Below, one piece after another: positions 1-64,000 of a stretch of DNA of 64,000 nt. The translations under genes were made by a program, and so were the position numbers. Position 1 is the first letter of the stretch; every line of letters starts with the position of its first letter. This DNA is from Branchiostoma floridae (lineage: Eukaryota > Chordata > Leptocardii > Amphioxiformes > Branchiostomatidae), in NCBI RefSeq assembly GCF_000003815.2, contig NC_049989.1:7855650-7919649 (forward strand), read 5' to 3'. The notes beneath the pieces are model-generated. The model searched no databases. It worked only from the letters and a program-made list of their open reading frames with translations, and was not told the DNA's origin.

Positions 1-793
1 TAATTCAAGAAGTGCACTAGCTATTATAATGTGACACTAGTGTGGTATACTATTCATCATTCATGTATGTGCTCATGCTGCAAAATTAAACCGGTACCGG
101 TAGCTTATTCCCAGCCTGCCAAGAAAATGTGTTCTTAACAAATGTACATGTACGAAAGGAATGAAAGTCAGCTGGACATCAATGTATGTGCGTAACGTTA
201 GATAATCATCAATGAAATCCAGTTGCTGTGCCATAATTCAAATGACAACGATATTCATATTGTTTTTATTTTTTACTCAAGTTATTTTTACGCCCTATTT
301 CATTATTTTTTGCAGTCTGCAGTGGATGTCATCCATAATTAAAATTTACGTGCTGTGGCCTTAACGTTACTCTCATGGTTGAAATTTGGAATTTCCCGCC
401 ACATCGGTTTAATGCGACGAGCGTGTTTGACCAATCAGAGGCCAGAGTGTACGCTCACCCCACCGTAGCACTTTACACTGATATTTTCTATATCCTACCG
501 CCACTGTGAGTGAAATGTTTATAGCAGAATCCGTAAATTACATTATACTTTATGCTTATTCTCATTAAAAAGTATTGCGATGGTGATATGTCGTCTTATC
601 ATTGCGATAAAGACCCAACAAGCACTTTTTATTTGTATCGGAATTTCTGATACTATTTTGTGAAGCGTAGTAATACCCTGGTGTTGAAGGTCACTGAGGT
701 GAAAAGGTAAAGAGGTCATTTTGAGTCAGCCGCACCAGACGTGCAGAAGCAACTCTGTCATTCAGCGTACTGTTGGACAAAAACTCCCCGGCC
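1..793. other. Upstream region of the AACS gene
   Basis: No coding region is supported here. A CCAAT motif in a GACCAATCAGAGGCC context lies near 429-443, about 350 bp before the AACS start codon, and could be a promoter element. No TATA box is convincing and no transcription start can be placed. A similar GACCAATCAGAG string recurs near 1350 inside AACS intron 1. Confidence 0.3.
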
Positions 794-3700
794 ATGGACT
801 GCGATCGCCCAAAGGAGCGCCCCGTCCTCATGTGGCGGCCAGATCCTAATCGTGTCACCAAAATGGACAAGTTCCGCGAGAGGGTCAACAACAAATTCAA
901 TCTCAAACTGGGTACGTATGGTCCGGTTTTCAGTTTACCCCTCCCCCTAGCCATTCATTTACCAAAACAACGTCAACATTGCGATGGTATCTTGTTTGTA
1001 TCCTTGTGCTTTCAAATACGTTAATATTATTGATGCTGTTTGGTCGATGTAGTATGCTGAAGCACCGGGAGAGAGGGTTAGCCACGTTGGCAACGCAAGG
1101 ATGACATGTTCGTAATGACATGTGACGAATGTTATTGATTACCTTAGACAGTGTTTTCCATATGCCACGCTGTCATACGGCGAGAACAAAGAATTGAGAA
1201 ATATTGACATCTGTGAATTTCATAACCACGTCTAGATGTTGTAACGTGATTTGCTACGTTTGTCCATGGGAATTTTAGTTACAGTAAGATGTAAACAGGA
1301 AGGGGCGTGGTCTCGTGTTGGTGTCACACCCCCAACCTTCCCATCGATGTTGACCAATCAGAGAGAAGCTGACATCAGGCCATGGGAAACCATTTAAACA
1401 ACTGTTGTGAACTTAATTCAAACACCAGATCTGGCAGTAATTTTAATTTTTCAGATTGATTTTATTTTAATTTTTGGTCATCATTTGAAGTGACATCCTA
1501 AGTTTAAGACTGTTCTGTACCTGACTATAATATAATGAATTAATGTTCTTGCTGTAACGTTAAAGGTATTTCCAAAACAAAATATAGAACGTCCTTAATT
1601 GAATAGTCAAAAGAGCTTTGTTTACAATGCAACTTAAAAATGTCATGCTTTCTTGCATTTAAAAGTGACATTTGGAATTCTTCTAAATAGAAAGCTTCTA
1701 CTATGAGAAAAGTGGGGAAAGTGGACATTTGGAAACCAAGTTTTTAGACAACTGCTCTGATGGAATTCAAAATGGCTGTAACAATAGAGTCACGGGTTGC
1801 CTAAGGGTTGACATATGCTGTCTGTGCTAATGAAAGATCCTACCATTATCATAATGTTAGGGCCACATTGAACAGGTATGTACAGCATGTTTCAAAAGAT
1901 AACACAACGGAGTGTAGAAGTTGGGACAAACTAAACAATTAGCTTGCTTGATGCACTATAAGAAACAGAAATGAATTGCTTGTATAATCAGCTTTCTTCG
2001 TCATGATATACTCCATGCTCTTGACCCTGGAATCCAATGAACTTTGGTGCCACAGTGCCAGAAGGTTGAGGTAACATTACACAAATAAAGTACCATCTTG
2101 AGAGAAAATGTAGACACCAGTAAAATATTACTTGTCTGTCAAAAGCACTAGGGTAGCTGTTTCAAGTACATGTACATGTATAGTCTTTTGTCGTACAGGT
2201 GTAAGCAAAACAATGTGTCCTAACCTTTTGTGGACAAAGGACGAAAACCATATGTATTACATGTCAATGTACAGTATATCATTTTCATCAATGATAATTG
2301 CACTTGAAGTTATTCCAGTTGTTAACCAAAACATCAGTTATTGCGTTTAAGATCATCACAACTTTGTCTTGCTCTGCAGAGTGCTATAATGACTTGTTCA
2401 GGTGGTCTATTGAGAACTATGCCGAGTTCTGGGAAGAAGTCTGGATCTTCTGTGATATCCTCCACTCCAAGATATATGATCAGGTGAGCCATTTTAATAG
2501 GAAAATACCCATGTTCCCATGCTATTCTATTTTAAACCATGCAAGTGTAATGGGCTGATTTCATTCTCCTATGGTCTGTCACTCCAGCATTGAGTAGATT
2601 ATTCCTACTTATAAACTCCAAATTATCTTTTGCCTGTTGCATCAGTTGCTGGCTCTGTAAATTTGGAAATTTACATAGTGATAAAAACACCTGTAATCAT
2701 TTAATACAGCTGCTGCCATCTCCTGATAAAAACCCATGTAAATATTTCATACAGCTGACATCTCCTGACTGTTGTTGTACTGTTGTAGGTGGTGGACATG
2801 AGTAAAAACATAGCAGAGATTCCCCAGTGGTTCCAGGGCTGCAGGATGAACTATGCAGAGAACATGCTGAGATACAGGGATGACAGGGTGGCTATATATG
2901 CTGCAGGTAGAAATTTCGTTCATGTATTGTCTCTTCAAATCTTTAATATAGGAAAGTCATATGAAATGGGATTAGGTTAAGTTCAGTTCAGTTTAGATGG
3001 TTCAAAATCATGATATTAACTTGTTATATACACTGAGACTGATAAGTGCCATATGTCTTTTTAAGTTTTCAGTGCTTTGTTTTGTGATTGTGTGCTTTTC
3101 TTTGCTTCTTTCTTGAGATTATGAATAAGACTTGTGTGTATATGCATGTGAAAATGGATAGGACAAATCCAAATTTCCAGCTTTGGGTACCTAACAAATG
3201 ATTATTCATATTCAATTTGCAAAGATGAAAAATGCCACTATGATATAAAAATATACAATCCTCATTGGTCAGTGTTAACATTCAAGACTTGTATAACTTT
3301 GATAGCGGAAGGCAGGGAGGAGGTTGAGAAGAGAACATTCCGCGAGCTTGCCGATAACGTGGCCGTGTACGCAGCCGCCATGAAGAAGATGGGAATTAAG
3401 GAGGGAGACAGAGTTGTGGGTAGGTTGTTGGTCATTTTGTTTTTATACTGTTGAATGTGACACGTCTAATTGATTACATCAACTAAGTTGATTGCATAAA
3501 CTAAGCTAGCATCAAGGTTCTAGTTTAAGATTTTACGTGTGTATTGGTAGAACTCACTCTGAAGCAGGAATTAAACCTGGTTTTGTCCAACACAACAAAA
3601 AAAGCTGGACTTACCCAAATTATGTTCTACACAGCCTATATGTATACAGTCTTTAATTTTGTCAATAGGCAAGTTGTAGAAAGTTTATAGTGACTGCATT

Positions 3701-6700
3701 TAGGAACTAAGAACCTGGTCAAAGCCTCTGTCTGCAAGGTATTTTGTTGATAACGTTTCAAAGGGAAAAACATGGACACAGACATTGACCTTTTTGCAAG
3801 AGGAATAGAAAGAGTACATCAGGGCTCAAGAGCTATTTCTTATTAACTTGAAATGTAGGTAGCCCCAACACAATTGTACCTAAACATAGTTATCCTTCAA
3901 CATTTCTTTTTGCTTTTCCCAAACAGGTTATATCCCTAACTGCTGTGTGACTATTGAAGCCATGTTGGGAGCAACCAGTCTAGGTGCAGTCTGGAGCTCA
4001 ACCTCTCCTGACTTTGGAGTCACTGTAAGACACTGGTCTAATTACTCATCACATGTGTATGGCTAATTCTAAATTCCAGATTAAACTGTAGCCTTGAAAA
4101 CTTTGCTAACCATCTTATTTCTAACAAAGCATCCACAAAGAACATATTATTTCAAAGAAAGCATCCACGAAAAGACATAGACTTCACAGAAGTTGAAACT
4201 TTTATTTTTATCTGCTAGTCTCATCTTGTATGAAATTTAAGTTTGGTCTTAGGATTTCTCATCTATTATTCTATATGATTATTAGCACAAAAAGTGTTGT
4301 TGCACGTTTAAAGGGAATGCATCAAGCTGTTGAGTTGCAATGATATATGTATGAAATAATTTTTAAAATAAATTTGAATATTACTTTTGTTTAAGATGAC
4401 ATTTTGCCTGTTCCTTTGACAGGGTGTACTGGACAGATTCACCCAGATCCAGCCCAAGCTGATCTTCTCCGTCGATGCAGTCAGGTACAACGGAAAACAA
4501 CATGCTCACCTGGATAAACTACAGAAGGTTGTAGAAGGTGAGATGTCTTGAGTTTGGTTACCTATGGCTTGAAATGCTTAGCACCTGCATATGCAGGTAA
4601 CATTGTACCTGTGACGGTATTTTTGGTATCTACTTGCATCTCACCTGCATCTCACCTGCACTGGTCCATGTGCTGGGAATATTAAGGTTAGTACAGGTAA
4701 CATGGCAGCTATGCATGTATTTCTGATGTCTACCTGTAACTCCTACACCTGCATTGGTACATGTACTGGGCATATACTGTATAGGTTAATGCAGGTAAAA
4801 TTGAAGCTGTGTGGGTATTTTGTGTGTCTACCTAGGCCTGTACTTCTCACCAGTACAGGTGATTTTGATCACCTGCACTGGTTCATGTACTGGGTATACA
4901 CTGTACAGATTAATGCAGGTAAAATTGGAGCTGTGCAGGTATTTTTGGTGTAACTTGCACCTAGCCTTCACTGGCCCATAATAAAATCAACCTGAAACAT
5001 GAAAATGACATACAATGTATGACTCCTATACTGGCCTCAAGTATAGACACTCATTCTTCATAGTCCTTGAATACAGCAGTATAACATTCAGAATTGTACT
5101 ATAAGGAACATTTTCAAACTCAAAGTATGGTTTTTTGATGGGCTTAGGCAAAGAAAATTATTGGTGCAGGTAAAACCTGGGAGGTGCAAGAATTGTGATT
5201 TCTACCTGCACCAGCCCGGATCGCCCGTACAAGTACACAGTACAAGTACACAGAGTATTCTGATCCCTCTAACTTATTAACACTTCTGCTCTGCTTCATT
5301 TTCTAACTGTTTTGTTAAAAGGATAAAATGTGTGATCCTGATGTGTTTCTGATATTTTTGCTAACAAATTGTCACTGCCATTCTATCCCACAGGGCTTCC
5401 AGAGTTGGAAAAAGTGGTGATTATTCCATATGTAAACAAGAAAGAAGATATAGATATATCAAGCATTCCAAAAAGGTACGGTCTTCTTCTGAGATACTTT
5501 GATTTCTGTAGTCACTTTTGATGGGCTTAATTGCAAAGACATTATGAACGGAATAGTGTCACTGTATCAAGTGTAGCAGGCAAAATATATCTCTGGTCAG
5601 ATTCTACCCAGGTTATATTATGTTTGGGGTATATTTCAGCCTGCTACACTTGGCCTGATATTTTGTAATATGAACTATTTACTTTTGCCTCATTGTTGAT
5701 CAAAATGGGACCATAAATAAGCTTTAAGTTGGACAACTCCTTCTGATAGCTACAATCTAATCTATCTGACAGTGTGTTCAGTGTTCAATCTTCCCTGATA
5801 TGCAAAAGATTTTTTAAAAGGGACAAGACTTTTTTAATTTTGTACTAGAAAATGCCAAAGTGAGTTGTGAACATTTATGATCAATGGTTGCTTTTACCTT
5901 TTTTCTTTCTCCAGCTTGTTTCTTGATGACTTCCTTGCCTCTGGGAAGGATGGAGAAACTGTCCCTCCCCTGGAGTTTGCACCTCTTCCCTTCAACCACC
6001 CCCTGTACATCATGTACTCCTCCGGCACCACCGGCCCACCTAAGTGTATGGTACACTCTGCAGGGGTGAGGGCCTTTTGTACTCGTGTCCAGTTTACTTT
6101 TTCTGATTTGCCTAAAGTTCTTTTTTTTGTGTAGAAATTAGAAATAGGTCATGTACCTTTCAGGATATAAAGTAGCCACAAAATATCAATATTTTGGCAC
6201 CAACAGCTGAAATATTGGCCCTCCTATGTGTGGTTGTCAAAGTTTATTTTTCCAGTTCATTCATGCCAATTTATTGTTAATGTTTTACCAGCCAGTGTCA
6301 CAGGATGCCTATTTATTTTTGTGTTTCTTTTGCCTACCCAAGGATGTATTATGCATGTTGACTACTTTCCTTCAAAATCCAAGAACCCAAAGCTTTGGTT
6401 AACTTAAGATTAACTTCTGTTAATTCAATTCAAAGTCTAAAATTGTGTTGTTTTTAATTTTTGGTCAACTGACCGTATAATGCTACTAATTCTGTTGATT
6501 GTAGTTTGTATTGCCAGTTAGTTATGTGTGCATGATTGTACTTGTACAGGGCACCCTTATACAGCACCTGAAGGAACATGTCATCCATGGGAACATGGAC
6601 CGTGATGACATCATGCTCTACTACACCACAGTAAGTACAGCTCTGCAGATGACATCACGTGGCACTTAACTGTCCCCATGTGGAAGACCATAATATACAA

Positions 6701-9700
6701 AGAACATATCCGGGTATATTCTGACCAGGGGTATATTCTTGGATATGTTCTAGAGACAAAGATATGAATTCAAAGTAAAGTAGTAATGGTCATGAGTGTT
6801 CATATAGTAAAAAAAATTAAATAGATTACATAATATGTGAAAGTAAAATACTTGTATATGTCTTGTATATAGGCCTGGCCCAGTTGAATCGTTTTTTCTA
6901 TCGCTGAATTGTTATGACAAACCACATGTATGATTTAATACCCATGTTGTTGCCCCCCTCCCCACCCAGGCTGGCTGGATGATGTGGAACTGGCTGGTAT
7001 CCTGTCTGGCTGTGGGTGCTGCAGTCGTACTGTATGACGGATCACCCCTGGTGCCTACTCCTAACATCCTGTGGGACCTGGTGGACAAGATAGGGTAAGA
7101 GAAGCCATAGACTAGTCGTAAATTTAAGATATGCGGCGAGGATGATGATGATGATGATGATGAAATTTAAGATTTAAGAAGAATTTGGCACAGATTAGAA
7201 CCTTTTTGTACATCGTGACCTGTGCATCAGGTTAAGTAGCATTTGGTATTGCACATTCAAGCTGTTGACAATCTGTAGCATTGTCTATAATTCGATGGCT
7301 TGGTGTATTGTACTGGAATAACTCAGTTTTGTATCACCCCAGATTCCAATCTGTATCTTTTCAGGCAATTAATATATGACTATTGCATGATTTATACAGG
7401 ACTTATCCATATAATATGTATACTATATATTTTTTGTGTCCGTGAAAATGAGAGCTAGCATCCCAATTGCTCACACAAGTTTACAGGATAATTCCTGCCT
7501 GAATGAAGATGGTTCAGAAGTTATAATGAATGTTCCGATGTCCTTCCCACAGGATCACTATACTGGGGACTGGTGCAAAGTGGCTGACAGTGCTGGAGGA
7601 GAAGGGTGTCCACCCCGCCCTGACCCACGACCTGAGCTCCCTCCACTCCATCTTATCTACTGGCTCTCCCCTCAAGCCACAGAGCTTTGAATACGTCTAC
7701 ACCAAGATCAAAAAAGACTTGCTGCTTGGCTCTATTACAGGTAATATATAAACAGGATACATCAAGTCGTTTAAAATTTTTTTACCATAGTCAAAATTGA
7801 ACTTTGTATTCTTTTTTTTTTAGTCATCAATCACATTCAAGTATGTTTTAAACTGCAGCATTTTTAATTGACTCTTTAATTTGCTTGTTTGTTTATTAGG
7901 AGGCACAGATATCGTTTCCCTTTTTGCTGGACACAACTGCTCAGTCCCTGTCTACAAGGGGGAGATCCAGTGTCGATGTCTGGGAATGGCAGTGGAGAGC
8001 TGGAACGAGGAAGGTACACAACATAAAAAATATTTTTCCAGCACTTACACAGTGGGATACATGTACAGTCATGTACATGTGTATACTAGAACCATATACA
8101 TGTATGTGTCTGTTTTCTTCTCTTTGTTGTTGCTGGCAGAGATTAAAAAATTACCCATCCAAAGCACCCTTTTCTTACAGCATACTAGGTTGAAATTTAT
8201 ATGTAAAGCATGTACATGTACATAGGTGTCAATCTTTGCAATTCAGAAATCTTTACAATTTATTGTTGAATGAGGTCCGTGCACCATAACATAAGGGTGG
8301 AATAGTATTTAGACAGTCACATCTATATACACAAATGTAGTCCTTATCAACATATACATACCAGTCACATCCATATAAGATATTAATACATGCATGTGTT
8401 GATTCAGCTTCCAAAAAGCTTGTTGCAATGTGTTTAATCTTCATTGCTTGCTTCACCCTCTAGGCCAGGCAGTGTTTGGTGAGAGTGGGGAGTTAGTCTG
8501 TACCAAACCGTTCCCCTCCATGCCTACTGTCTTCTGGAATGACCCTGAGGGATTCAAGTACAAGAAGGCTTACTTTGCCAAATTCCAGGGTAAAAGAGGC
8601 TAATCTCCTATATATAAACTACTGTGCAATTATGTGTTCTCTTCAAACTTGTCAGTCTCCTACTGAAAAATTTGCCTATGAAGGATTCTGGGTTTAATGT
8701 CAGTAAGATAGCTACTAAAGGCAGCAAAACCAAGTTGTATCTAACACATTGTCATTGTCAGTACCAAAAATGCTTGCATAAGTATACATTGTGCATCTGG
8801 TAGTAAATGTTGATTGCTTCGCCATTAAGTCTATTTTCAAGGGAGTTAATTTCCCAGTAATAGGAAGGAGCAGATTCTTGCATTGTTTTATTTTTGTGGT
8901 TGCAACCGCATCCTGTAATACTGTTAAAGAATGCATGTAGTAAAACACTAAAAAAAGAAAAGTACCCCAAATATTTCAAGATTTCATGGTAATGAGTAAT
9001 ACATAGTCTCTATATTGCAACTATGTAATTATAACTAAAGTTGTTTCTGTAGGTGTCTGGGCCCACGGAGACTTCTGTGAGATCAACCCAAAGACTGGAG
9101 GAATTGTCATGTTGGGAAGAAGGTTAGTGTTGTATTTACACACTGTTGAATTGTACAGTATTACATGTACATTACTTTGAATTATCATACTGTATTGCTG
9201 GCACATTGTATATTGTACATGTACATGCAAAGATATTGTCACAATTTCCTTTTTATGTTTCCAGTGATGGAACCCTGAACCCTAATGGAGTCAGGTTTGG
9301 CAGTGCAGAGATCTACAACATTGGTGAGTCTTGTGTCTCAGAACCGTTCAAAAGTAGAAAAACGATTTTTCAGAAATGTCTCTACTGTCTAACCTGGTCT
9401 AATGTTAAAACCAAATGTGATTGGTTTTGTGACAAGGTGATGATGTCACAGTGAACTAATTTGGGGCACATACAGCATCATGGCTGCAGAAAAAATGTTC
9501 CTTTTAAAAGTGTGTAAAAGAATATCTTGCAGTTACATGTAGGTGATTCTCAAAAATATATATTTCGTGAACTGTAGTGCTATAGCTTCTGAATTGGATG
9601 CTATGTTCACTGTGACATGTCACAACTGTCGTGATTACATTTTAGTGTCATGAAATCTCATGCACCATTTTAACACAGTGACTGTCACATTATTTTTCAG

Positions 9701-10602
9701 TGGAGGAGTTTCCAGAGATCCAAGACAGTCTGTGTGTCCCCCAGAGGAACAAGTACCACGAGGAGAGAGTTATCTTGTTCTTAAAGATGTCTGCGGGAGC
9801 CTCCATGTCTCAGGACCTGCAGAAGAGAATACGTGCAGCCATCCGCACGCAGCTGTCGGCACGCCACGTCCCCGCAATCATCATGGAGACCGAGGACATA
9901 CCTGTGAGCTTGGAATCTGCTATGAGGAAGCTAGAACAGAAAGTGAATGTATCTGTAGTGCACTTTTCAAATTGTACTGAGCTTGTTTCATCTACTAGAT
10001 TGTCTACATTGGAAATTGTTTACACTTTTGGCTTTTGTGGAAATTCCAGCACACAAATGTGTGTCTTGAAGGTCTTTTGGTTAAAGCACTGAAACTTGAT
10101 TTTGTGACCCATGAAAAATTTTTAAGTTTTCAAGTCCACCAAATCTACCTCATAGCAAGCTGTTAGGGGAGTAAAACTTCTTCCTGGCCTCAAAGCTATC
10201 TGACACTGAAAATACCATATTATAGCATGTCCAGAACAGAAGATATGAGAACTGGGAGGTCTGCTGAAGTACCAAGGAAAGCTGCTAGGAGGCGCACAAA
10301 TGACGTGCACTGTATTATCCCCAATCTTGATATTAAGCATTATACTTTATAGTCTGCTATGTCTAACAAACATAGTACATGTACACACATCCACTGAAAA
10401 CAATACCTCCTTCATAGATGTAAAAAAACAACACAAGTTTTATTTGTTTTCTCTTGTCTAGTACACCATCAGTGGGAAGAAGGTAGAGGTGGCCGTGAAG
10501 CGGATACTGGCTGGGGAGGACATCCAACAACGGGGTGCGTACTCCAACCCAGAGTCTCTCGATCTCTACTACCACATTCCTGAACTACAGGGCAACTGGT
10601 AG
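794..10602 (+). CDS. AACS: Acetoacetyl-CoA synthetase, complete 17-exon gene
   Basis: Cytosolic ligase that activates acetoacetate to acetoacetyl-CoA using ATP and CoA, feeding ketone-body carbon into sterol and fatty-acid synthesis. Exons: 794-911, 2380-2483, 2789-2906, 3306-3419, 3927-4024, 4423-4537, 5394-5475, 5915-6065, 6550-6630, 6970-7094, 7553-7740, 7900-8013, 8464-8589, 9053-9122, 9265-9323, 9701-9903, 10462-10602. All junctions are GT-AG, phases match, and the sum is 2007 nt, giving 668 aa; the human enzyme is about 672. The start sits in a good context (gccATGG). Residues 286-293 form the ATP/AMP loop [14 protein letters not shown] lies in exon 10, [13 protein letters not shown] spans exons 14-15, and the late GKK (about 627-629) carries the adenylation lysine. 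The alignment to the human protein is continuous with no missing block, so orthology is nearly certain. No truncation or frameshift is seen. Confidence 0.96.
4585..4975. repeat. Diverged tandem repeat in AACS intron 6
   Basis: About three to four degenerate copies of a roughly 120-bp unit, each carrying variants of ACCTGCAYTGGTNCATGTACTGG followed by TTAATGCAGGTAAAATT. A fragment of the same unit recurs near 5162-5215. It lies entirely between exons 6 and 7 and does not touch splice sites. Confidence 0.6.
7140..7164. repeat. GAT microsatellite
   Basis: A pure run of about eight GAT triplets in AACS intron 10. Confidence 0.85.
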
Positions 10603-11760
10603 GAGAGAGCCAACAACTGTAGCATGCATATGGCTATTCCACCAGAGAATTTGAACATACAGACGACTTCTGGACAGATTGGGTCAGGAATTCATTGACA
10701 ATCAAGATACAGTCAAACCTGTCTATACATGTAGTTACCACTCTACTGAATTGAAGAATACTGTCACTATATGTCACTCTTGATACTTTGGTTTGAATTG
10801 TAGGCAACAAAAAAAAAGCCAAGGGACCACCTGCACAATGGACGGCCGGTCCTTATGCAGAGGTTTGGCTGAATATTTGGAAATTGGAGGGTGAATATAA
10901 GAAAGTTTGTAGATCTTTAAGGGAAATGGTGTGTGTGTGACTCTTTGTTTTGGTGTATGACTGTGACTGTTGAAATTGTTACTGTTATAATGATCCTGCC
11001 ACTGGTTCTTGTTGTGAGAATGAATATATGCACAGTCTATCTTGCAGAGACTAATGTCTAATGTAGACTGAACACAGTTATGAGCATCTTTACCTCATAG
11101 GTATCCTTTATGCCCACGCATTTTGAGATTATGCCTTAATCAAACTCAGAACCATGCACGGCTGAAGTGTACTGATTTTTGTTTCTGGGATTTTGACAAT
11201 GTGTTAAATTTTAAAGTTACCCGGCATTTCTTATCGGCTATTCTTTTAAAAGATAAGATTATGTTCTGGAAAGTCTTCAATGTTACCTAAAGATAATTGA
11301 TTACAATTTTTATGCTGTCTTATGCCTGTCATTAGCATTTAAAGGAATCTCTACTGCTAGTAATGTATGAATGCATAGCTGATGCATTATACATGTAGGC
11401 TTTACATGTACATTGCAAATGTGTGTACAGTGAAGCAATTGTGGTGTATCATGTATTGTGGTGGGTATGGCACAGTATATGTCCATGTATTTGTTGTTTG
11501 TATACATGTACTAGTAGGTTTCTTCTAAGAAGAAAAAATGAGCTCTGCTACCTTTGTCTTTCAATCATGTTCATATTATAAGTACTGACTTTATTTGAAT
11601 TGGAAAATAGTACTTGATGTTTTGGTTTTAGTTCAAAGGAAAAAAAAAATACTTGCTGCTGCCACATAGTGCCTACATATGTTTTAATTACTGTGGCTGT
11701 TGCACATCATTTTTGTATACCCTTGTCTTTAGTGTGCTAACATATTAGCTAAAACAGCAG
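10603..11760 (+). other. AACS 3' UTR and intergenic sequence up to tandem unit 1
   Basis: AT-rich sequence after the AACS stop codon with no supported gene. The transcript end is not resolved: an ATTAAA lies near 11895 and an AATAAA at 12311-12316, but both are inside tandem unit 1, whose homologous copies elsewhere are not downstream of AACS. The stretch also holds a degenerate copy of the CAGTCAAACC element near 10710-10872. Confidence 0.4.
10710..10872. mobile_element. Degenerate CAGTCAAACC-type inverted-repeat element
   Basis: The left edge reads TA-CAGTCAAACCTGTCTATA and the right edge is a decayed inverse (AGGTTTGGCTGAA). The ends match those of the element at 14611-15516 and are related to the one at 46717-47195. 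At about 160 bp this would be an internally deleted, non-autonomous copy in the AACS 3' region. The right terminus is approximate. Confidence 0.4.
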
Positions 11761-12369
11761 GTACCAGAGATATTCATTTAGAACTTTGTTATATGATGTC
11801 ATCAGTGTCATGTTGTCTCTCTCTATTTGCATGTAATTGAATCATACCTATTTCAGACATTTAAAGATCTCCTGACCCACTCAAATAATCACCATTAAAT
11901 GTCTGTAAGAAATGAATACAAGAAGAACACTTAAAAAAATGCTGAGTACACTTGAGCTATGATCCATTGAAATGCAAATAGGAACACCAACATGGCAGTC
12001 GGCACCTACCTGCTTTATAAAGATTAAAAGTGCTTAGTAAGTTGTTAATGATATGGATTAAATCGTACATTCCTTCATTATAGGTTATGGGCCAATGATA
12101 TATTGTCACCAGTTTCTGTTCAAACTGTCAACTTGCATTTTACTTCTGTCTACGGTAAATTACTTTAAAGCAGTTATGGAATATTTTGTTTGACTTTGTT
12201 GATAACATATGACTTATTAATGCAGGGAAGAGATTGTTCTTGATAATGGTATTGACGGTAGTAGAATATGTTACACATTATATTCATTTATCTGAAAAGG
12301 GTTTGGTTGCAATAAAACTCATCAAATATTGTGAACAAATATGAAACATGTCATGTTTGAATTAGTACA

Positions 12370-13185
12370 ATTTAACGCCATTATTGTAAGAATTGTCTTA
12401 GTGTTTGTTTACCCGATGTTTTACGGCATCTACATGTAGTACATATTTTCATCAATTTTAATATTCTGGTGTAATATTGTCCGTCTGGAGTTTCACTTAT
12501 TAGCTAGACTTATTGTCCTATTTCGGGCACTTGAATAAAACTCGTACCCAACAAAATTGCCGCGTCACCTGCAGCTTCGCCATATGGACCATTCAGTACA
12601 TCCAGAAGGCGTAATCCAAATCCGAAAACGTTGATTTTCTCAAACAAAAAAAGAAAAAAAATGACACTATAAGGACGACAATTTAACATGTAAGATTTGT
12701 CTCAGTTTTTGTTTATCCAATGTTTACGGCATCTACTACACATTTTCATTAATATCCTTATGTAACATTGTGAATCTGGAGTTTCACTTATTAGCTAAGG
12801 CCCTATTTCGGGCGCAGAAAGATTGTCTACTGGCGTCTTGAATAAAACTCAGACCCAACAAAATTGCCGCGTCACCTGCAGCTTTACCATATGGACCATT
12901 CTAAGCGCCCAAAAGTTAACAAAAAAAGGGGGGGGGGATGACACTATAAGGAAGACAATTTAACGCCCTCAATGTAAGATTTGTCTCAGTTTTTGTTTAC
13001 CCGATGTTTTACGGTATCTATTGCATATCTTCATTAATATCCTTATGTAACATCTAGAGATTCACTTATTAGCTAGACTTATCACCTTATTGTGTTGCGT
13101 AAAAAGATTGTCTGCTGACGTCTTAGATTTAATTTTATACCCAACAAGTAGAGCCATCAGGAATCAACCGCCAGACTCCGCTTCA
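12370..13185 (+). repeat. Promoter-proximal ~290-bp subrepeats, unit 1
   Basis: Three diverged tandem copies starting near 12370, 12661 and 12942. Each runs through GTTTACCCGATGTTTTACGG, GGAGTTTCACTTATTAGCTA, GAAAGATTGTCTACTG and an AATAAAACTCRTACCCAACA block. The last copy ends just before the sequence homologous to the gene's leader. Some copies retain a TGACGTC half of a CRE site (clear near 13115). Equivalent arrays precede genes 2 and 3. Confidence 0.75.
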
Positions 13186-13325
13186 CTACAAAACAACGAG
13201 GTAGGCTAGTTTTCCTCTCAACTTTCCCCCCAACGAACGGATCGAATACTGTTAGAGTACCAGAGATTTTTTGGAAGGACGGTACCTTTGTTTTGTAGAT
13301 TCATTTGTGGCCGCTCAGACTCGAG

Positions 13326-16300
13326 ATGGGCACAATGAACGCTGAGGCTGCTGGCGACTCTACTGACCTCGGTAACACCGCTCTGGTAGCGGCAGGTAGT
13401 ATGGAACCCGCACAGGTTGACCATCACGACACCTGTAACTCTTCTGATTGTACAGAAGAAACTGTGGATCAAAGTACTGTTCAATCTCAGATTCACTGCC
13501 AGGTCCCGTTCAGCTTTGAGGAGCGGGATGACATTTCACCAGTCTACGCAGAAGAACCTTTGCAAGATTTACACGGCCACGCTTCTATCATATACTCGGA
13601 ACAGGATGATAGACTTGACCGCTGCGTGGCAACCTTTACAGCCGGAGATGCTCGCGTATCGCGATCGATTCCGTCAGTTTGCGCTTCATATACAAACGTT
13701 AGCAAAGTTGAGGCTGCAGCTGCCCAGACGCTTTATGTTGAGAACGTCTCCGTAGAATCTGAAGACAGCCGTCCGCCGCGAGACACATATGGTACTGCCA
13801 GTAGTAAAGAAAACGATACAGTGGCCTACCAGTTGGAAGGTACCTGTCAAGAACAAGTGGCATCGGCTGTGTATAGATGTAGCCAAGATGGAAGTGATGC
13901 TAACACATATGGTACTGCCAGTAGTAAAGAAAACGATACAGTGGCCTACCAGTTGGAAGGTACCTGTCAAGAACAAGTGGCATCGGCTGTGTATAAATGT
14001 AGCCAAGATGGAACTGATGCTAACGCATATGGTACTGCCAGTAGTAAAGAAAACGATACAGTGGCCTATCAGTTGGAAGGTACCTGTCAAGAACAAGTGG
14101 CATCGGCTATGTACAAATGTAGCCAAGAAGGAAGTGATGCTAACACAAGCAGCGAAGCAGAGAATGTTGAAAGTGATAGAAGTGAACCCAAAACTGTTGT
14201 TGAGCCATTGGATAATGATTCTAACTCAGACAATGTATTCGATAATTGTACCCAAAACATAAGAAATCATCACTGTGACAGCGTAAAACCCTCAGACCAC
14301 GAGTGTATCAGTCCTTATGCAGTCGCTTATGATCGAGATGACAATAACACGAGAGATGATGAACAAGGAGATGGCTCGGACATTCAGCCATACGCCGTTG
14401 CGTATGACGAACAGGACACGCATCATTATGAAAACCAAACACAGACTGGCCTGTCGGCTGATGATTCCCAGAGCGCCTCTGCACAGCACACCAGTTTTGG
14501 TAAGTACGTTGCACAAACAGTCGCAGGATTATGTTATTAAAGGGCGTAACTAAAGTACAACATTTTCTGTTTATATTCCACAACCAAGATAGTATTATTC
14601 GATTAACATACAGTCAAACCTGTCTATAGCGGCCACTCAAGGGACTGGTCAAAATTGGCCACTATAGAGAGGTGGCCACTATAGAGAATATGCTAATTAA
14701 TTGACCACAAGCAATAAGTTACACATGGTTTTAGTACCCACCGATCTTTATTCACATAATACAGTACTGTACATGTACTTCAATGATTTTTACACTATAT
14801 GTATTAAGAAAACAAAAGCTATAAAAAGTTTTAAATGTTCTACAGTTGATATTGTCTGAAGAGACCGGTATAGTCATATTTCTTTGATCTTTCGTCTTGT
14901 ATCCTTTGATACTTCGCCGTCCGTGTGTTCCCGCTCGCGTTCACACGTCAGATTCGCCCATTATGCTAATGTGGTTACTCACAAGAAAAGTCACGTCATT
15001 TTAGACTTATCTCTTAATAAATGTAAGAATAAAATCCTTCATAGTCTGAAGTTCATATCATTTTCTCTTTGTAACAATTTATTTAGAAATTTTTGTGATG
15101 TGAATTAACCTAAGCGATAGTGTATTAGAACGTAACTTTAACAGAATTTACCTCCGTAATATTGGTGTTGTCTATTGACCTTAAATGACCTCGTTTGTCA
15201 GCGGGTATGGGTAGCGCCAGTTTACGAAGTTTTGTTTTGAAAATAAGTCAAGCAGGTTTTAAATCCGGAGTGGGGTGAAGATACGGCCGCTGTATATGGC
15301 CGAACGCGTGCCGAAACATAGATTAGCGGTCCGCGTGGCCGTTATCGGCAGTGTTTTTGTACCTGCGGGACCGGAAATCGTGTGGCCGTGGCCGCGTTGG
15401 ACAGGTGGCCGCTAAGCCTATTTCTTAATCATTACGAATCCAAGGGACCGACAAAAAGTGGCCACTATGGGCAGGTGGCCGTTATGCAAAGGTGGCCGCT
15501 AATACAGGTTTGACTGTACACGTTAGCATTTGCACCAAATATACACCCTTTTCCTGTTATTGGACATTGCGCCATCAAAGATTATTATTCAGACTCGAGG
15601 ATTTTGGTTCAAGGTAATCCAATCAAGCACGTCAGTGACGTCATATTAAACATGGCAACCAGTACGGAACACAGCACAGTGGCTCTAGAAAAATGTACTC
15701 ACATTGGCGTGGAGAGCCGCGAGAGGAGATATTGTAGTATGTTGCCATTACAGAAAGTCACAACGATTAAGCAGTATAATAAGTACTATTATAGTGCTGT
15801 GATCGAGTTAATAGATAAAATGAGGTCACGAAAATGATCACAAGTCTTCATTGTTTAAGTCCATACTGTTTATTCAGAAAAACAGACGAGAGGACAAGGA
15901 GGAAGCGCTACTGATGGACAGACGGGTGCTGCAGTCCTAGCGTCTTGTACAGCGGCTAGGGGCATACTCTCTGCTAATCCTATGTACGAACAGAACGTGT
16001 TACGTCCAAACCCCATGTACCAGGGCAACTTGCACCCCAACCCTATGTACATCCCAAATAATCTGCGACCAAATGCAGGAGGAGGTAATCACAAGATTAT
16101 ATGTCCATGCTATTGAGTATTTTCCACCAAGACACACCAAAACACATCGCTCTTATGTGCTCACAATATGGATCCAACTGCTCTAAATTCACCATGCGAC
16201 CCCGTTGACTCATTTGGCAGTACATGTATTTGGTCATATAGGATATATAAGAGCGTTATCACATATCGTAATGCGAAGCATATAATGCATTAAAGTCTTG

Positions 16301-19300
16301 TGTTGTTTTTTCTAGCATCTGTTGCATTTTTACCTCCATGATATGTCATGGAGGTTATATTTTACCCTGCGTTTGTGTGTCTGTCTGTCTGTCAACAAGA
16401 TAACTCAAGAACGGCTGGATGGATTAGTTTCATATTTGGTGTGTTGGTGGGGTGTGACGAAAGCTAGAAACGATTAGATTTTGGGCCCCCTAGCAACTTT
16501 CCTTGGTACTGCAGCGCCACTTTCGGTTTTGCTATCTCGTGTTCTGAACAAGATATGATCCCAATTTTTGAGTGTTAGATAGCTCTTGTGCTCAGGAATA
16601 ACTGACATAAGTTTGGGCCCCCTAGCGTCTGGTTTTAGGATAGCAGAGGCATTTTTGTCAGAAACTTCTGAAGTGGATAACTCAAGAAGGAAACAATGGA
16701 TTTTCATGATTTTGGGTATGTAAGTACCTTAGACAATGTTATACAAGATAAAATACAAATTATGCAAAATTAGATTACATTTGCATAATCAATGAGCTTA
16801 TTCTATCTTAGCAGTTTTTCAATGTATCTCTTGTACCCGACATGATATGGTTTTGATATTTGGGTGGTAGATAGCTTTCAACGTCATGGCAAAGTGGGGC
16901 AAGTTTCAGCCCCCTAACATGTAATTGTGGAACTGCAGGGGTGTTTTTGTCAAGACACTCCAAAGAGGATAACTATAGAAAGGAATGATGGATTGCCATC
17001 ATTTTTGGCATACAGGTAGCTTAGGCAAAGATGTTTATAATGATATACATTTCATGCAAATGAGGACTTAATTTGCATAATTAATGAGGAAATTGTACAA
17101 TTCCATTGTTTTCAATAGCTGAACTTACGTAAATGTAACACATGTAATTTATGATAGGTGAGAGATAAGCAGATACCAAATATGCAAGTGAGGAACTGAT
17201 TTGCATAATATATACAGAAATAGCATATCCACATAATGACTAATATTGAGAATTTCATAATTGTGACATGTGTACGTTAGTCAATAATGAACATCGCCAT
17301 ACATAAATTATGTAAATGGTAGTCATTTGCATGAAATTTACAAAAGCTCTAAATTTTCATGGAGGTATGAGGTCGCCGAACTCTAGTTACCCCTAGTATG
17401 GAAGTAATATGAATTGTGTTTGTATGTATTTTTGACCACTGTTATATCAAATGTCGATTAAATGTATTCCAGCCTTAAATATGAACGAGACCATTTGTTA
17501 CCATTTTGTCAAATACTCACTTCTGAAATGATCAATCTTTTCGCAACTTGGCGGTTGTTTTTCAATATTGTAGATCAGCTCCAATGATTTATCAGTCCAT
17601 TAATGCTAATTTACTTCCGAATATGTTGTCCAAAATAACTAAACCATCCCTCCCCAAATTATCATGTAGATATTTTACTTGCATTTCATTGATAATCATT
17701 TCAAAATTAATTGTAAATATTTGTCCTTTTACACATCTCAACGTACACGTCACATCTACTGTAGCACATTCACAGTATTCTCTTGATGATAAACGCGCGA
17801 GTGACACTCTAGATGTCATATTTTATGCTTGATGCTGTTGACGTCATCTGCTCGGCAGGTCGTAGCCGTGTTTTTCTTGCCACATGCTGTGTGACCGCGA
17901 GTGTGTTCGTGATGGCGCTGGTTGTTTCACTTGCCTTGCTCCTTCCGACTTCGGTCAAGCCAGCGAAAGAAAGCACTGCTCACACGAATACGGTAAGTCG
18001 TTTATTTTCATTCTAACTGTTGGTCAAAATACTCGCCATACCCCGCGATATTTGGCTCCAATCTATATGGATACGTGTACGTGTATCAGGATTATTACAA
18101 CTGCTATTGAGATTTAAGATCCATTATATGTACATATTTGTCATACATCACCCAATGCCCTGGTTCTTCTCTTTTGTCGTCTGCTCATCCTAGGTATGGC
18201 CGACTGGATATGTTACATGTCCACAGAACGCCACGGGACTGATAATGGCGATGATGACACAGAACGCCACAGTCCAAGCGGATACTGACCGACATGTGGA
18301 ATACACATCATCTACACATGCACCTGCTGCCAGCACTGAAGGTATTATTTCGGAAGTATTGCTATCTATACTGTTCTCTTTAATAGAATAGAATGGAATA
18401 AATAGCAATACTTCAGAAAATGTACTCTCACAGGTTACTTTTTCACATGAAGTAACACTATCGATTTGCTGTAATCATTTATTGTTATAATTACATATTT
18501 GACTTGGCATAATCAATCAATACGATATAATTATGTGAGTCATTCCTTCCTTCCTTCCTTCCTTCCTTCCTTCCTTCCTTCCTTCCTTCCTTCATTCATT
18601 CATTCATTCATTCATTCATTCATTCATTCATTCATTCATTCATTTATTCACAATAAAAAACAGTATTGAATACCCCATTGCATACACTATGTACTTTTTC
18701 TGAAGTAAAATGTGTCTAAATGTGAAGTTCTCAAAACCTTTTTACTGCATGAAAACGATGATCTTTTTTTTCAGAGATTGAGATCCAAGAAGTCAACCGG
18801 ACCATAACTAATGTTACCTTCGGCGGACATGGTTCTAAAGTCGTCAGGTTTTCTGGAGTAAGCAATGCCGCTGTGTCGCCTAGCAACGAGGTATTTGTTG
18901 CGGACACGTTTAACAGGAGAGTTCAAGTCTTTAACATGGAGGGCGTCTACCTCCGGAAGTTCCCGACGGTCGTGTCTGTGGAAGGATCCGAGACTATGAA
19001 CCCGTACGACATGTCCATTGACGGGAAGGGTCATCTGTGGGTGATTGGAGAGACCGACTCGTTAGAACTGATCCTTGTCCGGTACACGAAAACGGGACGC
19101 CACATAATCACAATCCATCCACCTTCCCTATTCACGACCTTTAACGACATTGCGGTCGACACACTTCGGAATCACGTCATCGTCATAGCAGAAAATGCGC
19201 AAGGAGCTCGAGTCTCTAGGGAAGTCATGGTGCTTCTTTACAATGGTACCGTGGTCCGAAAGTTTGAAACGCGGCAAGGGTGGCCTAACTTTATTACTGT

Positions 19301-19628
19301 AGACAGAAATGGACGATATTTGGTAACTGACGTTTATAAAACTCGCGACCTTGTGTATGTCTATAGCGAGACTGGACAATACCAGTTTAGTTTTGGAAGT
19401 GAGGGCCGGATATCAACGCCCATGGGAATCTGTGTGTACAGTTCAGGTAAATTTGTTCTAGTGGCAGATGGGTATGATGTAAGCTTAGAAATGTTCACAG
19501 ACAGCGGGGAGCATGTCCGCCGCGTTGTGCCCGGTGTGATGTTCACGGGAATAGCTGTAGCACCAGGTGGCCAGCTGGTTCTAGTGAATGAAATTCATGA
19601 TACCGTCACCATACTGTCACGCTATTGA
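13326..19628 (+). CDS. Type II membrane protein with NPxY tail and NHL propeller, copy 1 (intact)
   Basis: Exons 13326-14499, 15878-16084, 17859-17992, 18194-18341 and 18775-19628 join in phase across GT-AG sites into 838 aa. Seen: an acidic Ser/Tyr-rich N-terminus with three 40-aa repeats (residues 154-273), two PYAVAYD motifs, three NPMY motifs in exon 2, a hydrophobic anchor about 465-493 in exon 3, a stalk with two NAT sequons in exon 4, and six NHL-like blades about 563-838 in exon 5 (blade 1 has VFVADTFNRRVQVF). Family knowledge: NPxY motifs bind PTB domains or endocytic adaptors; NHL propellers bind ligands. Inference: no signal peptide and sequons only after the anchor imply a cytoplasmic N-terminus and an extracellular propeller. 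There is no RING or B-box, so it is not a TRIM protein. The ATG at 13326 is favoured because its position is conserved in all copies. Confidence 0.8.
13785..14144 (+). repeat. Three near-identical 120-bp coding repeats, copy 1
   Basis: Exact 120-bp period (13785, 13905, 14025), encoding 40-residue units that start TYGTASSKENDT and end SDAN. Only a few bases differ among copies, so the array is recent or homogenised. Genes 2 and 3 have two units, the first with two extra codons. The unit is in frame, so array length can change without breaking the protein. Confidence 0.93.
14611..15516. mobile_element. TA-flanked inverted-repeat DNA transposon in intron 1 of copy 1
   Basis: A 906-bp element with terminal inverted repeats beginning CAGTCAAACCTGTCTATAGCGG on the left and ending GGTTTGACTG on the right, flanked by TA on both sides (14609-14610, 15517-15518). 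Several GGCCACTATAG-type motifs are repeated near each end. Gene 2 has a continuous intron at the same point (near 22950), which delimits the insertion. No transposase ORF is visible, so it is non-autonomous. Confidence 0.85.
16333..17388. mobile_element. CCTCCATG-type element in intron 2 of copy 1
   Basis: About 1.05 kb beginning CCTCCATGATATGTCATGGAGG and ending TTTTCATGGAGGTATGAGG plus about 20 bp, with a (GTCT)n tract and a TGTCAACAAGATAACTCAAGAA segment inside. Intron 2 of gene 2 runs straight from GCATCTGTTGCATTTTTA to ACCCTAGTATG, so this block is an insertion. There is no coding capacity, and exact ends are uncertain by a few bases. Confidence 0.7.
18541..18645. repeat. (TTCC)n(TTCA)n microsatellite, intron 4 of copy 1
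   Basis: A compound tetranucleotide array about 105 bp long. The matching array in gene 2 (24935-25017) is shorter and interrupted. In gene 3 only a few ATTC units remain near 33318-33350. Confidence 0.95.
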
Positions 19629-20555
19629 TCCTGTCCTGAAAGAAGTAGCTGTTTTGACACAAAAAAGTACAGTAACTTTTGTTCCGTCAACAACAAACTG
19701 TAATTCTCCTTCGTGAGTATAATTTTGTGTATATCACTCTCTGTTTATATAATCTAACACAACAAGCTGGAATAACAGGTACCAGAGATATTCATTTAGA
19801 ACTCTTAAGTCATGTGATGTCATCAGTGTCATGTTGGCGTCTCTATTTGCAGGTCAATGAATCATACCTCAAGCGTTCTAGACATTTAAAGATCTTCTGC
19901 CCCCCTCAAATAACCACCATTGAATGTCTACAGCTGTAATAAGTGAATACAAGAAGAACACCTAAAACAAAAATACTAAGTACACTTGAGCTAGCTATAT
20001 GATCCATTGAAATGCAAATAGGGACACCAACATGGCAGTCGGCACCTACCTGCTTCATTGAGATTGAAAGTGTTTATATTCTGTATAGATAATGGTCTTA
20101 GTAAATGCTATCAACTAAATCGTACATTCCTTATTCATTTACTTTTATTATAGGTTACGGCCAATGATATATTGTCAACAGTTTCTATTCAATCTGTCAA
20201 CTTGCATTTTACTTCTGTCTCTATGGTAAATTACTTTAAAATATGGAATATCTTGTTGACCTTTGTTAATACAGTGGCTTTATTGTATTGAGAAGAAAAT
20301 TATTGACTTTTAATAATGCAGGGAAGAGATTATTTTTGGTAATGGTATTGAAGACAGTAGAATATACTACATATTCATTTTTCAGGAAGGGTTTGGCTGC
20401 AATAAAACTCATCAAATATTGTAAACAAATATGAAACATGTGTTTCAATAATAGTACATGTACGTTTCCCTGTGAACATAGCAGTCAGCAACCTTTTGTC
20501 GCATCAAATAACTGTCCAGTCAAATAATGGCCAGATGAAGTAATGCGCCTTCGTC

Positions 20556-20675
20556 GAGTTAGGGTTAGGACATGGGTTACCGTTGGATTAGGGCTATGAT
20601 TACATGCTGGTTTGGGCCCTAGGATAAGGCTTAGATTAGGGTTTAGTGTAGCGTTAGGGTTGGATTAGGGTTTAT
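20556..20675. repeat. Degenerate TTAGGG-like block, unit 2
   Basis: Several scattered GTTAGGGTTAGG / GGATTAGGG strings with irregular spacing, conserved in unit 3 at about 26903-27018 and absent from unit 1. It is too degenerate and short to be a telomere or a clean interstitial telomeric repeat. Confidence 0.55.
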
Positions 20676-20939
20676 CTCCAGAGCGTGACCCATCCTTCCA
20701 AAACCCGCGCAGACTTCTTCTTGAAAATTGTCAGGTCCCATAAGAGCCTGACGCACGTCTGTCTGGTATACAGTACCCCCAAACAGTGTCGGGCCAATCA
20801 TTTGGCAGGTGGCAAACTTGCCGTTACACCTGCAGCTTCACAATATCAAATTCCGTAGATATATTCAGAAAGCGTAATCCAGAAGCTCGCGATCGAACGT
20901 AAAGTTTACTTTCTCGACCAAAAAATGAAAAACATGACA

Positions 20940-21860
20940 CTGTAAAGAAGACAATTAAACGCCCTTAATGTAAGATTTGTCTCAGTTTTTGTTTACCCGA
21001 TGTTTTATGGCATTTAGTGCATATTTTCATCAATATTCTCGTTTATCTGGAGTTTCACTTATTAGCTAGACTTATTGCCCTTTTGCGTGGCATAGAAAGA
21101 TTGTCTACTGACGTCTTGAATAAAACTCGTACCCAACATAATTCCCGTGACACCTGCAGCTTCGCCATGTGGACCATTCCGTACATTCAGAAAATAGAAG
21201 GCGAAATCCAGAAGCCCAAAAAGTTAACTTTCTCGACCAAAAAAAAAAGAAGGAAAAAATGACACTAGATCTAATATGAAGACAATCTAAAGCCCTTAAT
21301 GTAAGATTTGAATCCATGTTTGTTTACCCGTTATTTTACGGTATCTAGTAAATATTGAATATTCTTAGCTTGTGTAATATCATTTATCTGGAGTTTCATT
21401 TATTGCCCTATTTCGGGCGTAGAAAGATTGTCTACTGACGTCTTGAATAAAAGTCATACCCGGGCCCATGAAACAAAATTCCTGTGACACTTGCAGCTTC
21501 ACCATGTGGACCATTCCGTACATCCAGAAGGCGTAATCCAGAAGTCCAAAAAGTTAACTTTCTCGATAAAAAGAGAAAAGAAATTGAAAGTCGTGGATAC
21601 AATCTAGCCACCTTGATATAAGATTTGTTTCAGTGATTGAAACAGGTTTTCATAAGATCTGGTACATTTTTTCATGAATATTCTTGTTTGTATTATATTG
21701 TTTCACTTATTGGTTTAGACGTATTGCCCTGGCCCTATTTCGTGGCGTGGAAAGATTGTCTACTGACTGACGTCATAATTAAAACTCATACCCTACAAGT
21801 AGAGCCACCAGGAATCAATCGCCAGACATCGCTTCACTACAAAACAACGAGGAAGGCTAG
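20940..21860 (+). repeat. Promoter-proximal ~290-bp subrepeats, unit 2
   Basis: Three diverged tandem copies starting near 20940, 21255 and 21590 of the same subrepeat as in unit 1. Each carries TGACGTC (near 21108, 21434 and 21768), and the last is a full TGACGTCA palindrome. The equivalent array of unit 3 spans about 27275-28100. Confidence 0.7.
21768..21775. promoter_or_regulatory. Perfect CRE palindrome upstream of gene 2
   Basis: TGACGTCA, the consensus CREB/ATF site, about 200 bp before the upstream-ORF ATG. It is conserved at 28041-28048 in unit 3. Unit 1 has only TGACGTCT at the equivalent place. Binding is not shown. Confidence 0.4.
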
Positions 21861-21977
21861 TTTTCCTCTCTTATTTTTCCCAACGAACGGATAAAATGCT
21901 GATAGAGTTAAAAACTACAGATTTTTTTGGAAGGACGGTAATTTTCGTAGATTCATTTGTGACCACTCGTACTCAAG

Positions 21978-22040
21978 ATGGATACAATGAACGTTGAGGC
22001 TGCCGGCGACTCTACTGACTTCGGTTTAACACTGCTCTGA
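21978..22040 (+). other. 20-codon upstream ORF left by a frameshift, copy 2
   Basis: This ATG is the positional equivalent of gene 1's start (context CAAGATGGATAC). A 2-bp insertion after the GGT codon shifts the frame and brings in TGA at 22038-22040, only 14 nt before the ATG at 22055 that opens the main frame. The same arrangement exists in copy 3 at 28249-28311. If translated, the peptide could reduce initiation at the main ATG. Confidence 0.7.
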
Positions 22041-22054
22041 CAGCGACAAATAGT

Positions 22055-25000
22055 ATGGAACCCGCACAATGTAACTCTTCTGATTGCACAGAAGAAACTT
22101 TGGAGCAAAATACTGTTCAATCTCAGCATCACTGCCAGGTCCAGTTCAGTTTTGAAGAGCAGGAGGACATTTCACCAGTCTACGCAGAAGAACCGCTGCA
22201 ATCTGTAGAATCCGTAGAATCTGAAGACCGTCCGCCGCGAGACACATATGGTACTGCCAGTAGTAAAGAAAACGATACAGCGGCCTACCAGTTGGAAGGT
22301 ACCAGGTGTCAAGAAGAAGTGGCATCGGCTGTGTACAAATGTAACCAAGATGGAAGTGATGCTAACACATATGGTACTGCCAGTAGTAAAGAAAACGATA
22401 TAGCGGCCTACCAGTTGGAAGGTACCTGTCAAGAACAAGTGGCATCGGCTGTGTACAAATGTAGCCAAGAAGGAAGTGATGCTAACACAAGCAGCGAAGC
22501 AGAGAATGTTGAAAGTGATAGAACTCAACCAAAAGCTGTTGTTGAACCGTTGGATAATGATTCTAACTCAGACAATGTATTCGATAATTGTACCCCAAAC
22601 ATAAGAAATCATCACAGCGTAAAACCCTCAGACCACGAGTGTATCAGTCCTTATGCAGTCGCTTATGATCGAGATGACAATAACACGAGAGATGATGAAC
22701 AAGGAGACGGCTCGGACATTCAGCCATACGCCGTTACGCATGACGAACAGGATACTAATCATTATGAAAACCAAACACAGACTGGCCTGTCGGCTGATGA
22801 TTTGCAGAGCGCCTGTATACAACATAACACCAGTTTTGGTAAGTACGTTGCACAAACAGTCGCAAGATTATGTTATTAAAGGGCGTACGAAACAGAAGTA
22901 CAACATTTTCTGTTTATATTCCACAACCAAGATAGTATTATTCAATTAACACACACGTTAGCATTTGCACCAAATATACACCCTTTTCCTGTTATTGGAC
23001 ATTGCGCCATCAAAGATTATTCTTCAGACTCGAGGATTTTGGTTCAAGGTAATCCAATCAAGCACGTCAGTGACGTCATATTAAACATGGCAACCAGTAC
23101 GGAACACAGCACAGTGGCTCTAGAAAAATGTACTCACATTGGCGTGGAGAGCCGCGAGAGGAGATATTGTAGTATATATGTTGCAATTACAGAAAGTCTC
23201 AACAATTAAGCAGTATAATAAGTACTATAATCATAATGCTGTGATCGAGTTAATAGATAAAATGAGGTCACGACAATGATCACAAGTCTTCATTATTTAA
23301 GTCCATACTGTCTATTCAGAAAAACAGACGAGAGGACAAGGAGGAAGCTCTACTGATGAACAGACGGGTGCTGCAGTCCTAGCGTCTTGTACAGCAGCTA
23401 GGGGCATCCTCTCTCCTAATCCTATGTACGAACAGAACGTGTTACGTCCAAACCCCATGTACCAGGACAACTTGCACCCCAACCCTATGTACATCCCAAA
23501 TAATCTGCGACCAAATGCAGGAGGAGGTAATCACAAAATTATATGCCCATGCTATTGTGTATTTTCCACCAAGACACACCAAAACACATCGCTCTAATGT
23601 GCTCACAATATGGATCCAACTGCCCTAAATTCACCATGCGACCCCGTTGACTCATTTGGCAGTACATATATTTGGTCATATACAAATGTAGGATAAGAAC
23701 GTTATCACATATCGTAATGCGAAGCATATAATGCATTAAAGTCTTGTGTTGTTTTTTCTAGCATCTGTTGCATTTTTAACCCTAGTATGAAAGTATATGA
23801 ATTGTGTTTGTATGTATTTTTGACCACTGTTATATCAAATGTCGATTAAATGTATTCCAGCCTTAAATATGAACGAGACCATTTGTTAACATTTTGTCAA
23901 ATACTCATTTCTGAAATGATCAATCTTTTCGCAACTTGGCGGTTGTTTTTCAATATTGTAGATCAGCTCCAATGATTTATCAGTCCATTAATGCTAATTT
24001 ACTTCCGAATATGTTGTCCAAAATAACTAAACCATCCCTCCCCAAATCATCATGTAGATATTTTCCCTGCATTTCATTGATAATCATGTCAAAATTAATT
24101 GTAAATATTTGCCCTTTAAAACATCTCAACGTACACGTCACATCTACTGTAGCACATTCACAGTATTCTCTTGATGATAAACACGCGAGTGACACTCTAG
24201 ATGTCATATTTTATGCCTGATGCTGTTCACGTCATCTGCTCGGCAGGTCCTAGCCGTGTGTTTCTTGCCACATGCTGTGTGACCGCGAGTGTGTTCGTGA
24301 TGGCGCTGGTTGTTTCACTAGCCTTGCTCCTTCCAACTTCGGTCAAGCCAGCGAAAGAAAGAACTGCTCACACGAATACGGTAAGTCGTTTATTTTCATT
24401 CTAACTGTTGGTCAAAATACTCGCCATACCCCGCGATATTTGGCTCCAATCTATATGGATACGTGTAAGTGTATCGGGATTATTACAACTGCTATTGAGA
24501 TTTCAGATCCATTATATGCACATATTTGTCATACATCATGGCACCCAATGCCCTGGTTCTTCTCTTTTGTCGTCTGCTCATCCTAGGTATGGCCGACTGG
24601 ATATGTTACATGTCCACAGAACGCCACGGGACTGATAATGGCGATGATGACACAGAACGCCACAGTCCAAGCGGATGCTGACCGACATGTGGAATACACA
24701 TCATCTACACATGCACCTGCTGCCAGCACTGAAGGTATTATTTCGGATATATTGCTATCTAAACTGTTCGCTTTAATAGAATAGAATGGAATAAATAGCA
24801 ATACTTCCGAAAATTTACTCTCACAGATTACTTTTTCACATGAAGTAACACTATTGATTTGCTGTAATCATTTATTGTTATAATTACATATTTGACTTGG
24901 CATAATCAATCAATACGATATGATTATGTGAGTCATTCCTTCCTTCCTTCCTTCCTTCCTTCCTTCATTCATTCATTCATTCATTCATTTATTTATTCAT

Positions 25001-25629
25001 TCATTCATTCATTTATTCACAATAAAAAACAGTATTGAATACCCCATTGCATACACTATGTATTTTTTCTGAAGTAAAATGTGTCTAAATGTGAAGTTCT
25101 CAAAACCCTTTTACTGCATGAAAACGATGATCTTTTTTTTTCAGAGATTGAGATCCAAGAAGTCAACCGGACCATAACTAATGTTACCTTCGGCGGACAT
25201 GGTTCTAAAGTCGTCAGGTTTTCTGGAGTAAGCAATGCCGCTGTGTCGCCTAGCAACGAGGTATTTGTTGCGGACACGTTTAACAGGAGAGTTCAAGTCT
25301 TTAACATGGAGGGCGTCTACCTCCGGAAGTTCCCGACGGTCGTGTCTGTGGAAGGATCCGAGACTATGAACCCGTACGACATGTCCATTGACGGGAAGGG
25401 TCATCTGTGGGTGATTGGAGAGACCGTCTCGTTAGAACTGATCCTTGTCCGGTACACGAAAACGGGACGCCACATAATCACAATCCATCCACCTTCCCTA
25501 TTCACGACCTTCAACGACATTGCGGTCGACACACTTCGGAATCACGTCATCGTCATAGCAGAAAATGCGCAAGGATCTCGAGTCTCTAGGGAAGTCATGG
25601 TGCTTCTTTACAATGGTACCGTGGTCTGA
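22055..25629 (+). pseudogene. NHL receptor-like gene, copy 2, truncated by a nonsense codon
   Basis: Exons 22055-22838, 23320-23526, 24247-24380, 24587-24734 and 25145 onward are in phase. The frame stops at TGA 25627-25629, where copies 1 and 3 have CGA (Arg). The product would be 585 aa ending in blade 3, without blades 4-6. The frame is otherwise open to the ancestral stop at 25995 (707 aa if read through). The change is a CpG transition, so it could be a recent pseudogenising mutation, a null allele in the sequenced individual, or a secretory-folding-defective protein. The tail, three NPMY motifs and membrane anchor (about 335-363) are intact. The start lacks copy 1's first residues because of the upstream frameshift. 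Confidence 0.75.
24935..25017. repeat. (TTCC)n(TTCA)n microsatellite, intron 4 of copy 2
   Basis: Shorter, interrupted counterpart of 18541-18645. Confidence 0.9.
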
Positions 25630-28040
25630 AAGTTTGAAACGCGGCAAGGGTGGCCTAACTTTATTACTGTAGACAGAAATGGACGATATTTGGTAACTGA
25701 CGTTTATAAAACTCGCGACCTTGTGTATGTCTATAGCGAGACTGGACAATACCAGTTTAGTTTTGGAAGTGAGGGCCGGATATCAACGCCCATGGGAATC
25801 TGTGTGTACAGTTCAGGTAATGTTCTAGTGGCAGATGGGTATGATGTAAGCTTAGAAATGTTCACAGACAGCGGGGAGCATGTCCGCCGCGTTGTGCCCG
25901 GTGTGATGTTCACGGGAATAGCTGTAGCACCAGGTGGCCAGCTGGTTCTAGTGAATGAAATTCATGATACCGTCACCATACTGTCACGCTATTGATCCTG
26001 TCCTGAAAGAAGTAGCTGTTTTGGCACAAAAAAGGACAGTAACTTTTGTTCCGTCAACAACAAACTGTAATTCACCTTCGTGCATAATTTTGTGTATATT
26101 ACTCTCTGTTCATATAATCTAACACAACAAGCTGGAATAACAGGTACCAGAGATATTCATTTAGAACTCTAAAGTCATGTGATGTCATCAGTGTCATGTT
26201 GGTGTCTCTATTTGCAGGTCAATGAATCATACCTCAAGCATTTTCAGACATTTAAAGATCTTCTGACCCGGCCCCCTCAAATAACCACCATTAAATGTCT
26301 ACAGCTGTAATAAGTGAATACAAGAAGAACAAAAATACTGAGTACACTTGAGCTAGCTATGATCCATTGAAATGCAAATAGGGACACCAACATGGCAGTC
26401 GGCACCTACCTGCTTCATTGAGATTGAAAGTGTTTATATTCTGTATAGTAAATGCTATCAACTAAATCGTACATTTCTTATTCATTTACTTTTATTATAG
26501 GTTACGGCCAATGATATATTGTCAACAGTTTCTATTCAATCTGTCAACTTGCATTTTACTTCTGTCTCTATGGTAAATTACTTTAAAATATGGAATATCT
26601 TGTTGACCTTTGTTAATACAGTGGCTTTATTGTATTGAGAAGAAAATTATTGACTTTTAATAATGCAGGGAAGAGATTATTTTTGGTAATGGTATTGAAG
26701 ACAGTAGAATATACTACATATTCATTTTTCAGGAAGGGTTTGGCTGCAATAAAACTCATCAAATATTGTAAACAAATATGAAACATGTGTTTCAATAATA
26801 GTACATGTACGTTTCCCTGTGAACATAGCAGTCAGCAACCTTTTGTCGCATCAAATAAATGCCCAGTCAAATAATGGCCAGATTAAGTAATGCGCCTTCG
26901 TGGAGTTAGGGTTAGGACATGGGTTACCGTTGGATTAGGGCTATGATTACATGCTGGTTTGGGCCCTAGGCTTAGATTAGGGTTTAGTGTAGCGTTAGGG
27001 TTGGATTAGGGTTAATCTCCAGAGCGTGACCCATCCTTCCAAAACCCGCGCAGACTTCTTCTTGAAAATTATCAGGTCCCATAAGAGCCTGACGCACGTC
27101 TGTCTGGTATACAGTACCCCCAAACAGTGTCGGGCCAATCATTTGGCAGGCGGCAAACTTGCCGTTACACCTGCAGCTTCACAATATCAAATTCCGTAGA
27201 TATATTCAGAGAGCGTAATCCAGAAGCTCGAACGTAAAGTTTACTTTCTCGACCAAAAAATGAAAAACATGACACTGTAAAGAAGACAATTAAACGCCCT
27301 TAATGTAAGATTTGTCTCAGTTTTTGTTTACCCGATGTTTTACGGCATTTAGTACATATTTTCATTAATATTCTTGTTTATCTGGAGTTTCACTTATTAG
27401 CTAGACTTATTGCCCTTTTGCGTGGCATAGAAAGATTGTCTACTGACGTCTTGAATAAAACTCGTAACCAACAAAATTGCCGCGACACCTGCAGCAGAAA
27501 ATAGAAGGCGTAATCCAGAAGCCCAAAAAGTTAACTTTCTCGACCCCCCCAAAAATAAGGAAAAACTGACACTAATATGAAGACAATCTAAAGCCCTTAA
27601 TGTAAGATTTGAATCCATGTTTGTTTACCCATAAAACTCATACCCATAAAACATATTATTTATCTGGAGTTTCATTTATTGCCCTATTTTGGGCGTAGAA
27701 AGATTGTCTACTGACGTCTTAGATAAAATTCATACCCATAAAACAAAATTCCTGTGACACCTGCAGCTTCGCCATGTGGTCCATTCCGTACATCCAGAAG
27801 GCGTAATCCAGAAGTCCAAAAAGTTAACTTTCTCGATAAAAAGAGAAAAGAAATTGAAAGTCGTGGAGATATCAATCTAGCCACCTTGATATAAGATTTG
27901 TTTCAGTGTTTGAAACAGGTTTTCATAAGATCTGGTACATTTTTTCATGAATATTCTTGTTTGTATTATATTGTTTCACTTATTGGTTTAGACGTATTGC
28001 CCTGGCCCTATTTCGTGGCGTGGAAAGATTGTCTACTGAC

Positions 28041-28048
28041 TGACGTCA
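28041..28048. promoter_or_regulatory. Perfect CRE palindrome upstream of gene 3
   Basis: TGACGTCA at the same place as in unit 2, in the last promoter-proximal subrepeat about 200 bp before the leader ATG. Confidence 0.4.
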
Positions 28049-28248
28049 TAATTAAAAATCATGCCCAGCAAGTAGAGCCACCAGGAATCAATCGCCAGAC
28101 ATCGCTTCACTACAAAACAACGAGGTAGGCTAGTTTTCCTCTCTTATTTTCCCAACGAACGGATAGAATGCTGATAGAGTTAAAAACTACAGATTTTTTG
28201 GAAGGACGGTAATTTTTGTAGATTCATTTGTGACCACTCGTACTCAAG

Positions 28249-28311
28249 ATGGATACAATGAACGCTGAGGCTGCTGGCGACTCTACTGACTTCGGTTTAA
28301 CACTGCTCTGA
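28249..28311 (+). other. 20-codon upstream ORF, copy 3
   Basis: Same 2-bp insertion and same stop as in copy 2, ending 14 nt before the main ATG at 28326. Confidence 0.7.
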
Positions 28312-28325
28312 CAGCGACAAATAGT

Positions 28326-31300
28326 ATGGAACCCGCACAATGTAACTCTTCTGATTGCACAGAAGAAACTTTGGATCAAAATACTGTTCAATCTCAGCAT
28401 CACTGCCAGGTCCAGTTCAGCTTTGAAGAGCAGGAGGACATTTCACCAGTCTACGCAGAAGAACCGCTGCAATCTGTAGAATCCGTAGAATCTGAAGACA
28501 GCCGTCCGCCTAGAGACACATATGGTACTGCTAGTAGTAAAGAAAACGATATAGCGGCCTATCAGTTGGAAGGTACCAGGTGTCAAGAAGAAGTGGCATC
28601 GGCTGTGTACAAATGTAACCAAGATGGAAGTGATGCTAACACATATGGTACTGCCGGTAGTAAAGAAAACGATACAGCGGCATACCAGTTGGAAGGTACC
28701 TGTCAAGAACAAGTGGCATCGGCTGTGTATAGATGTAGCCAAGAAGGAAGTGATGCTAACACAAGCAGCGAAGCACAGAATGTTGAAAGTGATAGAAGTG
28801 AACCCAAAACTGTTGCTGAACCGTTGGATAATGATTCTAACTCAGACATAAGAAATCCAGGCGGCATAATACCCTCAGACCACGACTCTATCAGTCCGTA
28901 TGCAGTCGCTTATGATCAAGATATCAGTAACGGGAGAGACAACAGTGAACTAGGAGATGGCTCGGACATTCAGCCATACGCCGTTACGTATGACGAACAG
29001 GACACTCATCATTATGATAACCACACACTGACTGGCCTCTCGGCTGATGATGCGCAGTTCGCCAGTATACAACATAACACCAGTTTTGGTAAGTACGCCG
29101 CACAAACAGCCACAAAATTATGATAAATGCACATTGAAAACATCATTTCATTTCACACTTTGTCCAAGACAATTTCGATATGTTTTTCAAATCAATTGCT
29201 TATCATTTATTTTAAATCTATAGATTATAATCATTATGATAAGGACTGTTTTCTGTTTAGGCAATGTAGCTATTTCCTTACCAACACACCCTTCTTCGAC
29301 TACAGAAAAGCCGTATATTAAACCCTATGTACTACATCTACAAGACACAGCGCATACAATACGCACTGTCATGTCATGTGCACACACACACTCACACAAG
29401 CGAGCGCGCGCACAAGCGCATGCACCTACAGCCACACACCCGCACATATACACAACACCCCCTACACACACACACTTGACCTAATTATTTGTAAAGATTT
29501 ATGAATGGGCGATATACACAAAACAACGGTCCATTTCGATACAGTGGATTCTGTTTGGTGGAGTATCCGTCATCCATTGGCGCTTAAAAGTTCTATCTTC
29601 ATGTAAACAACACTAACTGATTCTATTTTAGACCAATTTTGACCGTACAAGCTTGGTAAAAATGACTATCAGCTCTCCTCTACTTCGCTCTTGTTAATTT
29701 CTTGGACGTGTATGCCCCAAAACAGGTGAACGCCTGCCGGTGTAATCTGTTCATTTTCGAATAGGTCAAACATCCGATCCACTGATTTTTTTTTTAGGTC
29801 CGGTTTTTCTGGGGCGGTCCAACACGGTCTTGTACCGGTACACCGTACGGGTACCCACCCCTAGTAATAGATCATTGAGGTCACGACAATTATCACAGCC
29901 CTTCATTCTTTAAGTCCATACTGTTTATACAGAAAACCAGGTGAGAGGACAGGGAGGAAGCTTCACTGATGAACAGACGGGTGCTGCAATCCTAGCGTCT
30001 TGTACAGCAGCTAGGGGCATACATGTACTCTCTCCTAATCCTATGTACGAACAGAACGTGTTACGCCCAAACCCCATGTACCGACAGGACAACTTGCGCC
30101 CCAACCCTATGTACATCCCAAATAATCTGCGACCAAACTTAGAAGGAGGTAATCAAAAAGTTCTTTCAAACTATATGTCCATGCTATTGAGTATTTTGCC
30201 ACCTTAGCTATCTTGACACACGTATCGCTGTTATGTGCTGACAGTATTAATCCAACTGCCCTAAATCCACCATGCGACCCCGTTGACTCATTTGGCAGTA
30301 CATGTTTTTGGTCGTATTGGATATATAAGAACGTTATGACATTTTGTAATGCGCAGCAAAGTCTTGGGGTTTTTTCCTAGCATTTATTACATTTTACCTT
30401 TAGAATGAAAGTGTATGTATTGTATTTATAATTTATGATCAAAACCCACACATCTTTTGCCTTCTACTGTCTTTGGAAAAGACAATAACCCAGAATCTAG
30501 AGTCAGCTTTTAGACTAGAGTAGACACTTGCTATATTGTTTTCGTTACACTGTTTGAATCTCTCATCTTACCTGCAAGTAGCCCGCGGGCAAGAATTTGC
30601 AATAAACTTATTAATGCCTGATGCTGTTGACGTCATCTGCTCAGCATGCTGTGTGACTACAAGTGTGTTCGTGATGGCGCTGGTTGTTTCACTAGCCCTG
30701 CTCCTTCCGACTTCGGTCAAGCCAGCGAAACTAGACATTGCTCACACGACTACGGTGAGCCGTTCATTTTCATTCTAACCTTTGGTCAATACTCCCCATA
30801 CTCCATGATACTTGGCTTCGATTTATATGGATACGTGTATCAATTATTACAACTGCCATAATTGAGATTTAAGATTCGTTGTATGTACATATTTGTCATA
30901 CATTATCAAATTCCCTAGTTCTTCTCAGTTACTCTTTTGTCGTCTACCCATCCTAGGTATGGCCGACTGGATCGTTATAATAAATGAATATCTTTATTGC
31001 ACATTTTGCCACACCGGGCCAAGTACAGGTCACAACAAGACATGCTGAAGAAATACATTTAACAGATAAAAGATAGAACTAAGATAGAACTAGATAAATC
31101 AAACCTCTCCACGCTTTTCAATTATGGTGGAGATAAAAGAACAGAAATGTTTTAAGACCGACGGTTTGTCTTGTTTCATTATGAATATGTTATATGTACA
31201 CAGAACGTCACAGTCCAAGCGGATACCAACCGACATGTGGAATACACATCATCTACACATGCACCTGCTGCCAGCACTGAAGGTATTATTTCGGAAGTAA

Positions 31301-34300
31301 TTGCTACTTACGAGGGGTGATCAACAAGTTCTCGGCCTCACCCAGAAATAATGAGTACAACTCAAATTTTGAGGCACAACTTCACAGTATGGAGCCTTTT
31401 ATCAATATCCGCCAAATTTCAAATCACTGCAAGTCATCACTTTACAGGCATTCGTTTCTTGCAAATCAGAAGGTATAAGTGGCGAGAAAAAAGTGGTGTG
31501 AATTATGATCAGACATGTGTGGGTCGAGTTCCCCATGCCGTAAATTTTCAAAAGACATTGTCAAAATGTTTGATAATGATTCTCTTCCTATTTCAAGCAA
31601 AAAGAATTGGGTGTCTGACTTCCAGCAGCGCAATTTGACCCGCACACCTCAGGTCAGGTCAATTGTCCACGCTTTTTCCTTCTCCCTTACCTAACATTAC
31701 TGGGTGTCGCCTGCAAAGTAATGATCACAATGATTTGAATTTTGGTACATATTTATAAAAGACTTTATACTTGACATCTACGCTTCGAAATCTGAGCTGT
31801 GCGTATTATTTCTCGGTGAAGTCGAAGACTTATTGATAACCCCGAGTACATGTATAAAGTCTTATATGAATGTGTACCCAAATTCAAATTATTGTGATCA
31901 TTACGTTGCAGGCGACACCCAGTAACGTTAGGTAAGGGATAACGAAAAAAAAGTGGACAATTGATCTGCAACCTGAGGTGTGCAGGTCAAATTGTCTGAT
32001 CACACTTCACCCTTCTTTTTGTCGCAACTTACCTTCCAATTTAGGAAAAACGAATGCCGGAAAGTAATGACTCCAATGATGTGTAATTTGGAGGATATTG
32101 ATAAAAGGCTTCATACTATGAAGTTGTGACTCAAAATCTGAGTTGTGCTTGTTATTTCTGGTGAGGCCGGGAACTTATTGATCACCCCTCGTAAACTGTT
32201 CTGTTTAACCCGATTCAGACGGGGGGGGGGGGGGGGGGCTTTTGAGGCCTGCGCCAACTTCGATGTCATATAACGCAAGAACGGCTTATGCTAGAGCCAC
32301 CAAATTTGGTGAGTTTTCCTAAAATATTGTTGGTAACAATGTCATGAAGTTGACAAATTTTCCATTTTTTTCGTGTTGCCATGGTAACCGTTTGTTTACA
32401 GGCAGTTGCCAAAGATCGCTAATTTCAGTTCTAACAATGTATTTTTCACGTTCATTTTCTATATTACTGCTATTTTCTGACATAAATGAAATCTTATGTT
32501 ATTAAGAATATCTTTCATAATTGGATATGCATAAATTATGCTAATTTGATGACGTCATCAGCCCAAATCCAAGATGGCGGACCGTATGGCCAGATAAAGA
32601 ATAACTAGCTTTAATATCATCCCTTAGAATTTGTAACTACCTGGTATTTTTTCATAAAAAAACATCTAGATGAATGTATTAAGTCCATTTCCATTGCCTT
32701 TTGTGATAATTTGTTGCAAAAAAAGGATTTTTGAAATTTCAAGGTGGTGGATATAATGTGGCGGAGCCCAACTGGTATCTTAGATGTGAATGACGTCATT
32801 TTATGATGTCATTTTGACGTCATTGATATTGCTATTGGCAACACAAGTCGTAACAAACAAACATCATTATTCTGTTATATGCACTTGCTGTTACATTTTG
32901 TAGTATAGCTTGAAGTTTTCGGAGAATGCCCCTTTTTCATGGGTTTGGCCAATATAATCAAATTGATGACGTCATAATGACGTCACATTACGACAACGTA
33001 CCGTCAAACATCTTATACTTGTCAGATATTATGTCTACATCATGTTCTAAAAAATTGGTGGCCATACAACACGTCGTTTAAGAGTTATAGGACTTAGAAG
33101 TGGGTGGCCTCAACCCCCCCCCCCCCTTCCACGGTCCAGGGATGACCAAAAAAGCCCGGTCTGAATAGAGTTAATAGAATAGAATAGATAACGAGACTTC
33201 CGAAAATTTCCTCTTACATGTTACTATTTCAGATGAAGTAACATTATGGATTTGCTGTAATCAATTATTGTTATAATTACATATTTGACCAGGCTTTAAC
33301 AATCAATACGATGATGATTTATTCATTTATTCATTCATTAATTCACTCACAATTAAAATCAATATTGAATACTTCTCTCCATTGCACCATGTATTTTTTG
33401 CATGCAGTCAATTGGATTTAAATATGAAGTCCTCAAGACTTTCTAATGCATAAAAACTATAATCTATAATTTTCCAGCGATTCAGATGCAAGCAGTCAAC
33501 CAGACGATATCTAAAATTACCTTTGGCGGACGTGGTTCTAAAGCCGGCAGGTTTTCGGGATTAAACAATGCCGCTGTGTCTCCTAGCAACGAGATATTTG
33601 TTGCGGACACGTTGAACAGGACAGTTCAAGTCTTCAACATGGAGGGCGCCTACCTCCGGAAGTTTCCGACGGTCGTGTCGGGGGAAGGATCCGAGGCTAT
33701 GGACCCGTTAGACATATCCATCGACGGGGAGGGTCATCTGTGGGTGATTGGAGAGACGGACACGTCAGAAATCATTGTCAGCTATACAAAAAAGGGGCGC
33801 CACATAATAACAATCCATCCATCCTCCCCAAACATAACCTTCCACGACATTGCGGTCGACAAACTTCGGAATTACGTCACTATCACTACGGCAGAACAAG
33901 AAGTCTCTGGGGCTGGGGATGTCACGGTGCTTCTTTACAACGGTACCGTGGTCCGAAAGATTGAAACGCCGCAATGGTGGCCTAACTTTATTGCTGTAGA
34001 CAAAAATGGACGGTATTTGGTAACTGACATGTACAAAACTGACCTTGTGTACATCTATAGCGAGACTGGACAATACCAGCTTAGCTTGGGAGGCAAGGGC
34101 CGGATATTAATGCCAGTGGGAATCTATGTGGATAGTTCAGGTAATATTCTGGTGGCAGATGAGTATGATTCAAGCGTGGAAATGTTCACAGACAGCGGGG
34201 AGCATGTCCGCCGCGTTGAGCCCGGTGTGATGTTCACGGGTATGGCTCTAGCACCAGGTGGCCAGCTGGTTCTGGTGAATCAAATGTATAGTAACGTCAC

Positions 34301-34319
34301 CATACTGTCACGATATTGA
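28326..34319 (+). CDS. NHL receptor-like gene, copy 3 (rescued reading frame)
   Basis: Proposed exons 28326-29088, 29933-30148, 30645-30754, 31204-31282 and 33478-34319 join in phase to 669 aa. The tail has two 40-aa-type repeats, two PYAVAYD motifs and three NPMY motifs. The membrane anchor is about 328-352 and six NHL-like blades fill exon 5 with no stop. The original exon 4 acceptor (TAG before 30957) leads into an inserted sequence with a TAA after eight codons. An internal acceptor ending TACACAG at 31203 gives exon 4 in the correct phase, minus the first part of the stalk. That exon 4 choice is inference. The downstream half is more diverged from copies 1 and 2 than the upstream half. 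Confidence 0.65.
29383..29476. repeat. CA-rich/GC-alternating simple repeat
   Basis: An imperfect CA array with an internal GCGCGCGC tract in intron 1 of copy 3. It is alternating purine-pyrimidine, so it could form Z-DNA. Copies 1 and 2 do not have it. Confidence 0.7.
30973..31186 (-). mobile_element. Retroelement-like 3' tail inserted in exon 4 of copy 3
   Basis: About 214 bp lie between ...GCCGACTGGAT and ATGTTATATGTACACAG, which are adjacent in copies 1 and 2. Read on the minus strand, the insert ends CAATAAAGATATTCATTTATT, resembling a retroposon 3' end with an AT-rich tail. It puts a stop codon in the original exon 4 frame. The element family is not recognised. Confidence 0.6.
31311..32191. 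mobile_element. TA-flanked foldback (Tc1/mariner-like ends) element in intron 4 of copy 3
   Basis: Starts CGAGGGGTGATCAACAAGTT and ends with the inverse, flanked by TA at 31309-31310 and 32192-32193. The terminal inverted repeats are about 200 bp, and the interior (about 31640-31980) is a second, related palindrome, so nearly all of the 881 bp can fold into one long hairpin. Gene 2 has the uninterrupted site (GCTATCTAAACTGTTC). No transposase ORF is visible. Assignment to mariner rests on TA target and terminus style. Confidence 0.8.
32209..33170. mobile_element. TTAA-flanked (piggyBac-style) non-autonomous element in intron 4 of copy 3
   Basis: 962 bp between TTAA at 32205-32208 and TTAA at 33171-33174. 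The left end is CCCGATTCAGAC then a run of 18 G. The right end, inverted, is CTCTATTCAGACCGGG, with a C13 run about 44 bp inside. Genes 1 and 2 have a single TTAA-type site at this position (CTTTAATAGAATAG). There is no coding capacity. Confidence 0.78.
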
Positions 34320-35796
34320 TCCTGAAAAATCTTAACCTTAGTGAAAAAAAGTGCAGTCAACTACAAATAACTGTAATTCTCCTTTGTAAGTATAATTTTG
34401 TAAATTTAGACACTTCCTTGTTGTATCATCTTGTGGTCTGTTCAAGATGGCATAGAAAATTTGATAAAGTCTTCAAGTAGACGTTGGGGTGAAAGATTGA
34501 AATATTTTCTGCGTGACGGCCAGGCTTCCCTTGCAGCCTCTTGATCCCTCATAAGCAGGTGAAACGTTGAGTAGAATACCAAAGGCCGGCTGTTAAGAGA
34601 AAGCGGATGATGTCCATATATATCTTCAATATACCTATTTGGTACAGAATGTGATGCATATTTGAATGTAGGTGGCGCATCTAAAGGATGGACATGGTGG
34701 TGCCTGCGCTACTTGCGCGGTCCCTAAAAATTCGTCTTTCATATGTCAACTTGTGCCTTAAAGGTTATCATAAGTCTGTAAATGTCTTTCAACATACTTC
34801 CCAGAGTTGTTACTGAATTGAAGCCTAATGTCTTGAATATTTTGACATTTAACAGGTTGGAAGTATATACCCTATCATAACCTAATCTGCAGTACCGCTC
34901 CTGGTCGCCTCCAGAGAAATGGCTAAAACGACCGTCAAATTGCAAAATTTTCGTCTTTTCGGGAATGGGGATATCGCGAAAGGCTCTCAAAGGGGTTTCA
35001 AATTTCAAGGCTTATTTGACTTTATTTTCGATAATGCAACTATTCAAACTTAAGAATGACAATATCTGAGAGACATTTCACGAACAATACCGTGAGGGCA
35101 TTAAGTAATAAGAAATGAATAAACAGGAGTTGATAAGTGTACCTGTCCTGTAAAATGTCGCTATCTCTAGGGCCACATATTTGAGAAAAAAGAAGAAGTT
35201 GAAGAAATGTAACAGTGTTTCTGTATGTTTGTTTAATAGATCCCATTTTTCTTTAAACTGTGATCTGGGATGTGCGTTTGATTGGCGCTAGGCTGATAGA
35301 ACATGGCTTATTGTAGACGTTAGTTTGTTAATCATACAATCCACCTCCTGATAGCGGTGCATGGTCATTAATTATACCATGTCATTCGTTGCTTAATGTA
35401 TCAAGCATGAATTGACCACTTTATCAAATTTTAAAGCAAGATTACGCATAAGCATAACGATAAGAATATGTGACAAAATTTGGTCTGTGATTATCATAGT
35501 TTATCCACGAATTTGTCATTTTGCTTACAGATGTTTATTAAGCAACGTTAGATGTATTCTGTTTCGCTTACATTTATGTATGGTGTAATTATGTGCAATG
35601 AATTGGCTAGCGCTGTTGCTATTTGATTAGTAATAAAACTACAAGTAAGAATTTTTTAGTCCTGCTACATTGCTACAATGATTATGAGGAAACTTTTGGA
35701 CAACATGTAACGTAACACACCCGAAATGTTAGATTGTGCATTGCTGTGATGTGAATAAACGTATTAAGTACTCCTACTTTCACAGTCTCTTTCTTT
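34320..35796. other. Intergenic region after the NHL cluster
   Basis: Homology to the tandem units ends near 34400. No gene is confirmed. Two adjacent open segments on the minus strand (described separately) are the only coding-like signal. The last few hundred bases are AT-rich and featureless up to the LINE ORF. Confidence 0.4.
34440..35008 (-). CDS. Unrecognised open segments, possible two-exon fragment
   Basis: The minus strand from 35008 to 34739 is open for about 89 codons (starts FETPLRAFRDIPIPEK; no ATG start, so it would be an internal exon). A second frame is open from about 34707 to a stop at 34440 for about 87 codons (includes SVPNRYIEDIYGHHPLS and REAWPSRRKYFNLSPQRL). The composition looks protein-like in both. 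A GTATAT donor after GGTTATGATAGG and an AG near 34708 would join them in phase, but the acceptor has no good pyrimidine tract. I do not recognise the family. It could be a gene remnant or chance. Confidence 0.25.
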
Positions 35797-38700
35797 ATGG
35801 TGACGACCGTCAGCGGTACTGCAGTTTGGGCTCTAATAGGGTTTGTAGTTCTCCTAGAACAAGTAAATTTAAATCTTCAACTGAATAAATTAGATGCTGC
35901 TGTAGAAAAAATAGGTGAAATGCTGGAGATGGCTGCTGCACCCATGAGACAAAAACCAAGGCAAAGAGTGAATACACCAAACAATCAAGAAGAATGGTTT
36001 GATTTGGACTGTAAACAGGCAAAAAAAGTTCTAAGTAGAAGTCTTCATAAATACAGGCGGGTTCAATGTGAAAATAATTGGAAGATTTTTAAACAAGCAA
36101 AACTAGAATATAAAGCATTAGTGAGGGCTAAAAGGAGAGCACATAGGGAAAACATGAGAACTAAATTGAGAACTGTACAGAGGGATCCAAAGGAGTTTTG
36201 GAGGTTAGTTAAAGGAAAGAAAGTAAATAGTATGGGTAACATAGGTGCACAAGAGTTTGCAAATTATTTTGAGGGGCTATACAATGAGAGTGGAGAGGAT
36301 TACACAGTGGAGGAAAGCATCAACATTACTGAACTTCTTCAGAACATGTTGTCCCACTCAGACCAATTTATCGACAGTTTAGATGAAGAAATAACTGAAC
36401 AGGAAATATTAGATAGTGTCAAGAACTTGAAAACAGGCAAAGCATCAGGAATAGATAATCTTCTACCAGAGTTCTTCAAAGAAAGCATATCAGTCTTACT
36501 ACCATACTTGAAAATCTTATTTAACAAATGCTTTAATTTTGGGGTCATTCCACGTCAATGGACCGTAGGTATCATAAATCCGTTATTTAAATCTGGGAGG
36601 AAGGACGAGGTAGAAAACTATAGAAGTATAACGTTATTGTCAGTTTTTGGTAAATTATTCTTAACAATCCTGGGAAAGAGACTGAACAATTGGGGTGAAT
36701 CAGGGGAAAAACTGGTTGAGTCACAAATGGGATTCAGAAAAGGGTACGGAGTTTTAGACAATCTCTTCTGCTTAAATTCTATAGTAAATAAATACCTTAC
36801 AAGACCCCGGGGACGTTTTTATTGTGCATTCGTTGATTTTTCAAAGGCATTTGACAGTGTGAATAGAGCATACTTATGGATAAAATTGCTACAAGGGGGG
36901 TTAAGTACCAAAATGGTAAAGCTTGTACAAGCACTGTATGAAGAGGTAAAATCATGTGTTAGAATTAATGAGGAGATAAGTGGGATGTTTAATTGCACTA
37001 AGGGAGTACGTCAGGGTTGTATTCTTTCTCCCTTCTTATTTGCATTTTTTATAAGAGATTTAGATGATCACTTAAAACAAAGTGGATGCAGGGGTATCCA
37101 AGTGGGAGATGTAGAAATATTAAGTTTGATGTTTGCAGATGATTTAGCCCTGTGTGCTGACTCAGTAATAGGGCTGCAAAGGGTACTAAATGCTTTAAAT
37201 ACATACTGTTCAAAATGGCAACTGACAGTAAACTTGGTTAAGACAAAGGTGATGGTATTTCGGAATGGTGGCAAACTGAAAAGAACCGAAAAGTGGTATT
37301 ATTGTGGTAAAAAGGTAGATGTGGTGAATTCATATAAATATTTGGGGATAACAATTTCCTCCAGTGGAAGGTGGTTTAAGGCGCAGGAAACTCTAGCGGC
37401 TCAAGCATCAAAAGCTACATTTTTACTGAAGAAAAGAATTCACAAATTTGGAGCTATATCACCAGAATTAGTTTTTAAATTGTTCGACACCACGATACTT
37501 CCAGTTCTGATGTATGGGTGTGAAATATGGGGTTTCCATACAGGTAATCAGTTGGAGATAGTACACAATAAATTTTGTAAATTCTACCTTGGGGTAGGGC
37601 AGAACACACCCAACATAGCAGTAAGAGGAGAGTTAGGCAGGCATCCCTTGTACGTTCTTAGGTATAGCAGAATCATTAAGTTCTGGCTGAAAGTGTTAGA
37701 AATGGATAACAACAGATATACAAAGAAGTGTTACAGGTTGATGTATGAACTTGATCAGGTTAACAGGAAATCATGGGTAAGCCAGGTAAAGCAATTGCTG
37801 TTCGCTTATGGTCTTCAAGAAGCATGGTTCAACCAGGGAGTTGGCAACATAGAAGAATGTATTCATGTATTCAAGAAAAGAGTGAAAAGGGGGGCTATAC
37901 AAGCATGGAACAATCAGATAGAAATCACAGCTAGGTTACAAACATACTGCACAGTTAAAGATAGATTCAATGTGGAAAGTTACCTCAATGTTATTAATGT
38001 TCTTAACCACAGGAAAGCCCTATCCCAATTAAGATGCTCCTCACATGCACTCAACATAGAAAAAGGTAGACACAATAAGACTAGAAGAGAAGCAAGGTTA
38101 TGTCAATTATGTGAAGAAGGACTGATAGAAGATGAGTATCATTTTGTCATGGAATGTCCATTTTTTAATGCCTTAAGAAAAGAACATCTGCCCAGTTTCT
38201 ACGTTAAAAGACCAGACCCAAACAAGTTTAGAGAGTTAATGAAAGGACCAACAGTCAATACAACGAGACAGCTAGGAAGGTTTGTATATAAGGCTTTTAT
38301 TCTAAGACAGCAATGCATTAACGTCCAACATTCGTCGTCCTTGTCCACGTAACCCTGTTCTCTGTTGTGGATTTTGTTGATTTATGAGTCTAGTTACATT
38401 TTTTCTTTGCCATTTATTTCGATTGCCCTTTATGTCCTATGTGATAAAGTATTTCCTTGTTTTGATGATATGTAACACATTATGATTTACGGTTGATTTA
38501 CTTTTTGGTTACAACTACATTTGATTTATTGATTTGTATTGGAAATTAAAGTTGCATTATTATTATCATTGTTATTATTAATTTCTTATGATTTTATTTA
38601 ACTGTGTTTCCCTGTTGTGCATATTGATTAACACTTAATGTTTTGCAAACAATGCCTTGTTTTGTTTCTTTGTTACAATATGTGTCCTGTGGCTTTTAAA

Positions 38701-39095
38701 TTGATTAAGTTGCATTACGTCTGTGATAATTTATTTGATGATGTGTTTCCATGTTGATAATTATCATTTGTTCTTTTACCATTAATCTGAAATTTTGTAC
38801 AATTTGTTCCCTTGATTTAAATTGGTCAAGTTAAATTAAATTAATTGTTGTTTGCATTTAAGTTATATTATGCTTTTGTTTATTCATGATTTAGAATTTA
38901 TGTTGTTTATCTATGATTTAGAATTTTATGTTATCCCGTGTTTCTGGTGATACTTTTCTTATGGTTTATATGATTTACTTTTAAGTAACAGATATGTTCG
39001 TCGTGTTTATGATTTGTGTTACATTATGTCACTCAGTTTTATTACTATTGTATTTGCTATGGCCCATAGGTGGCAAAAAGCAAGAAATAAAGTTC
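35797..39095 (+). mobile_element. 5'-truncated LINE with intact reverse transcriptase ORF
   Basis: The ORF at 35797-38352 (851 codons, no stop) has the order of a non-LTR retrotransposon RT: a basic helical region, GKASGIDN, a palm with DFSKAFDSVN, GVRQGCILSPFLF, catalytic FADD at residues 446-449, a YKYLGI thumb block, and a C-terminal Cys-His cluster (CQLC...HFVMEC) near 768-785. No apurinic endonuclease domain precedes it, so the copy is 5' truncated, with the breakpoint near or just upstream of the ATG. An AT-rich 3' region ends near AATAAA at 39086-39091. The uninterrupted ORF implies a young insertion. I do not assign the clade with confidence. Confidence 0.85.
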
Positions 39096-42000
39096 ACTTA
39101 CACTGTAGTCCCAACGTGCAAAGATCGGAAAATATGCTTAAAACGTGTGAAAACTTTCTCAGACAGGTCCAGACGTCTTCGTGTACAGTTAGACGTCCCT
39201 TTAAGACTTATGAAATGGCGAGTCGGCATAAAATGGATCTGTTACAGGCGACGCACGAGGAGCACATGTAACGCCTTGGTCCCCGTTGAAGCGACACCTA
39301 CATTATCTAATACACACATCACTTCTTATACGTATTGAGAAGATCAAGGCTATGTGTTAACATCATCCTCTTTCCTTATCATCTACATCTACTTATATAT
39401 GGGGGTATGGGACTGTCAGAGGAACCTCAGAAAACATTACAATCGTCAAGTCAAACATCTGCTTGTTTGTTTTTTGCTTGGAGAGTAAATTGTTTGGGCA
39501 GACGGCGCAAAATTAAATCAAGTCAGTGTGGCGTTTGAAATACAGTACTCTTTAATTCTAATTCTATAGTTACAAAAGCTCCAAAGAGACAATATAATAT
39601 TGTCAGACAGCCATCCCGTTTGTCTTTAAAGTTTGTCTCTTTTGATTTCCAACAGAAAGAAGGTTGATGACATATTACATATATCAATCCTATCGTCATT
39701 AACGGTTCAAAAGCGTCCTCTAGCATTTGAAGATATTACTGCAGCAATTACTGCAGCAAACTGTTGCAGTTATGATATTGATCGCTAGTCGTCCCCACTG
39801 ACACGTGAACCAAACCGTGTATATCAGGCCGTGCATTGATTACATTGATAAGAGACTAAATGTTAATCTTTCGATAAACACAAACTGTCGGAAAGATTTA
39901 CTACTATTGAATGGAAAACTGAAACTTTTACAGCTCTTAAAACAAGGAATTCGATAAATATGTAAATGTTCAACGTTACATTCCTATATTCAACATATAA
40001 CGTTATGTACGAGTACTAGCGTTACTAATACATGTACTAGTACTACATGTAGTAAAATCCACATGTTTGCTTTCGCGGCGTTACCTCCGTGAAAATGAAG
40101 TCTAGTTTTCGGCCTGTGTGTTTGTTTGTCTTGGTGTGTGTCTGCAGTTACTTGAATCTTGTACAGTGACAGGATGTGAGACGGAAGATAGTCTAGCCGG
40201 TGTTTGGCTTGGCCCGGGTTCAAATTAGTGGCTGCGAAGGGTGGGAGGCTGCCTTGAGTTGTGACTTTGAGTTGAAGGCATAAGTAAAACTAAATATTTT
40301 TCTTATGCACAGAATGTTATACATACTGTTGGTAATTTAAGTTTTGTATGCCTTGTGTCACACTATCCGTCGTTATTTCTGTGCATAATGTGAAAAAATG
40401 TACTTCTACAATGTATATCTATTCTTACAACTTATACCCCCATGCAGAACCTCTTTTTAGACTGGACGTTTTTCCACTGTCCGCGGACTGGACAGCTGCA
40501 GGTCCCCCCCCCCCCCCAATTAAAGATATATATATATATCATTCCTAGTAACTGTGTTACTATAAAAACATCATTTTTTGTTAATTATTACACGACTTAT
40601 CACTTTGATTCATGAAAGCTTTGTATTATGAGGCATGTGTGAGCCTTTCATTCCCAATATCTTCTTTTGTCTGCACTCTGCCACCAGAAGGTCTGAATGG
40701 GATGCCATAATAGTATACCAAGTACATACAGTATTAAAGACATCCATTATGACTGACCCAACCATATTGTCTGTAGTAGATTCCAAATATTGTTCATGAA
40801 ATAAGGCAGCAGCACCTACATGGCTCAGACCATGGATAAGAATACAATCACAACCAAGGACGTTTCTTATACAGTAAAGTCCTTGTCATAACCAAGGAGG
40901 TCTTTCAACCTCCTTGTCATAACTAATCATAAGCCTGAGAATAGAGTCAAAGACACACAAAACTTTCATGACAAACATGATTGTCCAATGATTTATTCCT
41001 GCGACAGCCATGCTCCTATGATTATAACGTTACATGCAGAATGATAAAGTCAAATATGCTACACCACAATGTCTAATTCTTACGTCTGTAAGTACAACCA
41101 AGGAGGTTGGTACAACCCTCTTGATTGGTGCTTCTGCCAATGGCAAATGTTGAAAGACATACCAGTAGGTCCAATAGATAGAAGTTTCTCAATGCAGTGC
41201 AAAGTCTCAGACATAGTGGGTGGGATGAGAAGTGGCAGTATCATGTTGAGGCATCAACAGTTTCTCACTTTGTTATTCTGTGAGATTGTGAATGCAAGAA
41301 TTAAAATTTACTTTGTGCATGCCTCTTTGCTCTGTTTCAGCCAAACCCTTATTCCATAAACAGCGATATGTCGAATGCTACTATTACCCTCCACTTTAAG
41401 ATTCTAACTTCTTTCACATCATATTCCCCAGTTTTATCCTGTGTCTTAACATCTCATCTTTGCATTCTTTTTTTCACAGCCGTTTTGTCTATAGGTTTGA
41501 TAACAGACTGAAAGGATTCTTACCCTTGCATGATACTTTAATGTTTCCTGGCTCTGTAATATTAAACATTCAGTTCACAATTGCATGCAAGGTACATCTG
41601 CAGTGTTTCTGCCAATTTTTGCTATGTGAATTACATGCAATCTGGAAAGGCTACAGTAAACAATAGCTAAGTTGATGGGAATTACATGAAATCCCTTATT
41701 TGTGATAGAAAGTGGTCCACTTCATGCTACCAACATTGCAAATCATAAACCCTTCAAGAAGAATTGTGTTAAAATTGTGTCACACATCTATCTTTGAAGA
41801 AAATTTGAAACAGTTTGTCATTATCTTGAGTTTTTCCATCTGGAATCCTTTGGTGCTTTGTGTTTTGTCAGATTGAAGTAGATTTTGTGAAAAGTTATGG
41901 CTGCGATAAAACTAAACCTTTCAACACTAAATATATAACACAGTTTAAAAGCTGTTTACCCTAATGTCAATACAAGTAATAGTTTAAAATTTGAGGCAGT

Positions 42001-43632
42001 CTTGCTGAAACCTTGCACACACAAAATAGCTTCATAAAGGTGTTCAATAAATATGAGAAGATAAGTAGTAACTCTCAAAATGAGAGTAAAAGTAGCAAAA
42101 ACATGAAGCACATACAGTATACATTTGTATATACACAGTTGTTGACCACTTCACCATGGTTCATCAATGTTAAATAGAAACATTTAGGATAAAACTGAAG
42201 CAATACAGGATGTTGTATTTGGTGATCACATGAACGTGTAGCTGCCATGCCATTGCCATGCCTGGAGTATCACTACTTGTAGCACATTGAAATATATTTT
42301 CCTTAAAAGCTTCCATACATCTTTAACAAAAGCAATGCTAACACAATACAACACACTACATGGTACTTCACGGATAAAATGAGAAGTTTTTAGAAGAATG
42401 TTTCACTAGATAAATACAGAGCATAAAGAAATATCAAACTATAAAAACACACAATATTCTTGTATGCTAATAAGAATTTAAAAAGAAACAGCTTCTAAAA
42501 ACGCCATAGTCTGCATATCCTACCAACAACTTTAAAAAACCTATTTGCAGAAGAAGCTGCTAATATTTGCATCTAAGTGATTTGTAACTATTTTTTCAAT
42601 CCTTTACCAAGTTTCTATTCTACGGCTTTTGCTGCTTTGTAACTCTTAGCAGATGGAAAGTTAAGAGCTGCAAAAATCATTGCTTGATGAAGATTGAAGT
42701 TCACTAGTAATCAGCATTTGTATGATAACCCAGTAGACATACATAATTATTGTGATTATGAATGTTGTACCAAGCTCATAATATGCAAGAGAAAGTAGTC
42801 TGAGCTAACACTTGTGGACATATATAGTGGTTACATTGTTCCAGTATCTCAAATTATGATATTACATGTCATGTAAATGTACATCCTCTATCACCCTCTG
42901 CAAAGTTGCAGTCATTGCATCTTTCATGGTCTATAATCATGATCATCTGTCCTTTAAAACCTTTAAAACAGTAACAGTAACTGTAACAGACTAATCATCT
43001 TGTACTGTAATGTCCGCTGTGTCCTGTTGTTAATCTAAAAGCCACCAGAAATATTTAAAATATCTTGCTTTTCCGTCCCTGTTCTTTAAATATTTGCCAT
43101 TTCTATGCCTCACTCAGCTATGGTTCCATCTATCTGTTTTCTTCAGTAATTATTCTAAAGTCTAAGCACCACTGAAAGTAGTGAGCAATCTCTTGTTTAG
43201 CATTAGAATGAACAAATCAACTTGAAAACATCTGCTTATAATAAACTATATATTACAAAACTCTTTGACAGCTTCTGAATGAAACTTCTTGCAATCTTAT
43301 CAATAAAACACTCTTCTGAGTAAAACCTTCCGTGTGTAAGATAAAAACAAATCAATTAATAGATTGAAAGCTATCTACAGCTATCACTTCAACAGAAATA
43401 TCATGACTTGTGTAGTCCTCAATAATTGCATGACATTATATAAATGCCGGTGCAATTTTTCTATTGATTAAAACATTGATTTCAACATTAAAAAATATTG
43501 ATGGAAAAGTATTATTGCTTCCAAGCAAAAGCCTTGTACATAGAATTGCTGGGTTTGATTTCACCACTGCCTAGCTAAACCTTGCAGTGCTTTCACATAT
43601 GTCTAAGATGTTTGAATCTGCGGAGTGATGTA
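39096..43632. other. Intergenic sequence and probable long rabphilin 3' UTR (minus strand)
   Basis: No plus-strand gene is supported. On the minus strand, the sequence below the rabphilin stop at 43633 is AT-rich and lacks coding signal, as expected of a long 3' UTR. The best candidate poly(A) signal is AATAAA on the minus strand at 40992-40997, giving a UTR of about 2.6 kb. A poly-C tract followed by (TA)n lies at 40504-40537. Confidence 0.35.
40189..40228 (+). other. tRNA-like internal promoter boxes (possible SINE head)
   Basis: TAGTCTAGCCGG fits the A-box consensus and GGTTCAAATTA, about 28 bp later, is close to a B-box. The flanks do not pair into an acceptor stem, so this is not a tRNA gene. 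It may be a tRNA-derived SINE fragment or chance. Confidence 0.2.
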
Positions 43633-57781
<14,149 letters not shown>

Positions 57782-60700
57782 CTACAGAGATACAAGGCAC
57801 AATTTCTGGGACACGCTATTATTATGCGGCAACTCTAAATCTATCTAGGTTTGCAGCACATAAATTTCTTGACACTGTGAAAATTGAGAGTTTGCAATAC
57901 CTCTTTGTTTGGTTGAAATAACCATAGTAATGGAAGACAGAAAGTATTTGATTATTTCATTTCAAGTCACCACAAAATTTCAAAACGTAAGAACACAGCA
58001 AAAGGTAGAAAACTAAATGTTTAAGTATTTTGACCCTCTTTTAGGCATACATTTACACCAAGAATGAGGAAGGGTGGTAGAATAGAATACTAATTCATAG
58101 TATTTATAGTGTGCAGAAATATTCCAGTACAGTATTGCCATCGTATGCCATCTTTATCCTAATAACAGCATTTCAGCACCGAGGACAGCACATGAGATAC
58201 AAAGAATTTGTTGTCACTAACTTAGTAACTATGGTGATGTAATGGCACCATAACTACCACATGTAACTATGGTGATGTAATGGCACCATAACTACCACAT
58301 GTAACTATGGTGAAGTAATGGCACCATAACTGCCACATGTAACTATGGTGATGTAATGGCACCATAACTACCACATGTAACTATGGTGATGTAATGGCAC
58401 CATAACTACCACATGTAACTATGGTGATGTAATGGCACCAGAACTACCACCAGCTGACTATTGCTTGTCACTTATCATTGCTTCAGTGATCACCTCACCA
58501 TGTACAGCATCACTGGCACAGACTTACTTGGCTTATTGTACCTTGAGTGATACTGCAGTACTGCAAACATCTGCCAGATGGGGTTTATGCATTAGTAGCT
58601 CATCCACTCTTTGGTACAGGGTGATACAAGCCTTCAACATCCTTTTGGCATTAGGTTCAATTTTGATTTATAATAATAACTGAAATAAATACAATCTTCA
58701 ATGTTTCTTTGTATCATTGTATGATTAGTTTTATACATAGTATTGTTTTCATCCATTTCTATATGCACTACAAAAGAACATTAAAGGAAAACACTTTTTT
58801 CTTTAGCCTGCCTGATTCATTCAGTAATCTAATGCAGAACTCAGTGAGAGAACCACGAAATCAGATTGGGGTGGCCTAATGAAAGCTTAAAAGGGCAAAA
58901 GTGCATAAGAAAAAATGTCATTTTGAAATGTTGCATTAACTTGAGGGACTGTCCCTATAAGTACCATGCACTACACATTTCCATCAGGGATGGTCCCATT
59001 AGTGCTAATGCAGAGGGCTGGGAGCAGATGTCATCTTGTCAGTCATCATTTACACACAGAGAGAATCAGCCATGTGCGCAATGGTGCAGCCCCAGTAATG
59101 GGCTTCACTAGAATTACTTACGGACAAGATCGACAACTGCACTTTTGTACATTACAGAGATTCATACCGGCCTTTTACTAAATTACAAACATGCAATCAG
59201 CGTGGTATTACCAAACCACACTCACGGATGTACGCACAGAAAGGAAGGTCAAATGTAGCATTACTGCAAATTGCTTCTACGTAATCCAGAGATAAGCCTC
59301 CGTGACGACCTGTCAATTACCTGTTGCCATGGCAGCAGTAGAAAGGGTTGATTGAGCTGATTAGAATCAGCGTTATCTGGGTTTTACAGACCCCTTGGCA
59401 GGTGATTTAGAGTATTGACCAGTGCTTAGTAATAAGAAACCTAGTTATCCTTTACTCAGATAGCATCCATCATTCTCTGTTCCCTTATATTTACACAATC
59501 ATATATAACTTATACATGATTTACTTTGTCCATGCATAATGTACAAAATTGTACCTTTCTCAACTTCAGGTTGGACATGTATATCTGATATATTTTGCTT
59601 ACAATCTAATAGACCGGGTGCTTTTTCAAAACATCAGATTCTTGACATCTGACAATCTTGGTATCTGACAATCTGTAGTCCAGATTGATTGAGAAATCTT
59701 TAGGGGATTTTATATCCTTCTCCGCAATATTATATGTCTCCCCAAGTAACATCAACAGTCTGTTTCCTCTCGGCTTTTCTCAGCCATTTCCTAGCATAAC
59801 AGGCCAAACTTTCCAACACAAGAGATTGAAGAGTCCTAAGTTCCATACTAATAAGGCAATTTTGTCATCTCCTTTTCTATATTGTTCATAATAAAGGTAG
59901 TTGATTTCATACCCTAGCAGGCATTTTAGGTGCTCTTTTTCTCTGCTAATTTTGTCCATGAAATTATAACATTTCAGGCTATAATTCTTATGCATGTCTA
60001 CTTTTTATGTAATCATGGTATAAAACTCGATATTCTGGTACAACTTCAGAAAGTGATGGGGGCAAACATCCTGCATTAGCTGGCAAATGTTGGCTTTCCA
60101 CCAGATATAAAGTGTTTCATAGCCAATAATTCTGCACTCTGATCTGACCTTTGCACATCATATCACACGGCTCAACTTGGAACACAGGAATACGCACCTA
60201 AAGTTCACGGCTGGCAAGTCCACATTTTGTAACCTCCTTAAATCTTTCTTTGAGCCATCAATATCACTTAAAGTGCACTTTAACATCCACTTTGTCTGTC
60301 GTTGGCAGAGAGAAAAGCCATTAAGCACCACTGTTCCATTTGCCAACCTCCCAAGGCTTTGCATTTAGAGTACAAAAGAGAATACCTTTCAGTTCTACAT
60401 GCTAGCATCAAGTGGTACATTTGTGTGAGGCTTTAATGGGATGAAAAAAGAGGCGTTGGAGACTTCTTGAGATTATTACGGTGCAACTGTGGCACAAAAT
60501 AGACAGTGCCAGGTAGCTTTGTAATACATCTTCACCTGATTCTAGCCTCATTAGCCAGGCACTACTGTCTCCAATGTGGTGGGAGCGGGAGGGCAAGAGG
60601 ATTAGTTTAATTCGAGACTTCTTACAGATTGGAAAGCTTTTTGTTATAGCTCACACTACTTTAACAAGCTCAGTCATATAGTATACACATACATATGATA

Positions 60701-61427
60701 CTGGGACACTTTCCTAATGGGATTCCAATGTATGACTGAAGGATACACAATGAAAAGCATAGCTAATATCCATGACCAATTGCTCCACCCACAGAAACAC
60801 AAGGACATGCCAGCCTGCTGTCTGCTATGCCCTCCTCCTAGAAGTGATTGATTACCATGAAACTCATGAGAAACACATTGGAATCACAGTCTCTAATTGG
60901 CAATAAGTAAACCTTTTGAATATGTTTCCTCCAAAGCAAACATTAGGAACCCTCTAAGTCTAACTAGAGAAAAAAGGGAATATACACAGGAAATATCTTC
61001 TCTTCTGCTGGGTGTGTTTCTCCAGTGTTTCACCTGAATTTCAACTATTGAACTGAGCTTTGGAACTGCCCTTTATCATATCAAAGTTTATGTATCACAC
61101 TTTCTGCATCACACTTTAAGTTACATTTGTACTGTAAGGAAATTGTAAACAATTTTTGAAGAACTCTTTTGAAGTACTGTTATTTCTGACATTAATTGAT
61201 CCCCCCAGCCGACTTTGACGTACATGTACCTCTTGAAATAACTTGGGAAAAACAAGCTACATATTGTCACTAGCTATATAGAGAGGCAACGTGCTCACTG
61301 GTACATCTCCATCATACCAGTTATCACTCAAGCCTGTTTATCTTCCACTCCACACAGCCTCAATTCTCCAAATGACATCCCTCACATTTGGCTGTCCTCT
61401 TGGAATAGACCCCTTTTCAACCCTGGG
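57782..61427 (-). other. Large rabphilin intron, proximal part
   Basis: About 3.6 kb upstream of the first visible rabphilin exon. I searched it for a rabphilin N-terminal exon (Glu/Lys-rich helix ending before LVDRLDNM) and found none. It contains the 38-bp minisatellite at 58226-58453 and otherwise unremarkable AT-rich sequence. Confidence 0.5.
58226..58453. repeat. 38-bp minisatellite, six copies
   Basis: The unit TAACTATGGTGATGTAATGG plus 18 more bases repeats at 58226, 58264, 58302, 58340, 58378 and 58416 with only one or two mismatches per copy. Copies contain short inverse motifs (TATGGTG / CACCATA). Confidence 0.93.
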
Positions 61428-63475
61428 TTTGTTTGTTTGTTTATTAGGAATCTCCATTAGTTACATTGAACTATTCTTCCTGGAGTCCTTTACACACAAT
61501 GAATAAAATACATAACAACAAATTATACAGATAATGTTGATCAGACAACTAGCATAAATCAATCATTAACATTCTTAACTTATCATATTATGCAATTATT
61601 ATACATTAAATTACTCATAACGTCAATCAATCAATTCATCATTATCCTCATTCAATTAACATAAACAAAAACATTATTATCATATCATATCATACATGTA
61701 CATAATATTATCATATATTAGATATTGTGGAGGTCAGAGGTCATGAAATATACACTCAGATGGGACATAGTCAAGTTTACCACCATGAGCTGATAGGTGA
61801 GTTTTTATGTCTTTGAGTTTTTGTCCAGGACCAGATTTTTACTTTGAAAGCACGTGGATTTGAGGATGTAATGTGAATTGGTAGAGTGTTGTATGTTTTG
61901 ATAGCTCTGTATAAGAAGGTTCGAGTAATGGCATTAGTTCTGGGTTTAGGTAGCAGGAATGCTCCTTTCTGCGCTAGTCTTGTGTTGTGAGAATGTGCGG
62001 TGTTAACTGTTTTTAAACGACTGAAAATGCATTTTGGCTGTTTTTCCTTTACAACTTTATGGAATATGTTGATAGTGCCTGTGAAAAGTCTTTCTTTTAC
62101 TGAGGGCCAGTTTAACTGATTATGTAGTACGTCTAGGTTTGCGTCAAAACATGCACCTGTTGCCAGCCTAGCTGCTCTATTCTGGATAACTTGCAGTTTG
62201 TCTAGGTGGGTCTGAGGCGATGAGGACGTGAGTACTAAGCCGTAATCTAGGTGAGATAGGACCAAGGTCTGTATCACAGTTTTCAACAGGTTGGTAGTGA
62301 AGTATTCCTTATATTTCCTAATTGAAGCAAGAGCTCCTGCCATCTTCATCTTTGTTTTGTTTACTTGTAGAGCCCATGAGAGCTGCTGATCCACAGTGAC
62401 ACCTAGTAAGTCCGCCTGTTCCACCTGTGTAATGATTTTGCCTTCGATGGAAAGTTGTAGCTTCGGCTTCCTTTTTAGCCTATGTGGTGAACCCAAGACG
62501 ATTGATTTTGTTTTGCCAATGTTGAGGATTAACTTGTTTGTCCTCACCCAATTCCATATCTTAGACAAGTCTGTCTGCAGCTTATTTTGTAATTCTGTAA
62601 TGTCAGAAGCTGATGTAGATGGGGTGGAATCATCGGCATACATCACAACCACACTTTGGGTAGTTACCATTGGCAGATCGTTTGTGAAAATACAGAAGAG
62701 AAGGGGACCGAGGCAGCTGCCTTGGGGTACGCCACATTTTGTTTCAATGAATGATGAGTAGCTTCCATTCACAAACACGGCCTGTTTCCTGTTTTCTAGG
62801 TAGCTTCTTGTCCAGTTTATGGCAGATTGTGTAAAGCCATAACTTTGTAATTTGGCCAGACAGATCTCATGATTGATAACATCAAAAGCAGCACTAAAAT
62901 CTAACAAAACTGCTCCTACTAAGTTACCCTTGTCTATTTCTTCCAGCCAGTAGTCTGACATTTGTGTGAGCGCGCTAGAAGTGGAGTGGAAGCGCTTATA
63001 CGCATGTTGATTACCGGAGAAAATATCATTTGATACCATGTAAGTTTGTATTTGCTTCTGACATATTCTCTCCATGACTTTACTTATGACAGGTAATAAG
63101 CTTATTGGGCGACTATTTGGTCCATTGAGTGGGGAGGATTTGTCTTTTATTAATGGAATTACTTTTAGCTTTCTTCCATTGGGAGGGGAAAATTCCTTGC
63201 ACAAGGGAGCTGTTAAAGATGTGGCAAAGTGGTTTGGCAATGTAGTTAGCACACAGCCTCAGCAAGGTATTGTCTATATCATCGTGCCCGGTGGCTCTGC
63301 CAGGGTGTAGTGATTTTAACTGTTCTTCCACCTGTTCTACTGATACTTGTTGAAAACTGAAAGAGCAATACTTTTCAGCCATGATATGTTCTTTAATTGA
63401 ACAATTGTGAAATCTGCTCATGAGAGAGCACATTCTGACAGGCGCTTTTGTAACTTGGGCAAAAACAACCATTAG
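61428..63475 (-). mobile_element. 5'-truncated CR1/L2-like LINE with a frameshift
   Basis: The main frame (63252-61777, minus) carries RT blocks: SRPISLLPVISKVMER, DFSAAFDVINH, GVPQGSCLGPLLF, catalytic YADD at 62629-62640, and a downstream thumb/connection region. The upstream part (starting GRATGHDDIDN) is in another frame at 63472-63113. The two join by one extra base in the T run at 63163-63166. The 3' end is an (AAAC)n tail on the minus strand, seen as GTTTGTTTGTTT near 61428-61442. No endonuclease domain remains. The style of the RT and simple-repeat tail fit CR1/L2-type elements. Confidence 0.85.
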
Positions 63476-64000
63476 TCGTTAATAGCAACAGGTCTACCTT
63501 GAAGTTCTTATTTTCATTAGGATATAGGCACAATGATCAGTTATATGCACAGGGCACAATCTATTTATCAAAATGATATGGGGAGCTCATCAGTGACTAG
63601 TGAAGCACCAAAGTTGCAATGCACCATTTTTAGTGTCTTTCAGGGCCTTAGGGCCATCTGAAGCAAAACATTGTCATCATGCCTTCAACTTCAGGTGAGA
63701 TATAGGGAGCACAACTGTTCTATTATAGGTGACATTGCACATTGAAGGTAGCAAGGTACACAACTGCCCTTTCTGTATCTTGACTTAACTTGTTTGTCTT
63801 CCTGCAAAGCTAGGTTAGTGTACATACTGACCTCTGTGAAGGGCTCTAAAAGAGGAAAATTTTCGTGCTCTAGATTTTCTCACTAGTTGGCTGTATCACA
63901 ATATTTCAATTGTGAAGGCTGAGTCTTGTATGTTCTGGGTTCTGGAAATGAGTAAAGCTAGGTAGTATTACTGGGTTCTGAAAATGACTAATACTAGGTA
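63476..64000. other. End of window, presumed rabphilin intron
   Basis: No coding, transposon or RNA signal recognised. Short repeated phrases (GGGTTCTG, GAAAATGA, TAGGTA) occur in the last 80 bases. Confidence 0.4.

Follow-up and report, generated by a model that had tools for sequence, protein, structure and literature searches.

Tandem NPMY-NHL genes of Branchiostoma floridae: candidate type II surface receptors with a TRIM-NHL-type propeller

The window analysed here, a stretch of 64,000 nucleotides of Branchiostoma floridae (contig NC_049989.1, positions 7,855,650 to 7,919,649), carries three tandem gene copies on its + strand, called A, B and C. A five-exon model can be built for each copy, with GT-AG introns throughout and intron phases 1, 1, 0 and 1 in all three, and this gene structure is established by calculation. 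The exons follow one order, from an acidic tail with 40-aa (120-nt) repeats through an NPMY exon, a hydrophobic anchor and a stalk to an NHL propeller, and the models come to 838 codons for A, 669 for C and, with a stop included, 707 for B. The exon-1 frame of A runs to 413 aa and the NHL frames of A and C to 288 and 290 aa, respectively, to be compared with a mean of 144 aa and a maximum of 215 aa for the longest ORF of mononucleotide-shuffled windows (n=30). A search of the window for extra gene remnants returned weak matches only (best E 0.58).

In gene A, exon 1 (13326-14499) encodes the acidic, tyrosine-rich tail, with three 40-aa repeats at 13783-14147, two PYAVAYD motifs and a YxN motif in HHYENQT, and exon 2 (15878-16084) encodes three NPMY motifs in 11-residue repeats. 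Exon 3 (17859-17992) supplies the single hydrophobic anchor, TCCVTASVFVMALVVSLALLL, exon 4 (18194-18341) a stalk with two NAT sequons, and exon 5 (18775-19628) an open NHL propeller frame plus its stop. Gene B has two 40-aa repeats (22242-22489) in exon 1 (22055-22838), three NPMY motifs in exon 2 (23320-23526), the anchor in exon 3 (24247-24380), the stalk in exon 4 (24587-24734) and the propeller in exon 5 (25145-25995), where a TGA at 25627-25629, CGA in A, interrupts the frame; the B propeller would end there, within or after blade 3. Gene C also has two repeats (28516-28763) in exon 1 (28326-29088) and three NPMY motifs in exon 2 (29933-30148). Its anchor exon (30645-30754) is shorter by 8 residues on the N-terminal side of the helix. 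In its stalk exon, an insertion that contains stop codons (30973-31190, limits approximate, set by eye) interrupts the sequence, and the model requires a different acceptor, inferred at 31204, and a shortened exon 4 (31204-31282). Exon 5 (33478-34319) is an open NHL propeller frame.

A preliminary description of this locus had proposed one five-exon architecture for all three genes. The introns and phases of A, B and C bear it out, but the TGA of the B propeller, the insertion in the C stalk and the shortened C anchor depart from it. The other elements listed there, i.e. the 40-aa repeats, the PYAV motifs (two per copy), a separate short ORF with three NPMY motifs and one hydrophobic anchor ORF, are present in each copy. 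The start taken there, the ATG at 13326, has equivalents in B and C, but from these the frame stays open for about 20 codons before a stop; the start common to the copies is MEPAQ (22055 in B, 28326 in C), both observations having been made by eye.

A and C are 84-91% identical in their exons; their introns 1 and 2 are 56% and 74% identical, and introns 3 and 4 86% and 81% over the alignable part. The A-C dN/dS is 0.63 over the whole CDS (bootstrap 0.47-0.85), and 0.68 with an upper bound of 1.09 for exon 5 alone. Copies A and B match at 96% over a length of 3.8 kb, a value within the range of lancelet allelic divergence. The pair was rejected as a haplotig artefact, i.e. a simple allelic duplicate, because the 5' part of B is closer to C than to A. 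Indeed, informative sites of B are C-like by 94:9 in 21600-22400, evenly split (5:5) in 22400-22600 and A-like by 489:29 in 22600-26000, and the recombination junction falls in the zone 22305-22611, in or beside the exon-1 repeats. Gene B is a chimera with a C-like 5' part and an A-like 3' part, a pattern predicted by unequal crossing-over and also compatible with gene conversion. The tandem turnover suspected beforehand is thus visible in B as a C/A recombinant. Bearing this mark of unequal crossing-over, the three copies look like a fast-changing surface-receptor family, in which repeats within a coding exon could seed new receptor combinations.

A Pfam scan of A and C found NHL above cut-off in both (E 1.2e-8 and 3.3e-16, respectively). 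A PDB search with an exon-5 profile returned 14 sequences at E<=0.01 (best E 3e-26), each being TRIM2, TRIM3, TRIM71, Brat, Thin, Mei-P26 or an NHL (RING, B-box) protein, and no teneurin chain was among them. Judged by these matches, the window propeller is TRIM-NHL-like. The window genes share this propeller sequence with TRIM-NHL proteins (TRIM2/3/71, Brat, Thin), whereas a membrane anchor and a tyrosine tail stand in place of the rest, and RING, B-box and coiled coil gave no Pfam match in the exon-1 frame of either A or C. The best of five AlphaFold2 models of C exon 5 has 23 strands, a mean pLDDT of 68 (55, 55, 45 and 45 for the others) and a pTM of 0.73, its first 28 residues being unsure; the count of six blades derives from the strand count and the sequence pattern. 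The NHL propeller exon announced in the preliminary description is thus upheld by Pfam in A and C and by the model in C, and its frame is broken in B.

With loops assigned from the DSSP of this moderate-confidence model and from sequence, A and C differ at 32 of 70 residues in the top loops vs 4 of 37 in the bottom loops (Fisher p 2.3e-4), and the top loops show a dN of 0.287 and a dS of 0.255. The rapid change claimed earlier is therefore supported and, as calculated on the model, concentrates on one propeller face. In a RING/B-box comparison group of eight domains (Pfam-tested in L007, which itself carries an anchor-like segment, the others being assigned by kinship or eye), omega is 0.63 for the top and 0.28 for the bottom; in a DED group of four domains (DED tested in L023), it is 1.09 and 0.06. 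Since both groups share it, top-face variability is not specific to the NPMY-NHL genes and is partly structural. One-face variation was accordingly rejected as proof of external recognition, the RING/B-box group showing the same.

The anchor precedes NHL in the gene models, as in teneurins, and the corresponding type II topology is moderately supported by several features of the predicted proteins. Inspection by eye shows hydrophilic predicted N-termini and no evident signal peptide, both in the models of A, B and C and in six paralogues that have their first exon inside the stretch (L009, L011, L015, L016, L019 and the second gene of L029). Subtracting the C-side from the N-side charge of the anchor gives a positive net value in 10 of 14 genes; B and L020 come out at zero, and C and L019 are negative. 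On K+R alone, N-in is favoured in 6 of 14, with 5 even and 3 opposite (sum 24 vs 19). Of the 14 NHL domains in the NPMY group, 11 read N-G-S/T at the blade-3 turn (including L016_1555, whose tail lies outside the stretch), vs 0 of 21 other NHL domains, and the further membrane-anchored NHL genes L010, L012, L013 and L021 have D there. Overall sequon density is similar between groups, with 35 observed vs 27.5 expected in NPMY-group NHLs and 7 vs 5.1 in DED-group NHLs. L007 combines RING, B-box, a hydrophobic segment and NHL in one ORF; if its RING is cytosolic, its NHL would therefore lie across the membrane. Hydrophilic N-termini, net flank charge and the blade-3 sequon favour type II, K+R alone doing so more weakly. 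The preliminary description had instead used sequons after the anchor as the topology mark. This asymmetry was rejected as an argument, sequons before the anchor being as many or more (before/after: A 11/5, B 8/5, C 6/6), and the position-specific sequon of the blade-3 turn, drawn from paralogues, is better evidence.

Twelve of the 14 examined cassette genes together contain 40 NPxY sites, and the NPMY sites of these genes share the tail consensus N-A-L-x-P-N-P-M-Y-x-x. Position -6 is hydrophobic in 36 of the 40 sites; position -5 shows no consistent hydrophobic residue, the commonest being R and N (7 each), H and L (5 each), and S and D (3 each). NPxY motifs of the LDLR/Shc type have a hydrophobic residue at -5, which LDLR-type internalisation requires, and PTB domains of the IRS/Dok type prefer a hydrophobic residue (leucine) at -6. 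On this pattern, the NPMY sites appear nearer to the IRS/Dok preference than to the LDLR/Shc type. The motifs would be placed in the cytosol.

A search of the 513-Mb genome with the NPMY exon gives 41 matches at E<=1. All 13 fetched cassette places lead into NHL sequence (about 22 further places are outside this count), and 12 of them have a clear anchor-like exon, that of L035 being unclear. A swap of the cassette onto lectin or LRR ectodomains, proposed beforehand as a check, was not seen in these 13 places. By this calculation of family extent, dozens of genes appear to carry an NHL beta-propeller anchored outside the cell on a tyrosine-motif-rich tail. In a tree, the 14 NPMY rows grouped with one change and without support (25/0), and therefore neither one nor several origins of the NPMY tail are shown. 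A literature search found no paper on the NPMY-NHL family among the papers listed, which were part of the matches where more papers matched.

The NPMY-NHL genes probably form a large, lancelet-type family of single-pass type II membrane proteins, in which a cytosolic tyrosine tail is joined to an extracellular TRIM-NHL-type propeller serving as receptor, a reading to which a probability of roughly 0.6 is given. The N-terminal acidic tail with its PYAV and NPMY motifs would lie in the cytosol, followed by a signal-anchor helix, and a short stalk would hold the six-bladed propeller on the extracellular side. Ligands or partner proteins may then bind to its variable top face, and the NPMY and YxN tyrosines, once phosphorylated, may recruit PTB/SH2 adaptors that serve signalling or uptake. 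New receptor variants, and also broken ones such as B, would arise as copies multiply and recombine through unequal crossing-over. Surface location, ligand binding and phosphotyrosine signalling are here predictions from sequence. The modular receptor of the preliminary description is retained in its predicted type II anchor, NHL propeller and NPxY tail, without the sequon argument as it was stated. If this is true, a propeller whose best-known carriers are RNA-binding ubiquitin ligases would have been relocated to the cell exterior in an invertebrate chordate and multiplied there into a repertoire of surface receptors, with a tail predicting PTB/SH2 output. Immunologists and evolutionary biologists would have a defined family at hand, along with a prediction of its binding face and a concrete mechanism of recombination.

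Conserved splice phases, overall purifying selection between A and C and the recurrence of NPMY, anchor and NHL exons were counted for the receptor reading; the greater abundance of cysteines and, in A and B, sequons before the anchor, together with broken B and altered C, the flank charges of B, C, L019 and L020, the weaker K+R bias, the D at the blade-3 turn of L010, L012, L013 and L021, the similar sequon density of DED-group NHLs and the shared top-face variability, were counted against it. The abundance of cysteines and sequons before the anchor would suit a reversed topology, with the cysteine- and sequon-rich repeat region outside and the propeller in the cytosol as in TRIM-NHL proteins. 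Cysteines number 17/2 before/after the anchor in A, 13/2 in B and 10/0 in C, with two per copy at the helix start itself; the nearest solved relatives are TRIM-NHL-class propellers, the flank charges of B and C do not favour N-in, and K+R alone does so in 6 of 14 genes. This reversal is nevertheless quite improbable in view of the hydrophilic N-termini without evident signal peptide (by eye, in the window models and six paralogues), the net flank charge pro N-in in 10 of 14 genes, the position-specific sequon of the propeller and the RING-anchor-NHL relative L007. It is also very doubtful that tandem duplication left A, B and C merely as decaying copies without a current role, although B has an in-frame stop, C an insertion and a changed acceptor, and constraint is weak over the whole CDS and, above all in its upper bound, in exon 5. 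Indeed, the whole-CDS omega of A-C stays below 1 at its upper bound (0.85), the reading frame stays open for 838 codons in A and for 669 in the model of C, and the same architecture recurs in distant paralogues.

Two further roles bear on the receptor reading through known proteins. LDL receptors have an extracellular six-bladed propeller and a cytosolic NPxY, and the window genes, as predicted, would resemble them in both; with NPxY triplets in A, B and C, besides the 40 sites of the cassette genes, an endocytic cargo receptor may be imagined, in which NPMY repeats would recruit clathrin-associated PTB adaptors and the propeller would capture particles or proteins. Unlike LDL receptors, the window genes are predicted to be type II, not type I, with no signal peptide evident by eye, and their propeller is NHL, not YWTD (no Pfam match to YWTD or LDLR repeats in the frames of exons 1 and 5 scanned for A and C). 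The endocytic role is rather improbable, as a hydrophobic residue at -5 is uncommon and leucine at -6 suits IRS/Dok PTB domains better. With the same topology, the proteins might also be adhesion molecules, their propellers binding each other or a membrane partner between neighbouring cells and their tail organising the cortex, with no foreign ligand to report. Teneurins, overlooked when extracellular NHL was said to be limited to a few secreted enzymes, are described in two papers as type II membrane proteins with an extracellular NHL propeller (PMC6422961; PMC5851990), exposed and with proposed NHL-NHL contacts (PMC5851990). The window genes, although much smaller, share with them the order of anchor and NHL and would share type II topology and extracellular NHL if the prediction holds; paralogous variation on one face also fits partner matching. 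However, adhesion seems unlikely, as the propeller of the window genes is not teneurin-like by sequence (no teneurin chain in the 14 PDB matches), and neither EGF repeats nor TTR/FN-plug nor YD shell were found when the exon-1 and exon-5 frames of genes A and C were scanned with Pfam. Teneurins are, in addition, few in copy number, unlike this large family.

Other NHL genes of the same genome differ in their tail, with other tyrosine-rich tails, RING/B-box or an adjoining DED exon. Like the window genes, they have NHL joined, or apparently joined, to a signalling module; unlike the NPMY group, they have D or another residue at the blade-3 turn and not N-G-S/T. Tentatively, the NHL propeller could be a general variable recognition module in this chordate lineage, with one diversifying face, >100 copies and several outputs, comparable to LRR or lectin domains elsewhere, the window genes being its phosphotyrosine-receptor arm. 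Its outputs would be tyrosine-rich membrane tails, of which there are at least four kinds, RING/B-box with or without anchor and death-effector genes. In a filtered scan, no anchor was found in L023, in which a DED exon adjoins the NHL frame, or in L026. The other tyrosine tails beside NHL carry VYSTPSGIYEE, HVYDNE and YEEAE.

The NPMY-tailed NHL genes form a real, sizeable family for which no earlier description was found in a literature search. Across the genome (513,431,437 bases in 431 contigs; the window is G000:C11:7855650-7919649), the NPMY exon gave 41 matches at E<=1 with all 49 candidates scored, 3 in the window and 38 elsewhere; three pairs of the latter overlap by coordinates, leaving about 35 further places, the weakest of which may be chance matches. 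Thirteen of these places (5 + 8, one extended), where the NHL family search had listed no NHL match, were examined, and in every one NHL sequence follows on the same strand, the match spanning about 200 residues in stretches L034 and L036 and 179 in L035, being cut off by the stretch edge in L041 and, in L039, covering 44 residues before a masked stretch. By eye, 12 of the 13 show a clear anchor-like exon; L035 is unclear in this respect. By coordinates alone, seven more NPMY-exon places (contig:position C6:1218097, C6:1330057, C6:1336672, C1:876757, C18:10166626, C9:3794174, and C9:19964964) are followed on the same strand, within about 3 kb, by a match to the propeller of gene C. The NHL family search gave at least 150 matches (150 scored of 1680 candidates) and the C-propeller search at least 139 (139 scored of 722). 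Among 20 stretches examined at NHL matches, 18 picked for short open frames and 2 from one cluster, six carry a PYAV/NPMY tail upstream of NHL (L009, L011, L015, L016, L019, and L020). Dozens of NHL frames lie in a cluster on contig C17 (18.3-18.97 Mb), and a long, partly masked LRR-like frame was seen by eye beside an NPMY-NHL gene on contig C4 (L042, 4764-7025 in gene orientation).

The exon architecture proposed for the three window genes in the preliminary description stands with corrections: B has an in-frame TGA at 25627-25629, where A has CGA, and exon 4 of C had to be modelled from another acceptor because an insertion with stops splits its stalk exon. Every intron is GT-AG, the three copies share phases 1, 1, 0, and 1, and the models comprise 838 (A), 707 (B, including the TGA), and 669 (C) codons. 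Between A and C, identity is 84-91% in exons, 56% in intron 1, 74% in intron 2 and, over aligned portions, 86% in intron 3 and 81% in intron 4; therefore, the exon-intron contrast is clear for introns 1 and 2 only. The A-C dN/dS is 0.63 (0.47-0.85) over 664 codons and 0.68 (0.46-1.09) for exon 5 alone. A (TCAT)n tetranucleotide array stands in intron 4, 5' of the NHL exon, in A (18540-18650) and B (24933-25019).

Three known systems resemble the family in part: TRIM-NHL proteins in propeller sequence, teneurins in a layout of which A, B, and C look like a small version, and NPxY receptors in the tail. The family fits the definition of none of the three. Such genes may already be present in genome annotations as unnamed proteins. 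According to two papers, teneurin is type II (PMC6422961) and exposes its NHL outside the cell (PMC5851990). The main text of PMC12373286, in the part available, does not mention NHL, and PMC3503706, which treats Branchiostoma TRIM genes, makes no mention in its available part of membrane-anchored NHL genes.

The window genes and their relatives are predicted to be type II NHL receptors, a receptor function being a reasoned guess. Type II topology is favoured by the N-termini of A, B, C, and six paralogues, which are hydrophilic and by eye show no evident signal peptide, and by the anchor flanks: subtracting the net charge after the anchor from that before it gives a positive value in 10 of 14 genes, zero in two, and a negative value in two, C included. 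K+R alone counts against it, favouring N-in in six of the 14, being even in five and opposite in three, as do sequons (A and B) and cysteines, both richer before the anchor than after. An N-G-S/T at the blade-3 c-d turn, also favouring type II, occurs in 11 of 14 NPMY-group NHL domains (10 of 13 without L016_1555, assigned by kinship as its tail lies outside the stretch) versus none of 21 others, although the NPMY rows are related and these occurrences are not independent events. That turn carries D in 18 of the 21, and the other membrane-anchored NHL genes, those of L010, L012, L013, and L021, have D there too. Observed/expected sequons are 35/27.5 in the NPMY group, 7/5.1 in the death effector domain (DED) group, and 2/10.4 in the RING/B-box group; sequon density does not separate the first two, a further point against type II, though RING/B-box is low.

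Of 14 genes, 12 contribute a total of 40 NPxY sites in their tails (L009 and L011, with no frame of at least two sites, count as zero). These sites define the repeat N-A-L-x-P-N-P-M-Y-x-x, 11 residues long; position -6 is L, V, or I in 36 of the 40, and position -4 is P in 34 of them. PTB domains prefer a hydrophobic residue at -5 (LDLR/Shc-type) or at -6 to -8 (IRS/Dok-type). Within-gene repeat homogenisation can alternatively keep such a motif. A, B, and C also share Y-[ED]-N, a Grb2-type SH2 pattern.

Propeller loops were assigned from DSSP of a model of C exon 5 (best of five, pLDDT 68, pTM 0.73, from an alignment of 2 sequences) and the repeat pattern. A-C differences number 32/70 in b-c and d-a loops, which form the binding face in TRIM-NHL propellers, 4/37 in a-b and c-d loops, and 39/159 in strands (30/70, 4/37, and 37/159 with a smaller alignment). 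Summed top/bottom omega, from pairs that are not independent, is 0.77/0.37 in the NPMY group (10 pairs), 0.63/0.28 in the RING/B-box group (28 pairs), and 1.09/0.06 in the DED group (6 pairs); the polarity is therefore real yet shared and, on the modelled loops, is partly a property of the propeller fold.

NHL also occurs behind other tails, namely DVYSTPSGIYEEAQ repeats in L010 and L012, HVYDNE repeats in L013, and YEEAE/YHVPE in L021, an anchor-like exon being visible in L010, L013, and L021; tyrosine repeats in these four comprise VYSTPSGIYEEAQ, HVYDNEKPT, and YEEAE. A single 569-aa frame in L007 (640-2346) runs from RING and B-box through a segment that looks hydrophobic by eye to NHL, a candidate membrane-anchored TRIM-NHL. 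In L023 (6894-7526, 7690-8598), an exon encoding a DED (Pfam E 3.5e-18) lies directly 5' of an NHL frame, and we infer that both belong to one gene; by eye, L026 has a similar frame. In a tree of 35 NHL domains, the RING/B-box group is separate (support 97/91), and the NPMY rows group together without support (25/0).

A, B, and C are head-to-tail copies of one gene. At positions that distinguish A from C, B is C-like over 21600-22400 (94 to 9), even over 22400-22600 (5:5), and A-like over 22600-26000 (489 to 29), the switch lying in or adjoining the exon-1 120-nt repeats. If chromatids mispaired through these repeats, a crossover joining a C copy to an A copy would give the order A, C/A hybrid, C; gene conversion could leave a similar pattern. 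Upstream of A, 11758-12351 is an approximately 79% copy of the A and B 3' flanks, which suggests an older unit whose gene has since been lost, no clear coding remnant having been found there.

The cluster lies between an acetoacetyl-CoA-synthetase-like gene upstream (3152-10092, +; fragment 9682-10089 versus PDB 4wd1, E 4.7e-6) and a rabphilin-like gene downstream (54122-57834, -; fragment 56793-57164 versus 1zbd rabphilin-3A, E 8.3e-6), the latter with two FYVE_2 fragments under Pfam's cut-off (E 2e-4 and 3.3e-4). Their human counterparts are both on 12q24, and the pair is possibly an old linkage. Two reverse-transcriptase ORFs 3' of the cluster, at 35755-38352 (+; RVT_1 E 1.1e-31) and 61777-63258 (-; RVT_1 E 1e-29), are probably LINE-type elements, and repeats of 77 and 157 bp, arrayed in either orientation, occupy 50629-51570.
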